This document shows positions 1-50,416 of a stretch of DNA of 50,416 nucleotides, piece after piece. The notes below the pieces were generated by a model. The model was not told the DNA's origin, made no database searches, and worked only from the letters and a program-made list of their open reading frames with translations. The position numbers and the translations under genes were made by a program. Every line of letters begins with the position of its first letter. Positions within the stretch are counted from its first letter, which is position 1. Origin of the DNA: a virus. The stretch covers positions 1-50,416 of the IMG/VR virus record IMGVR_UViG_3300046011_003581; one strand, 5' to 3'.

Positions 1-2
1 AG

Positions 3-3000
3 GCGCGCAGAAGCGTTGAGATCGCCAAGCAGCAGGACGCCAGCCGGAAAGCCCAAGAGGACAGGGCGGCAGCGCAGAAGGCGAAGGATGAGTCCGAGAA
101 GGCCGCGCGCGACGACATGGACGGATTCGGGGCTTCACTGGATCCGATGGCGAGGGGCAAGGCGGTAGCGACCCTCAACAGAACTGTGGTTTTCGACGGC
201 ACGGCGATGACCGTCAAGGCTAAGGTGCGCGAGCTTATCGAGTCCGGAGAAGTCCCTTCATCCCGCGAAGAGAACGCCATCAAGGACATGACGAGGGCGC
301 AGTTCAACAGGGCGTCCAACGAAGAACAGGCGGCCCATGCCAAGAAGCAGCGCGAGGCTGGAAAGAAGACCGTCTACACGCTTGGCGGCTACGACATCGG
401 AAAGACCGCATACGACTACGCCAACCACATGATCGGGAAGCGTTCACAGGAATCCACCCCCCGCACACCGGAATCCACCGTTGCCACCCCCACCCCCGCG
501 AACCCCGTCGCCTCCGCGCTCAAGGACGCCGTGGCCGCGCTGGAGAAGGCCGCCGTGGCGATGGAGGGGAGGGAGCCTGCCGCCGCCGCGCCAACCTTCT
601 CAATCGGAGAACTCGTCCGCCTCGGAACGGACAACGGCAAGATCGTCAGCGTCGAGCCGGAAGGGTACTACAACGTCTACTGGTTCGGCCCGCGCCAAGA
701 GTCGATTGTGAACGGGGAGAAACTGGAGAAGCGGACGGATGTGGCTCCGCCCGCCCCCGCCGCGCCCCGCGAGCCCTGGGAGATGACGCGGGCGGAGTTC
801 GCCGGACCCGCCGTTCCGACAACGGAGAAGCGTCAGTGGGAAGTGGAGCATGATCGTTTCGCTGGAAGCGGTAGGCCGTTCACTGCGAACGTCGTTACCG
901 TAACCGCGAACAGCCGCGCAGAAGCGATTCAGCGAGCCGTGGAGTTGAGGGGGCAAGGCAAAATCGGCAAGGTACGCGAGATCGCGCCATTGCGTATCAG
1001 TTCCGACTCGGACGCTCAAGAAGCGCGCGACGCCAAGTTGCGAGATCATGGCGTATTCGTGTCTCGCGCCCTCGCCGCCTCCCGCCCCGTCCCCGCCGCC
1101 GTGCTCGCCGACTACCCGGAGTTGCGCAAGGGCGCCGCGCAGGTGGACGAGACGGTGGACGCAGCGCCGGAAGCGCCCGAGACGCCAGCCGCCGCCCCCT
1201 CCGCCATCGACGACTTCGGCGAGAAGATCGGCGGCGCACGCAAGGACACCGCCGAGAGCACCGGCCCCAAGGTGAAGCGCGAGCCACCGGCCGATACCTC
1301 CCCGGCGTGGAGCAAGCAGTTTGTCGCCGTTGAAAGCGTTGCCACCCCCGGACAGTGGAGCATCATCGACAGGAAATCGAAGTTCGGGTTCGGCCGCATT
1401 GGCAACCGCCGCCTACAGACGTTCTCGTCGCAGGCCGAGGCGGAAGCCGCGATTCCGCTCTTTGCCGTAGCCCAGAACCATGCCGCGCTTCCGAACAGCG
1501 ACGGGACTTACTCCATCCACAAGACCGTCGGAAAGCGCAAGCGTATCAAGGTGGTGAACCGCGACTTCCCATCACGGGAAGAGGCCATGACGTACATGGC
1601 GCTTCACGCCGAGGAATTGCTGAACCTGAAGACCAGTTTCGGGGAGGAGATTCTACCCGTCCCCGAGATCGCCCGACGTGAAGGCGTACCGCGCAGGACC
1701 CAGGACGCCACGCCCGAGATGTTCATGGAGACGTTCGCCCCGCGCGGGATCGAGTTCGGCAACTGGCAGAACCAGGAGGAGCGCCAGTTGGTGATGAACC
1801 ACGCCTACGACGGGTTGCTGGACTTGGCGGATACGCTCAGGGTGCCCGCAAAGGCCCTCATGCTGGACGGAGAACTCGCCATCGCCTTCGGCGCGCGCGG
1901 CCAAGGATTGTCCGGGGCGAAGGCCCACTACGAGCGCGACTACGGCGTCATCAACCTGACCAAGATGAAGGGAGCAGGCTCGCTCGCGCACGAGTGGATG
2001 CACGCGCTGGATCACTACCTCGCCCGGATCGACACGAAGGCACCCTCCGAGAAGAAGCCCAACGAGCGCGGGGACATGGTGTACCCTGACGTGAACACGA
2101 AATATGGGCTCCAGAGCCACGGATCAAGCTACAAGTCGAAGATGCGCACCGAACTGAAGGACGCCTACGACCAACTGGTGAAGTCGCTCTACAAGAAGGC
2201 GAAACAGTACGTAGAGGACACCACCGTAGCTGACAAGTTCCTTTCCATGGCAAAGGAACAGTTGCGCTCCAATCTGGACGAGGCGAGAAGGTCGCTTGCC
2301 CAAGACATGACCGCCTATCATAAGAGCAAGGGCGGTTACAGCTCCAAGCCGCTCAAGTTCTGGGAGCCAGCGCCCGTCGAGAGGTTGGCTGAGTTTGATA
2401 GGATCGCCGATGGCCTCGTTGAAGGCGGGAACCTGGAAACGACATGGAAGGCGGGCGACTACGCAAGCAGTCGCACTTCCACTGGACGATACACGAATGA
2501 TGCGCTGGAGTCGTTGAGCGCCATCTTCAAGGCTACTCGCAACAGTAGCGGATTCCACAAAGAAGGGCATGGCGCGCTCGATAAGATTGCAGCAGCGATG
2601 CGCACTTACCGCGAACGAATCCAGATGATGAACGACGCGCAGACCGGAACCGAGAAGACCAAGCAGGTTACGACCAACTTCGCCATCGAGGCAAAGAAGA
2701 TGGACCAGGCGCGTTCCGGCGACTACTGGAGCGAACCGCACGAGATGACGGCGCGCGCCTTTGCAGCCTATGTCGAGGACCAGATTGCGGCAGCGGGCGG
2801 GCAGAGCGACTTCCTCGTCTACCATGCGCACGGCGGAATCATCCTCCCGATGATCGACGGGTTTGTGGCGCGGCCCTACCCCGAGGGCGAGGAGCGCAAG
2901 ATCATCAACGGGATGTTCGATGCGTTCGTGAAGGAGATCCAGACCCGCCCCACCGAGCGCGGCGTGGCGATGTACGCCCGCAGCGAATCCTACCAAGCCG

Positions 3001-6000
3001 CCGAAGCTGAGTACACTCGCGCCTCCGCAGCATCCGCCGCCGTCCGCATGAGTGAGGACGACGCCATCATGGGCGAACTGGACCCCGAATCGCTGACCGC
3101 AGCGAAGCGACGCCGGTTCCGCCTGCTGACGGATGCGCGCCGTGCAGAGATGGCCGCTCTTGAGAACTGGCTTTCATCCTATGTTGGCGATCAGAACAGC
3201 GCGGCGTTCGAGGTCCGAGGAGAACTCAAGAAGAGCGACGGAACGCCCTACCAACGTGCGGCGTTCTTGCATCGTTCGGTTCGTGAGCCAGGAAGGTGGG
3301 AAGTCCACTACTTTGATACGCTGATTGGCGGGGAATGGTCTCCGTCGGGGCATGACACCTACGACTCCAAATCGGAGACGATCAAGGCCATGGCCGGAAC
3401 GACTGGCAGCGCGATGCGAAACGCCATCTTCGCCGGAGAATGGCGGCCGGCACCGGAGTTGCGGTTCGCCCGCATGGATCCCGCCGGAGAATCAATCCCT
3501 CGCCCTCGCGCCACCCCGCGCCCGATGCCCCGCGCCACCCTTGACAACACCCCCACGCAGGAGCAGACTACGGATCGCGCACAGGAGATCACCTATGACA
3601 CCTGGACAGAACCAAACGCAGACCGAGCAGCCCGCTATCGGGCTCTCAGGGCCGACGGGGTCGATACTCATGCGGCCCGAGGCCAACGGGAAGTTCAGCG
3701 AGCGGCAGAAGCGTTTCGCCGAGGGCGTTACGGGGCGCAAAATGTTCAAGTCGCCGACCTCCTTGAATCGGCCACGAGCGATGCCGCCGCCTACGCCTCC
3801 GCCGCCGGGCGAGAATACGTAGCCCGCTGCGCCTCACGCGGGTACACCGTCGCGTTCATCACGCCCTCCGCAGAGTGGCGCGGCTTCATAGATGGCGTGA
3901 CGCTCACGAGCGCGGATGCCCGAGTCGTTATCGTCGCCAACAACACCTCCGCCACGCGAGCGCACGAGTTCTTCCACGTCCTCGAAATGACGGGGGATGC
4001 GAGCGCGCTGGAGTTACGAGATCGCGTTGACATGGAAAGCGCGCCAGCCCAGGCGTACAAGGCAAGACTCGACGCTCTCGGGGTGCAGCCCGACGCAATC
4101 ACGCAGAGCGACATTGCAGCGGACGTGTTCGCACAGGAGCGCAGGTTCGGCGTGGACGTGGCGGCGGCCGTGGGGGTTGGGGTGGGGGCGCGGGGGGTTG
4201 GGACGCGAGGGGAAGGCGTCGGAGTGCTGACGACGAGTAACGCCACCGTGACGGCTCCTGGGGCGACTTTGCCGCGGTTCATGGTAAAGGCGTACCACGG
4301 GACGCCGCACACCATGGAGCCTGAACCAGGCCACCCGCTCGGACGCTTCCGCAAGGAGAAAGTAGGCACTGGCGAGGGAGCGGCCGCCTACGGATGGGGA
4401 GTCGCATACACAGCACAGAACCGTTCCGTGGCCGACGCATACCGAGAGAATCTTGCGCGTGATCGAACTCGCGTTATGCTTGACGGCAAACCTCTCGGCA
4501 TCGACCAGCGCGCCCCGGTTGCTCAAGCACTCCTAAACGGAGATTCTCCGTCGCGCATCCGCAAAGAGATTCGTGATGCAATTTCGTTCTACTCAAAGGA
4601 AGACCCGAACTCGGAAGACCTGAAAGAGTATCGCGCCTTGGCGGCAGCGTTTGCGGATAATCCCCAGCGCATCTCGGCGGATCGCGGCAACCTCTACCAC
4701 GTCGAACTGGCCTTCGACCCCGAGGACACGCTCGACTGGGACCGCCCCCTGAGCGAGCAGAGCGAGAAGGTGCGGAGGGCGCTGGCCGACCCGATTTTCA
4801 ACGAATTCGCAGAAGGGAAGATCAGTCCCGCACATCGCGGCAGCGACGTGTACGCATTCTTGAGCCGCAAGTTTGGAGATCAGGAAGCGCAGATTTACGA
4901 TCTGCGCGAGGACAAGCAGGCCGCCTCCGAGTACATCGCCTCGCTCGGCATCCGCGGCATCCGGTACGCCGACCAGGGGAGCCGCGCCGACAACTTCACG
5001 CTGCGCCGAAAGGCCAACGGGAAGTACGAACTTGTCAGTGATTCGCAGATGATCCAGTCGCCAGAGTTCGACACGCGAGAACAAGCGACGGAATGGTATC
5101 GCACTCGCAAGACCTACAACTACGTCGTCTTCAACGAGTCCGACATCCGCGTCGTCGGCCGCAACGGCGAGATGATGAGCCCGAGCGACGCCATGGGCGG
5201 CGAGGCGCGCGCGGCGCAAACGTCACGCTCCGCCGCCGTAACCCCCGAGCAGGACCGCGAGTACATGGATGCGGTGGAGAGAGGGGATACGGCGGAAGCG
5301 CAGAGGATGGTGGACGAGGCGGCGCGGGCGGCGGGGTTCACGGTGGGGCCGGTGTGGCATGGAAGCAACACGCTGTTCGACGAGTTCTCTGCCACGTCTG
5401 ACATCGGCTTTCACTTCGGAAGCGAACAGGCTGCGATGGAGCGCAGGACGCGACTTGGATCGGTTGACGAAATCGACATTGAGGACTTGTCGCCATCCGA
5501 AATGGATACGGATTCACTGCGCGTATCACGTGGAGAAATAGGCGGCGATGCTCGATCTGACCTGTATGCCTTGCTGCTGCGCAAGTTGGATTATCCAAAG
5601 CAAGACCTCCGCGCTCAGATTGACGCCATGCCGCCTGCGGAAGTGGAGGAAGCAACAAGCGAATACCGTGCCCGTCCAGACTCCAAGCGGTTTGCTGATC
5701 GAGTCGAAAAAGCGCGCAGCGGCCGAGCCTATCGCGTTGGCGGAACTGGTGTAGAGCGCACCGTGAACACCATGCGCGAAGCGCGGACGGAGCGCGCGCT
5801 TCAGCGGAAGAGACTTTCGACTCCCACCAAGGCGTTCCTGCGCGCAAGCAGAACGCTCAAAATGAGAGACCTTGGCGTATGGCCGTCCAGCGAAATAGCT
5901 TCCGAATCTGGCGTCCCGCTTAACCAATTTCGAGACACGCGCGATTATGAAAGCGTCCGTGAGACCCTTATCCGCAACGGATACGATGCTATTCAGTACG

Positions 6001-9000
6001 AGAACCTTGTGGAAGACTCCGGATCAACTTCGTATATCGTCTTCTCCCCCTCCCAGATCAAATCCGCCGACGCCATCACCTACTCCGACGCCGGCCGCGT
6101 CATCCCGCTGAGTGAGCGGTTCAACGCCGCGACGGGGGATATTCGGTTTGCGAGGCGATCCGCCGTCACAACCATTGATGTTTCAGACCCAAGACTCTAC
6201 GGAGAGGGTCAACTAACGTACACCGGGAAGCCCAGTATGACGACCGGGCCGATAGACGTTATTCTGACCGATGATGGCAGACTGCTCGTTGAAGACGGGT
6301 GGCACAGGATTGAAGACGCCAGGGCCAAAGGCGAGAAGCGAATTGCCGCTCGCGTGGTGAATGAAAACGGAACGCCATTAGAGTCCATCCCTCGCTTCGC
6401 CCGCAGCGAGCCGCCTACCCCCCGCCGTCGCTCCGCGCCCCCGCCTCTCCCCCTATCCCCCGACCGCGCCGCCGCGACCATCCCCGCCGCGGTAGCCGGA
6501 TCCGCCACCGCCGCCGCCTCCACGGAAGGGTGGGACACCATCGCCTCCTTCCAAGACTTCATCGACTCCGTAGAAACCTCGATGCGCGCCTACGACCAGG
6601 AGCGCGTGGACGCCGCGATCCGGGTGACGCAGGCCGTGGAGCGCGACGCCGCCAAGAAGATCGTGGAGCAGACCCGCAGCATCATGCGCGACAAGGTGCG
6701 GGCCGAGCGCGACGCCGGGAAGACCAAGGCCCTCGACTCCGCGAACACCGCGCTCTCCAAGAAGTTCGCCGGCGCCAAGCTCCCCCCGCCGCTGCCGGCG
6801 CGCTCCGTCCCGCAGGCCGTGAACCAGGCGTTCACCGGCGGCAAGGCCGTCATGCGCGGCGTCGCCCTCGACACGTCCATTGACTCCGCCGTGGAGCGTT
6901 CCTTCTGGGAGGCCCTGAAGCGCACTCGATCAAGCCCGCACCCCGGCGACAAGTGGCGCGCGCAGCTCGCCGGGATGATGTCCGTTCTCAAGGCCGTGGA
7001 TGCCGAGACCCGCGGGCGCACCCCGGAGCAGGTCAAGGAGATCGTCGCGAAGCGCATCGCTGGGCTGTTCGGCGAGGAGCGCCGCCACATGATGTCGGCC
7101 GCGGCGCGCGCGAACCCGACCGCCATGCTGGCCGCGATTCGCAAGTATGCGACACAGCACGTCGCCGACTACTACGCCGGGCCGCTCGCCAAGATGATCG
7201 CCCGCTACTCCCCGCCGCGCATCCTGGCGCAGTTCACGGACGCGCCCAAGGCGAAGCTGACCGCGCTTCTCGGGCGGCTCCCGGCGATCCCCTCCGGGAT
7301 GAATGCCGCCGCGATGGAGAAGGCCATCCTGAACAAGCTGGCGACGAATCTCGACGCAAGGGGCAACGTGACCCCCGAGAGCGACCTGACCGCCCTGATC
7401 GACGCGCACGACGCCTTCGCTGAGGCCGTGGCGGAGGACAAGCGGCTCCGGGAGTATCTGACGCAGGCTTGGCGCGGAATACGCGCCAGCATGGCCGAGC
7501 ACGCCGCAGACGACATCATCGGCAGTGGAGTCCCGCCGATCTCCGGCACGGACGGCATGGACCCGCGTAGCCGGGGATGGTGGCGCTCGTTCTTTGCGGA
7601 CGACACCTACACCTACGCCAACGTGATCTTCGCCCTGAGCGGCGGGCGCAAGGACTCATGGCTCTACAAGCACTTCGTGGCGCAGCCGCGCTTGGCGGTG
7701 GAACGCGCCACCGCGAGGAAGAATGCCGCCATTGACGCGCTGACTCACATCCTGCGCGACGAGAAGATCAACATGCTGGAGATGGGCGGGCGCCAGAAGC
7801 CCTACGCCATGCCCGGCGGGCAGACACTCCACCTGACGGACTTCCAGCGCATCGGCCTGTGGAACGGGCTGGGCGGGCTCGTGGACAACTCCGCGCTGGC
7901 GACCTATGACCCCGATTGGGCGGCATCGTACATGAACGGGGCCGGGCTCTTGAGCCGCTACAGCGCCACCACGGGCGCGCGCATCAAGCCGCAGGACCAG
8001 ATGGAAGCCATGGACATCCTGACGACGATCTTCAAGGACATGCCCGAGAGCCACAAGAAGCTCGGGCGAGCCATGAAGGATTCGATGCAGTCCAACACGG
8101 CCGCGGCGAACGACGCCAGCCGGCGGCTATTCGGGCGCTCCCTGTTCATCATCCCGAACTACTGGACGATCGCGCGCCAGTACACCGACACCCCCGGCTC
8201 GGTATCCTCCGGGACGTTCCTGCGCACCCTCCTGGACTCCATTGGGATCACCAAGGACCGCACCGACAACACGCTCGATCTGACCATCGACGACGCATGG
8301 CAGACCTTCTCCCGCCACGCGCAGCAACTCTCCCTGTTCACGGAGTTCGCGGAGCAACAGCACAACCTCATGGCTGTTCTCGCGGATGCGAACGTGCGCC
8401 GCGCCATGTCGGAGAGGTTCGGGACGCAGATCGAGAAGGACATCAACAACACGCTGATAGAGGTTTCCGGGCTCGCGCGCGGCGCCGAGGAAGATCAGAG
8501 CACGGTTGACCGCGCCGTGACCAGCGTGCTCGGGAACGTCGTCACCTCGATGCTGTGGGGTAGTGGATCAGTCTACTCCAAGAATCGCCTGCTGGGCGGC
8601 TGGACGCTGGCGCTGCAACTGATGAAGCAGCGCCCGGCGCTCGGGCTGGGATTGCTGGCCCGCATGACGATCCCGAAGTCGATCACCTTTGGGACGCAGA
8701 CGCGCGCCATCCGCCAGGCCCTTATCGAGCACGGGTACTTCGGCGACCGCTGGGGCCTGCGCGCCGAGGAAGTGTTCTCCCAGGTCTACCACCGCGACGC
8801 GGTTCTACGCCCGACGGCTACGCCGATGCCGCTGCGCAAGGCCCTCCGAGTCAAGCGTTCCGTTGACCAGTGGGGCATCCGCCCGCAGGCCCGCGCCGAG
8901 ATGCGCACGGCCATCATGGCGATTCAGGCCATGGTGAACGACGGCATGAGCATGGGCGAGGCCGTGGACGCCACCGCCGATGCGTTCCGCGAGGTGCAGA

Positions 9001-9764
9001 ACCCGTCCACGCCCTTCGAGCACACGCGGGAATACCGATCCATCCTGCGCAACACCTGGAAGAAGGTCGTCTACCCGTTCACCGGGCAGCTTTTCGTGAC
9101 GGCCAACATCGTTCGGCAGGACATGATCGCTCTCGCCGGCGCCAAGGCCCGCGGGGAACCCACCGCGGCGCTCCGGGCGCGCTCCGCTATCGGGTTGGCG
9201 CAGATGATCCTGAACATCGCTGGCTCCTACGGAATCGGCATGGTCTTCGCGTCCATGCTTCGCGGGCGGATCCCGTTCACCGGTGACGACGAAGACAAGG
9301 AGCGCGACGCCGCCTGGGCCGTGATGCAGCAGGCGAGCGACCTTCTGGACATCATCCGCCCCGGACTTGGGCGCATGATTATCGGAGTCGCCGAAACCAC
9401 GTTCTCAAAGCGCGTGACACCCCGCGAGGACAGCATCATCGGGCGGCAGGGCGCGACGCTGGTGCAGGGAATCCGGCAGGTTGCCATGGAGCCCGCGCGG
9501 GCTGAGGCGGCCGGGCGCACCGTCAATGAGGACCGCGTTCTTGACGGCTGGCGGAAACTGGCTGAGAGCGCCAGCGCATTGGCTCTCCCTCCCTTCTATG
9601 GAGCGTCGAGGATCGCACGGCAGGCCGCCGGGGCGTACAAGATCGCGGCCGGCGAAGTCGAGCCCACACCCCCCGTTGACGCCTCCCAACCCCGTCGTTA
9701 CAGTAGGACCGAGAACAGAACCCGCGCCATCCCGCGCCGGTACACGCGCCAGTCGCAAGAGTGA
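3..9764 (+). CDS. Giant polyvalent (LPD-type) phage protein, 5' end outside window
   Basis: The frame is open from the window edge, so the N-terminus is missing; the first internal ATG is at 117, has no ribosome binding site, and the residues before it look coding. Numbering from that ATG (3,215 residues): an LPD1-like zinc-peptidase segment with HEWMH at 625-629; a second HExxH (HEFFH) at 1283-1287; an ADP-ribosyltransferase-like domain from about 1392 (YHGTP motif) to 1675; a second one from about 1746 (WHGS motif), ending near 2012 with the TGDIRFAR linker common in such proteins; a ParB-like DGWHRI segment near 2050-2080; a charged helical region near 2160-2230; and an LPD38-like C-terminal region around 2985-3058 with hydrophobic helices. 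Proline-rich linkers join the parts. Giant proteins of this kind usually travel in the virion and enter the host with the DNA. The tail genes at the far end of the window fit that role. The exact targets are unknown. Confidence 0.9.
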   Translation, partial: ARRSVEIAKQQDASRKAQEDRAAAQKAKDESEKAARDDMDGFGASLDPMARGKAVATLNRTVVFDGTAMTVKAKVRELIESGEVPSSREENAIKDMTRAQFNRASNEEQAAHAKKQREAGKKTVYTLGGYDIGKTAYDYANHMIGKRSQESTPRTPESTVATPTPANPVASALKDAVAALEKAAVAMEGREPAAAAPTFSIGELVRLGTDNGKIVSVEPEGYYNVYWFGPRQESIVNGEKLEKRTDVAPPAPAAPREPWEMTRAEFAGPAVPTTEKRQWEVEHDRFAGSGRPFTANVVTVTANSRAEAIQRAVELRGQGKIGKVREIAPLRISSDSDAQEARDAKLRDHGVFVSRALAASRPVPAAVLADYPELRKGAAQVDETVDAAPEAPETPAAAPSAIDDFGEKIGGARKDTAESTGPKVKREPPADTSPAWSKQFVAVESVATPGQWSIIDRKSKFGFGRIGNRRLQTFSSQAEAEAAIPLFAVAQNHAALPNSDGTYSIHKTVGKRKRIKVVNRDFPSREEAMTYMALHAEELLNLKTSFGEEILPVPEIARREGVPRRTQDATPEMFMETFAPRGIEFGNWQNQEERQLVMNHAYDGLLDLADTLRVPAKALMLDGELAIAFGARGQGLSGAKAHYERDYGVINLTKMKGAGSLAHEWMHALDHYLARIDTKAPSEKKPNERGDMVYPDVNTKYGLQSHGSSYKSKMRTELKDAYDQLVKSLYKKAKQYVEDTTVADKFLSMAKEQLRSNLDEARRSLAQDMTAYHKSKGGYSSKPLKFWEPAPVERLAEFDRIADGLVEGGNLETTWKAGDYASSRTSTGRYTNDALESLSAIFKATRNSSGFHKEGHGALDKIAAAMRTYRERIQMMNDAQTGTEKTKQVTTNFAIEAKKMDQARSGDYWSEPHEMTARAFAAYVEDQIAAAGGQSDFLVYHAHGGIILPMIDGFVARPYPEGEERKIINGMFDAFVKEIQTRPTERGVAMYARSESYQAAEAEYTRASAASAAVRMSEDDAIMGELDPESLTAAKRRRFRLLTDARRAEMAALENWLSSYVGDQNSAAFEVRGELKKSDGTPYQRAAFLHRSVREPGRWEVHYFDTLIGGEWSPSGHDTYDSKSETIKAMAGTTGSAMRNAIFAGEWRPAPELRFARMDPAGESIPRPRATPRPMPRATLDNTPTQEQTTDRAQEITYDTWTEPNADRAARYRALRADGVDTHAARGQREVQRAAEAFRRGRYGAQNVQVADLLESATSDAAAYASAAGREYVARCASRGYTVAFITPSAEWRGFIDGVTLTSADARVVIVANNTSATRAHEFFHVLEMTGDASALELRDRVDMESAPAQAYKARLDALGVQPDAITQSDIAADVFAQERRFGVDVAAAVGVGVGARGVGTRGEGVGVLTTSNATVTAPGATLPRFMVKAYHGTPHTMEPEPGHPLGRFRKEKVGTGEGAAAYGWGVAYTAQNRSVADAYRENLARDRTRVMLDGKPLGIDQRAPVAQALLNGDSPSRIRKEIRDAISFYSKEDPNSEDLKEYRALAAAFADNPQRISADRGNLYHVELAFDPEDTLDWDRPLSEQSEKVRRALADPIFNEFAEGKISPAHRGSDVYAFLSRKFGDQEAQIYDLREDKQAASEYIASLGIRGIRYADQGSRADNFTLRRKANGKYELVSDSQMIQSPEFDTREQATEWYRTRKTYNYVVFNESDIRVVGRNGEMMSPSDAMGGEARAAQTSRSAAVTPEQDREYMDAVERGDTAEAQRMVDEAARAAGFTVGPVWHGSNTLFDEFSATSDIGFHFGSEQAAMERRTRLGSVDEIDIEDLSPSEMDTDSLRVSRGEIGGDARSDLYALLLRKLDYPKQDLRAQIDAMPPAEVEEATSEYRARPDSKRFADRVEKARSGRAYRVGGTGVERTVNTMREARTERALQRKRLSTPTKAFLRASRTLKMRDLGVWPSSEIASESGVPLNQFRDTRDYESVRETLIRNGYDAIQYENLVEDSGSTSYIVFSPSQIKSADAITYSDAGRVIPLSERFNAATGDIRFARRSAVTTIDVSDPRLYGEGQLTYTGKPSMTTGPIDVILTDDGRLLVEDGWHRIEDARAKGEKRIAARVVNENGTPLESIPRFARSEPPTPRRRSAPPPLPLSPDRAAATIPAAVAGSATAAASTEGWDTIASFQDFIDSVETSMRAYDQERVDAAIRVTQAVERDAAKKIVEQTRSIMRDKVRAERDAGKTKALDSANTALSKKFAGAKLPPPLPARSVPQAVNQAFTGGKAVMRGVALDTSIDSAVERSFWEALKRTRSSPHPGDKWRAQLAGMMSVLKAVDAETRGRTPEQVKEIVAKRIAGLFGEERRHMMSAAARANPTAMLAAIRKYATQHVADYYAGPLAKMIARYSPPRILAQFTDAPKAKLTALLGRLPAIPSGMNAAAMEKAILNKLATNLDARGNVTPESDLTALIDAHDAFAEAVAEDKRLREYLTQAWRGIRASMAEHAADDIIGSGVPPISGTDGMDPRSRGWWRSFFADDTYTYANVIFALSGGRKDSWLYKHFVAQPRLAVERATARKNAAIDALTHILRDEKINMLEMGGRQKPYAMPGGQTLHLTDFQRIGLWNGLGGLVDNSALATYDPDWAASYMNGAGLLSRYSATTGARIKPQDQMEAMDILTTIFKDMPESHKKLGRAMKDSMQSNTAAANDASRRLFGRSLFIIPNYWTIARQYTDTPGSVSSGTFLRTLLDSIGITKDRTDNTLDLTIDDAWQTFSRHAQQLSLFTEFAEQQHNLMAVLADANVRRAMSERFGTQIEKDINNTLIEVSGLARGAEEDQSTVDRAVTSVLGNVVTSMLWGSGSVYSKNRLLGGWTLALQLMKQRPALGLGLLARMTIPKSITFGTQTRAIRQALIEHGYFGDRWGLRAEEVFSQVYHRDAVLRPTATPMPLRKALRVKRSVDQWGIRPQARAEMRTAIMAIQAMVNDGMSMGEAVDATADAFREVQNPSTPFEHTREYRSILRNTWKKVVYPFTGQLFVTANIVRQDMIALAGAKARGEPTAALRARSAIGLAQMILNIAGSYGIGMVFASMLRGRIPFTGDDEDKERDAAWAVMQQASDLLDIIRPGLGRMIIGVAETTFSKRVTPREDSIIGRQGATLVQGIRQVAMEPARAEAAGRTVNEDRVLDGWRKLAESASALALPPFYGASRIARQAAGAYKIAAGEVEPTPPVDASQPRRYSRTENRTRAIPRRYTRQSQE

Positions 9765-9777
9765 GAAGGAGGAACCC

Positions 9778-10161
9778 ATGAAGAACATCGCCAAAGCCGT
9801 ATCCCTCGCAGCCGTCACCGTCGCCCTGGCCGTCGCGTCCGCGCTCGCCCTGGATGGCGTGGAGCCCGTCCTTGCCACCTACACGGGGCAGACCTCGATC
9901 ACCTACACGAACGGCAACACCCCCATGGCCGTGCTCGCCGTGCGCGTCGTGTCGCCCGTGGCAATCACCGGGGCCGTGAACCTCGTCAACTCCGGGTACA
10001 CGATGCCGCTAGTGGCGAGCGCGACGAACACCGTCTTCGCCTACACGGCCGGCGACGCGCCCTTGCACCTGAAGGTGGGCGGCACGATCACCGTGAGCGG
10101 GCTCGCGACGAACGCGACAACGTTCCAGCTTTACCGGGTGCCCGTGCGGTACTCGAACTGA
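9778..10161 (+). CDS. Small exported protein (hypothetical)
   Basis: 127 residues with a strong GAAGGAGG ribosome binding site just before the ATG, 13 bases after the giant gene. Residues 1-24 form a typical Sec signal peptide: a lysine near the start, a long Ala/Val/Leu core, and an Ala-Leu-Ala cleavage site. The mature part is Thr/Val/Ala-rich, predicted all beta, and has no cysteine. It resembles a small secreted or particle-surface beta-sandwich, but I recognise no family. It is one of five genes here with signal peptides (others at 37676, 43305, 47162 and 49024). Its 3' end overlaps the possible minus-strand gene tail to tail. Confidence 0.8.
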   Translation: MKNIAKAVSLAAVTVALAVASALALDGVEPVLATYTGQTSITYTNGNTPMAVLAVRVVSPVAITGAVNLVNSGYTMPLVASATNTVFAYTAGDAPLHLKVGGTITVSGLATNATTFQLYRVPVRYSN

Positions 10162-10564
10162 CGCGCACCCGCGCCGACAACTCCGCGTCCGCCTCGACCC
10201 CGAGCCGCACCAGGCTCCGCAGGTACTTGTTCCGGTAGTGCCACGCCGCCGCGCCCTTAATGGAGTGCGCGTACAACTCCGCCGCCTCGTCGTTCGCCGC
10301 GCACCCAGGCGGCGGCCACGCGATCATGCGGCACAGGTACTTGACCTCGGCGACGGCCTCCGCGACGCTCGACGTTTCGAGGCACAGCGTCGTCCTAGCC
10401 CCGCCGCGATCCTTCCCGCCGAACGTCTCATAGCTCCAGTACAGCACGCCGTCGGCGTCCGCGAAGTTGCCGTGACGGCCGCGCAGGCGCCGCCACAGGA
10501 AGCCGCGGGGGACGCTCGGAATCGTCTCGTGCGGGGTGCTGTTGCGCTTTGTGATCGCCTTCAC
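10088..10564 (-). CDS. Possible minus-strand gene, hypothetical
   Basis: 158 codons starting with GTG at 10564 on the minus strand, and the only substantial reading frame in the 740-base stretch that lacks a + strand gene. The middle part (positive residues followed by a Trp/Tyr-rich strand and a Leu-x-Thr segment) loosely recalls the arm-type N-terminal region of tyrosine recombinases, but no catalytic R-H-R-Y domain follows, so it could be an integrase remnant or an unrelated small protein. The last 25 residues are antisense to the end of the 9778 gene. No good ribosome binding site is visible. In GC-rich DNA a chance frame of this length is possible. Confidence 0.35.
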   Translation of the reverse strand: MKAITKRNSTPHETIPSVPRGFLWRRLRGRHGNFADADGVLYWSYETFGGKDRGGARTTLCLETSSVAEAVAEVKYLCRMIAWPPPGCAANDEAAELYAHSIKGAAAWHYRNKYLRSLVRLGVEADAELSARVRVSSSTARAPGKAGTLSRSSRARSR

Positions 10565-10609
10565 GGGAGTATCGTGCGCCGCCCCGATGAAAGGTTCAAG
10601 GATGGAGTG

Positions 10610-10661
10610 AAAAAGATTTCTAAAAAAGTTATTGACCGGCGGCGGCGGGAAGTGGTAAATC
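10610..10661 (+). promoter_or_regulatory. Promoter-like site with A-tract upstream element
   Basis: A-rich DNA at 10610-10631, like an UP element, is followed by a near-consensus -35 (TTGACC, 10632-10637). An 18-base spacer leads to a weak -10 (TAAATC, 10656-10661). This is the most AT-rich spot for several kilobases and lies in the gene-poor stretch before the Cro-like gene. A transcript from it would meet a terminator about 60 bases on. Confidence 0.4.
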
Positions 10662-10705
10662 TATTCGCGTGACAACGGAGAGGGCATATCAAGCCGAGTC
10701 CAGTC

Positions 10706-10729
10706 GAGCCCGCAGGGGGCTCTTTTTTT
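10706..10729 (+). terminator. Rho-independent terminator
   Basis: GAGCCC (10706-10711) and GGGCTC (10717-10722) form a 6-bp GC stem with a 5-base loop, directly followed by seven T (10723-10729). It is a textbook intrinsic terminator on the + strand. Because it lies only about 60 bases after the promoter-like site, the pair could define a small RNA or a leader that needs antitermination. The DNA from 10730 to 10902 holds no gene I can support. Confidence 0.75.
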
Positions 10730-10902
10730 CGTCCGAAGTCACGTCGCATAGTATATCTTTTAGCCATTCCGCTCCGACCGAATCCACAACCCGTAGTGGG
10801 TTCAGAATCATCCACGAAGCCACCCCCACGAGGCCGTCTTCGTCCTCTCCTGGTTCATCTTTTTGCGCTACCCTCTCCCGCTGCCATCACGGGGGAGGGC
10901 GC

Positions 10903-11148
10903 ATGGGAAGGGCGAGGGTGTCGTTTGAGGCTCTGCGCAGCCGGGGCTACGCCGCAGTGCGCGAGGTAGGAGACGAGTTCATCGGCGTCGTCACTCACGG
11001 CGACGACTACCACGAGTTCTCGCGCTCGTCGTCCATGGAAGCCGCCATGGCGGTACGCAATTTCTGCCGCAGGAACGATCTGCGGATTTCAGAGATCACC
11101 TTCACGACCCGCGACGGGTCCACCACTGAACACCAAGCAGGAGAGTAG
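10903..11148 (+). CDS. Hypothetical small protein
   Basis: 81 residues. The ATG at 10903 follows GGGGGAGGG, which fixes the start although the frame is open further upstream. The protein is acidic/basic mixed, with a predicted beta-rich first half and a helix carrying Met-Glu-Ala-Ala-Met-Ala. No family is recognised. It is the first gene after the terminator at 10706-10729 and sits just before the Cro-like regulator, so it may be an early protein. Confidence 0.65.
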   Translation: MGRARVSFEALRSRGYAAVREVGDEFIGVVTHGDDYHEFSRSSSMEAAMAVRNFCRRNDLRISEITFTTRDGSTTEHQAGE

Positions 11149-11152
11149 GGAC

Positions 11153-11389
11153 ATGCCGAACGCCACCGTATCAAGAACGCCTCGCTCACGGAGGGTGCCG
11201 GAACTGCTTCTGGCGCTGAACCGTTCCACGCATAACTCTTGGGGTGTCTCCCGACTGGCGAACATCCACCCCGTGCGGCTGTCCCGCGTTCTGAACCGCC
11301 ATCAGAAGTTGGATCGGGATGAGGCGGAGAGGCTGGCGAAGGTGTTGGGTGTCGCCGTAAGCGAACTCGGCGACGTGGTTCAGGCGTGA
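11153..11389 (+). CDS. Cro/XRE-like helix-turn-helix DNA-binding protein
   Basis: 78 residues, ATG preceded by AGCAGGAGAGTAGGG. From about residue 30 the sequence reads as a compact HTH: helices around SRLANIHPVRLSRVLN and then DRDEAERLAKVLGVAVSEL, the typical second half of XRE/Cro domains. At this size it would be a Cro-type repressor or early regulator rather than a CI-type protein with an oligomerisation domain. It follows the promoter/terminator region, so it probably controls that region. No CI-like partner is seen in the window, so lysogeny is not established. Confidence 0.7.
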   Translation: MPNATVSRTPRSRRVPELLLALNRSTHNSWGVSRLANIHPVRLSRVLNRHQKLDRDEAERLAKVLGVAVSELGDVVQA

Positions 11390-11395
11390 GGAATT

Positions 11396-11411
11396 GCCTA
11401 CCAGAGTAGGC
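11396..11411 (+). promoter_or_regulatory. Short hairpin between HTH gene and lysis gene
   Basis: GCCTAC (11396-11401) and GTAGGC (11406-11411) form a perfect 6-bp stem with a 4-base loop. There is no T run, so it is not a standard terminator. It could be an operator for the adjacent HTH protein or an RNA stability element. Confidence 0.35.
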
Positions 11412-11426
11412 GTCTGAGGAACCCCA

Positions 11427-11798
11427 ATGAATGAGATCATCGCCCAAGTAGTATCCGCGCTCATCGCCATCGAGTCGGGGAACAACGCCTCCGCCATCGG
11501 CGACAGCGGCAAGGCCGTCGGCGTGCTCCAGATGTGGCCGTGCGCCGTCCACGAGGCGAACCGGCTGGAGAAGGTGGAAGCCCGCCGCGCCAAGCGCCCC
11601 GCGCGCACCTGGACGCTGGCGGATCGCCGCAACCCGGAGCGGTCCGTCGCGATGGCGTGGGTGACGTTGCGCGCTCACTACGCGCGCGGCGTCGAGGATC
11701 CCGTGGAGTTGGGGTGTCGTTGGCGGAACCCGTACTCGGAGTGTCCGGAGTGGTATCGGGAGAAGGTTAGAAAGGCGTTGGCGCTGGAGGGCAAGTAG
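11427..11798 (+). CDS. SLT/lysozyme-like peptidoglycan hydrolase (probable endolysin)
   Basis: 123 residues with a CTGAGGA ribosome binding site. The N-terminus has the signature of soluble lytic transglycosylase/lysozyme-like folds: an Ile-Glu-Ser-Gly block with likely catalytic Glu16, then GDSGKAVGVLQM near 25-36, the segment that lines the glycan cleft. The C-terminal half has the Trp/Tyr-rich helices seen in short phage versions. It would cut the glycan backbone of peptidoglycan, most likely for host lysis because it stands alone and has no signal peptide. No clear holin is adjacent, although several small membrane proteins occur elsewhere. A virion-associated role is possible but less likely given the location. 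Confidence 0.75.
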   Translation: MNEIIAQVVSALIAIESGNNASAIGDSGKAVGVLQMWPCAVHEANRLEKVEARRAKRPARTWTLADRRNPERSVAMAWVTLRAHYARGVEDPVELGCRWRNPYSECPEWYREKVRKALALEGK

Positions 11799-11799
11799 C

Positions 11800-12075
11800 A
11801 TGACCAAAGTGAATCAACTGTGTCACCAAATCGCGGCGGCGCGCAGCATCGTGCGCGAGCAACTGGAGCGCGCGGCGGCGCTGGAGGCGCAGATAGCCGA
11901 CATCGTGGGCGTCAGCGTGCTTGGCGGCTACGTCCGCGTCGCCGTCGAGGACTTCGAGATTGAAGTCGCGAGGGCGCGAAACCACTCGGCGCACGTCTAC
12001 ATGACGCCGCGCAGTCCGATGGTGGGGGAGTTGGCCGGAGCCGCGGGAGTGGCGACGGCGAGTGCGGAGGGGTGA
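11800..12075 (+). CDS. Hypothetical protein
   Basis: 91 residues starting one base after the lysis gene stop. The first 35 residues form a helix (possible coiled coil, many Ala, Arg, Glu and Gln); a short beta segment follows. It has no transmembrane segment and no recognised family. It ends 10 bases before the tmRNA gene and may belong to the lysis unit. Confidence 0.6.
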   Translation: MTKVNQLCHQIAAARSIVREQLERAAALEAQIADIVGVSVLGGYVRVAVEDFEIEVARARNHSAHVYMTPRSPMVGELAGAAGVATASAEG

Positions 12076-12085
12076 TTCAGTCTAA

Positions 12086-12422
12086 GGGCGCGAAATGGTT
12101 TCGACGTTGACAGATAAGCGACAGTTGCGCGTAGGGGTTGGTCGGATGGCCCCTTTATCAATCCGACCGAACCGCAAAGGCCAAGCCGATGCGCCTCGCG
12201 GCCTAACCGCCGCGATAGGAAACCGCCTGGCCCCCCGGCTGGACGGAAGTACGACTCGCTTCCGGGGGAATGAGCAGGGGTTTGTCCGTAGGCCGTCAGG
12301 AAACGGACTGGTGGAGGGCGTTGAATCTAACGCCCCTGGTTGCCGGACCCCAACCGGATACGCGCGTAGATGCTGGCGTGGACTGTTGGCGGACGGGGGT
12401 TCGATTCCCCCCGCGTCCACCA
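12086..12422 (+). ncRNA. ssrA: Phage-encoded one-piece tmRNA
   Basis: A 337-base tmRNA. The acceptor stem is GGGCGCG (12086-12092) with CGCGTCC (12412-12418), seven pairs including one G-U, followed by an encoded ACCA (12419-12422). The T arm is GGGGG-TTCGATT-CCCCC (12395-12411). The 5' region has the AATGGTTTCGACG block typical of tmRNA. A long-range helix pairs GCGCGTA (12127-12133) with TACGCGC (12359-12365). An H-type pseudoknot sits before the tag: AGGGG (12133-12137) with CCCCT (12150-12154), interlocked with GGTCGGAT (12140-12147) and ATCCGACC (12161-12168). The tag frame starts at GCA 12174 and ends at TAA 12204-12206, giving AKAKPMRLAA, with the LAA end recognised by ClpXP-type proteases. 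Further hairpins follow, such as GTCCGT/ACGGAC. Like host tmRNA it would need alanyl-tRNA synthetase and SmpB; no smpB gene is in the window. No tRNA genes are near. Confidence 0.95.
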
Positions 12423-12457
12423 TTCAGAAACGGGATCAACAGGAAGGAGTGCGTTCC

Positions 12458-12721
12458 GTGGCGTGGTTCAGGGGTAGTTCAATCGACACCAAGGGCGGGC
12501 ATGAGATTGCCGAGACAGGATGTGGGCTGCGACACCTTCCATCTTGCCCAAAATGCACGAACGGGACGTTGACCGTTCATGGTTTCGATAGCGTCAGCGT
12601 TACGTGCCCGGAATGCGGCATGTGTTTTTCAGTGGAAGAACTTGTGCGATCCAGAGTGTTGCCTGCGTATGTGTTGAAGCAAGTAGCGCCCACAGCGGCG
12701 CAATGGAGGAAGAACCAATGA
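12458..12721 (+). CDS. Small zinc-ribbon protein
   Basis: 87 residues from GTG at 12458, placed by the AGGAAGGAG ribosome binding site eight bases earlier. The same frame is open back through the tmRNA, but that part is not coding. Two CxxC pairs (CPKC near residue 33 and CPEC near 53) form a four-cysteine zinc ribbon; a short helical tail follows. It is a common type of small phage protein of unknown role, possibly nucleic-acid binding. It overlaps the RecT-like gene by four bases (ATGA), so the two are probably translated together. Confidence 0.75.
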   Translation: MAWFRGSSIDTKGGHEIAETGCGLRHLPSCPKCTNGTLTVHGFDSVSVTCPECGMCFSVEELVRSRVLPAYVLKQVAPTAAQWRKNQ

Positions 12722-13548
12722 GCGGAGAGCGGAACCAAGAAACGGCGGTGGCGGTGCGGAGCGTTGCGGCGCTGCCCATGACCACCATGCAGGACATGGC
12801 GCAGGCGGGACAACTGCTCGCGCAGTCGGGGATGTTCGGGATAAGCAGCGCGGCGGCGGGCTTCGTCGTCGCGGCAACGTGCCACCAGCAGGGGATCAGC
12901 CTCATGGAGTTCCACCGCTGCTACCACATCGTCGAGGGGCGGCCGTCGATGCGGGCCGACGCGATGCTGGCGGAGTACAGGAAGCGCGGCGGGACGTACA
13001 GGATCGTCGAGAACAGCGTCAATCGCGCGGCGGCAGCGTTCGAGTTCGAGGGCGAGGAATACACCTTCGAGTACAGCATGGAGGACGCCAAGCGTACCGG
13101 GGATTGCTTCAAGGGCGACACGCAGACGTTGAAGCACAACTGGAAGCGGCGCCCCGAGGACATGCTGTGGGCTCGGCTGATCTCGCGAACCGTGAGGCGC
13201 TTGTGCCCTGAGATCAACGCGGGGTTGTACTCCCCGGAAGAGATGCAGGACGCGGACGACGCGCAGGCCCAGCGCCCGGCGCCGCGCGTGCTCACGGCGG
13301 ACGAGGTTCAGCAGCGAGTGCGCGTGGTGGAAGGGGCGACGACGGAACGGCCCGCGCAGGCTTCCAACGCCACCGCCGAACTCGACTGCACCATCATCCC
13401 CGAGGGATTCGGCGAGTTCTCCGGCCGTCGCTGGGACGAGTGCGACGACGACACGCTCGCGGCGGCGCTGGACAGCGACTTGCTGGACTCGGGGTACAAG
13501 GCGGCGGTGCGGGTGGTGGTGGAAGCGCGGAAGGAAGGTGCGGCTTGA
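12718..13548 (+). CDS. RecT-family single-strand annealing protein (putative)
   Basis: 276 residues. The start at 12718 is supported by GGAGGAAGAACC and the ATGA overlap; the longer upstream frame is not needed. The middle follows the RecT/Redbeta-like pattern of many phage annealing proteins: a Gly-Ile-Ser-Leu-Met-Glu block, then a HIVEGRPSMRADAML-like segment, a beta hairpin, a WKRRPEDMLWARLISRTVR segment, and a PEINAGLYSPEEM end. The C-terminal third is acidic and variable, as is usual for SSB-interacting tails. It would coat and anneal single-stranded DNA during recombination-dependent replication. The exonuclease, SSB-like protein and ERCC4 nuclease directly after it make a coherent recombination operon. 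Confidence 0.8.
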   Translation: MSGERNQETAVAVRSVAALPMTTMQDMAQAGQLLAQSGMFGISSAAAGFVVAATCHQQGISLMEFHRCYHIVEGRPSMRADAMLAEYRKRGGTYRIVENSVNRAAAAFEFEGEEYTFEYSMEDAKRTGDCFKGDTQTLKHNWKRRPEDMLWARLISRTVRRLCPEINAGLYSPEEMQDADDAQAQRPAPRVLTADEVQQRVRVVEGATTERPAQASNATAELDCTIIPEGFGEFSGRRWDECDDDTLAAALDSDLLDSGYKAAVRVVVEARKEGAA

Positions 13549-14222
13549 TCGCAGCATTCGACATCGAAACGATCCCAAACCCCGACGCAATCCCGTTCCT
13601 CCCAGAGCCGACTGCGCCGCGCAACATCAAGGATCCCGCCAAGATCGCAGCCGCCATCGCCGAGAAGAAGGCGTCGCAGGTTGCGGACATGGCCCTGGAC
13701 CCGCTCACGGGCCGCGTGTGCTGCTACGCGCTGGTCGGCGGCGGGGAGCCTGGCGGGGAGCAACCGCGCTACTCGGAGGTAATCAGCGCGGCCACGGACG
13801 ACGACGAGTGCGTTATCGTCCAGTCGATCATGCGCGTGCTCGGGAGCGCGGAAATGCGCCTCGCGACGTGGAACGGGGTAGGGTTCGACCTGCCGTTCAC
13901 ATACAAACGCGCCATGATCCTCGGCGTGAACCCGGCCCACTTCGGAGCGCCGCCGCTCTCCGCCTGGACGAAGCGGTACTCCACGGATCGCCACTTCGAC
14001 CTGATGCAGGTTTGGTCGAACTGGGGGAGCCACGAATACACGAAGTTGGATCTCGTCGCGGCCATGGTGCTCAAGGAGCGCAAGGTTGAGGTGGACGTGA
14101 CGACGTTCGCGGAGCTTATCAAAACCCCGGAGGGCGGCGCGGCGATCGCGGCCTACTGCGTGAAGGACACGGAACTGACGTGGAGGCTGTTCGAGCGGTT
14201 CAGCGGCTTCCTGTTTGAGTGA
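13545..14222 (+). CDS. PolB-type 3'-5' exonuclease (DnaQ-like fold)
   Basis: 225 residues. It probably starts at TTG 13545, overlapping the previous TGA (TTGA), behind GGAAGGTG; upstream codons in frame look non-coding. All three exonuclease motifs are present: ExoI FDIET (Asp and Glu metal ligands, residues 5-9), ExoII WNGVGFDLPF in the middle, and ExoIII YCVKDTELT near the end. This matches the stand-alone predicted 3'-5' exonuclease related to family B polymerases (DNA_pol_B_exo2 type). It would degrade single-stranded 3' ends. Next to a RecT-like protein it probably processes recombination ends or proofreads for another polymerase. No DNA polymerase is seen in the window. Confidence 0.85.
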   Translation: MIAAFDIETIPNPDAIPFLPEPTAPRNIKDPAKIAAAIAEKKASQVADMALDPLTGRVCCYALVGGGEPGGEQPRYSEVISAATDDDECVIVQSIMRVLGSAEMRLATWNGVGFDLPFTYKRAMILGVNPAHFGAPPLSAWTKRYSTDRHFDLMQVWSNWGSHEYTKLDLVAAMVLKERKVEVDVTTFAELIKTPEGGAAIAAYCVKDTELTWRLFERFSGFLFE

Positions 14223-14257
14223 GGACAACGACCAATACGACCACAGGAGAACGACCC

Positions 14258-14674
14258 ATGGCGAAGAAACCGACAACCCACGACCCCCACAAGACCATCA
14301 CGCGCAAGGTGACGAAGGCCCTGCCGTGCAAGCTCACGGAGCCCGAAATCCTCCAGTACGGCCGCGACATGGCCCACGCCATGAGCGAGCGCGAGCGCGT
14401 GCAGGCGGAGTTCGACAGCGTGAAGCAGGAGTACAAGGCGCGGCTGGAGGAATACGGCGCGACGATCAACAAGCTCTCGGGCCGCGTCAACTCCGGCATC
14501 GAGACCCGCGACGTGGCGTGCATGGAAGTCAAGGACTGGACGGACGCGACGGTGCGCGTCACGCGCCTTGACACCTCGGAGGACGTGGAGACGCGCCCCA
14601 TGCGCGAGGACGAGAAGCAGATGGAGTTGACGGATGTTCCGGCGGCGGGCGTCGCCGGCAACGGGGCGGAGTAA
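14258..14674 (+). CDS. Conserved phage hypothetical protein, coiled coil
   Basis: 138 residues from ATG 14258 behind AGGAGA. A basic N-terminus is followed by a long helix (about residues 30-80, heptad-like, rich in Glu/Arg/Lys), and then a beta segment ending in a V-x-R-L-D-T..E-x-V-x-x-R-P-M...E pattern. I remember this general layout from short phage proteins found beside RecT and exonuclease genes, but no function is known to me. It lies between the exonuclease and the SSB-like gene, so a role in recombination is inferred from context only. Confidence 0.75.
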   Translation: MAKKPTTHDPHKTITRKVTKALPCKLTEPEILQYGRDMAHAMSERERVQAEFDSVKQEYKARLEEYGATINKLSGRVNSGIETRDVACMEVKDWTDATVRVTRLDTSEDVETRPMREDEKQMELTDVPAAGVAGNGAE

Positions 14675-14718
14675 CGGCAACGGAGTAACGGCGGCAACGC
14701 CAGCGGGAGGAAGAGGAT

Positions 14719-15339
14719 ATGTTCACATCGGAAGGCAACAAGTCAGTGGTGATCGGAGCGGCGACGTTCTCGGAGCCCAAGTTCAGCAAAGACCCCAATG
14801 CGTTCGACATCTGCATCAAGGTGTCAGACGCGGCGGACCCGGCGCAGTCGGATTGGGCGCGGCTAGAGATGTCCAGCGACTACGGCAAGGGCAACTTCGC
14901 CGACCGCACCCAGGCGCAGATCAGCATGGACACGCTGCGCAAGCTCGGGTTCGAGGGCGACGACCTGACGACCATCGAGGCGCAGTTGAGCGGCAAGCGC
15001 GCCGTGGTGTGCGTGGCCGCGTCGCAGGGGCGCGACGGCGACAAGACGTTCTACAACGTCAAATACTTCGTCACGGGCGGCCGCGAGCCCGAGGCGATGG
15101 ACAAGGGCGAGATGCTGCGCCGCGCGAAGGCGCTCATGGCGGGTGGCGGTGCGGCATCGACTCCCCCGCCTACGGCGACTCCCGCCCCCGCGTCCATCAC
15201 GGGCACGCCCGCCCCCGCGCCCGTCCCCGGCAGCGCGAAGCCCCTCGTCTCGGGCTACTCCCCGTTCGCCACGTGCAAGACGTGCGGCGGGCGCAACGCG
15301 AGCACGACGACGGGCATCTGCAAGAAGTGCGGGGGCTGA
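14719..15339 (+). CDS. Putative single-stranded DNA-binding protein with C-terminal zinc ribbon
   Basis: 206 residues behind GGGAGGAAGAGG. The first 130 residues look like a beta-rich nucleic-acid-binding domain of the kind found at this position in RecT-type phage operons (strand pattern VVIGAATFSEP, AVVCVAA, TFYNVKYF). A Pro/Ala/Thr linker (about 145-180) leads to a four-cysteine knuckle CKTCGG...CKKCGG at the end. By context and shape it is an SSB-like partner of the RecT-like protein, but no strict OB-fold signature can be proven by eye. Zinc ribbons attached to SSB-like proteins through a proline-rich linker are uncommon. Confidence 0.6.
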   Translation: MFTSEGNKSVVIGAATFSEPKFSKDPNAFDICIKVSDAADPAQSDWARLEMSSDYGKGNFADRTQAQISMDTLRKLGFEGDDLTTIEAQLSGKRAVVCVAASQGRDGDKTFYNVKYFVTGGREPEAMDKGEMLRRAKALMAGGGAASTPPPTATPAPASITGTPAPAPVPGSAKPLVSGYSPFATCKTCGGRNASTTTGICKKCGG

Positions 15340-15345
15340 CGGACA

Positions 15346-15849
15346 GTGCTACCACCTCTCCACATCATCGTTGATACGCGCGAGCAGTCGCCGTGGGCAT
15401 GGGACCAGTCAGACGCTACGGTGGAGATAGCGGGCCTCATGTCCGGCGACTACGCGCTTGCATCCGACACCGAGCCGCCGAAGCGCAAGGCGCAACTGCG
15501 GCCGGTTCGATTCAGTATTGAGAGAAAGTCCCTCGAAGACTGGCTTTCGACAATATCCACCGGATGGGATCGCTTCCAACGCGAACTCACGCGCATGGAG
15601 AACTTCCCGGCGCGCGTCGTGATCGTGGAGGGGGACTTCGAGGACGTGTGCTTCAAGCAGGTTGGATCAGACGTATTGCCGCCCCAGCACAACCACCCGC
15701 AACTCCGCCCGGCCTTCGTCGCGCGCAGGATCGCGGAACTATCCATGATGGGAGTGAGCGTGCTCCTGGCCGGTGACGCGGCAATGGCTGCGGGGCTGGC
15801 GTACAGGATTTTTCGTAGACGGGTGGATATGGGGGAGGGGGCACGGTGA
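15346..15849 (+). CDS. ERCC4 (XPF)-type nuclease domain protein
   Basis: 167 residues, GTG start at 15346, six bases after the previous stop. VDTREQ at residues 9-14 and IERKSLEDW near 58-66 are the two core motifs of the ERCC4 nuclease fold (metal-binding Asp and the ERKxxxD box). Such single-domain phage proteins cut branched DNA or act in replication-fork repair. Its place behind the RecT/exonuclease/SSB genes fits a recombination-intermediate nuclease. Its stop codon overlaps the GTG of the LAGLIDADG gene. Confidence 0.85.
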   Translation: MLPPLHIIVDTREQSPWAWDQSDATVEIAGLMSGDYALASDTEPPKRKAQLRPVRFSIERKSLEDWLSTISTGWDRFQRELTRMENFPARVVIVEGDFEDVCFKQVGSDVLPPQHNHPQLRPAFVARRIAELSMMGVSVLLAGDAAMAAGLAYRIFRRRVDMGEGAR

Positions 15850-16415
15850 GAAATATCACCATAACGAATACCATCCCTCAGAAGGAGTCTTTTCAGAGAC
15901 GCCTTGACGCCATCAACGAGGATCATATTGCATGGTTCTCCGGATGGATGTCTGCCGATGGATCAATACGCATAGAAAACGATACGGTGAGCATACGATT
16001 CGTCATCTGCGACAAAGACCCTCTTGTTATGTTTTCCGAGTTGTTCGGCAATGCGGTTGGTGGGCCTTACCCTCCGAGCGGTCTAGGAAAACGCGACCGT
16101 TACGAGTGGAGTATTAGGGGGTGGAAAGCGGCTCGTATATTGGAACGATGTCTTCCTTGGTTGTCACATAGATATGCAGATAGAGCACGCCGCGGAATCT
16201 CAGTCGCACCACTGCATCGTCCTACGAGGAAACTTACACTAACGCAAGTAGCACAAATCAAACATGAACTGATGAATGGACGGCATGGTGTCGGATGTCG
16301 TCTCGCGAAGCGATACAACATCACGGACGGCATGGTTAGCGCCATTAAACATGGTCGGTCATGGAGATACGTCAACGCACAATACGCGGAGCAAGAATTG
16401 CAGGAGGCGCAATAA
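15846..16415 (+). CDS. LAGLIDADG-type homing endonuclease, free-standing
   Basis: 189 residues from GTG 15846 (GTGA overlap with the previous stop). WFSGWMSADG at residues 30-39 is a single LAGLIDADG-like motif with the catalytic acidic residue in place; a beta-rich DNA-binding region follows, and the C-terminus has an HTH-like stretch (LAKRYNITDGMVSAIKHG) typical of target-binding tails. One motif means it would act as a dimer. The gene is visibly more AT-rich than its neighbours and uses codons they avoid, which indicates recent arrival. It could nick or cut intronless relatives at this site and spread by repair. No intron borders are seen. Confidence 0.8.
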   Translation: MRNITITNTIPQKESFQRRLDAINEDHIAWFSGWMSADGSIRIENDTVSIRFVICDKDPLVMFSELFGNAVGGPYPPSGLGKRDRYEWSIRGWKAARILERCLPWLSHRYADRARRGISVAPLHRPTRKLTLTQVAQIKHELMNGRHGVGCRLAKRYNITDGMVSAIKHGRSWRYVNAQYAEQELQEAQ

Positions 16416-17212
16416 TGTCAGGAACCATTTATATTGCTGGAGCCATGCGAAACATGCCCATGTTTAACTTTCCCGCGTTCGACGACGCTCGGGACCGCCT
16501 GCGCGCCGCCGGATGGGAGGTTGCATCCCCGGCCGACATGGATCGCCAAGCAGGATTCGACCCGGCCGACCTGCCGACGACGCACGACTGGTCCATCATC
16601 CCCGACGGCTTCGACTTCAACGCCGCCTTCGAGCGTGACATCCAGGCGGTGCGCGAGTGCGACTTCATCTACATGCTCGACGGGTGGGAGAAGTCTAAGG
16701 GAGCGCGGGCAGAGAAGGCCGTCGCGGAGTGGCTAGGGAAGACGATCATGTACCAGTCCTCGCCCGCGGCGTCCGCAGACTCCACATCCAAGCCGGCAAA
16801 TCCCAAAGACATCGCTGGATCAAACAAGCTCCCCCTCCACCTCTGGCCATCAACCGCCACCGCCCTCGGCTGCGTGGGGATGCTCAACGGCGCCCTCAAG
16901 TACGGCCGCGCCAACTTCCGCGCTATCGGCGTGCGCGCGTCGATCTACGTCGATGCCTGCAATCGCCACCTCAACGCATGGTTCGAGGGAGAGGAGTGCG
17001 ACCCCGACGACGGCGTTCCGCACCTGGCGGCCGCGCTCTCGTGCCTGGCGATCATCGTGGACGCCGAGGCCGCTGGGAAGCTGACGGATGATCGCATGAC
17101 TCCTGGCGGGTATCGCGCGCACGTGAATGCGATGACTCCGCACGTGGCGCGACTGAAGGCGCTGCACGCCGGGAAGAACCCGAAGCACTACACGATTGAC
17201 GCAGTGATATAA
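16415..17212 (+). CDS. DUF4406 plus dATP/dGTP diphosphohydrolase-like fusion
   Basis: 265 residues; ATG 16415 follows AGGAGG and overlaps the preceding TAA by one base. Residues 1-110 read as DUF4406, the nucleoside 2-deoxyribosyltransferase-like fold (IYIAGAMRNMP start, CDFIYMLDGWEKSKGA). Residues 125-230 match the MazG-like domain known as dATP/dGTP diphosphohydrolase N-terminal (former DUF5664): NPKD, LPLHLWP, ALKYGRANFR, ASIYVDACNRHLNAWFEG, DDGVPHLAAAL and LTDDR. That domain clears selected dNTPs and occurs in phages with altered nucleotide pools. A fusion of both domains points to dNTP remodelling. No PurZ-like gene is present in the window, so 2-aminoadenine DNA is not supported. Confidence 0.8.
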   Translation: MSGTIYIAGAMRNMPMFNFPAFDDARDRLRAAGWEVASPADMDRQAGFDPADLPTTHDWSIIPDGFDFNAAFERDIQAVRECDFIYMLDGWEKSKGARAEKAVAEWLGKTIMYQSSPAASADSTSKPANPKDIAGSNKLPLHLWPSTATALGCVGMLNGALKYGRANFRAIGVRASIYVDACNRHLNAWFEGEECDPDDGVPHLAAALSCLAIIVDAEAAGKLTDDRMTPGGYRAHVNAMTPHVARLKALHAGKNPKHYTIDAVI

Positions 17213-17218
17213 CGCGCC

Positions 17219-17455
17219 ATGCCCGCACCGCAAACACTCACAACCCCCGCCGACGCCGAATCCTCCATGCCCTCTCCGTGCCGACTGTGCGGTAGGACCG
17301 ACGGAATGGTGTGGCACGCGGAAAGGCGCGCTTGGCTGTGTCACCGGACGCACGGGGGATTGCTGCGGCACATCGACGCTCGGCCACGGCGGGTGATCGA
17401 GTCGGAGCGGGCGATGTGGGCCGACAACGAGCGGCAGGAGGCGGCGAGGATATGA
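17219..17455 (+). CDS. Small zinc-finger-like protein
   Basis: 78 residues, six bases after the previous stop; no clear ribosome binding site, so translation may be coupled. CRLCG followed by WHAERRAWLCH about 15 residues later suggests a CxxC...C/H zinc site. The C-terminal half is a charged helix. No family is recognised. It overlaps the next gene as ATGA. Confidence 0.6.
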   Translation: MPAPQTLTTPADAESSMPSPCRLCGRTDGMVWHAERRAWLCHRTHGGLLRHIDARPRRVIESERAMWADNERQEAARI

Positions 17456-17661
17456 GCGGCGGCATGCAACACGTTAGGACTGCATACAACGTCCCAGCCA
17501 AGCGCGGCGGGCGTATCCGATTTGAAGGGCGAGCCACAGGGACGATACTTTCGGCACGGTACGGTAGGCTGCGCGTCAGATTCGACGGGCAGAAGCGCAT
17601 CGCGTGGCTTCACCCAACTTGTGAAGTCGAGTACCTGACGGATGCGACGAAAGGCGGCTGA
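17452..17661 (+). CDS. Small phage protein, SH3-like (conserved hypothetical)
   Basis: 69 residues starting at ATG 17452 inside the preceding stop (ATGA), after GGCGAGG. The pattern HVRTAYNVPAKRGGRIRFEG, then G-T-I-L, LRVRFDG, and HPTCEVEYL is one I have seen in many phage early regions. It looks like a small five-stranded barrel. Its function is unknown to me. Confidence 0.7.
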   Translation: MSGGMQHVRTAYNVPAKRGGRIRFEGRATGTILSARYGRLRVRFDGQKRIAWLHPTCEVEYLTDATKGG

Positions 17662-17662
17662 C

Positions 17663-17755
17663 ATGCTGGCGACGAACGCGACGGTAATCGCATCGGTGGT
17701 GCTGGTGGTGGCGTGGTTGGTGATTGACGCACGATGCGGAAGGAGGGGGCGGTGA
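17663..17755 (+). CDS. 30-residue single-pass membrane peptide
   Basis: ATG 17663 to TGA 17753-17755, 30 codons. Residues 7-21 form one hydrophobic segment (IASVVLVVAWLVI) followed by a basic tail (RCGRRGR), an inside-positive orientation. The stop overlaps the GTG of the next membrane protein (GTGA), the same coupling used throughout this block, which supports it being real. It could be a holin-like or antiholin-like peptide, but nothing proves that. Confidence 0.5.
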   Translation: MLATNATVIASVVLVVAWLVIDARCGRRGR

Positions 17756-17937
17756 ATACGTTTGCTATGTATTTTGGATACTCCGTCATGGTGCTGTTGG
17801 CGGTCGCGTGGTTGCTGTGGCTGGCCTGCGTTGTCGTTGACAGCACGATTGACCACATATGCCGCACGAAGAAGTACGCGGACGAATTCATCCGTTTTTA
17901 CATGTTGCGGAGAGAGAAGGAAGGGGGCGCGAAGTGA
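17752..17937 (+). CDS. Small membrane protein
   Basis: 61 residues from GTG 17752, chosen over ATG 17734 because AAGGAGGGGG stands five bases upstream and the GTGA overlap matches the neighbours. One strong transmembrane segment lies at about residues 8-30, followed by a basic cytoplasmic tail ending KEGGAK. With the 30-residue peptide before it, it forms a tandem of small membrane proteins. A lysis role is possible but unproven. Confidence 0.6.
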   Translation: MNTFAMYFGYSVMVLLAVAWLLWLACVVVDSTIDHICRTKKYADEFIRFYMLRREKEGGAK

Positions 17938-18488
17938 GCGATACGCTTATCAAGATTGACTCGATGGAACAGGGCATACCGTTGACGATTGAAAGCGACT
18001 TGGCGCATCTGGCTGGAGCGTTGCGGTCAAACGGCAACGAGCGGTCGGCGCGTTCGGTGGATGCCGCGAAGGAGACAATAGAGCGGCTCACCAGCGAACT
18101 GGCCGCGATGAAGGCAGAGCGGGACAACCTTCGCAAACGCGCAGAAGCGGCGGAGTCTGCTGGAGACGCAAAGGACAACATGCTCAGGCTGGAGTACGCC
18201 CGCGCAGAGGCGGCTGAGAAGCGGCTAGAGGAGGTGGAGCAAGCTTCGTCACCAGTTACGGTGAATCCCGACGAGGATGACGCATTGTTGGGTGCCGATG
18301 GACTCCCGTGGCCAAAGACGTTTGACGGTCAAACGTGGGCTAAGGAGTTCGTCCGACGCTTCCAAAAGCACCCCCAGATCGCCACAGACGAAGCGACGAT
18401 GATTGGATGGTTTGCAAACGCGATCATGGTCGGCTTTGACCGGGCGCAACAAAAGCCAGACGCGGGGAAGGGGGAGGGGAAGACGTGA
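17934..18488 (+). CDS. Coiled-coil hypothetical protein
   Basis: 184 residues, GTG 17934 in a GTGA overlap behind GGAAGGGGG. Residues 40-105 are a long coiled coil rich in Ala/Glu/Arg. The C-terminal part (from about 125) is a small folded region with WPKTFDGQTWAKEF and GWFANAIMVGFDRA. The layout (coiled coil plus short conserved C-terminus) is like many variable phage early proteins of unknown role. It overlaps the next gene by four bases. Confidence 0.65.
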   Translation: MSDTLIKIDSMEQGIPLTIESDLAHLAGALRSNGNERSARSVDAAKETIERLTSELAAMKAERDNLRKRAEAAESAGDAKDNMLRLEYARAEAAEKRLEEVEQASSPVTVNPDEDDALLGADGLPWPKTFDGQTWAKEFVRRFQKHPQIATDEATMIGWFANAIMVGFDRAQQKPDAGKGEGKT

Positions 18489-18781
18489 GCATACGATTCG
18501 ACACACCGTGCCAAAACAAGCCATTCACGCTGCACCCAGTGAAGCGTCAGGCCTCCCGTAGCGGTGAAGTGGCTTGTTCGCCATTTCAGGACGGTCAGTT
18601 GGCGTTCATCTCGGGAATCGCTGTTGGCCGAAACCCGCACAACGCAGACTCCGAGGAGCATTGGCAGTGGATGGCTGGCTGGGCTGATGAGGGAATGAAG
18701 AGAGCAAAAGCAAGGCTGGCGAACCGCTCGACACGCACGCCCGCCGCCAGCCTGCCGTGCGGGGAAAAGGAGGGGCTATGA
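18485..18781 (+). CDS. Rmf/CrpP-like protein (putative)
   Basis: 98 residues from GTG 18485 (GTGA overlap, GGGAGGGG upstream). Residues 38-75 follow the ribosome modulation factor/CrpP pattern: A-x-x-x-G-x-x-x-GRNPH, a short gap, W-x-W-M-AGW, then a charged helix. RMF binds the 30S subunit and drives ribosome hibernation; phage and plasmid relatives have mixed or unknown roles. The resemblance is by pattern only. The C-terminus ends in the SLPC motif repeated in the next two genes. Confidence 0.5.
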   Translation: MSIRFDTPCQNKPFTLHPVKRQASRSGEVACSPFQDGQLAFISGIAVGRNPHNADSEEHWQWMAGWADEGMKRAKARLANRSTRTPAASLPCGEKEGL

Positions 18782-19008
18782 ACGTCTGCGTCTGTTGCGA
18801 AAGCTATGGTGACGCAACCGGAGACGCAAGGTGCATCCGGTGCAAGCACGCCGCCGTCGATAACTTCAAAGCGTCGGGCAAGTGCGCGACGTGCAACTAC
18901 GATCCGAGGTACAGCGGGACATGCGTCCGGTGTATCGACTTCGACAAGTACGACGAGCACAAGCTGTCAGTACCGGGAAGCCTGCCGTGCCGGGAGGGCG
19001 CGAAATGA
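18778..19008 (+). CDS. Cysteine-rich zinc-binding protein
   Basis: 76 residues from ATG 18778 behind AAAAGGAGGGG (ATGA overlap). Ten cysteines sit mainly in CxC, CxxC and CxxC pairs at about residues 4-49 (CVCC, CIRC, CATC, CVRC), enough for two zinc knuckles. It probably binds nucleic acid or protein. The end repeats the PGSLPC motif of the previous gene. Confidence 0.65.
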   Translation: MNVCVCCESYGDATGDARCIRCKHAAVDNFKASGKCATCNYDPRYSGTCVRCIDFDKYDEHKLSVPGSLPCREGAK

Positions 19009-19199
19009 AGGTGCTCTGCGACCGATGGCCCTGCCCAAATCACACCTGCGCCCACGCGCACCCGCATGAGCCGTTCCATAACTGCAAACATGCAGGCTGC
19101 GCGGCCATGCAGGTCAACGCGGAGTGCGTCCGCTGCGACGACCCAGCACAGGAATTGACAACACCCACGCCCGCGGGAAGCCACCCATGCCCACGCTGA
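19005..19199 (+). CDS. Cys/His-rich small protein
   Basis: 64 residues, ATG 19005 overlapping the previous TGA. Eight cysteines and six histidines are packed into residues 5-47 (CDRWPCPNHTCAHAHPHEPFHNC, then C and CVRC), so a metal-binding mini-protein is likely. Its 3' end carries a third, decayed copy of the gene-end repeat and overlaps the RecD2 N-terminal gene by 13 bases. Confidence 0.55.
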   Translation: MKVLCDRWPCPNHTCAHAHPHEPFHNCKHAGCAAMQVNAECVRCDDPAQELTTPTPAGSHPCPR

Positions 19200-20059
19200 A
19201 CGTCACCATCACCCGCGTCGCGTACCCGCCGTCAACCACCGTCACGGATGGTGGGGAAACTTGGTACATCTTGATCTGCGACGCGGGGACTTGCAAAGGG
19301 CGGATGCCGTGGCGGCCGAAGGACGGCGAGCGGCTGATCCTGCAAGGGGAGTGGAGCGTTTATCAAGGATCTAAAGAATTCTCGTTCTCCGGCGCCGCCA
19401 TCGACGTTCCCGCCAACCCCCGCGACCAACTCCACTACGTCTGCGAGCGCACCAGCGGGCTCGGGCCGGCCGCGGAGGCGCTGATCTGGCAGACGGCGGG
19501 CGCGGCGTGGCAGACCATCGCCCCCGGAGCGGTTCCGCGCCTCCACGGGAAGCTGTACGAAGAGTTCCGGCTACAGATCGAGGCAATGCTCCAGAAAAGC
19601 GTGGAGGCCGGGGCCGTCGCCTCGCTCATGGGCAAGGGCTGCACGATGAACATGGCGTGCAAGGCGTGGTCAAAGTGGGGGCTGGCGACTCTCGGAGTCG
19701 TCCAGGCGGACCCGTTCCGGTTGGCCGAACTCGACGGCTACTCCTTCCGCGATGTGGACCAGAAGGTCCGCACCCACTACGGGATCGGCGACGACGACAA
19801 GCGGCGGATCCGCGCGGGCGTGCTGTACTCGCTGCGGAGGCTCACGGACCCTGGGGATACGGTGGTGGCGTGGGACGACCTGTATCGGCAGGCGTGCGGC
19901 GTGCTGTGCGGCTACGCGGATTTGGTGAGCGAATGCACGGGGGAGTTGTTCGGCGAGGGCGCGATCCGGGCGTTTGGGGAGGCGGGGGAGGGCGTCGCGC
20001 TGGCGTCGGATTACGAGTGCGAGGAGAGGGTGTGGGAGTGGGCGACGAGGGAGGGATGA
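19187..20059 (+). CDS. RecD2 N-terminal module (OB plus HhH), encoded separately
   Basis: 290 residues from ATG 19187. The order of parts is that of the non-helicase half of RecD2: an N-terminal beta-barrel (GRMPWRPKDGERLILQGEW, EFSFSGAAIDVP), a helical segment, and helix-hairpin-helix repeats (MNMACKAWSKWG, DPFRLAELDGYSFRDVDQKV, IRAGVLYSLRRLTDPGDTVV). The ending ALASDYECEERVWEW matches the last stretch before the helicase core in full-length RecD2. No Walker motif is present here; the helicase half is a separate gene at 22766-23977, and 290 plus 403 residues approaches the usual length of about 700. Most likely the two chains assemble into one 5'-3' helicase acting in recombination. Confidence 0.75.
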   Translation: MPTLNVTITRVAYPPSTTVTDGGETWYILICDAGTCKGRMPWRPKDGERLILQGEWSVYQGSKEFSFSGAAIDVPANPRDQLHYVCERTSGLGPAAEALIWQTAGAAWQTIAPGAVPRLHGKLYEEFRLQIEAMLQKSVEAGAVASLMGKGCTMNMACKAWSKWGLATLGVVQADPFRLAELDGYSFRDVDQKVRTHYGIGDDDKRRIRAGVLYSLRRLTDPGDTVVAWDDLYRQACGVLCGYADLVSECTGELFGEGAIRAFGEAGEGVALASDYECEERVWEWATREG

Positions 20060-20988
20060 TGAATGAGTTGGCTCTTTTCGCAGGCGCTGGTGGCGGCATA
20101 CTCGGGGGGCACTTGCTCGGATGGCGCACCGTCTGCGCCGTTGAACGTGATGCCTACGCCGCGGCCGTTCTGGCGCAACGACAAAACGATGGATGTCTTG
20201 AGCCGTTCCCCGTTTGGTCTGACGTGGAAACCTTTGACGGCCGCCCGTGGCGAGGAATTGTTGACATCGTTTCGGGCGGCTTTCCCTGCACGGACATCTC
20301 CTGCGCCGGAAAAGGGGCTGGGATCGAAGGCGAGGAAAGCGGACTCTGGCGCGAAATGTGGCGAATTATTGGCGAGGTACAACCGCGCTTCGTCCTCGTG
20401 GAAAACTCTCCAATGCTCACTATTCGGGGAGGGGTCCGAGTCGTTGGCGACCTTGCCGCGCTGGGGTACGATGCGAGATGGGGCGTTGTATCGGCTGCCG
20501 ACGCCATATGGTTTGAGTGCCTTTCGAGAGATGGTGTCCCGGCGCTTGACCATCTGCGGGAGCGAATGTGGATCGTCGCAGAGGATGCCGACCGCGAAGG
20601 CAACGGAGGCAGGGCCGGACTACGCGAAGATGGACAGGAGCAAGACGGGAATCAGCCTACAGACGGCCGTGGCGATGACCCAGCGGGCGCCGACTCCATC
20701 GGCAAGCAGTTTCGATTCAACGCGACCAAATCAGAAGGGCGGAGAGAAGCTGATCGAGGCGCTGGCGAGAATACCGACGCAACGGGCACCGACGCCGCGC
20801 TCGGAAGACTCGCAGTGCGCTGGTGGCCATCACGGAACGCCGGATACCATGGTCGCGTTCACGAGGTTGCCGACGGCCTGCGCGAACGAGGATGCGGCGG
20901 GGACTCCGAACGGCAAGATGCAGAGGATGCTCGGCAACTGCCCGGAAGTCAGACACTCGGACCCGGCTGGTGGGCAGTTGAACGCTGA
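20059..20988 (+). CDS. C5-cytosine DNA methyltransferase, C-terminus cut short
   Basis: 309 residues. ATG 20059 follows GAGGGAGGG; ATG 20056 is also possible. Motif I FAGAGGGILGGHLLGW binds SAM; GGFPC carries catalytic Cys77; ENS at 115-117 is the motif VI glutamate block; LRERMWIVA at 166-174 is motif VIII. The variable region is rich in Asp/Gly/Arg. The reading frame stops at GWWAVER, where relatives continue into a short segment and the terminal LGNAxVP motif. That missing motif lies further on at about 21617-21690, but in the other frame and beyond an HNH gene. So this protein lacks motif X unless frameshifting, splicing or a second chain supplies it. It would methylate cytosine in the phage genome against host restriction. 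Confidence 0.8.
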   Translation: MNELALFAGAGGGILGGHLLGWRTVCAVERDAYAAAVLAQRQNDGCLEPFPVWSDVETFDGRPWRGIVDIVSGGFPCTDISCAGKGAGIEGEESGLWREMWRIIGEVQPRFVLVENSPMLTIRGGVRVVGDLAALGYDARWGVVSAADAIWFECLSRDGVPALDHLRERMWIVAEDADREGNGGRAGLREDGQEQDGNQPTDGRGDDPAGADSIGKQFRFNATKSEGRREADRGAGENTDATGTDAALGRLAVRWWPSRNAGYHGRVHEVADGLRERGCGGDSERQDAEDARQLPGSQTLGPGWWAVER

Positions 20989-21703
20989 GTGGGAGTCGTG
21001 GTTTATGAACTTCCCGGTTAAGTGGCTTTCACTTGACGCCATGCTATCGCCTGTGCTAATGTCGTACTATGAAAAGAACATTAGACCCAGACAGGCCGTG
21101 TGCGGCGTGCGGTGCAACTCTTCACAGAAAACGCTTTGGGGAGAGATTAGAGGAACGTGGTTGTTTCCTTCGGCGCAAGTATTGCGACCGGCTGTGCATG
21201 GCGGCGGCCATGACGCAGGATCAACCAACGCTCACGGCGATCAAGGCGAGAAACAAGCACCTTCGCGGGCCGCTATGCCAGGAGTGCGGGACGGTGGCAC
21301 AGTTGCAGATACACCACATCGACGGAAACAAGTTCAACAACAACGCATCAAACCTGATGACCTTGTGCGCCTCTTGTCACTCGAAGTGGCATTGGGAGAA
21401 TGGGAAGAGGATGCCGAATCGTCGTGCGGCTTGCTCAATTTGTGGAACGCCTGCGCGGAAATTGGGATACTGTCAAAAGCACTATCAACGCTTCAGGAAG
21501 TATGGCGATCCGCGAGTAACGAAGAAAAAGAATGGATTGCGGTACGAGCTTGTGGAGGATCATGGTTCGGACAGGAAATCCCAGTTCCGCGCCTGACCCA
21601 CAACATGCCCAACAGAGTGGACCGATGTAAAGCATTGGGAAATGCTCAAGTTCCGGCTGTGGTGCGCCTCGCATGGGAGATGCTCGCGCCAAAACTTCAA
21701 TGA
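20063..21703 (+). CDS. Second, overlapping frame of the methyltransferase locus (546 codons)
   Basis: This frame is +1 relative to the methyltransferase and is open for 1,641 bases. Its ATG (20063) lies seven bases after the same GGGAGGG that serves the methyltransferase. It reads as a recognisable phage protein type: APSAPLNVMPTP, SRSPFGLTWKPLT, SSSWKTLQCSLF, LPRWGTMRDG, then MPTA/TPTP-like repeats and GGQLNAEWESWFMNFPVKW near 20973-21025. I remember deposited phage proteins with these signatures but cannot check them. After that it runs through the HNH region and ends with NRVDRCKALGNAQVP and AWEML, which is motif X of C5-methyltransferases. It may be a dual-coded partner, the C-terminal half reached by frameshift, or partly chance in GC-rich DNA. 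Confidence 0.5.
   Translation: MSWLFSQALVAAYSGGTCSDGAPSAPLNVMPTPRPFWRNDKTMDVLSRSPFGLTWKPLTAARGEELLTSFRAAFPARTSPAPEKGLGSKARKADSGAKCGELLARYNRASSSWKTLQCSLFGEGSESLATLPRWGTMRDGALYRLPTPYGLSAFREMVSRRLTICGSECGSSQRMPTAKATEAGPDYAKMDRSKTGISLQTAVAMTQRAPTPSASSFDSTRPNQKGGEKLIEALARIPTQRAPTPRSEDSQCAGGHHGTPDTMVAFTRLPTACANEDAAGTPNGKMQRMLGNCPEVRHSDPAGGQLNAEWESWFMNFPVKWLSLDAMLSPVLMSYYEKNIRPRQAVCGVRCNSSQKTLWGEIRGTWLFPSAQVLRPAVHGGGHDAGSTNAHGDQGEKQAPSRAAMPGVRDGGTVADTPHRRKQVQQQRIKPDDLVRLLSLEVALGEWEEDAESSCGLLNLWNACAEIGILSKALSTLQEVWRSASNEEKEWIAVRACGGSWFGQEIPVPRLTHNMPNRVDRCKALGNAQVPAVVRLAWEMLAPKLQ
21069..21596 (+). CDS. HNH homing endonuclease inside the methyltransferase locus
   Basis: 175 residues in the third frame, so three frames are open here. 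An N-terminal cysteine pair (CAAC) and further CxxxC pairs precede the HNH core: CQECG, LQIHHIDGNKFNNNASNLMTLCASCHSKWH, which has the His-His-Asn-His arrangement and zinc-binding cysteines. A second zinc-like segment follows (CSICGTPARKLGYCQKHYQRF), as in many phage HNH proteins. The DNA is less GC-rich than its surroundings. It separates the methyltransferase body from its terminal motif X. Its last codons overlap the start of that terminal segment. Ribosome binding site weak. Confidence 0.85.
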   Translation: MKRTLDPDRPCAACGATLHRKRFGERLEERGCFLRRKYCDRLCMAAAMTQDQPTLTAIKARNKHLRGPLCQECGTVAQLQIHHIDGNKFNNNASNLMTLCASCHSKWHWENGKRMPNRRAACSICGTPARKLGYCQKHYQRFRKYGDPRVTKKKNGLRYELVEDHGSDRKSQFRA

Positions 21704-21744
21704 TAGTGGAGCACAGAAACAACAACAGGAGAGGTAGCAACACC

Positions 21745-21948
21745 ATGAGCACAGACACGAACCAACAAACCGCCGACCGCGCCTCCCGCGCCCCCGACAA
21801 GGAGAAGTTGCTTGCATTCTCCGCCGCGCTCCGCACTATCCACGCAGGAGAGATGGCTACCGAAGTAGGCAAGAGGCTGGCGAGGCAGGCCGCGAACGAG
21901 GTGCTGATGGTGGCGGCGAAGATCGAGCAGCAGGCGGGGGAGATGTGA
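21745..21948 (+). CDS. Hypothetical protein
   Basis: 67 residues from ATG 21745 after AGGAGAGGT. It is mostly helical, with charged N- and C-terminal parts and no cysteine. No family is recognised. It lies between the methyltransferase locus and the TSCPD gene and overlaps the latter by one base. Confidence 0.55.
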   Translation: MSTDTNQQTADRASRAPDKEKLLAFSAALRTIHAGEMATEVGKRLARQAANEVLMVAAKIEQQAGEM

Positions 21949-22268
21949 TGACGCCCATGCCCACCACACGCGCCGGCCGCACACACAAGATCCGCGTCGC
22001 CGCCGTCTCCCTCTACGTCACCGTCAACCGCGACGAGTCCAACGCCATCCGCGAGGTATTCGTCAAGGCCGACGAGGGGCACAACGCCGAGGCCGACGGG
22101 CTCGCCATCATGGCGTCCCTGGCGATGCGGTACGGGTGTCCGCCCGACGTGGTGGCGCGGCACCTGCGGTTCCGGCGCTACGAGCCCCACGGCGGGCCGG
22201 GGCAGCCGTGCTCGATCTCGGATGCCATCGGGAAGGTGATTGAGAGGGAGGTAGGCCGTGAAGCGTAA
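21948..22268 (+). CDS. TSCPD-domain protein
   Basis: 106 residues; ATG 21948 follows GGGGGAG. The sequence runs KIRVAAVSLYVTVNRDE, EVFVKAD, IMASLAMRYGCPPDVVARHLRF and SISDAIGKVIE, which is the TSCPD domain normally found at the C-terminus of B12-dependent ribonucleotide reductases. Stand-alone phage versions exist; their role is unclear, perhaps binding or regulating a reductase or acting on nucleotides. No reductase gene is in the window. With the dATP/dGTP diphosphohydrolase it suggests control of dNTP supply. Confidence 0.75.
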   Translation: MTPMPTTRAGRTHKIRVAAVSLYVTVNRDESNAIREVFVKADEGHNAEADGLAIMASLAMRYGCPPDVVARHLRFRRYEPHGGPGQPCSISDAIGKVIEREVGREA

Positions 22269-22533
22269 AGCAACCCGATCAAACGACACCCACCCCGCAC
22301 CCCAACACACCGGGATTGATAGCAGCAAGACGCTGTGCCCGTCGTGCGACGCCGTGGTGGGGACGCTTCAAGACTTCTGCCACGAGTGCGGCCGCACCCT
22401 GCGCCCGATCCCCCACAAGCATGTCGAGGATTGCGTCCAGGGGCTCAACGTCAAACTGGCAACGCGGTTCGGACACCTGCGCGAGATGTGTCACTACAGC
22501 GACGAGATGGAAGGAGCGTTTGAGAGAGAATGA
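22258..22533 (+). CDS. Zinc-ribbon protein
   Basis: 91 residues from GTG 22258 behind GAGGGAGG, overlapping the TSCPD gene by 11 bases. CPSCDAVVGTLQDFCHECG (residues about 27-45) is a clear zinc ribbon with two CxxC pairs. The rest is polar with several His. No known family beyond zinc ribbon; probably a nucleic-acid-binding accessory protein. Confidence 0.65.
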   Translation: MKRKATRSNDTHPAPQHTGIDSSKTLCPSCDAVVGTLQDFCHECGRTLRPIPHKHVEDCVQGLNVKLATRFGHLREMCHYSDEMEGAFERE

Positions 22534-22769
22534 AGACGATCTACTACATGGCGGTATGCAAGCCCAAGGAGTCGAAGACGTGGCTCCCGATGATGGTGGA
22601 GATGGCGAAGGTGGGGAGAACCCACATCCTGCGCGCGACGGCGCAAGCGTGCAAACAGGACGCGGAGAAACGCATGACAGAAGCCTGGATCGCCGCGGAA
22701 TCGCCGGCCAACAGGTACTCCAGCGCGTCGCAATGGGAGGTTGCCGCCGCGGCGGTAGTAATCGAATGA
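22530..22769 (+). CDS. Hypothetical protein
   Basis: 79 residues, ATGA overlap with the previous gene and four-base overlap with the helicase gene. The sequence suggests a beta-alpha-beta-like small fold (MKTIYYMAVCKPK, then two helices). No motif recognised. Its coupling to the helicase gene suggests co-translation. Confidence 0.6.
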   Translation: MKTIYYMAVCKPKESKTWLPMMVEMAKVGRTHILRATAQACKQDAEKRMTEAWIAAESPANRYSSASQWEVAAAAVVIE

Positions 22770-23977
22770 ACCTCGACCCCTCCCAACGCGCCGCCGTCGC
22801 CGCCGCCACGTCACGCCCGTTCAGCATCATCACGGGCGGAGCGGGGTGCGGCAAAACCGTCCTCATCGGCGAGATCACGCGCGCCCTCGAAGCGCGCGGC
22901 GAGATCGTCGCCCTGGCCGCGTTCGCCGGGAAGGCCGCCGCCCGCATCCGGGAGGCGTGCGCGCACCCCGCGTCCACGATCCACCGGCTCCTGATGTACG
23001 ACGGAAACACCTTCAACCTGGACTCCCTCGCCGACCGCACCGTGATCGTGGACGAGGCCAGCATGATCGACGCCGGGCTCCTGGCGGAACTCGTCAAGCG
23101 CGCCCCGCGGCGGCTCGTCCTTGTGGGGGACGAAGCCCAGCTTCCGCCCGTCGGCCGCGGGCAGCCGTTCCACGACATCATCGCCCTGCGCCCCGCCCTC
23201 GTCTCCAACCTCACCACCTGCTACCGCGCCACGGAAGCCGTCTTCCAAGCCGCCACCGCCATCCGCCACGGCGGCCGCCCCGCGCAGCAGGCCACCAGCG
23301 CGGGAGAATACTGGTGCATGACGAACACGGGCGACGCCAAGCGCACGCAGGCCGCCATCCTCGACCTCGTCACCGGCCCCGCCGCTGGATGGGACTGGAG
23401 CAAGGACATCATCCTCGTCGCCCGCAACGGGGAGTCCGACGACGAGCCCGCCACCGTGCGCGGGATCAACCGCGCCATCGTGGACGCCGTCTCTCCCCGC
23501 GACTGGAGCAACCCCAAGGCGCGATTCAAGCCCGGAGATCGCGTGATCAATGTGCAAAACATCCCGAGAATCGACCAATGGAACGGCAGTACTGGCACCA
23601 TCCACGCCGTTGACATCGACGGCGGCATCTGGGTCCGCACTGACATCCCCGCAATCGACTGGAACAAGACGAAGGACGAGCGCAACCCCGTCTACACCGA
23701 TCACGTCCTGTTCGGCAAGGATGTGCGGCGGCATCTGCAACTCGCCTACGCGCTCACGGTTCACAAATCCCAGGGCTCGCAGTATCGCCATGTGATCTTC
23801 GCCGGCTTCAACCGCGACCTGTTCGGACTCCTAGACCGATCCCTCCTCTACACCGCCGTCACCCGCACCCGCGAGGCGTGCATGGTGATGGGCGAGCTTT
23901 CGGCGATCTACAGCGCCATCGACAAGGTGGCGAAGAAGAGGACTGTGATGCAGGAATTGGCGAGAGGAGCGGCATGA
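22766..23977 (+). CDS. RecD/RecD2-type SF1B helicase core
   Basis: 403 residues from ATG 22766 (ATGA overlap); the longer upstream frame is ruled out by the genes before it. Walker A GGAGCGKT at about 24-31, motif II VIVDEASMID near 93-102, motif III LVGDEAQLPPV near 119-129, an SH3-like insert around 235-300, motif VI LTVHKSQGSQY near 331-341, and LYTAVTRTRE near 361-370. These are the RecD/RecD2 signatures, and the protein starts exactly at the LDPSQR segment where the helicase core begins in full-length RecD2. The N-terminal half of RecD2 is encoded at 19187-20059. ATP-driven 5'-3' unwinding during replication or recombination is expected. Confidence 0.9.
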   Translation: MNLDPSQRAAVAAATSRPFSIITGGAGCGKTVLIGEITRALEARGEIVALAAFAGKAAARIREACAHPASTIHRLLMYDGNTFNLDSLADRTVIVDEASMIDAGLLAELVKRAPRRLVLVGDEAQLPPVGRGQPFHDIIALRPALVSNLTTCYRATEAVFQAATAIRHGGRPAQQATSAGEYWCMTNTGDAKRTQAAILDLVTGPAAGWDWSKDIILVARNGESDDEPATVRGINRAIVDAVSPRDWSNPKARFKPGDRVINVQNIPRIDQWNGSTGTIHAVDIDGGIWVRTDIPAIDWNKTKDERNPVYTDHVLFGKDVRRHLQLAYALTVHKSQGSQYRHVIFAGFNRDLFGLLDRSLLYTAVTRTREACMVMGELSAIYSAIDKVAKKRTVMQELARGAA

Positions 23978-24036
23978 ACGACGACGCCGCCCAGCATGAA
24001 AATCCTTTCAGTTGCACTCACGGACAAACCAAGTGA
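23974..24036 (+). CDS. Possible 20-codon leader peptide
   Basis: ATG 23974 overlaps the helicase stop (ATGA) and has GAGAGGAGCGGC before it; the frame ends at TGA 24034-24036. The peptide is MNDDAAQHENPFSCTHGQTK. It ends 10 bases before the first arm of two interlocking stems, the geometry of a translated attenuator leader. It may equally be a chance frame; no run of one amino acid is present. Confidence 0.4.
   Translation: MNDDAAQHENPFSCTHGQTK
23997..24010. promoter_or_regulatory. 14-bp palindrome TGAAAATCCTTTCA
   Basis: An imperfect palindrome with TGAAA/TTTCA arms. An almost identical copy (TGAAAATCATTTCA) stands at 27736-27749 before the terminase genes. Two copies at two operon starts, in AT-poor surroundings, suggest an operator or a promoter element for a phage regulator. 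Confidence 0.45.
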
Positions 24037-24046
24037 CTCTACCCTC

Positions 24047-24122
24047 GCGATGAGAAGCGTAAACGAACATTTTAGACACCCGCACCGGAGTCACGCCTGC
24101 TTGTGCTCGCGTTTCTCATCGC
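24047..24122 (+). promoter_or_regulatory. Candidate antiterminator stem
   Basis: GCGATGAGAAGCG (24047-24059) pairs with CGTTTCTCATCGC (24110-24122): 13 pairs, one of them G-U. It encloses the left arm of the following terminator, so the two structures interlock and probably exclude each other. This is the layout of an attenuator or riboswitch controlling the primase gene. No known riboswitch class is recognised. Confidence 0.5.
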
Positions 24123-24142
24123 ACGGTGCGGGTGTCTTTTTT
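24074..24142 (+). terminator. Intrinsic terminator upstream of primase
   Basis: AGACACCCGCACCG (24074-24087) and CGGTGCGGGTGTCT (24124-24137) form a perfect 14-bp stem followed by a T run (24137-24142). The 36-base loop is unusually long and contains one arm of the competing stem. It ends 17 bases before the primase start, so it can block primase expression rather than just close the upstream operon. Confidence 0.75.
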
Positions 24143-24159
24143 GTCTCGTAGGAGCAAAC

Positions 24160-26610
24160 ATGAAGTTCTACTCGTTCGATGACATCCGACGCGCGGGCGA
24201 CTGCGCAGCATTCGCAACCAACCACTTCAACGTCACCATCCGCAACGGGCGGTGCGCAGCCGCCTGGCGCGGGGGCGACAACCCGGAGGCCGTCTCGATC
24301 ACCCGCGAAACGTGGTACGACCACAAGCAGAAGACCGGGGGTGGCATCATTGAACTCGCCGCGCAGAAGTTCGCCGGCGACATCCAGCAGGCCCAGGCGT
24401 TCCTAGGGGAACTCCACAACCTCACCCCGAAGATGACGACCACCGCGGCGCCGTCCTCGGGCCACGAGTCGCGCTATGACACCCTCATCGCCGAAGGCTA
24501 CGCCGAAGTCGCGCGCTACGACTACCGCGACCTATCCGGCGCCGTCCGCCACTTCACCATCCGCCTCCAACACCCGGAGCGCCCTGGCAAGAAGTTCGTG
24601 CAGGGCCACTACACCGACTCCGGGCGCGTTTCGTGGACGCTCAAAGGAGTGGACACCATCCTCTATCGCCTCCCCGAGATCGCCAACTCGCCATACGTCG
24701 TCATCTGCGAGGGCGAGAAGTCAGCCGACCGGCTGGCCGCGCTGGGGCTCCCGGCAACCACCGCCCCCATGGGCGCCGGGAAGTGGCTCGCGTCATACTC
24801 CGAGGCCCTGCGCGGAAAGGACATGGCAATCTTCCCCGACAACGACGCCGCCGGCAACGAGCACGCCTCCCTCGTCGCATCATCCCTCCACGGAATCGCA
24901 TCCAGCGTCCGCATCATCCCGCCGCAGTCATCCCGCGAAAAGGGAGGCATCGACGACTGGCTGGACGAAGACGGCGGACACACGGCGGACGACATCCTCA
25001 ACCTCATCGCCGAGGCCCCGGCGTGGAGCCCTGCCAACCAACTCGTCAACGACTCGGACTCCGAAACGACGCCCGACATGCTGGCGGCCGCCAAGCAGGC
25101 CAACTCCACCCCATTCCGCAACTACATACCGTCCAAAATCGAGAAGCAGGGGCGCGGCGGGAAGACGACCGAGGAAATCCAGAAAGATCCCCGCACCCAC
25201 CAGGCCATGCTCGACGATCTCGCCCGCCGCTTCCTCGGGTTCCCACGCAAGGTGGGCGAGGAAACCCTGTTCGACCACGACCGCGACACTGGCGAGATCG
25301 TCTACCTCCACGACTCCGACCGCCTCATGTCGTGGATCGGGCGACGATCCAAAAACCCGGCGGACTGGACCCGCGGCGACGCCATGGTGACGCAGCGCCA
25401 GTTCTTCGCCTCTGTGCTCGCCACGTGCCGGCGCTACGAGTCCATCTCGCCCATCCCGTCGTATCCCCGCCGGACGGACGTGTACTACGCTCACGACACC
25501 CTCCCAGACCCAGACCCGCAGCACTCGCGCCTCAACGAACTCCTCGATATGTTCCTGCCGGCGTCGCCCGAGGACCGTTGCCTCCTCAAAGCCATGGTCT
25601 GCGCCCCGCTCTGGTACATCCCCGGAATCCCGCGCCCAGCGTGGATCGTGGACTCCCGCGACGGGCAGGGTTCAGGCAAGACAACCCTCGTGGAATTGAT
25701 CGCACGCCTCTACGGCAAGGCCCCCATCACCGTTGCCCGCACGGAACTCTCGATGCACATGGAGGTAGTCAAGAAGCGGTGCGTTTCCCGCTCAGGCCGC
25801 GACGCCCGCATCTTCCTCCTGGACAACGTCACCGGGGACTTCCACAGCGACGAGCTTGCCAGCCTCATCACGTCATCAGACATCTCCGGGATGGCACCCT
25901 ATGGCCGGGGCGAGGAAACGCGCCCCAATGACCTCGTGTACGTCCTGACGGCCAACTCCGCCACCGTCAGCACAGACCTGGCCGACCGTTCGCTCTACGT
26001 CTTCGTCTGCAAGCCGCCGCCGGCGTCCTCCGCCTCCGCCGACTCGTGGAAGGAGCGCGCCATGCGGCACGTCGAGCGCAACCGGCTCGGGATCGTCGCG
26101 GACATCATCCATCTGCTATCCACACACACCCCTTTCGACGTTCCAACGCGCACCAGGTTCCGCGAGTTTGAGCAGCGCATCCTACAGCCCTGTTGCGGCA
26201 ACCCGGATGCCCTTGCGAGCGTCCTGGACCACGTCTCCGGCTCGCGCCAAGACTCCAACATCGAGGAGGATCAGGCCCGCGCCATCGCCGAGGTGTTCGA
26301 CTTCGAGTTGGCCGCGCTCGGGTTGGAGGGGCAACCCGTGTTCCTTCGCTCAGAGGTCGTCAACACCTGGGGGCGCAGGGCCCTCAACGACGCTCAGGGT
26401 TCCGACTACAAGGGCCAGCCGGTGCAGTTGGTTCGCAACCTAGCGAAGGCCGGTTTGCTCCCGAAGATCGACCGCGAAATGAAGCGTTTGGAGGTGGCCG
26501 GGAAACGAGAACGTCACTCCGGGGTGGCATGGGGAGTCAACGAAACGTCTGAATCCGTGTGGTTGGTGACTAGAGACGCCGCCGGCGGCATCGCGAAGAG
26601 GATGGTATGA
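24160..26610 (+). CDS. DNA primase-helicase (TOPRIM plus P-loop ATPase)
   Basis: 816 residues from ATG 24160, behind TAGGAGC. Residues 1-85 look like a primase N-terminal region in which the usual zinc cysteines are missing. A TOPRIM core follows: VVICEGEKSADRLAALG near 180-196 and DMAIFPDNDAAG near 221-232, the metal-binding Glu and Asp-x-Asp. The C-terminal half is a helicase-type ATPase with Walker A GQGSGKTT near 501-508, a Walker B-like IFLLDN near 551, and NDLVYVLTAN as sensor; the last 200 residues look like a winged-helix tail. It would unwind the fork and lay down primers. It is preceded by the attenuator-like leader and followed by the repeat clusters proposed as an origin. No DNA polymerase is in the window. 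Confidence 0.85.
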   Translation: MKFYSFDDIRRAGDCAAFATNHFNVTIRNGRCAAAWRGGDNPEAVSITRETWYDHKQKTGGGIIELAAQKFAGDIQQAQAFLGELHNLTPKMTTTAAPSSGHESRYDTLIAEGYAEVARYDYRDLSGAVRHFTIRLQHPERPGKKFVQGHYTDSGRVSWTLKGVDTILYRLPEIANSPYVVICEGEKSADRLAALGLPATTAPMGAGKWLASYSEALRGKDMAIFPDNDAAGNEHASLVASSLHGIASSVRIIPPQSSREKGGIDDWLDEDGGHTADDILNLIAEAPAWSPANQLVNDSDSETTPDMLAAAKQANSTPFRNYIPSKIEKQGRGGKTTEEIQKDPRTHQAMLDDLARRFLGFPRKVGEETLFDHDRDTGEIVYLHDSDRLMSWIGRRSKNPADWTRGDAMVTQRQFFASVLATCRRYESISPIPSYPRRTDVYYAHDTLPDPDPQHSRLNELLDMFLPASPEDRCLLKAMVCAPLWYIPGIPRPAWIVDSRDGQGSGKTTLVELIARLYGKAPITVARTELSMHMEVVKKRCVSRSGRDARIFLLDNVTGDFHSDELASLITSSDISGMAPYGRGEETRPNDLVYVLTANSATVSTDLADRSLYVFVCKPPPASSASADSWKERAMRHVERNRLGIVADIIHLLSTHTPFDVPTRTRFREFEQRILQPCCGNPDALASVLDHVSGSRQDSNIEEDQARAIAEVFDFELAALGLEGQPVFLRSEVVNTWGRRALNDAQGSDYKGQPVQLVRNLAKAGLLPKIDREMKRLEVAGKRERHSGVAWGVNETSESVWLVTRDAAGGIAKRMV

Positions 26611-26897
26611 TGGCGAAACCTTCCCAGGCTTCCCAGACCAAAACAATGCGTCAATGGCGTACAGAGCTAAATCACCCGAAAACTTCCCAGACTTCCCAGA
26701 CTTCCCAGACCTCAATTACAACAACTCCATTTACAGCAAGCTCACAACAAGCAATCTTCCCAGACTTCCCAGGGCTATCCTATATAGTAGGACCGTATGG
26801 GGTTGGGAAGGGTTACACACCCTGTATAGGGCTTATATGGGAAATCGCTCTGGGAACCCTGGGAAGGTTATCAACTGCGAAAACGGTATCACAATGA
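26607..26897 (+). CDS. Doubtful reading frame over the repeat region
   Basis: 96 codons from ATG 26607, overlapping the primase stop and with GAAGAGGATGG upstream. The protein is low in complexity: the 9-bp repeats are read as Ser-Gln-Ala/Thr triplets (PSQASQ, TSQTSQTSQTS). A second frame (26654-26920) reads the same repeats as FPDFPDFPD. Either could be translated, but the DNA repeats explain the composition better than protein function does. Confidence 0.25.
   Translation: MMAKPSQASQTKTMRQWRTELNHPKTSQTSQTSQTSITTTPFTASSQQAIFPDFPGLSYIVGPYGVGKGYTPCIGLIWEIALGTLGRLSTAKTVSQ
26621..26865. repeat. Iteron-like clusters of TTCCCAG at 9-bp spacing; candidate origin
   Basis: TTCCCAG occurs at 26621, 26630, 26684, 26693, 26702, 26757 and 26766. 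Within each cluster the spacing is exactly 9 bp (unit TTCCCAGAC). Two inverted copies, CTGGGAA at 26850 and 26859, are also 9 bp apart, and a near-copy TTGGGAAG is at 26813. The DNA between is the most AT-rich of this part of the genome (for example TATCCTATATAG near 26777). Repeats directly after the primase-helicase gene, with inverted copies and AT-rich DNA, are what a phage or plasmid replication origin looks like. A transcription-factor array is the alternative. Confidence 0.6.
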
Positions 26898-26916
26898 GAC
26901 ACATGGAGCACGCCCG

Positions 26917-27738
26917 ATGAAAACCGCACGACACCCAGCCCTCCCGCACACGATCACCTTCGACCCCGCCCGCCACACGTACACGGACGACTCGCGCCGC
27001 CGCTACCTATCCGTCACATCCTGGGTCCGCTCGCTCTTCCCGGAGTTCGACGCGCCCTCAGCCGCGGAGCGCGTCGCCGCCCGCACCGGACGCCTCGCCC
27101 TGGACGTGCTCCGCGAGTGGGGTGCCAAGCGCGACGCCTCCGCCGCCTACGGCACCGCCGTCCACGCCTACGCCGAGGCCGCCATCCTCGGCCGGATGGA
27201 GACGGTGTCACCCCCTGCGACGGACAACGAGGCCCGCGCCCGCCTGGCCGTGGACGCCGCCCTCCTCGCCCTGGCCGACACCCATGACATCCTCGGGGCG
27301 GAGATGATCGTCTTCGACCCACTCTACCGCCTAGCCGGTACGCTCGATCTCCCGGCCGTGAACCGAGCGACGGGTGCCCTCGCCATCCTGGACTGGAAAA
27401 CCTGCGAGGAGATCACCGACGACGCCTGGGGCCGCACCGGGCTCCCGCCGCTGGTGGATGTCCCCGACTCCAAGGCCGCACACTACGCCATCCAGCTCTC
27501 CACCTACGCCACAATCATGCGTGACACTGGGTACGTGGAGCCGGATCGGCCCGTCGAGTTGGCTGTGATCCACGTCGCGCCGGGCTCGTCGGTGCCCGCG
27601 TGGATGCCGCTGGGGTACTACCGCGAGCAGGTTGAGCGCGCCGTGACTCACCGATGGGGGGCTCGGATCGTGCCAGAGCATCCGGGCGGGATGACGCCGG
27701 AGGAGGTGGGGGCGGGCGATCCGGGCGCTGTGCACTGA
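26917..27738 (+). CDS. PD-(D/E)XK nuclease, RecB/Cas4-like
   Basis: 273 residues from ATG 26917. The core reads GTAVHAYAEAA (near 80-90), LAGTLDLP (near 138-145; motif Asp), ILDWKT (near 155-160; D-x-K) and YAIQLSTYA (near 190-198; Q-x-x-x-Y), the ordered signature of the PDDEXK_1 family. Such phage proteins are 5'-3' or end-processing exonucleases that often work with a RecT-type annealing protein. Here the gene stands after the primase and repeats rather than in the RecT operon. It is followed by the second copy of the 14-bp palindrome and then the packaging genes. Confidence 0.85.
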   Translation: MKTARHPALPHTITFDPARHTYTDDSRRRYLSVTSWVRSLFPEFDAPSAAERVAARTGRLALDVLREWGAKRDASAAYGTAVHAYAEAAILGRMETVSPPATDNEARARLAVDAALLALADTHDILGAEMIVFDPLYRLAGTLDLPAVNRATGALAILDWKTCEEITDDAWGRTGLPPLVDVPDSKAAHYAIQLSTYATIMRDTGYVEPDRPVELAVIHVAPGSSVPAWMPLGYYREQVERAVTHRWGARIVPEHPGGMTPEEVGAGDPGAVH

Positions 27739-27749
27739 AAATCATTTCA
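27736..27749. promoter_or_regulatory. 14-bp palindrome TGAAAATCATTTCA
   Basis: Second copy of the palindrome at 23997-24010 (one base different). It begins three bases before the end of the nuclease gene and lies 37 bases before the terminase small subunit start, so it marks the beginning of the late region. TTTTCACG follows at once. Confidence 0.45.
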
Positions 27750-27786
27750 CTTTTCACGAGCCGCCCACCAAAGTAGGGTGCGCGAC

Positions 27787-28452
27787 ATGGCAAAGGACGC
27801 GGCTTACTGGCGCGAGTACCGGGCGCGAAAGAGCGGGAGGGTTGCGCAACCACAACCGCACCCGCAACCACCGGTTGCGCAACCAGAGCAAGGCGGGAGT
27901 GCTGCTCTCTCAACATCATCGCCCGCGCGCGTTGCGTCCTGCCCTCCTGGCCGTGGCGGTAACGTGCTGCCCGAGCCTCGCCGTCACATCCCGCTCTGCC
28001 CCCCGGCGCCGCGCGACGAATACGAGCGCGCCAAGCTGCTGCTCTCCGAGGGCATGGGGATGGCGGAGGTGCGGCGTGTCACGGGGGCGACATGGGTGGC
28101 GCTGGACGAGGCGGCGCACGCCTACGACGACTACGACGCCTGGATGCGGGCGAAGGACATGCACAAGGCGGCGATGGCGGCGCGGATCGCGGGGGCGGCT
28201 GCGGCGGCCGGGATCAACGGCGTCAAGCGCAAGGTGGTGCGCAAGACGGACGCGGCCGGCAAGGTCGAGGAAACCGTCACCGAGGAGCAAGGCACGGACG
28301 CGGCACTCCTGCGCGTGGCCGGCGAGTACACGGACCCCGAGCGGTTCGGGAAGCTGGCGAAGGCTGGCGAAGGCGGCAAGGGCGCATCCGTGAGCGTGCA
28401 GGTCGTAGGGACGGTCATCCTTGCGATGCCTCCGGCGTTGGGTGAGGACTGA
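27787..28452 (+). CDS. Putative terminase small subunit
   Basis: 221 residues from ATG 27787 (GTG 27778 is possible). An N-terminal basic region with Gln/Pro repeats (QPQPHPQPPVAQPEQ) leads to an HTH-like segment (RAKLLLSEGMGMAEVRRVTGATWVALDEAA, about 80-110) and an Ala-rich helix. The order HTH, oligomerising helix, C-terminal tail, and the position two bases before the large subunit, identify it as TerS by context. It would bind the packaging site and stimulate the large subunit. Direct sequence similarity to a TerS family is not certain. Confidence 0.6.
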   Translation: MAKDAAYWREYRARKSGRVAQPQPHPQPPVAQPEQGGSAALSTSSPARVASCPPGRGGNVLPEPRRHIPLCPPAPRDEYERAKLLLSEGMGMAEVRRVTGATWVALDEAAHAYDDYDAWMRAKDMHKAAMAARIAGAAAAAGINGVKRKVVRKTDAAGKVEETVTEEQGTDAALLRVAGEYTDPERFGKLAKAGEGGKGASVSVQVVGTVILAMPPALGED

Positions 28453-28453
28453 G

Positions 28454-29779
28454 ATGGGCGATTTAGAGACAACCGAGCACCAAATCACGATCAACAGCAA
28501 GTTCGCGCCCGTCATCATGCGCGACGACGACTCCGGCAACCTGGCCCTGACGACGCGCTACTGCATCCTGACGGGCGGCCGCGGGTCCGGGAAGTCGTTC
28601 TCGCTGGCGACGGGGCTCGCGCAGGTGCTCCAGCATCCGGGGCGCACGGTTCTCTTCACCCGCTGGACGATGGCGAGCGCGAAGGACAGCATCATCCCCG
28701 AGTTCCGCGAGAAGATCGAGCGCCTGGGCATGGGCGGGTTCAACGAGGGTGCCGCGGACATCGAGCACGCGAGCGGGAGCCGGATCCTGTTTCGCGGCAT
28801 CAAGACCTCGCAGGGAACGCAGACGGCGAAGCTGAAATCCCTCCAGGGCGTCAACCTGTGGGTGCTCGACGAGGCGGAGGAAATGCCCGACGAGCGCACG
28901 TTCGACGTGATCGACCTGAGCGTCCGAGACCCCCGGCGCCCGTGCCACGTCATCCTGAGCCTGAACCCAGCCATGCGCACGCACTGGATTTACCGGCGCT
29001 GGTTCGAGGGCTCGCCCGTGCCGGCGGGGACGTGCGGCGTGGATCGTGACAGGCAGGTGACGTTCATTCACACGGACTGGCGCGACAACCACGTCAACCT
29101 GGCCGACGACTTCAAGACGCTCGCCCGCCAGTGCCGGGCCGCCAACCGCCTGCGCTACGAGCACATTTGGCTCGGGCAGTGGGTGGATCAGCGCGAGGGG
29201 GCGCTGTGGACGTGGGAGAGCATCAACGACAACCGCGTGGGCGCCGATGACGTTCCCGATCTGGTGCAGCTCGTCATCGCCGTGGACCCGGCCGTCACGA
29301 GCGGGCAGTCATCCGACGAGGCGGGCATCGTCGCCGTCGGGCGCGCCGTCAACGGGCATCTCTACGTGCTCTCGGATCGCTCGCTACGCGCCGCGCCGCG
29401 GGAGTGGGCTGCGCGGGCCGTCGCCGAATACCGCCTGCGCCGGGCGTCGAGGATCACCTACGAGGCGAATCAGGGCGGGGATCTCGTGGCTGACACCCTG
29501 CGCACCGTAGATCGCGCGGTCGTCGTCAAGGCCGTGCGCGCCAGCCGCGGGAAGGTGACGCGCGCCGAGCCGGTAGCCAGCGCCTACGCCGGCGGCATGG
29601 TGCATCACGTCGGCACGTTCCGCGAGCTTGAGGCGGAGATGATGACGTACTGCGGCTATGACAGTGACGCGAGCCCGAACCGCCTGGACGCGCTGGTGTG
29701 GGGCTGCGCGGACCTTTTGGAGATCGACGACGGGACGTGGGACGAGAGCGAGGCGCTGGGAGGCGCGATCATCGCATGA
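28454..29779 (+). CDS. Terminase large subunit
   Basis: 441 residues from ATG 28454. ATPase: Walker A GGRGSGKS at 41-48 and Walker B LWVLDEAEE with Asp139-Glu140, followed by a LSLNPA-type coupling segment. Nuclease: AVDPA with Asp278, YEANQGGD in the middle, and a late acidic motif D-x-x-x-x-RLDALVWG. This is the RNase H-like nuclease order of TerL. Length is normal. It powers DNA translocation into the prohead and cuts the concatemer. The next gene may start at 29776 or, more likely, 29797. Confidence 0.95.
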   Translation: MGDLETTEHQITINSKFAPVIMRDDDSGNLALTTRYCILTGGRGSGKSFSLATGLAQVLQHPGRTVLFTRWTMASAKDSIIPEFREKIERLGMGGFNEGAADIEHASGSRILFRGIKTSQGTQTAKLKSLQGVNLWVLDEAEEMPDERTFDVIDLSVRDPRRPCHVILSLNPAMRTHWIYRRWFEGSPVPAGTCGVDRDRQVTFIHTDWRDNHVNLADDFKTLARQCRAANRLRYEHIWLGQWVDQREGALWTWESINDNRVGADDVPDLVQLVIAVDPAVTSGQSSDEAGIVAVGRAVNGHLYVLSDRSLRAAPREWAARAVAEYRLRRASRITYEANQGGDLVADTLRTVDRAVVVKAVRASRGKVTRAEPVASAYAGGMVHHVGTFRELEAEMMTYCGYDSDASPNRLDALVWGCADLLEIDDGTWDESEALGGAIIA

Positions 29780-29796
29780 AACGGGAGGGCGGAGGC

Positions 29797-30171
29797 ATGA
29801 GCGAAGAAGAGAGCAAGGTTGATCTGAGCGGGGCGTGGAACCGGACGAGGGACGGGCGCAAGGCGGGCGTGTACGCGATTGACTGTGGGGGCGTGTACCC
29901 TGTGCACGGGTGGATTACCAGCCAGGATGGAAGCAGGCGCCCGGTAGCATGGACTGAAAATGGCCGGCATATTGCGCACAAGGACCAGCCGCTCGACCTG
30001 ATCCGCGAGCGCAAGGCGTTCCGGCTGGAGCGGTGGGTGAACGTGTACCATTGCGGGTCGGTTGGGGTTTATGACACCCGCGCCCACGCCAACTTGAACT
30101 GTACCCCCACTCGCATCGCCTGCGTCAAGGTCATCATCGAAGGCCACGAGGGCGACGGTCTGGAGCCATGA
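29797..30171 (+). CDS. Conserved phage hypothetical protein
   Basis: 124 residues from ATG 29797, selected because GGGCGGAGG precedes it. The pattern (R-D-G-R, GVYPVHGWI, WTENGRH, DLI, then WVNVYHCGSVGVYDTRAHAN and RIACVKVIIEG) is one seen in many unrelated phage genomes as a small protein of unknown function. It overlaps the next gene by four bases. No link with packaging is known to me. Confidence 0.65.
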   Translation: MSEEESKVDLSGAWNRTRDGRKAGVYAIDCGGVYPVHGWITSQDGSRRPVAWTENGRHIAHKDQPLDLIRERKAFRLERWVNVYHCGSVGVYDTRAHANLNCTPTRIACVKVIIEGHEGDGLEP

Positions 30172-30800
30172 AATCCGCCCTGCGCCACATCATCCACCCC
30201 GAACGCCGCACCTCGACGCTGTTCTTTGACGACGACACTTCCGGAGAATACTACCTGCGCGGCGGGATCACGCTGCCCTTCACGCAGGTTCAGGCGGATC
30301 GCTTCCGCACGGAGGGCTACGCGGTCCTCGTGGGGCTCAACACCCGCACGCAGATGCGCGTCCTGTTTGAGTTCACGCCGTTCACGACGATTCAGCACGT
30401 CGTCGGGCCGGGCGGGGCTCTGGAGCGCGTCGGGCTGTGCTCGTTCCTGGCGAAGTGCTGGGCGACGTACGGGGCGAGGTCGTTCTACGCGCACGACGAG
30501 GGGGCTTTGACGGGCTCGTACCGAATCCGCATCTCGCGAGAGCAACAGATCATGCCCAAGCCGGTGCTCATCGACCTGGTGTGGCCGGGGGCGCCGGGCG
30601 CGGCGGAGCAGGTGTTCCACGTCCTCACGTCGCAACGACTGCTGACGTTGCCGAAGGAGTTTGCCGAGCAGTGGAAGGCATCGAACGCGCAGGGCACGGG
30701 CACGCCGATGAAGCACGCCCTGATCTGCGCACTGTTGGGAATGGAGCAACACCCATGGCGAGACCGCCCAGAGCGCGAAGTTCCGCAAACACTCATCTGA
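30168..30800 (+). CDS. Hypothetical protein
   Basis: 210 residues, ATGA overlap with the previous gene. Predicted mixed alpha/beta with short beta segments (TSTLFFDDD, YAVLVGLNT, MRVLFEFTPF). No motif or transmembrane part. It sits between terminase and portal in a string of unknown genes. Confidence 0.65.
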   Translation: MKSALRHIIHPERRTSTLFFDDDTSGEYYLRGGITLPFTQVQADRFRTEGYAVLVGLNTRTQMRVLFEFTPFTTIQHVVGPGGALERVGLCSFLAKCWATYGARSFYAHDEGALTGSYRIRISREQQIMPKPVLIDLVWPGAPGAAEQVFHVLTSQRLLTLPKEFAEQWKASNAQGTGTPMKHALICALLGMEQHPWRDRPEREVPQTLI

Positions 30801-31366
30801 TGCCCGTGCGGCGGACGATGACGCTGGGACGCACGAGCGTCCAGATGGTGAGGCTGTCCGAGATCGTAGCGGACGACGCCTCCGGGCGGGCGTGGTGCAA
30901 GCGTGAGTGCGCCGCGCTGCTGAGGGATGGCATCGTGGCTGAGGTCTTCTCGCAGCCGGGGATGCTGGCGCTGTACCGCGAGCGCCGCACGCGACGACTG
31001 CCCATCAACTCCTGTCACGACGAGGCGCACCACGTTCCGCCCGAGACGATGCGGATTCACGCGGAGGTGAGGACATGGCCGAAGACGGAGCAGGGCGAGA
31101 CGCGCGGGATCGTGTGGGCCAAGGCGTCGCCGTGGGTGCTGTCGCGGCGGTATCGGTGCGCGTTCTGCCGGCGGGACTTCGTTTTGGACGAGCACGAGCA
31201 GGAGTTCATCGAGCCCAGCGGCGGGGGAGATCGGTGGCGGTGCCACGGCGTGAACATGCACTCGCGGTGTTGCCGGGAGTGTCTGCCGAAGCTGTCCGCG
31301 TTCCTGGAGGGGGATGCGGAGCGGCCGGATGGCGTGCAAGAGGAACAGGGATGGACGCTTGAGTGA
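30800..31366 (+). CDS. Hypothetical protein with zinc-finger-like segment
   Basis: 188 residues if ATG 30800 (overlapping the previous TGA) is used; ATG 30845 is an alternative, and neither has a good ribosome binding site. The second half has CAFCRRDF, followed by WRCHG and SRCCREC, enough Cys/His for one zinc site, and several Trp. The first half has an RLSEIVADDASGRAW segment that might be HTH-like. No family recognised. Confidence 0.6.
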   Translation: MPVRRTMTLGRTSVQMVRLSEIVADDASGRAWCKRECAALLRDGIVAEVFSQPGMLALYRERRTRRLPINSCHDEAHHVPPETMRIHAEVRTWPKTEQGETRGIVWAKASPWVLSRRYRCAFCRRDFVLDEHEQEFIEPSGGGDRWRCHGVNMHSRCCRECLPKLSAFLEGDAERPDGVQEEQGWTLE

Positions 31367-31429
31367 GACTTTCCGCCTTGCGCAGTGCGAGGCGGGCAAT
31401 CCGGCGCGAGCCGGGGAAGTGAGGCGAGG

Positions 31430-31831
31430 ATGAGACTGAAGACAGAGGCGGAGATGGCGGAGGAAAAGGCGGCGAGCGTGGGCGCGGCGGAGAAGGACGC
31501 GAAGATCGCCGAGGTCGCGGGGGCTCTGGACGCGGAGCCGGGCGTGGCGGGCGTGTTGCCGCCCTCTCTGGACACCGCGCCGCTGACGCCGCCCGCGCAG
31601 GAATCACCGGCCGCCCCGGAGAACGCGCAGCCCGAGGGCGGAGATTTGACTGAGATCCCCGAACCCATCGTCGGCGATCGGTCGCGCTGGAAGTTCCTGG
31701 ACGAGACGGCCGACGCCTACGAGATCAAGGACCGCGGCGTCATCGTGCGGACGTGGGCCGGAGTCGCCTTCATCCCCGGCGTGAAGCTGGCCGCCGACAT
31801 CAACAACGGCCACCGGATCGTGGCGGGGTAG
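31430..31831 (+). CDS. Hypothetical acidic protein
   Basis: 133 residues from ATG 31430, close behind GGCGAGG. Helical Ala/Glu/Lys-rich first part, a Pro/Ala/Glu linker near 45-75, and a compact beta-rich C-terminus (WKFLDETADAYEIKDRGVIVRTWAGVAFIPG). It might be a small capsid-associated protein; no family known. Confidence 0.6.
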   Translation: MRLKTEAEMAEEKAASVGAAEKDAKIAEVAGALDAEPGVAGVLPPSLDTAPLTPPAQESPAAPENAQPEGGDLTEIPEPIVGDRSRWKFLDETADAYEIKDRGVIVRTWAGVAFIPGVKLAADINNGHRIVAG

Positions 31832-31843
31832 GGCAACGCACGG

Positions 31844-31945
31844 ATGACGACTCTCTCCACGCTGTTCGCGCTCGCCGTCGTGGCCCTCGGGCTTGCGGCG
31901 GCGGGCGTGGACTCGTGGCGGGATGCGAGGAGGGGGGCAGAATGA
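31844..31945 (+). CDS. 33-residue membrane peptide
   Basis: ATG 31844 to TGA 31945. A single hydrophobic stretch (LSTLFALAVVALGLAAAGV) is followed by a basic/acidic tail. The ATGA overlap with the next gene supports it. It is similar in layout to the 30-residue peptide at 17663. Confidence 0.5.
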   Translation: MTTLSTLFALAVVALGLAAAGVDSWRDARRGAE

Positions 31946-32160
31946 AGGCGACGCTTAGGCTGTCGAACACCGATGCGCTGGAGTGCAGCATCACGATTAG
32001 CGGGACGCTGGCGCAGTTCAAGGAACTGGCCGCTGTGATAGATCAACATGAAACGCCGATGCGCTGGCCGCTCGGAACGGTGAAGCGGGCCATCGCGGAC
32101 GCCATCCGCAAAGCGCAACAGGTGTTCGTGTCGGAGTGCGATGAACCCGTGGCTGGGTAG
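31942..32160 (+). CDS. Hypothetical protein
   Basis: 72 residues behind GAGGAGGGGGGC, the best ribosome binding site in this part. Beta hairpin-like N-terminus and a helix (KRAIADAIRKAQQVF). No family known. It overlaps the methyltransferase gene by 20 bases. Confidence 0.65.
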   Translation: MKATLRLSNTDALECSITISGTLAQFKELAAVIDQHETPMRWPLGTVKRAIADAIRKAQQVFVSECDEPVAG

Positions 32161-32905
32161 GTGCGCGAAGGGAGTGGCCGAAGTGACCGACGCAACGCGG
32201 GACGGCGGGGATGGGGGAGTGAGGATTGTGTGCGGGGACTGCCGGGACGTGATGCGCGGGATGGATGCCGCGAGTGTTGACTCCATCGTGACGGACCCGC
32301 CATACGGACTGTCGTTCATGGGTAAGGGATGGGACCACGGCGTTCCTGGTGTGGAGTTCTGGGTTGAGGCGTTGCGCGTTGCGAAGCCGGGGGCGCACCT
32401 GTTGGCGTTCGGCGGGACGCGGACGTTTCATCGGCTGGCCTGCGCGATCGAGGACGCGGGGTGGGAGATTCGGGATACCGTCATGTGGGTGTACGGGAGC
32501 GGGTTCCCGAAGTCGCTGGACGTGAGCAAGGCGATTGACAAGGCGGCGGGGGCAGAGAGGACGGAAGTTGTCGGGACACGCCACCGCACCGTCAAGCCAA
32601 CCGCCCTGATGCGCTACCTCTGCCGCCTCGTCACACCACCCAACGGAACCATACTTGACCCGTTCATGGGTTCAGGCTCTACGGGCAAGGCGGCGGTTCT
32701 GGAAGGTTTCTCGTTCATCGGAGCCGACAAGGAGCAGGAGTATTGCGACATAGCGAAGGCCAGGATCGAGGCGGCGTCCACCACCCCCTCCCACAGTAGG
32801 CACAATTCACGGTTGCACACCCCGCAACCCGCCCCGCACGATAGCGGCAACGAACCCGGCGAAGCGCCTCTACCACCGCGAGACATGACGCATGGCCCAG
32901 ACTGA
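32141..32905 (+). CDS. DPPY-type adenine/cytosine-N DNA methyltransferase with missing central part
   Basis: 254 residues, ATG 32141, GGAG five bases upstream. Motif IV TDPPYGLSF (Asp52-Tyr55) comes before motif I LDPFMGSGSTG (Asp173), the beta-type order. The start IVCGDCRDVM and the end FIGADKEQEYCDIAKARIE are typical of the phage D21-like group. Relatives I remember carry about 100-150 residues (target recognition) between the GAER segment and TVKPTALM. Here the protein goes from GAERTEVVG almost straight to TVKPTALMRYLCRLV, so that domain is absent. It may be a natural miniature enzyme or inactive. It lies between terminase and portal and overlaps the portal gene by 14 bases. Confidence 0.85.
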   Translation: MNPWLGRCAKGVAEVTDATRDGGDGGVRIVCGDCRDVMRGMDAASVDSIVTDPPYGLSFMGKGWDHGVPGVEFWVEALRVAKPGAHLLAFGGTRTFHRLACAIEDAGWEIRDTVMWVYGSGFPKSLDVSKAIDKAAGAERTEVVGTRHRTVKPTALMRYLCRLVTPPNGTILDPFMGSGSTGKAAVLEGFSFIGADKEQEYCDIAKARIEAASTTPSHSRHNSRLHTPQPAPHDSGNEPGEAPLPPRDMTHGPD

Positions 32906-34961
32906 CACATCCGGCGAACGCAACCCAGTGGCGGAGTTCCTTCTTGGCACGATCCTCACGGCCGCGAAGGCGAACCGCGCCGACGTGGAGAAGAAGTGGA
33001 ACCGGAACCGGGCGATACGCCACGCGGACCCGGACCTTGACCCCACCGGGACGTGGAAGAAGCGCGAGCGCAAGGGCAAGTGGAAGTCGGACACGTTCAT
33101 TTCCATCGGCCGGCAGAAGCACATCGCCGCGTACTCCATCGCCTCCGACGCCATTTTCAAGGACGGGCGCATCCCGTTCCAGGTGCTCGTGAACGACGAG
33201 GGCGAGCCCACCGAGGCTATGCAGATGGATCCCGCCATGGCGGAGTTCGCGGACAATCAGGTCGAGTGGGAGCAGGCCCGGATGAATCGCCAGCACCGGG
33301 CGTCGCGGGCCGTCGAGGAGATGTGCGCCGCGCTGGACGACAACCTGACCTACGGCGAGTGCTGGGGGCACGCCTACGTCGCGCAGGAAGAGATGCAGCG
33401 GCGCGTTCCGGTTGCCCCCGGCGTCATGCAGACCGTCACTGAGTCCCGCGACATGCTCGCCTTCGAGCACGTTTCCCCGTGGGAGATGTACTTCGACATG
33501 GAGGCCGGGCGCGACCACGAAACCTGGGCGTACTGCGTGCGCGAGCAGCAGAAGTCCTCGTTCGACATCGCTAACATGGCCGCGGGTGGTGCGCCGTTCA
33601 ATGCCGCGGCGCTGCGTCGCGTGCTGGAATCAGGCGAGGGCAAGGCGACACCGGCTGCCGGATCGGCAGAGAACGTCGTCTCCCCGAAGCTGCGCGAGCT
33701 GCCGCAGAGGCTCAAGAACGTGTGGGTTCGCGAGTTCTGGGCGCTGGTGCCGACGAAGAAGCTCGCCGCGTTCGAGCGCAAGTGGATGGCTGAGACAGAG
33801 TCGGGCGCGAACCTTGACGGGGTGCAGTCGCCCGCGGCCGATGCCGCCGACGGCGCCGACGAGCCGCGCGACTGGGAGCAGGCCCGCGTGTGGGCCATCA
33901 CCGCGGGCAACGAGATCATCGCCTACCTGCGCGACCCTGGGCCGCTGCGCTACCGCCGCGTGGAGTGGGAGCCGAACAACGACAAGCAGGGCGGCGTCGG
34001 CGTCGCGGACAAGATGGAGTTTGTCACCAAGGTCATCAACGGCATGGTGCGCAGCTACGAGAACAACGCGAAGCTGCTTTCCAACCTCGTCGCGGCCGTG
34101 AAGCGCGAGATGATGGTGACGGATCCCGAGGACGCGCTCGGGGAAGAGGGCGGGCTCATCGAGTTGAGCGAGGATTGCACGGATGCGCGCCAGGCGATCC
34201 AGCAGGTGACGTTCCAGAACATCCTTGCCCCACTCATCGAGGGCATCCGCCTCTTTTTGCAGTTCTCGGACGACGAATCGCAGTTGCCGCGGGCGGAGCA
34301 GGGCACGCAGGGCGACGCTGACGAGACTGCATTCGCGCTCCAGCAGCGGCTTGAACGCTCCGGGAAGTACATCGGCAACGGCGTGCGCCGCTTTGACGGC
34401 ATGATCGAGTGGTACGTCGGCCAGCAGTGCGACTTCAACCAGGGCAACCCGGATGAGAAGACCGGCAAGGGTGACTTCCGCGTCATCGCGACGGGATTTA
34501 CGAGCTTCCAGAATCAGGTGGTGAGGCTGAACAAGCTCCTTCAGACCCTCAATACCATCGTCGCCTCGCCGGAACTGAGCCGGATGCACAAGCTCCAGTG
34601 GCTCCTGCGCGAAATCTACAAGGCGCAGGACATCGACCCGGATCAGTTGCTCAAGAACCCGGACGAACTGGCCGCCGACGACCAGGCCCAGCAGCAGAGC
34701 GAGCAGAACCAGATGGCGATTGCCATGCTCAAGGCGCAGGTCGCCGCCGCCGAGGCCAAGGCGCGCAAGGACGACGCCAGCGCGCAACAGATTCTCGCCA
34801 GCATCGAGACCACGAAGCAGACGGTGAACACGAGCCGCGCGAAGGCCGTGGTTGAGATCGAGGACAAGATTGCGGCGCGCAATGCGCCGAAGGACGCAGT
34901 GAAGGCTGGAGGAAAGGGCACCACAAACGCAAAGGGCCGAGAGCCCACAGCAGGAGGGTGA
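32892..34961 (+). CDS. Portal protein
   Basis: 689 residues from ATG 32892. Size, position after the terminase, and shape identify it: an N-terminal helical/wing region, a beta-rich clip/stem region with YENNAKLLSNLVAAVKREMMV and RQAIQQVTFQNILAPLIEGIRLFL, a segment resembling the conserved G-T-x-x-x-A/E part of portals (EQGTQGDADETAFALQQRLERS), and a long C-terminal coiled coil rich in Ala/Gln/Lys (about 610-670). It is at the long end of the podovirus portal range. It would form the dodecameric entry vertex, with DNA pumped through it by TerL. The next gene begins two bases later. Confidence 0.85.
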   Translation: MAQTDTSGERNPVAEFLLGTILTAAKANRADVEKKWNRNRAIRHADPDLDPTGTWKKRERKGKWKSDTFISIGRQKHIAAYSIASDAIFKDGRIPFQVLVNDEGEPTEAMQMDPAMAEFADNQVEWEQARMNRQHRASRAVEEMCAALDDNLTYGECWGHAYVAQEEMQRRVPVAPGVMQTVTESRDMLAFEHVSPWEMYFDMEAGRDHETWAYCVREQQKSSFDIANMAAGGAPFNAAALRRVLESGEGKATPAAGSAENVVSPKLRELPQRLKNVWVREFWALVPTKKLAAFERKWMAETESGANLDGVQSPAADAADGADEPRDWEQARVWAITAGNEIIAYLRDPGPLRYRRVEWEPNNDKQGGVGVADKMEFVTKVINGMVRSYENNAKLLSNLVAAVKREMMVTDPEDALGEEGGLIELSEDCTDARQAIQQVTFQNILAPLIEGIRLFLQFSDDESQLPRAEQGTQGDADETAFALQQRLERSGKYIGNGVRRFDGMIEWYVGQQCDFNQGNPDEKTGKGDFRVIATGFTSFQNQVVRLNKLLQTLNTIVASPELSRMHKLQWLLREIYKAQDIDPDQLLKNPDELAADDQAQQQSEQNQMAIAMLKAQVAAAEAKARKDDASAQQILASIETTKQTVNTSRAKAVVEIEDKIAARNAPKDAVKAGGKGTTNAKGREPTAGG

Positions 34962-34962
34962 G

Positions 34963-35379
34963 ATGACGGGACAGGAAGTGTTGGCGTGTCTCAAGAAGCA
35001 TGGGACGCAGAGGGCGGCCGCGAAGGCTGCGGGGGTTCCGAAAACCACGTTCCATAACTGGGTTCTGAAGGCGCACGGAATGCGTTCGGCGCCGGATGGG
35101 TCCACCACCGCGGACCCCGCACAGCCAGGAGGATTCAGCTTGCGCGGAGTCAACCTTCTCGAAGAACGCCCACAGGGCACCATCAAGAAGCGCCTGTTCT
35201 CGCTTCGGCGCGGGATGGGCTACAAGCTGGATGACCTCTCGAAAGAGTGGCACATGACCGTCGAGACGCTGCGCAAGCACGCCAAGGATTACAACGCACT
35301 CCGGTACGTCGAGTTGACGCCGGGTGAGTACGTCGCGTGCATCGTGCATCCCGACACCGTGAAGGAAGGTGCAGCATGA
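34963..35379 (+). CDS. HTH DNA-binding protein
   Basis: 138 residues, GCAGGAGGGTGAG upstream. Two HTH-like segments: TQRAAAKAAGVPKTTFHNWVLKA (about 15-37) and KLDDLSKEWHMTVETLRKHAKDY (about 87-110). The Pro/Gly-rich middle separates them. It overlaps the phosphoesterase gene by four bases; this HTH plus phosphoesterase pair is a recurrent phage cassette. It may regulate late genes or target the phosphoesterase to DNA. Confidence 0.7.
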   Translation: MTGQEVLACLKKHGTQRAAAKAAGVPKTTFHNWVLKAHGMRSAPDGSTTADPAQPGGFSLRGVNLLEERPQGTIKKRLFSLRRGMGYKLDDLSKEWHMTVETLRKHAKDYNALRYVELTPGEYVACIVHPDTVKEGAA

Positions 35380-36377
35380 GCGACGCCGTAGACATCAAGG
35401 GCAAGATCGTCACTGGTGACGCCGCGATGGAGAAGGTCATCGAGGCGCAGGCGCGCATCAACGCCTCCAAGCGCCTGAGCGACGCGCTGAAGAAGGACCG
35501 CGACGAACTGCTCGCGGAGTACACCGACCTGCGCAACGCCCGGAAGGTTCCCGTCTCGCCTGCGAAGGCGAAGCGCACCGGAAAGGCCGAAACCGTGCGC
35601 GTGTCGTTCGGCGACGTTCACGGCATGATGATGGACCGCGACGCCATCGGAGCCATGCTGCGTGACGTGAAGACGCTGAACCCGGACGAGATCATCCTCG
35701 GGGGTGACATCGTCGAGTGCGGCGGCTGGCTCGCCAAGCATCAGCCCATCGGCTTCGTTGCGACGTGCGATTACACGTACCAGGAGGACATCGAGGCGGC
35801 GAACACCTTCCTTGACGCACTCCAGCGCGCGGCGCCGCAAGCGGAAGTCCACTACATCGAGGGCAACCACGAGGACCGCGTAGAGCGGTGGTGCGTGGAT
35901 CAGACGATGGCGCACAAGCGCGACGCCGAGTTCTTGCGCCAGGCGTTCGCCCCGCAGTTCATGCTTCGGCTCAAAGACCGCGGCATCGCGTACTACGGGC
36001 GCCACGACATCCACGAGGCGGGTCTCCCGCGCGGCTGGATCCGGCGCGGCAAGATGTTCTTCACGCACTCACTGACGTACTCGAAGAACGCCGCGCGGGA
36101 TGCGGCCAGCGTCACCGCGGGCAACGTGACGTACTTCTGCACGCACCGCGAGGACTCTGCGACCATCGTGTTCCCGGCCGTCGGGATCGTGAAGGCGTTC
36201 AATCCGGGGTGCATGTGTCAGATGCAACCGATCTGGAAGCACTCCAGCCCGACCAGTTGGAGCCAGGGCTACGCTCTGGACTTCATCGCCAAGAGCGGTA
36301 ACTTCCAGCGCATCCACGTTCCGATCTGGCGCGGCGAGTCGCTGGCCGGCGCGATGATCGAGCGATTTAAGTCGTAG
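35376..36377 (+). CDS. Calcineurin-like metallophosphoesterase
   Basis: 333 residues from ATG 35376 (ATGA overlap, GGAAGG upstream). An N-terminal helix (20-60) leads to the catalytic order of the family: SFGDVHG near 78-84 (Asp, His), ILGGDIVE near 108-115 (Asp), EGNHED near 163-168 (Asn, His), and FTHSLTYSKNAA near 229 (His). It would hydrolyse phosphodiesters or phosphomonoesters with two metal ions; the true substrate (DNA, RNA, nucleotide) is not visible. It sits inside the head-gene cluster right after the portal and HTH gene. Confidence 0.85.
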   Translation: MSDAVDIKGKIVTGDAAMEKVIEAQARINASKRLSDALKKDRDELLAEYTDLRNARKVPVSPAKAKRTGKAETVRVSFGDVHGMMMDRDAIGAMLRDVKTLNPDEIILGGDIVECGGWLAKHQPIGFVATCDYTYQEDIEAANTFLDALQRAAPQAEVHYIEGNHEDRVERWCVDQTMAHKRDAEFLRQAFAPQFMLRLKDRGIAYYGRHDIHEAGLPRGWIRRGKMFFTHSLTYSKNAARDAASVTAGNVTYFCTHREDSATIVFPAVGIVKAFNPGCMCQMQPIWKHSSPTSWSQGYALDFIAKSGNFQRIHVPIWRGESLAGAMIERFKS

Positions 36378-36425
36378 CCCGGAGCCCGATGGACGAAGAC
36401 TCACAACCCCGAAAGGAGCCGCCCA

Positions 36426-36674
36426 ATGCCACCGATGGACGCCGCCGCAGCGTGCTTCCTCCTTGGCGCATTGAGCTGGGCCATCGCTATCCGCCGAACC
36501 ACGGCCTGCGTGCGCGGGGAGCGGTTTGTGATGTGCTCGCTCTGCGCTCTGGAAACGCTGGTGGCGGCGGCCCCGGTATTCATGGCGGCGACATCGGGGA
36601 ACTATTGGCTTGTGGTATGTGAGGCGGCGGGCGCGGCCGTAGGTGCGGCCGTGGCGAGTCGCCCGAGGGAGTAG
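36426..36674 (+). CDS. Small membrane protein
   Basis: 82 residues with AAAGGAGCC before the ATG. Two or three hydrophobic stretches (ACFLLGALSWAIAI, CALETLVAAAPVFMAAT, VVCEAAGAAVGAAVA) and a basic end. It has the size and two-to-three-helix layout of a holin, although it lies away from the lysis enzyme. A frame at 36389-36622 in another phase is judged a shadow. Confidence 0.6.
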   Translation: MPPMDAAAACFLLGALSWAIAIRRTTACVRGERFVMCSLCALETLVAAAPVFMAATSGNYWLVVCEAAGAAVGAAVASRPRE

Positions 36675-36737
36675 AAGAGGACAGCGCGAGAGACCCCGGA
36701 TTAACCGGAGGCGAAGGCGCGGAACGAGGATGAGAGC

Positions 36738-37346
36738 ATGAAGACAGCACAGATCACCCGCGAGCGAATTGTTCAACTGAAGTCCCACTTCTCGGATGCG
36801 TCCATGGTGACGCCGATGCCCGAGGGGACGTTCCGCGAGCCCTGCCCGCACTGCGGCAAGGACGTGGACATGACGCGCGCGGCAGAGCCGATGGGGCGCG
36901 TGCAGACGTTCAAGTGGCGCGCGGCCCGCAACGCCGAGCACTGCAAGCAGGTCGCGCAGAGCTTCCGCCCCGACATCGAGCGCATCATGGCCGACACCCC
37001 GGAACTGCAGGAGTTCTTCTTCGAGCAGGAGGAGTTGTTCACGCGGTTCCAGAAGAAGGACGCGGAGGGCAAGCCCGTGCCGGCGAACCCGGACGGCAGC
37101 ATCCCGGTGGATGATACGCGCGCCGACGAGATCAAGGCCGCGATGGTCGAGTTGAAGCAGAAGCACTCCCAGGCGATGCGCGACCACGAGAATCGGGATG
37201 CGAACCTGAAGGCGTACATGGCGCAGACCGTCGAGATCGAACTGATGACCGTGGACGTGGACAACCTCCCCCGGAAGATCTCTGGCGACTGGATGCTCGC
37301 CATCGCGGAAATGCTCGAAAACGTGCCCACCGAAGTAGGCGGGTAA
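36738..37346 (+). CDS. Hypothetical head-region protein with CxxC
   Basis: 202 residues, ACGAGGATGAGAGC upstream. A CPHC motif at about residue 35 (only one pair, so zinc binding is uncertain), and a long helical middle with charged residues. It ends with the EVG codons that contain the CGAAGTAGGC motif. No family known; position suggests a capsid assembly accessory. Confidence 0.65.
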   Translation: MKTAQITRERIVQLKSHFSDASMVTPMPEGTFREPCPHCGKDVDMTRAAEPMGRVQTFKWRAARNAEHCKQVAQSFRPDIERIMADTPELQEFFFEQEELFTRFQKKDAEGKPVPANPDGSIPVDDTRADEIKAAMVELKQKHSQAMRDHENRDANLKAYMAQTVEIELMTVDVDNLPRKISGDWMLAIAEMLENVPTEVGG

Positions 37347-37348
37347 GG

Positions 37349-37371
37349 TTTGCAGTTTTCACGGTTGCAAA
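37349..37371. promoter_or_regulatory. Inverted repeat TTTGCA-N11-TGCAAA
   Basis: TTTGCA (37349-37354) and TGCAAA (37366-37371) flank GTTTTCACGGT. The spacer side contains TTCACGGTTGCA (37358-37369), also present at 32806-32817. It lies in the 42-base gap between two genes and could be an operator or part of a late promoter. Confidence 0.35.
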
Positions 37372-37388
37372 TGTGACAATCGAGAAGG

Positions 37389-37679
37389 TTGAATCGTGAC
37401 GTGGACGTGAGGAAGTACATCCCGGCCGGTGCGACGGTTCAATCTCTCGCAACGATGGAGCAGACCGAAGTAGGCAGGATTGTTCTTCATGCGCTCCGCG
37501 TAGAGTCCCAGCGACGCACGAGCGCCCTGAAGCGCAGCCCGAGGGTGAACACCGAGGACATGCGCGAGGACGTGAGGCACAAGCTGGGCGAGATCGAGGG
37601 ACTTGAATGGTTGGCGCGGCTGCGAGCGGCCGCAGTCGAGATGGTCAGCGGGAAACCCGCGAAGGAGGACGAGACATGA
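37389..37679 (+). CDS. Hypothetical protein
   Basis: 96 residues if TTG 37389 is the start; GTG 37401 is also possible. Mostly helical, basic and acidic residues mixed, with a conserved-looking KLGEIEGLEWLARLRAA end. It may be a small head-associated protein. It overlaps the next gene by four bases. Confidence 0.55.
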   Translation: MNRDVDVRKYIPAGATVQSLATMEQTEVGRIVLHALRVESQRRTSALKRSPRVNTEDMREDVRHKLGEIEGLEWLARLRAAAVEMVSGKPAKEDET

Positions 37680-38407
37680 AAAAGGCGATTCTGACGGCTC
37701 TGGTGGTGGCGGCGTTGGTGGGCTTCGTGACGTTCGACGCGAGGGCGTGGGAGACCGACCGGGCGGATGTCGAGCACACCGGCGTTCACGTCTTCAACGA
37801 GAGCGGGTCCGTGGACCTGCGCGGGACGACAAAGATCAGCGGGACAACCCTGACGGCGACGGCGGCGGAACTGAACGCCCTGGAAGCCCTGGGATTCGGC
37901 ACCGTTGGAACCAACGGCACGAGCGTTGTCGAGAGCTACGGAGCTGTGAACAAGACCACGATCACGTTCAACAACACACTGACGGCTACCGACGGAAGCG
38001 CCGAGGGGGAGACGCAGGTTATTTACACCTTCCCGGCTGGGCGCATCTACATCCTCGGCGGGGCGCTGAATGCGACCATCGTAAACACGGCGACCGAGGC
38101 CGACACCAATGACGTGTTCCTGATGGGCATTGGAACGGCGGCCGCGAACGACGACGCCGACCTGAGCGATTCCAACGAGACGGACATCTTTGCTGGCCCG
38201 ACGCTGGAGGCCGGTGCCGTCACGCTGACGAACCAATGGGAAGTCGATATGACCTCCGGCGGTGACACGGTGTTCGATGGTACGTCTACCGCTGTGACCC
38301 TGAACCTGAACATGGGCATCGCAGATGCTTGTATCAAGACCACCGGCTTTTCCGCCGCTGTCACCGGATCCGGAACGGTGTTCTGGATCAACCTTGGCGA
38401 CGACTGA
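37676..38407 (+). CDS. Exported beta-rich protein in the head cluster
   Basis: 243 residues, GAAGGAGGACGAG upstream. Residues 1-24 are a Sec signal peptide (two Lys, hydrophobic core, Ala-Arg-Ala cleavage site). The mature part is beta-rich with many Thr/Gly/Asp/Asn: it has repeats of the GTTLTATAAELNAL type near the N-terminus (a motif common in phage structural proteins), then a domain with IYTFPAGRIYILGGALNATI that looks like a capsid decoration or spike. It lies just before the scaffold and capsid genes. A signal peptide on a protein at this position is unexpected. Confidence 0.75.
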   Translation: MKKAILTALVVAALVGFVTFDARAWETDRADVEHTGVHVFNESGSVDLRGTTKISGTTLTATAAELNALEALGFGTVGTNGTSVVESYGAVNKTTITFNNTLTATDGSAEGETQVIYTFPAGRIYILGGALNATIVNTATEADTNDVFLMGIGTAAANDDADLSDSNETDIFAGPTLEAGAVTLTNQWEVDMTSGGDTVFDGTSTAVTLNLNMGIADACIKTTGFSAAVTGSGTVFWINLGDD

Positions 38408-38439
38408 GCAACGACACCTCCAACAAGGAGACCCGCACC

Positions 38440-39462
38440 ATGGCAGACGATACACAGGTCGAGACCACGCAAGAAGCGCCTCTGAGCGCCGAAGCTGGTG
38501 AGGACATCATCGCCGCCGAGATGGCGAGCGCCGCCCGCGACTACGGCAACCCGGCAACCGCGACGCCCGCGAAGGCGACGCCCAAGCCGGTTGAACCGCC
38601 CTTCGAGGTGCCGCCCGAAGTAGGCGCAGACGGCAAGCCCGAGAAGGTGGACAAGCCCGCGAAGCCCGGCGAGAAGACCCCCGAAGCATCCGCCGACGCG
38701 ATCACCGCTGCCGCGCAGACGGCCATCCAGGCAGAGCAGGACCGGCAGAACGCCGAGACCGTTGCCGCCGCCGCCCGGAAGCTCCAGGAGCAGCAGGCGG
38801 CGGAGGCGCAGAAGGCCGCCGCGGCATCCGGTAGCCCGACGACGCTGGACGTGCAGGCCGCGCTGAAGGAGATCGTTGACGGCGCCGAAGGCGTGACGAT
38901 CCCCGACGTTGACGACGATGGCAGGCCGACTCAGCGCAGCCTCAAGGACTGGGTTGGTACGTATCCCGGCATCACACAGGTCGCCGCGCTCATGGCGTCG
39001 AAGCTGGCCGAGAAGATCGCCGAGAAGCGCTTTGGGGACATCCAGGCGCAGCTTCATCCTCTCGTACAGGCGCAGCAGCAGGCGACGATGGACGCGAAGC
39101 GCGGCGAGGTCTACGCGGCCCTCGCGAAGCCGGAACTCGGAGCCCACGAGGACGCGAAGGAGATCGTGGAGTCCAAGGAGTACCTCGAAGTGCTGGAGAA
39201 GGCCCCGGACGTTATCAAGACGTGCGCGGAGTCGTGGGATCCGGCCATGCAGAAGCTCGCGCTGGAGTGGTACAAAGCCAAGAAGGGCATCAAGAGCGCC
39301 ACCGTGCGCCAGGCTGAGGCCACGCACCGCAAGGCGCAGGTGACGGCCGCGGCTGGCCTGCGCTCGACCGGGAAGCCCGTCGTGCGCGCTGAGAACGAAA
39401 TCTCCGACGAGGAAGCGGCGGAGCTGTTGAGAACGTCCATGGAGGAAGGTCGCAAGGGCTGA
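38440..39462 (+). CDS. Putative scaffold (head assembly) protein
   Basis: 340 residues; ATG 38440 follows AAGGAGACCC. N-terminal acidic, Pro/Ala-rich segment (about 10-110), then a long helical region rich in Ala/Gln/Glu/Lys (110-290), and a charged C-terminus. This composition and its place two genes before the major capsid protein (only the small zinc-finger gene between) are those of scaffolding proteins. It also carries one copy of the CGAAGTAGGC motif in codons for Glu-Val-Gly. Confidence 0.7.
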   Translation: MADDTQVETTQEAPLSAEAGEDIIAAEMASAARDYGNPATATPAKATPKPVEPPFEVPPEVGADGKPEKVDKPAKPGEKTPEASADAITAAAQTAIQAEQDRQNAETVAAAARKLQEQQAAEAQKAAAASGSPTTLDVQAALKEIVDGAEGVTIPDVDDDGRPTQRSLKDWVGTYPGITQVAALMASKLAEKIAEKRFGDIQAQLHPLVQAQQQATMDAKRGEVYAALAKPELGAHEDAKEIVESKEYLEVLEKAPDVIKTCAESWDPAMQKLALEWYKAKKGIKSATVRQAEATHRKAQVTAAAGLRSTGKPVVRAENEISDEEAAELLRTSMEEGRKG

Positions 39463-39689
39463 TGACAACCATCGCGGACAGTTCGTTGCGGAAGTTGGGG
39501 CTGCCAATCGACATCCCCAATATCCCAATCGTCTGCCCGCGGTGCAAGAAGCTGGTTGCGAAAGGTGTTTTAGGACCGGGAACGATGATCCAGTTGCGTT
39601 GCCGGAAAGGATGTAAGGGCGCAGACGGGAAGGCCCTGCTTTTTCCCGTGGTGAGCCTGAGCGGTGGGGTCGAGGTCGATCCCACGTAA
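39462..39689 (+). CDS. Small zinc-finger (Com-like) protein
   Basis: 75 residues, ATGA overlap with the scaffold gene. CPRC near residue 25 and CRKGC near 47 make a four-cysteine site, similar in layout to Com-type translational regulators of phages. It lies directly before the capsid gene, so regulation of capsid mRNA is conceivable. The 90-base gap to the capsid gene holds a GCAGC/GCTGC hairpin near 39733-39747. Confidence 0.6.
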   Translation: MTTIADSSLRKLGLPIDIPNIPIVCPRCKKLVAKGVLGPGTMIQLRCRKGCKGADGKALLFPVVSLSGGVEVDPT

Positions 39690-39779
39690 CGAGTCACGTG
39701 TCCGAAGACCGATGAGTCCGGGACCGTACAGCAGCAGTTCGCTGCGGGACAAACCCGCGTGCGGACGGAAGGAGGCAGT

Positions 39780-40808
39780 ATGGACAACCTCATTGGTTAC
39801 GGACAGGTTGACCGCCGGGTCGGCGTGCAGTGCGTCGGCAAGATCCTCGGCATCAACTACGCAACGCGGCATCTCGACAAGTTCGGGATCGCCACCACCG
39901 CGAAGAAGAACATGGGCGACACGATCAAGTGGCGCCGGTACTTCTCGTTCCCGGTCTCGGCCGCCGAGGCCCCGCTGACGGAAGCGATTCCGCCGAGCGC
40001 CATCCCGCTGACGTGGCAGGACTACTCCGCCGTCCTCCAGGAGTACGGCGCGGTCAGCGAGCTGACGCAGAAGGCCAAGGATCTGCACGAGGACGACCTG
40101 TTCCGCCAGGCGATCGAGAAGCACGGCGAGCTGATGGCCGAAGTGCTGGAGACGATCACGTGGAAGACGCTCACGGGCGGATGCACGAACAAGTACTACG
40201 CCAACGGCGCCGCTGGCCGCACCTCGGTCGATGACGCGATCTCGCACACGGACGTGGCCCTCGTGGTTCGCGGTTTCGGCCGCGTCAACGCGAAGCCGAT
40301 CCGCAACATGGTGGCACCGACCGACAAGGTCAGCACGCGCGGCATCATGCCCGGTTACATGGCGTTCGGCCATGGCGACCTGAAGGACGACATCAAGTCC
40401 TGCAAGGGGTTCGTGCCCTACATCGAGTACGGCTCCCCCGACAACAAGTACGAGGGAGAGTACGGCGCCATCGGCGAGGTCCGGTTCTGCTTCAGCTCGC
40501 TGTATCGGTCGCTTCCCGCGGCCGGCGCGAGCACGGCGGACATGCTGGTCAACGGTGCGAAGCCCTCCGGGGCGAGCGCCTGCGACATCTACCAGATCCT
40601 CATTCTCGCTCGCGAAGCCTACGGCGTAGTCCGTCTGGCGGGCGAAGAGAGCGTGGGCCTGAAGGTCATTCAGCCCGATCAGCTCGATTCGGGCAACCGC
40701 CTGGGCCAGAAGGGTTCCGTCGGTTGGCTGGTTCGCTACGCCGTGGCGATCCTGGACATGCAGAGGCTCGCGGTCCTGGAAGTCGCGTGCCGCCACACCC
40801 CGCAGTGA
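39780..40808 (+). CDS. Major capsid protein, N4 gp56-like
   Basis: 342 residues from ATG 39780, with the very strong GGAAGGAGGCAGT. The pattern APLTEAIPPSAIPLTWQDYSAVLQEYGAVSELTQKAKDLHEDDLF, then an LAEVLE-like helix and a long beta-rich P-domain (IRNMVAPTDKVSTRGIMPGYMAFGHGDLKDDIKS, GEYGAIGEVRFC), is the N4 gp56 family of HK97-fold capsid proteins. Length is slightly under N4 gp56. It is followed by strong hairpins and by a structural gene, and preceded by scaffold and a zinc-finger gene. Expression should be high. Confidence 0.85.
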   Translation: MDNLIGYGQVDRRVGVQCVGKILGINYATRHLDKFGIATTAKKNMGDTIKWRRYFSFPVSAAEAPLTEAIPPSAIPLTWQDYSAVLQEYGAVSELTQKAKDLHEDDLFRQAIEKHGELMAEVLETITWKTLTGGCTNKYYANGAAGRTSVDDAISHTDVALVVRGFGRVNAKPIRNMVAPTDKVSTRGIMPGYMAFGHGDLKDDIKSCKGFVPYIEYGSPDNKYEGEYGAIGEVRFCFSSLYRSLPAAGASTADMLVNGAKPSGASACDIYQILILAREAYGVVRLAGEESVGLKVIQPDQLDSGNRLGQKGSVGWLVRYAVAILDMQRLAVLEVACRHTPQ

Positions 40809-40835
40809 GGTGGATGAGCTGAGGAAGTGAAACCA

Positions 40836-40867
40836 CGGAGGGGGTCAGCCGAACGGGCGCCCCTCCG
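40836..40867 (+). terminator. Strong hairpin after the capsid gene
   Basis: CGGAGGGG (40836-40843) and CCCCTCCG (40860-40867) form eight perfect GC-rich pairs with a 16-base loop. There is no T run, so full intrinsic termination is unlikely. It may pause polymerase, protect the capsid mRNA 3' end, or be cut by RNase III. Confidence 0.5.
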
Positions 40868-40899
40868 ATAACCGAGAGCAGCAGCAAGGAGAAGCAGGT

Positions 40900-41580
40900 A
40901 TGAGAAAGTACATCGGAGTCGCACCGGGCGCCGGAACGTCGGCGCTCTACATTGGCCTCGGGTTCGTCCCGAAGGCCGTCAAGCTCACCAACATCGACCA
41001 GGCGGAAGGCGAGATCCTGGTGTGGAACACCGGCATGTGGCGCGGAGCGACGTGCCCCGGCGGCCGCATCCAGACCGCGATGGCGGGCGACGAAGCCCTC
41101 CAGACGACCGCGGGCGTTGCACCCTACTGGGGTGGAGACCTGATCGCCACCGCGTCGGCGAACTACATCGTCCGGGCCAACGAGGTTGCTGCGTACAGCG
41201 GCGACATGCGGGCCAAGGGCGCGTCCTCTCCGGTGACACGGTGGGTGCAGCATTCCGCCGCGACCGGCCACTTCGACTTCCCGATCAGCACGACCTACGT
41301 GAACGTGGGCTCGCTGGTGTGGATCCGCTCGGATGCCACCGGGATCATGCGGCCCTACGTGGTCCGCGCCGTGTCGAACGATGGCGACGCCACGAACGAC
41401 ATCACCCTGGACGCCTCCGTGGGTTCGGGCACCGTCGAGCGCATCACGTACTTCAGCGACTTCGTGCAGGCCCCCGTGGGCTTCACGATGCCGCAGGGGA
41501 TCGTGGTCAACGACGTGACGTACCTGAACGTGACCTCGCAGGAGTTCGCCATCGAGGCGGAGGACCTGGGCGACCTGTAA
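40900..41580 (+). CDS. Structural protein, putative capsid decoration
   Basis: 226 residues, AAGGAGAAGC upstream. Almost entirely beta-rich, with Gly/Thr/Val/Ala, no cysteine clusters (one Cys), and internal strands such as ITLDASVGSGTVERITYFSDF. Position immediately after the major capsid protein, with its own strong ribosome binding site, suggests an abundant head decoration or stabilising protein. No family recognised. Confidence 0.6.
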   Translation: MRKYIGVAPGAGTSALYIGLGFVPKAVKLTNIDQAEGEILVWNTGMWRGATCPGGRIQTAMAGDEALQTTAGVAPYWGGDLIATASANYIVRANEVAAYSGDMRAKGASSPVTRWVQHSAATGHFDFPISTTYVNVGSLVWIRSDATGIMRPYVVRAVSNDGDATNDITLDASVGSGTVERITYFSDFVQAPVGFTMPQGIVVNDVTYLNVTSQEFAIEAEDLGDL

Positions 41581-41607
41581 CCGGGTCGGACGTGACACCG
41601 GAAACCA

Positions 41608-41648
41608 CTGACATCCGGGGGTGTCGCTGATGGCACCCCCGGAGTCAG
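41608..41648 (+). terminator. Long GC hairpin after the decoration gene
   Basis: CTGAC (41608-41612) plus CCGGGGGTG (41615-41623) pair with CACCCCCGG (41634-41642) plus GTCAG (41644-41648): 14 pairs with one small internal loop and a 10-base apex. No T run follows. It resembles the hairpin after the capsid gene and may set mRNA ends between highly and weakly expressed genes. Confidence 0.55.
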
Positions 41649-41672
41649 ATCAGCACAAAGGAGAAATCGCCA

Positions 41673-42263
41673 ATGAGCGAAAGTCCCAAGATGCGCGAAG
41701 ACGAGTGCGTGAAGCTAGGCAAGGACAACAAACCGTTCGGGAGTGAGGCGTCGGCTCAACAGTCGCTTCTCAACCTCGGACTCGACGGAGACGTGTGGGG
41801 CATCTACCGCTACGAAGGTGGACATGCGCTGATGAAGCACAAGTTCGCCAACCAGCGGCGCGAGGATGCGGATGCGGAAGTCGCCAAGCGCGCCAAGGAC
41901 GCCAAGGCGAAGCCCGCGAAGTACCGGAAGATCAGGCTAGCCGGCCGCGGCAGCCCGAGCGACTGGCCGCAGGGATGGGCCAACGCCAACGGCATGTACC
42001 CGGCTGGGCTCCAGATCGAGCGCGGGAAGGTGGTTGTCCTCCCCGAGATCATCGTGAGCGTCCTGCGCGACGCCCATGTGCCCGTGTTCCAGAGGCCGAA
42101 GGATCGGCCCGAAGTTCCGATGGTGGAGGGCGAGCCCGTCTACACGTTCCCCTTCGACGACATGGGCGAGGCGACAGAGGCGGAGTTCAACGAGTTCATG
42201 CAGCGCGGGCGCCTGGCGGCCAACGCCACGGTGGAGAAGTACCGCCGCGAACACAATGGATGA
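41673..42263 (+). CDS. Hypothetical head-tail region protein
   Basis: 196 residues, AAAGGAGAAATCGCC upstream. Charged N-terminal half; a VWGIYRYEGGHALMKHKF strand pair and a later PQGWANANGMYPAGLQ segment. No family known. It lies between the decoration gene and the head-tail adaptor. Confidence 0.6.
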   Translation: MSESPKMREDECVKLGKDNKPFGSEASAQQSLLNLGLDGDVWGIYRYEGGHALMKHKFANQRREDADAEVAKRAKDAKAKPAKYRKIRLAGRGSPSDWPQGWANANGMYPAGLQIERGKVVVLPEIIVSVLRDAHVPVFQRPKDRPEVPMVEGEPVYTFPFDDMGEATEAEFNEFMQRGRLAANATVEKYRREHNG

Positions 42264-42297
42264 CCGGTGGCTTGCGGGCGCCGGGAGGTAAAAGGCT

Positions 42298-42954
42298 GTG
42301 ACCGGCATCTATAAGTGGTCCGACTTGCGCGAATTGGCGTTCCCAGAGATTCAAGGGTGCCCTCCCGCGCTTTTCGATCAGGCCATGTACGCGGCGAGTC
42401 GTGAGTTCTGCGCTCGCTCTCGGGCGTGGGAAGATGAACTGACGATCAACCTCGTCGCCGATCAGGCGGCATACGCCCTGAAGCCGAAGTGGCAGGCCGG
42501 TGTCGAGGGCGTCAAGGACGTGAGGATCAACACCGCAGCCGGTGTGACGGCGGGGACTCCTGGGAACAGGATCGATGACCGCGAATGGTCTGTGACGCGC
42601 TCCGATTCAGGGAGCATGACGCAGATCGAGCTTTCCGGGACGTACACGCCATCCGAGAGCATCACGAGCGGCATGACGCTGACGGCGATACTCATTCCGG
42701 ATGCCGGGGAGCACCAACTCCCGACGTGGTTCCTCCAGCGGCACTACGAGGCAATCCTTGGGGTGACGCTGGCGGACCTGATGACGCGCCACGAGGACGA
42801 CGCCTGGTACAACCCGGTGCGGGCGAACTACTGGCGGAAGCGGTACGGGTCGAAGATCGGCCGTGCGCGCTTCGACGTGATCAACCGCGGGCGGCTTCGT
42901 CCGCGCGGACTCCTTGAGGATGACGATGCTTCCGAGAGGGGGTACTACGAATGA
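42298..42954 (+). CDS. Putative head-tail adaptor protein
   Basis: 218 residues from GTG 42298 behind GGGAGG. The helical N-terminus (ALFDQAMYAASREFCARSRAWEDELTINLVADQAAYAL) followed by a beta insert and a C-terminal helical bundle (HYEAILGVTLADLMTRHEDDAWYNP, then a basic YWRKRYGSKIGRAR) is the shape of the tail-tube A / gp4-type adaptor family of podovirus-like phages. It would bind under the portal and join it to the tail. The next gene overlaps by four bases. Confidence 0.65.
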   Translation: MTGIYKWSDLRELAFPEIQGCPPALFDQAMYAASREFCARSRAWEDELTINLVADQAAYALKPKWQAGVEGVKDVRINTAAGVTAGTPGNRIDDREWSVTRSDSGSMTQIELSGTYTPSESITSGMTLTAILIPDAGEHQLPTWFLQRHYEAILGVTLADLMTRHEDDAWYNPVRANYWRKRYGSKIGRARFDVINRGRLRPRGLLEDDDASERGYYE

Positions 42955-43301
42955 GTGTCACAGTGGCACAGTCCGTGATCGACATTCGCTCCGCCGTGAA
43001 GGACGAGACAGGTACGGTGTGGGACAAGACCGCCGACATTCTGCCTCGGATCAACGAGGCATTGCAGCACCTCTACGCCGTTCGCCCGGCAGCATTCTAC
43101 GTCACCAAGATCGTCGTTGCGCCTCCGGCCGCGCTGACCGCCCTTACCGGCAATCTCCCCGTCATGGATCACTACGCCCCCGCCGTTGTGGCGTATGCGG
43201 CGCACTTGCTTCTCATGCAGGGGAAGCGTGACGGAGACATCGAACTTGCGGGAGTGAACCGCGACAAGTGGAGCAGCATCGTATTCCCACGCAGGAGGTA
43301 G
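42951..43301 (+). CDS. Putative tail-completion/adaptor protein
   Basis: 116 residues from an ATGA overlap. Pattern WDKTADILPRINEALQHLYAVRPAAF, TKIVVAPPAALT, and a helical end. It resembles the short tail-connection proteins that follow the head-tail adaptor in podovirus-like phages, and seems shorter than most of these. The stop overlaps the ribosome binding site of the fibre gene. Confidence 0.55.
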   Translation: MSVTVAQSVIDIRSAVKDETGTVWDKTADILPRINEALQHLYAVRPAAFYVTKIVVAPPAALTALTGNLPVMDHYAPAVVAYAAHLLLMQGKRDGDIELAGVNRDKWSSIVFPRRR

Positions 43302-43304
43302 ACC

Positions 43305-46300
43305 GTGCGCAAGACTATTCTCGCCTTGGTGGCAAGCATCATCGCCGCGGCCGGCGCCGTTGCGGACACCGTCGTTATGACCATCGACCTGTCCTCAAAG
43401 GACGTTACCGTGGAGGACACCATCTCCATCCGCGAGACGGTGCCGGTGCAGATCGTGAACATCGGCGGGAGCGACGCCGCCAATCTCACGCTTCGGCTGC
43501 TGGACAATGACGGGAATGTCTACGCCCAGAAGGTGGGCTTCACTGACGTAGGGAATTACATCGCCTATGGGTCCATCGACCTGAACACGCAGGAACTCGT
43601 GGACTACTTCGAGGGCGCCGCCATGCAGACGCGGAGGGCCTTCACCATCGGCCTGTGGGACACCAGCCTCAACCGGCTCTTGATCAACGACGTAATCACC
43701 GTTCAGAACAATCCCTATGTCGCAGGGATGCCGGGGCCGTCTACGGTTGGCGTGACCTACATGGCGGTGGGGACGTACGACTCGAACACGAACGGAATCG
43801 TGGACACGAGCGATGCGTTGATTGACCTTCTGGCGAATCCCCCCTGGATGAGCCTCGGGACCAACGACTCCGTGCAGTCAGGGGTGGCGGCCAACTCCGG
43901 GGCGAACACTTGGGTTGACTTCCCTGTGGCCTACACCGGCACGGTGACCGTTGTCGCATCGCCCAGCGATGACTTCACCTACGAGGCAACCATCAAGGTG
44001 CAAGAGCCGGTGGCGACCACTGGGTTTTACTTCACCGTGAGCAGCGCGGCCGGAACCGTCACGAACGCCTGGCGGGTGTTCTGGGTGGCGAGTCCGAAGT
44101 CGGCGACAGGCTCCGGGACAGGGAGCGTGGTGCAGTACACGGACGCGGACGCGATCGCTGCTGTGAGCAACGTGCTGGGGACGGCCGCATGGGTGGACGT
44201 GGGGACGGATTCTAACGATGTTCCCACCTACGCCGATGTGCTGGCGATTGCGGGTGGTACGGACTCAGTGACGAATGCGTACCGGGTGGAGTTCAGCTTC
44301 GCTGACAGCAATACGTGGGACGCGGTTGCCGGTACGCGCGGCAGCGTGTCTAAGGTTGGTCGTCAGTTGGCGTTCAAGCTCCCGAATGCGTATAGCGTGC
44401 GTGGAGGGCTTACAAGTTCAGTAGCGTTCCCTGCTGGTCCATGGGCTTCCGCCGTTCGATACTACGAGATTGCCGCCAGCGGCGTCACGAGCGCCAAAAT
44501 CCTCGACGAGACCATCACTCTTGCCGACATCTCAGACGCGGCCGAGGCGACACTCGTTGCTCGCGCCGGAAACGTTGATTCTGCCTCTAACACCACCTAC
44601 TCCGCCGGGACGACGCAGGCGTTCGACGTGGCAACGGCCAACACGGCGACCATTGGCACCGGAAGCGTTGCGCGCCTCAACGTCACGGCTCCCGAATTGT
44701 CGGAGGATGGAATGTTTCTCGACGCTGGATCGTGGACATACGACACGAACTACTGGACGCTGGGATTCGGAGCCCTCTACTACCAGTCGAGCGGAACGTC
44801 CCACAAGACGATCTACCGGGATATTGACGCCATCGCCGGCCGCACCTACACCGTCACCTACGAACTCTACCTGGATGGTGTCGGCGTTCGGTTCACGTCA
44901 AACGTCGGCGGGAACGCAGGGACGCCGCGCCTGGCGGATGGTGCCTACACGGATACCATCGTGGCGGGCACCAACGGACTTCTGACCTTCACCGTGGCGC
45001 CGCTGCTGGGCGGAGAGGTGTACGCCCTGGTGTGGAACGTGGACGTGCGCGACGCCAACAGCGAGATCGTGATGACCAATGGCGTGATCAACGTTGGCGG
45101 GCGCACCGTGACGTGGGACAAAATCGCCCTATGGGACTCGGGAACGGTCGGCGGCGGCACGTCCACCAACTCCACGCATCTCGGCGGGGTGGCGGCGGCT
45201 CTGTACGCCACGGACGTTGAGGCGGCCGCGCTGGTGACGGCCCACAACACGAATGCGAGCGCCCACACCGCGCGCTTCGCTCTGAAGCAGGACGCGGCCA
45301 CCGCGGCGACGGACGCGGAGTTGAGCGCCCATGCGACGAACGCGGCTCCGCACGCCGCTCAATTCGCCGCCAAGCAACCCATCGACGCGGACCTGACGAA
45401 GCTGGCGACGAACAACGGCGGGAGCCTGACCAACCTTCAGCCGTTCAGGACCGCGTGGAAGCTCGCCTACGGCAACGGATCGGCGCAGTGGACGGAGATC
45501 GCCCTGGGCGCGTCCGGGCAGTACCTTCGCAGCGCAGGGCCTTCCTCCGCCCCATCCTGGTACACCCCCAACCTGAGCGCGACGGCCACGAACGTCTACA
45601 TGGCTGACCTGCTGGACACCTTCACCAACGGGAACTTCGTCGTCGGTGACGGCACCAACCTGACGCAGCGCACCGTTGCGCAAGTGAAGACCATCCTCGG
45701 CACTGACACGGTTACGGGCGTCCCCGACCTGGCGAGCCCTGTGACCAACGGAGTGATGATCTCCACGGGCGGCACGTCCTGGGCGGCGGTGTCGCTGGCT
45801 ACGGCGCAAAGCATCCTCGGGATTGGCGGGGCTACGAACGTCCAATTCGCAGACATGCAAATGTCCGGCACATCGAACGACGTTGCCGTCTCCCACGGCG
45901 GGACTACGTGGACCAACGAACCCTTCCTCGACGTGCTGAACACGGTTGTCGCCGGCGCCGGTGGATGGTACTCGTTCAACATCGACGCGCAGACGATAGA
46001 CGGCCTGGACTCGGGGGCGTTTCTGCAAACCACGGCGAGCATCGACGCGCTTTCGGACGTGGAAACCAATGGGGTCACGGCCGGAGACACGCTGATCTGG
46101 GACGGATCGAAGTTCGCGCCCGGCACCCTGGCGACGGACACGAACGCGCTGGAAGCCCTCTGGCAGGCTGACGACGCGACCCTGAGCAACGCCGTGGCTC
46201 TGGCGTGGGCGGACGACGATACCGCACTAAGCAACGCGCTGGTGAGCGCCTACGGGGCGGCGGACACGGTAGTGAGCAACGCCGTCGTGGCGGGGTACGG

Positions 46301-47153
46301 GGCGGCCGACACGTCCCTGAGCAACGCCATGACGCAGGCGTTCCTGACTGGGTACACGAACCTTGTCCTGTCCATCTCCGCCGGGGACGCTGCGAACAGC
46401 AACGACGTGACGGCCAAGGTGGCGAGTTACCTGAAGAAGGACGGATCCGTGGCGATGACCGGAAACCTGAACATGGGAGGGCACTCGATCACGAATATCG
46501 CTGCGGCGTCGCTTGGGTTTGCGGGGGGTGGCACGATCAGCGCCGCTAAGGTCGCGACGTGGGATGCGACGGCGACGGCGTCAAACCTGTTCGCCAAGAA
46601 GGCGGCGGACCTCACGCAATTCACCGTGGGAGGGGCGTCCGGGCAGGTGTTCAAGAGTAACGGCAGCGGTGGAGGTGCGTGGTCTGACGATAGCACGTCT
46701 GCTTCATCTGTTTGCTTGGTGCAAGTGTTTGCAAGTGGTTCTCAGACAATCACGGCATCCAACGGAGGAACATGGCAGTCGTTGTCGTGGACGGAATCCA
46801 TAGACATTGGATCGAACTTCGCGCTGACGCAGTTCACAGCCCCAGAAACGGCGGAATATCGCGCGTCCGTCTCGGTCCCGATTCGGCTCTTGTCGTCATC
46901 ACAGGCATCTACCGCGTATGTCCGGTTGCGGAAGAATGGAACCACGCCGCTGTATGTTGCGTATGCGGCGCTCTCCACCATCTCACCAGTGAGCGTGAAT
47001 CGTGCTTGTATTTCCTTCTCGATCGTCCTCTCGCTCACGGCAGGAGACATTCTCACGCTCGATGCGGCGAAGTCAGGGAACGACGTGTCTATTGAATACT
47101 CAGTCGATGCGACGCAGGCAGTCATGGCGTCAATGAATGTCGAAAAACTGTGA
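43305..47153 (+). CDS. Large tail fibre/adhesin with N-terminal signal peptide
   Basis: 1,282 residues from GTG 43305, AGGAGGTAGACC upstream. Residues 1-20 are a Sec signal peptide (MRKT, hydrophobic core, Ala-Val-Ala). Next are beta domains (to about 600), then a repeat zone: His/Asn repeats of the form NTNASAHTARFALKQ and ATNAAPHAAQFAAKQ (about 645-690), QPIDADLTKLATNNGGSL, and later four repeats of the S-N-A-V/L-Y-G-A-A-D-T type (about 960-1010) that look like a trimeric coiled coil. The last 150 residues form a jelly-roll-like tip (C1q/TNF-like shape) fit for receptor binding. This is a phage tail-fibre architecture, but the signal peptide is not. It may be a host-surface adhesin encoded by the phage or a fibre with unusual assembly. 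Confidence 0.75.
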   Translation: MRKTILALVASIIAAAGAVADTVVMTIDLSSKDVTVEDTISIRETVPVQIVNIGGSDAANLTLRLLDNDGNVYAQKVGFTDVGNYIAYGSIDLNTQELVDYFEGAAMQTRRAFTIGLWDTSLNRLLINDVITVQNNPYVAGMPGPSTVGVTYMAVGTYDSNTNGIVDTSDALIDLLANPPWMSLGTNDSVQSGVAANSGANTWVDFPVAYTGTVTVVASPSDDFTYEATIKVQEPVATTGFYFTVSSAAGTVTNAWRVFWVASPKSATGSGTGSVVQYTDADAIAAVSNVLGTAAWVDVGTDSNDVPTYADVLAIAGGTDSVTNAYRVEFSFADSNTWDAVAGTRGSVSKVGRQLAFKLPNAYSVRGGLTSSVAFPAGPWASAVRYYEIAASGVTSAKILDETITLADISDAAEATLVARAGNVDSASNTTYSAGTTQAFDVATANTATIGTGSVARLNVTAPELSEDGMFLDAGSWTYDTNYWTLGFGALYYQSSGTSHKTIYRDIDAIAGRTYTVTYELYLDGVGVRFTSNVGGNAGTPRLADGAYTDTIVAGTNGLLTFTVAPLLGGEVYALVWNVDVRDANSEIVMTNGVINVGGRTVTWDKIALWDSGTVGGGTSTNSTHLGGVAAALYATDVEAAALVTAHNTNASAHTARFALKQDAATAATDAELSAHATNAAPHAAQFAAKQPIDADLTKLATNNGGSLTNLQPFRTAWKLAYGNGSAQWTEIALGASGQYLRSAGPSSAPSWYTPNLSATATNVYMADLLDTFTNGNFVVGDGTNLTQRTVAQVKTILGTDTVTGVPDLASPVTNGVMISTGGTSWAAVSLATAQSILGIGGATNVQFADMQMSGTSNDVAVSHGGTTWTNEPFLDVLNTVVAGAGGWYSFNIDAQTIDGLDSGAFLQTTASIDALSDVETNGVTAGDTLIWDGSKFAPGTLATDTNALEALWQADDATLSNAVALAWADDDTALSNALVSAYGAADTVVSNAVVAGYGAADTSLSNAMTQAFLTGYTNLVLSISAGDAANSNDVTAKVASYLKKDGSVAMTGNLNMGGHSITNIAAASLGFAGGGTISAAKVATWDATATASNLFAKKAADLTQFTVGGASGQVFKSNGSGGGAWSDDSTSASSVCLVQVFASGSQTITASNGGTWQSLSWTESIDIGSNFALTQFTAPETAEYRASVSVPIRLLSSSQASTAYVRLRKNGTTPLYVAYAALSTISPVSVNRACISFSIVLSLTAGDILTLDAAKSGNDVSIEYSVDATQAVMASMNVEKL

Positions 47154-47161
47154 GGCCCCGC

Positions 47162-49027
47162 ATGAAACCCATCATCCACATCCTTCTTATCGCCCTCACC
47201 GCACCTCTCCTCTCCCTGGCCCAGCTTCCCAACAACTCCGTTACGGTCTCGGGAGCCCACATCGCCACCGAGGAGTGGGTGGCACTCCAACCCGAGCTTG
47301 ACCCCGCCGTGCCCGTCCACAACACGAACGCGACGGCGCACTCCGCGCTATTCGCAGCGGCCCGCACGAACGCGACCTCGATCAACGGCGTCCCTGTGGC
47401 GACGGTGACGGCGGGCGCGGCGGCGGGGGCTTTGGCACTTCAAGTCGAATCTGACACCCTCCAAAGCGTCGTGACACGCGGGGGAGAGGTAACGTCTGGA
47501 GATGTCACTATCGACGCGGCCAATGCGGGGACGAACACCTACGGCGGGAAGCTATCCATTCTCGGGGAGCGCGTTCAGATAGGTGGAGGTTCAGCCTTTG
47601 GAGTTGGGTCTATGGCCGTAGGCGTTTCGTCGGTAGCGAGTGGGTTGGGTGCGGTTGCGCGAGGTGGATTGGCTCAGGCTGAAGGGCCGTATTCTCAGGC
47701 AGATGGCTACGACGTGACGGCAGCAGGAGACTATTCGTATGCGGGTGGGAACCGCGCCGTCGCAGCGCACGACAACTCCTACGTCTGGTCGGACGGGCAG
47801 GCGTACACATCCACCGTGGCACGCCAGCGGTCAGCCTACGCCGCGAACGGCCACAGGCTCGACGGCGGGGCGGTGACTCACAACGGCACCAACCTACTGA
47901 CCTACGTTGCTCCGCACAACCAGCCCGCGAGCACGGTCACGAACCTGACGGCTGCTATAGAGGCTGCGTCGATCCAAGACGGCGACACGCTCACGCTTGG
48001 GTTGCAGGGGCCGGATGGGGCCGCAACCAACAGCTACGTCACTTTGCACCAGTTGCAGGATTCTGCTTCGACGTACCGCACTTGGCAGTTCTGGAGCGGT
48101 AGCAACTCGACAATCCTTGCCGGGGCGAAGGCAATGAGGACGATTGACGAAGGGAATCCTCCCGCTCCTAATCTCAACACCGTGACGGTCAACGGCAATG
48201 CTCAGTATATCACCTATTGCTCAAAGCCGATTGGTGTCACATCCATCAAGTCAGGTCTGTATCAGGTCAACGCTACGATGTACCGATCTACCATTGGCGC
48301 AGATGCGTGCAGCGTGTCGGCTGAAATCTACTTGAGGACCGCACTAGGTGTGGAAACCGAACTGACGGCGGTTTCGGGTACGGCGGCACAGACCATTAGC
48401 GGAACCTCGCTTGAGTACATCTACAGCCTTAACGTAATCAGCAACTACACGACGCTTGCCACGGACTCAATCCTGTTGCGGTTCAAGACTTCGGCGGTGG
48501 GTGGCGCACCCGTAACGTTAAACATCGGTCAGGGGTTCTTGAGCGTACCCATTCCGAGCACGCAGTTTGCAACCAAGGCAACGACGTTATCCGGATACGG
48601 GATAACCGACGCGCAACCCCTCGACGCCGACCTGACGCGGCTGGCGGGCAATGATGGTTCGAGCCTCGTGTACCCGACGAACATCACGACCATCGCGGCG
48701 GGGGCCACAGGCACCAATCAGGTGTACCTGACGGCGGGATACATTAATCACGTTCGTATGCTGGCGACGAACGCGACGCTGAAAGTGTGGATGCCAGCTA
48801 CAGCGGGCAGCGTTCGCAGCTATTCTAGGGTGTCAATTTACAACCCCAATCTAAAGCCCGTGATATGGGGTTCAGCGGGTGGCAGCATTTACTGGCCGAG
48901 CAACGGCACCTACACGGCAACGGCGCGAAGCGTCAACAAGTTCGGCGTGGTCCATATTATGAGCGGGACTGCGGCGCACGAAGCGATCCTAGTCGCCACC
49001 AACGCCACGGAGTTGTTCTACCCATGA
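47162..49027 (+). CDS. Tail fibre-like adhesin with YadA-type repeats and signal peptide
   Basis: 621 residues from ATG 47162 (GTG 47150 also in frame). Signal peptide at 1-20 or so (MKPIIHILLIALTAPLLSLAQ). A NTNATAHSALFAAART repeat like those of the previous gene follows. Residues about 135-200 carry left-handed beta-roll repeats of the YadA/Hep_Hag kind (SMAVGVSSVASGLGAVARGG, SQADGYDVTAAGDYSYAGG). Then a beta domain (about 300-450) and a PLDADLTRLAGNDGSSLV motif shared with the previous gene. It would be a trimeric adhesin-like fibre. The two proteins seem to be related modular fibres. Confidence 0.7.
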   Translation: MKPIIHILLIALTAPLLSLAQLPNNSVTVSGAHIATEEWVALQPELDPAVPVHNTNATAHSALFAAARTNATSINGVPVATVTAGAAAGALALQVESDTLQSVVTRGGEVTSGDVTIDAANAGTNTYGGKLSILGERVQIGGGSAFGVGSMAVGVSSVASGLGAVARGGLAQAEGPYSQADGYDVTAAGDYSYAGGNRAVAAHDNSYVWSDGQAYTSTVARQRSAYAANGHRLDGGAVTHNGTNLLTYVAPHNQPASTVTNLTAAIEAASIQDGDTLTLGLQGPDGAATNSYVTLHQLQDSASTYRTWQFWSGSNSTILAGAKAMRTIDEGNPPAPNLNTVTVNGNAQYITYCSKPIGVTSIKSGLYQVNATMYRSTIGADACSVSAEIYLRTALGVETELTAVSGTAAQTISGTSLEYIYSLNVISNYTTLATDSILLRFKTSAVGGAPVTLNIGQGFLSVPIPSTQFATKATTLSGYGITDAQPLDADLTRLAGNDGSSLVYPTNITTIAAGATGTNQVYLTAGYINHVRMLATNATLKVWMPATAGSVRSYSRVSIYNPNLKPVIWGSAGGSIYWPSNGTYTATARSVNKFGVVHIMSGTAAHEAILVATNATELFYP

Positions 49028-49773
49028 AGCGGACACTCGCACTACTCCTGACGCTTCTCCCATGCCTGACGTTCGGGCAGAGCATGGCCGCGCACCACGG
49101 GGCGGCGGGGGCGTTGCGGTTGGACTCCGCGCCCGCATCCCCGATCGGCTGGTGGCGCTGCAACACCGATCCGGCGTCATATACGCCGTGGGGCATCAAG
49201 GACGAGTCTGCGAACGCCAACAACGCAGTGCAATCATCCTCCGCCAACCGCCCGACGTACACCGCCACATCGGGAGGCTACGTAACGTCTGACGGTAACG
49301 ATTTTGCAGACGCCGGCGAGGGTGGTGGATTGTTCGACTTCACCTCGGCCTACACCATCACGGCGTGGATATACCTGCCCGCCGCCGACGAGGCTGCGAT
49401 AGTTGAAAAGGGCTACTTCACATCCACCGGCGGCTACATGCTCCGAGTCAACGGAACCAATGTCGCCATGTACGTCCGCAAGGCGAACCGGAGTTCTGCC
49501 CCCATTGCAACCGGAGCGTGGCAGCACGTCGTTGGAAAATGGGACGGGGCGAGCACCTACATTTATATCAACGGCGCGGAGAAGGACAAGGACGCCTTCG
49601 CATTTGCACCAACAGACACGACAAACACACTTCAAATTGCGCGATACTCACCAACATTTGCCCTTGCCGCCAGCCTGTCCGACATACGGGTTTACAACGT
49701 GTCATTGTCGGCGGCTGCAATCATGGAAATGTATATGGCTGAACCCACCGTTGCGGCTGGCGGTAAGAGATAG
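49024..49773 (+). CDS. Exported LamG/concanavalin-like lectin protein
   Basis: 249 residues from ATG 49024 (ATGA overlap). Signal peptide at 1-19 (MKRT, Leu-rich core, FGQ). The mature part is a LamG-like jelly roll: a WWRCNTDP start, FDFTSAYTITAWIYLP, EAAIVEKGYFTSTGGYMLRVN, TGAWQHVVGKWDGASTYIYINGAEK and a final DIRVYNVSLSAAAIMEMY. Such domains bind carbohydrate. Together with the two fibre genes it suggests a surface-binding function. Confidence 0.8.
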   Translation: MKRTLALLLTLLPCLTFGQSMAAHHGAAGALRLDSAPASPIGWWRCNTDPASYTPWGIKDESANANNAVQSSSANRPTYTATSGGYVTSDGNDFADAGEGGGLFDFTSAYTITAWIYLPAADEAAIVEKGYFTSTGGYMLRVNGTNVAMYVRKANRSSAPIATGAWQHVVGKWDGASTYIYINGAEKDKDAFAFAPTDTTNTLQIARYSPTFALAASLSDIRVYNVSLSAAAIMEMYMAEPTVAAGGKR

Positions 49774-49783
49774 CGAGGACACA

Positions 49784-50320
49784 ATGAACTATTGCCACCT
49801 GACAGACGCCACCTGGAACCCCCGCCCGCTGCCGAGCCGCTTCGGGGAGATCAGCGAGAACTACTTCAACAGCGACACCGCCGACATCCTGCGCGACGGC
49901 TGGCGCGTTGCCGTACCCGCGACGGTTGAAGCTGGAGCACGGTACGCCAGCGCGGTCGCGTTCACCGACGCCGAGGCCCGCGAGGTCGCCACCATCACCG
50001 CAACGGCGGCACAGGTCGCAGCGGAGCAGGCGGCGTCAGAGGCGACAGCAGAGGCGGACGCCAAGAGCGCACGGATGGCCGAGATTGTCCCGCTCTACGG
50101 TCCCGCCGTTGGTATGCTGGCGCAACTCCTCGCCGCCTTCGGACTCGAAATGCCGATCACCGCACCCGTCGCCATGCCCGCCGTCTACGCCAAGTGGAAG
50201 TCCGACGACAAGCTGGGGCCGGATGCGACGATGCTGCTGGCCGTGTACTCGCAGCTTGGAGCGGCACTCAGCGACGACGACATCTACGCAATCGGCAAGG
50301 CTATAGGAGTGGCGAAGTAG
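49784..50320 (+). CDS. Hypothetical tail-region protein
   Basis: 178 residues from ATG 49784 (GCGAGGACAC upstream). N-terminal folded part with Trp/Tyr, an Ala/Glu-rich coiled coil (about 60-105), then a helical end. No signal peptide. It may be a fibre chaperone or a small tail component; no family known. The last codon region contains one CGAAGTAGGC. Confidence 0.55.
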   Translation: MNYCHLTDATWNPRPLPSRFGEISENYFNSDTADILRDGWRVAVPATVEAGARYASAVAFTDAEAREVATITATAAQVAAEQAASEATAEADAKSARMAEIVPLYGPAVGMLAQLLAAFGLEMPITAPVAMPAVYAKWKSDDKLGPDATMLLAVYSQLGAALSDDDIYAIGKAIGVAK

Positions 50321-50346
50321 GCAGGCAATGAACCGGAGGGACGAAG

Positions 50347-50416
50347 ATGGACGACATAGTGGAGTCGATAATAGTGGCGATAGCGTTTGTGGCAATGGTG
50401 ATCGTGTCGGCGATGT
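50347..50416 (+). CDS. Small membrane protein, cut by window end
   Basis: ATG 50347 with GGAGGGACGAAG upstream. The 23 visible codons read MDDIVESIIVAIAFVAMVIV and then SAM, a single transmembrane segment after an acidic N-terminus. The 3' end is outside the window. A holin or membrane anchor is possible. Confidence 0.5.
   Translation, partial: MDDIVESIIVAIAFVAMVIVSAM

Follow-up and report, generated by a model that had tools for sequence, protein, structure and literature searches.

A tailed phage was confirmed to carry a complete gene for tmRNA (ssrA), the RNA that frees stalled ribosomes and tags their unfinished proteins. The gene lies in a 50,416-base stretch of DNA, called the window here, which is a whole IMG/VR virus record with 64% GC and PHROG matches to a terminase, a portal-type connector, and a major capsid protein. 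ARAGORN, run on the whole window of 50,416 bases, called a single one-piece tmRNA gene at 12086-12422 on the plus strand and no tRNA. An Infernal search with the Rfam tmRNA model RF00023 covered the identical coordinates end to end (model positions 1-374) with a score of 106.5 bits (E 1e-40), against a gathering score of 47 bits, and no other Rfam family, riboswitches included, rose above the gathering threshold within the window. The initial annotation had proposed a full phage-carried tmRNA with its own tag, and the proposal is borne out by ARAGORN, by RF00023, by the structure, and by paired changes across a clade of related genes. It appears very likely from the sequence that the gene encodes a functional one-piece tmRNA of the tailed phage. 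The gene, its parts, and its two neighbors are laid out as follows.

11800 to 12075, plus strand: upstream neighbor, a 91-aa protein with function unassigned, ending 10 nt before the tmRNA
12086 to 12422, plus strand: one-piece tmRNA (ssrA) gene, 337 nt, CCA encoded (ARAGORN, RF00023)
12086 to 12092, plus strand: 5' acceptor strand GGGCGCG with G3 of G3-U70 (from the sequence; pairs intact in all clade rows)
12106 to 12113, plus strand: outer long-range helix, 5' strand GTTGACAG, partner CTGTTGGC near the 3' end
12134 to 12169, plus strand: pseudoknot 1 (PK1), H-type, with S1 AGGGG/CCCCT and S2 GGTCGGAT/ATCCGACC
12174 to 12206, plus strand: alternative tag frame AKAKPMRLAA and stop (ARAGORN, initial annotation)
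12180 to 12206, plus strand: most likely tag frame GCC AAG CCG ATG CGC CTC GCG GCC TAA, AKPMRLAA and stop (spacing to PK1, A at -4)
12390 to 12422, plus strand: 3' tRNA-like end, with T stem-loop GGGGG-TTCGATT-CCCCC, 3' acceptor CGCGTCC, A73, and CCA
12458 to 12721, plus strand: downstream neighbor, an 87-aa CxxC zinc-ribbon-like protein, 35 nt past the tmRNA (sub-threshold Pfam match only)

The acceptor stem of the RNA pairs GGGCGCG with CGCGUCC, followed by ACCA, and contains a G3-U70 wobble; A73 and the encoded CCA are present in the sequence. G3-U70 and A73-CCA are the determinants for alanine charging. The TGGTTTCGAC block is also present. As RNA, PK1 consists of AGGGG/CCCCU and GGUCGGAU/AUCCGACC, and it was called again by an independent scan. 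The distal pseudoknot region (PK2-PK4) aligned poorly to RF00023.

Related tmRNAs form a clade whose members all reside in viral contigs: L079 and the near-identical L155, L153, L154, L106, and L166. They are 60-71% identical to the window tmRNA, and every one of them scores above the Rfam gathering score. A maximum-likelihood tree of 19 tmRNAs recovered this clade of six viral-contig tmRNAs with 89% ultrafast bootstrap; its bacterial sample was tiny, limited to E. coli and a Thermus plasmid among viral contigs, and the tree thus shows grouping among the sampled tmRNAs. L079 and L106 were recovered by searching viral contigs with a short pattern, CCCCGCGTCCACCA, which among the matches listed gave mostly noise; L165, from the same hairpin pattern, was considered as a clade member and was placed outside by the tree. 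The acceptor sequence GGGCGCG does not serve as a clade marker either, because L081 and L128 have it yet fall outside and L166 falls inside without it. Searches with the capsid and portal proteins found a fragment (L146) that encodes proteins 100% identical to those of the window and does not span the tmRNA, and the records of distant capsid relatives gave no tmRNA match.

Several of these genes are called poorly by ARAGORN. It made no call at L079:5571-5904, L155:2394-2727, or L106:11145-11500, though Rfam matches all three end to end. At L154:1172-1525 and L166:10774-11104, both on the minus strand and both matched end to end by Rfam, the ARAGORN tags misfit the homologous frame. The Thermus tmRNA in the tree sample (L163:1085-1428; 191.6 bits, tag ANKQLALAA) lies on the 56-kb plasmid NZ_CP092444.1 of Thermus sp. 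NEB1569, where no feature is listed in the gene table of PLSDB, a table without RNA genes.

Evidence for conservation of the fold comes from an alignment of six rows representing five distinct clade sequences. The test structure was written on the window sequence and comprised the acceptor, the T arm, the long-range helix, PK1, and two hairpins, with 50 named pairs, every one of which is formed by the window sequence. Across the clade alignment 94% of cells pair, and 18 of the 50 pairs are changed on both sides, a number reached in none of 500 shuffles. When partners were slid by 1-3 columns, pairing fell to 36-47%; part of this difference is expected because the structure was derived from the window, but the double changes lie in other rows. 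In PK1, 7 of 13 pairs are changed on both sides while the paired cells amount to 100% in S1 and 92% in S2, and in the outer long-range helix 4 of 8 pairs show such changes. G3-U70 is present in all five distinct clade rows, and the acceptor is likewise kept. The compensatory change fits selection on a folded RNA. In other words, because the acceptor is kept while 18 of 50 pairs covary, selection appears to act on the RNA itself and not on an att-site remnant or a decaying piece of host DNA. Two open reading frames overlapping the gene, 12095-12721 on the plus strand and 12082-12423 on the minus strand, are probably by-products of the 64% GC content, the RNA structure being what is conserved.

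Integration of phages and islands at ssrA does occur (PMC9004378, PMC12656738), and the gene could in principle be a recent capture of a host ssrA or a remnant of integration there, with no role of its own. This origin is very improbable. The gene is complete from its 5' to its 3' end, and all of the nearest relatives found come from viral contigs. An exact search of 84,980 species genomes with the 32 nt at the 3' end, a strict pattern by which diverged bacterial relatives could be missed, gave no match, and a looser, still strict, two-ended pattern (genes of ~326-356 nt) also gave none in those genomes. No integrase was seen among the window products scanned in PHROGs and Pfam, which were a subset of the ORFs.

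Where does the tag begin? Two alanine codons, GCA (12174) and GCC (12180), share a frame and a stop, so that the peptide from GCC (AKPMRLAA) is two residues shorter than the one from GCA. An A at -4 precedes both candidates (GAACC for GCA, CAAAG for GCC). The initial annotation had read the tag as AKAKPMRLAA; ARAGORN also chose the GCA start, and GCA is a common resume codon. However, GCA lies only 4-5 nt past PK1, and GCC lies 10-11 nt past it. One script, applied to twelve other tmRNAs including those of E. coli and the Thermus plasmid, measured 9-15 nt, mostly 11, between the last base of PK1 and the resume codon called by ARAGORN. In E. coli the distance is 11 nt, and A86, at -4, is needed (PMC2481249). 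The clade relatives also mostly fit a spacing of 10-11 nt; in L079 the script gave only 7 nt, and its S2 stem is longer. A start at GCA is therefore unlikely. AKPMRLAA is preferred because its spacing from PK1 is that of most relatives and of other tmRNAs, and GCC (12180) is the probable resume codon. Thus, the frame, the stop, and the LAA end of the earlier reading stand, and its first two codons probably lie upstream of the resume codon.

The tags of the relatives, read by homology, are AYEYKTAA in L153, DEALDMAA in L154, GKVIAFPAPMAQAA in L106, AYSDKLAA in L166, and DNEYKLAAA in L079; these starts were picked by eye from the listed frames and are the ones we infer. The initial annotation had raised the case of a tag frame closed in close relatives, and in the clade members read by homology the frame is open and ends in -AA and a stop. 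The clade tags differ from ANDENYALAA, and the window tag retains the C-terminal LAA.

The tmRNA fills a tight intergenic space, with 10 nt and 35 nt to the flanking genes. The 91-aa neighbor matched nothing in Pfam or PHROGs. Just upstream of the tmRNA there is also an SLT-domain lysozyme-like gene, and a RecT-like gene follows the 87-aa CxxC gene. Elsewhere, the window encodes a 3215-aa polyvalent-type giant protein (117-9764) that contains an LPD1 domain and matches ART-PolyVal weakly, and a single frame (16361-17212) with DUF4406/deoxyribosyltransferase-like and dATP/dGTP diphosphohydrolase-like parts. RecD2-like helicase halves occupy separate frames (19124-20059 and 22316-23977), between which lies a DNA methyltransferase-like gene (20063-21703).

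A consensus scan, whose reach is limited to sigma-70-type promoters, found no such promoter and no clear terminator nearby. The tmRNA would be transcribed within the rightward transcript of the neighboring genes, which host nucleases would trim to the mature RNA. The host alanyl-tRNA synthetase would charge it with alanine via G3-U70. Since the window has no match to the SmpB profile PF01668, which was positive in 10 control genomes, host SmpB would be needed; together with host EF-Tu, it would bring the tmRNA to those ribosomes of the infected cell that are stalled on broken mRNAs. Translation would then resume at GCC (12180), so that AKPMRLAA follows the alanine carried by the tmRNA itself, and the LAA terminus may direct the product to ClpXP-type proteases of the host. 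The likely benefit to the phage would be added capacity to rescue ribosomes while mRNAs are heavily degraded during infection.

The initial annotation had suggested that the phage may label stalled proteins differently from its host, or may replace a host tmRNA that it disables. A different role in the latter sense would be that of a dominant competitor, in which the phage tmRNA diverts SmpB or stalled ribosomes away from the tmRNA of the host and lowers host-style tagging. An RNA of the mycobacteriophage DS6A type, which has the tmRNA-like domain only, was described as a strong tmRNA inhibitor that perhaps titrates SmpB (PMC4131195), and the clade tags are unlike ANDENYALAA. However, the window tmRNA keeps the pseudoknot and a whole tag frame that terminates in AA, unlike the truncated DS6A-type RNA, and looks built to tag; furthermore, no gene in the window was recognized as targeting or disabling host tmRNA. 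Competition is extremely improbable, and ribosome rescue is the role proposed here.

The phages that carry these tmRNAs have proteins that for the most part do not match those of the window. Their records range from 47% to 64% GC, and outside the tmRNA region only a few single window proteins match L106, L154, or L155. L079/L155 and L153 are related phages, with 49-82% amino-acid identity over many genes. The L079 tmRNA sits between two genes whose counterparts in L153 are separated by other sequence, and the L153 tmRNA (23844-24173) is ~6 kb from those counterparts. The different loci are explained both by relocation and by separate acquisition, and the branches inside the clade are not supported well enough (63-78%) to decide between them. 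One tentative model, to which we give somewhat less than even chances, is that of a phage-resident tmRNA lineage, an independent cargo gene that passes between otherwise unrelated phages and moves loci in related ones while its tags diverge from that of the host.

Phage tmRNAs are already known; the window tmRNA has a distinct tag and clade. A tmRNA was reported in 402 of 18,146 phage genomes (2.3%, or ~2%; PMC9004378), and the initial annotation was fair in calling them rare. Phage ssrA genes and the truncated DS6A form have already been catalogued, and the window resembles mycobacteriophages Bxz1, Wildcat, and others and Bacillus phage G in having a complete ssrA in a phage genome (PMC4131195). 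A search of 50,697 phage records gave only short 3'-end matches, none covering most of the window tmRNA, which is therefore not a close copy of any in that collection. Like the tmRNAs of OM43 phage Melnitz and marine phages, whose sequences place them in a different lineage from the host tmRNA (PMC9004378), it is phage-borne. The Melnitz tmRNA is permuted and in two pieces, with a glutamine riboswitch (PMC9004378), whereas the window tmRNA is in one piece with no riboswitch at the gathering threshold. With E. coli ssrA (RF00023) it has in common G3-U70, A73-CCA, the T arm, the long-range helix, PK1, the A at -4, and an LAA-ending tag. It differs in sequence (45% identity over aligned positions), in length (337 nt against 363 nt), in its tag (AKPMRLAA against ANDENYALAA), and in having no SmpB gene beside it.

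These findings add a clade of tmRNAs that in this analysis was confined to viral contigs and whose tags depart from the standard one, and they indicate that ARAGORN can miss or misread such genes. If the divergence of the tags mirrors the use of different proteases or adaptors of the host, these RNAs would make it possible to test what ribosome rescue by phages is for.
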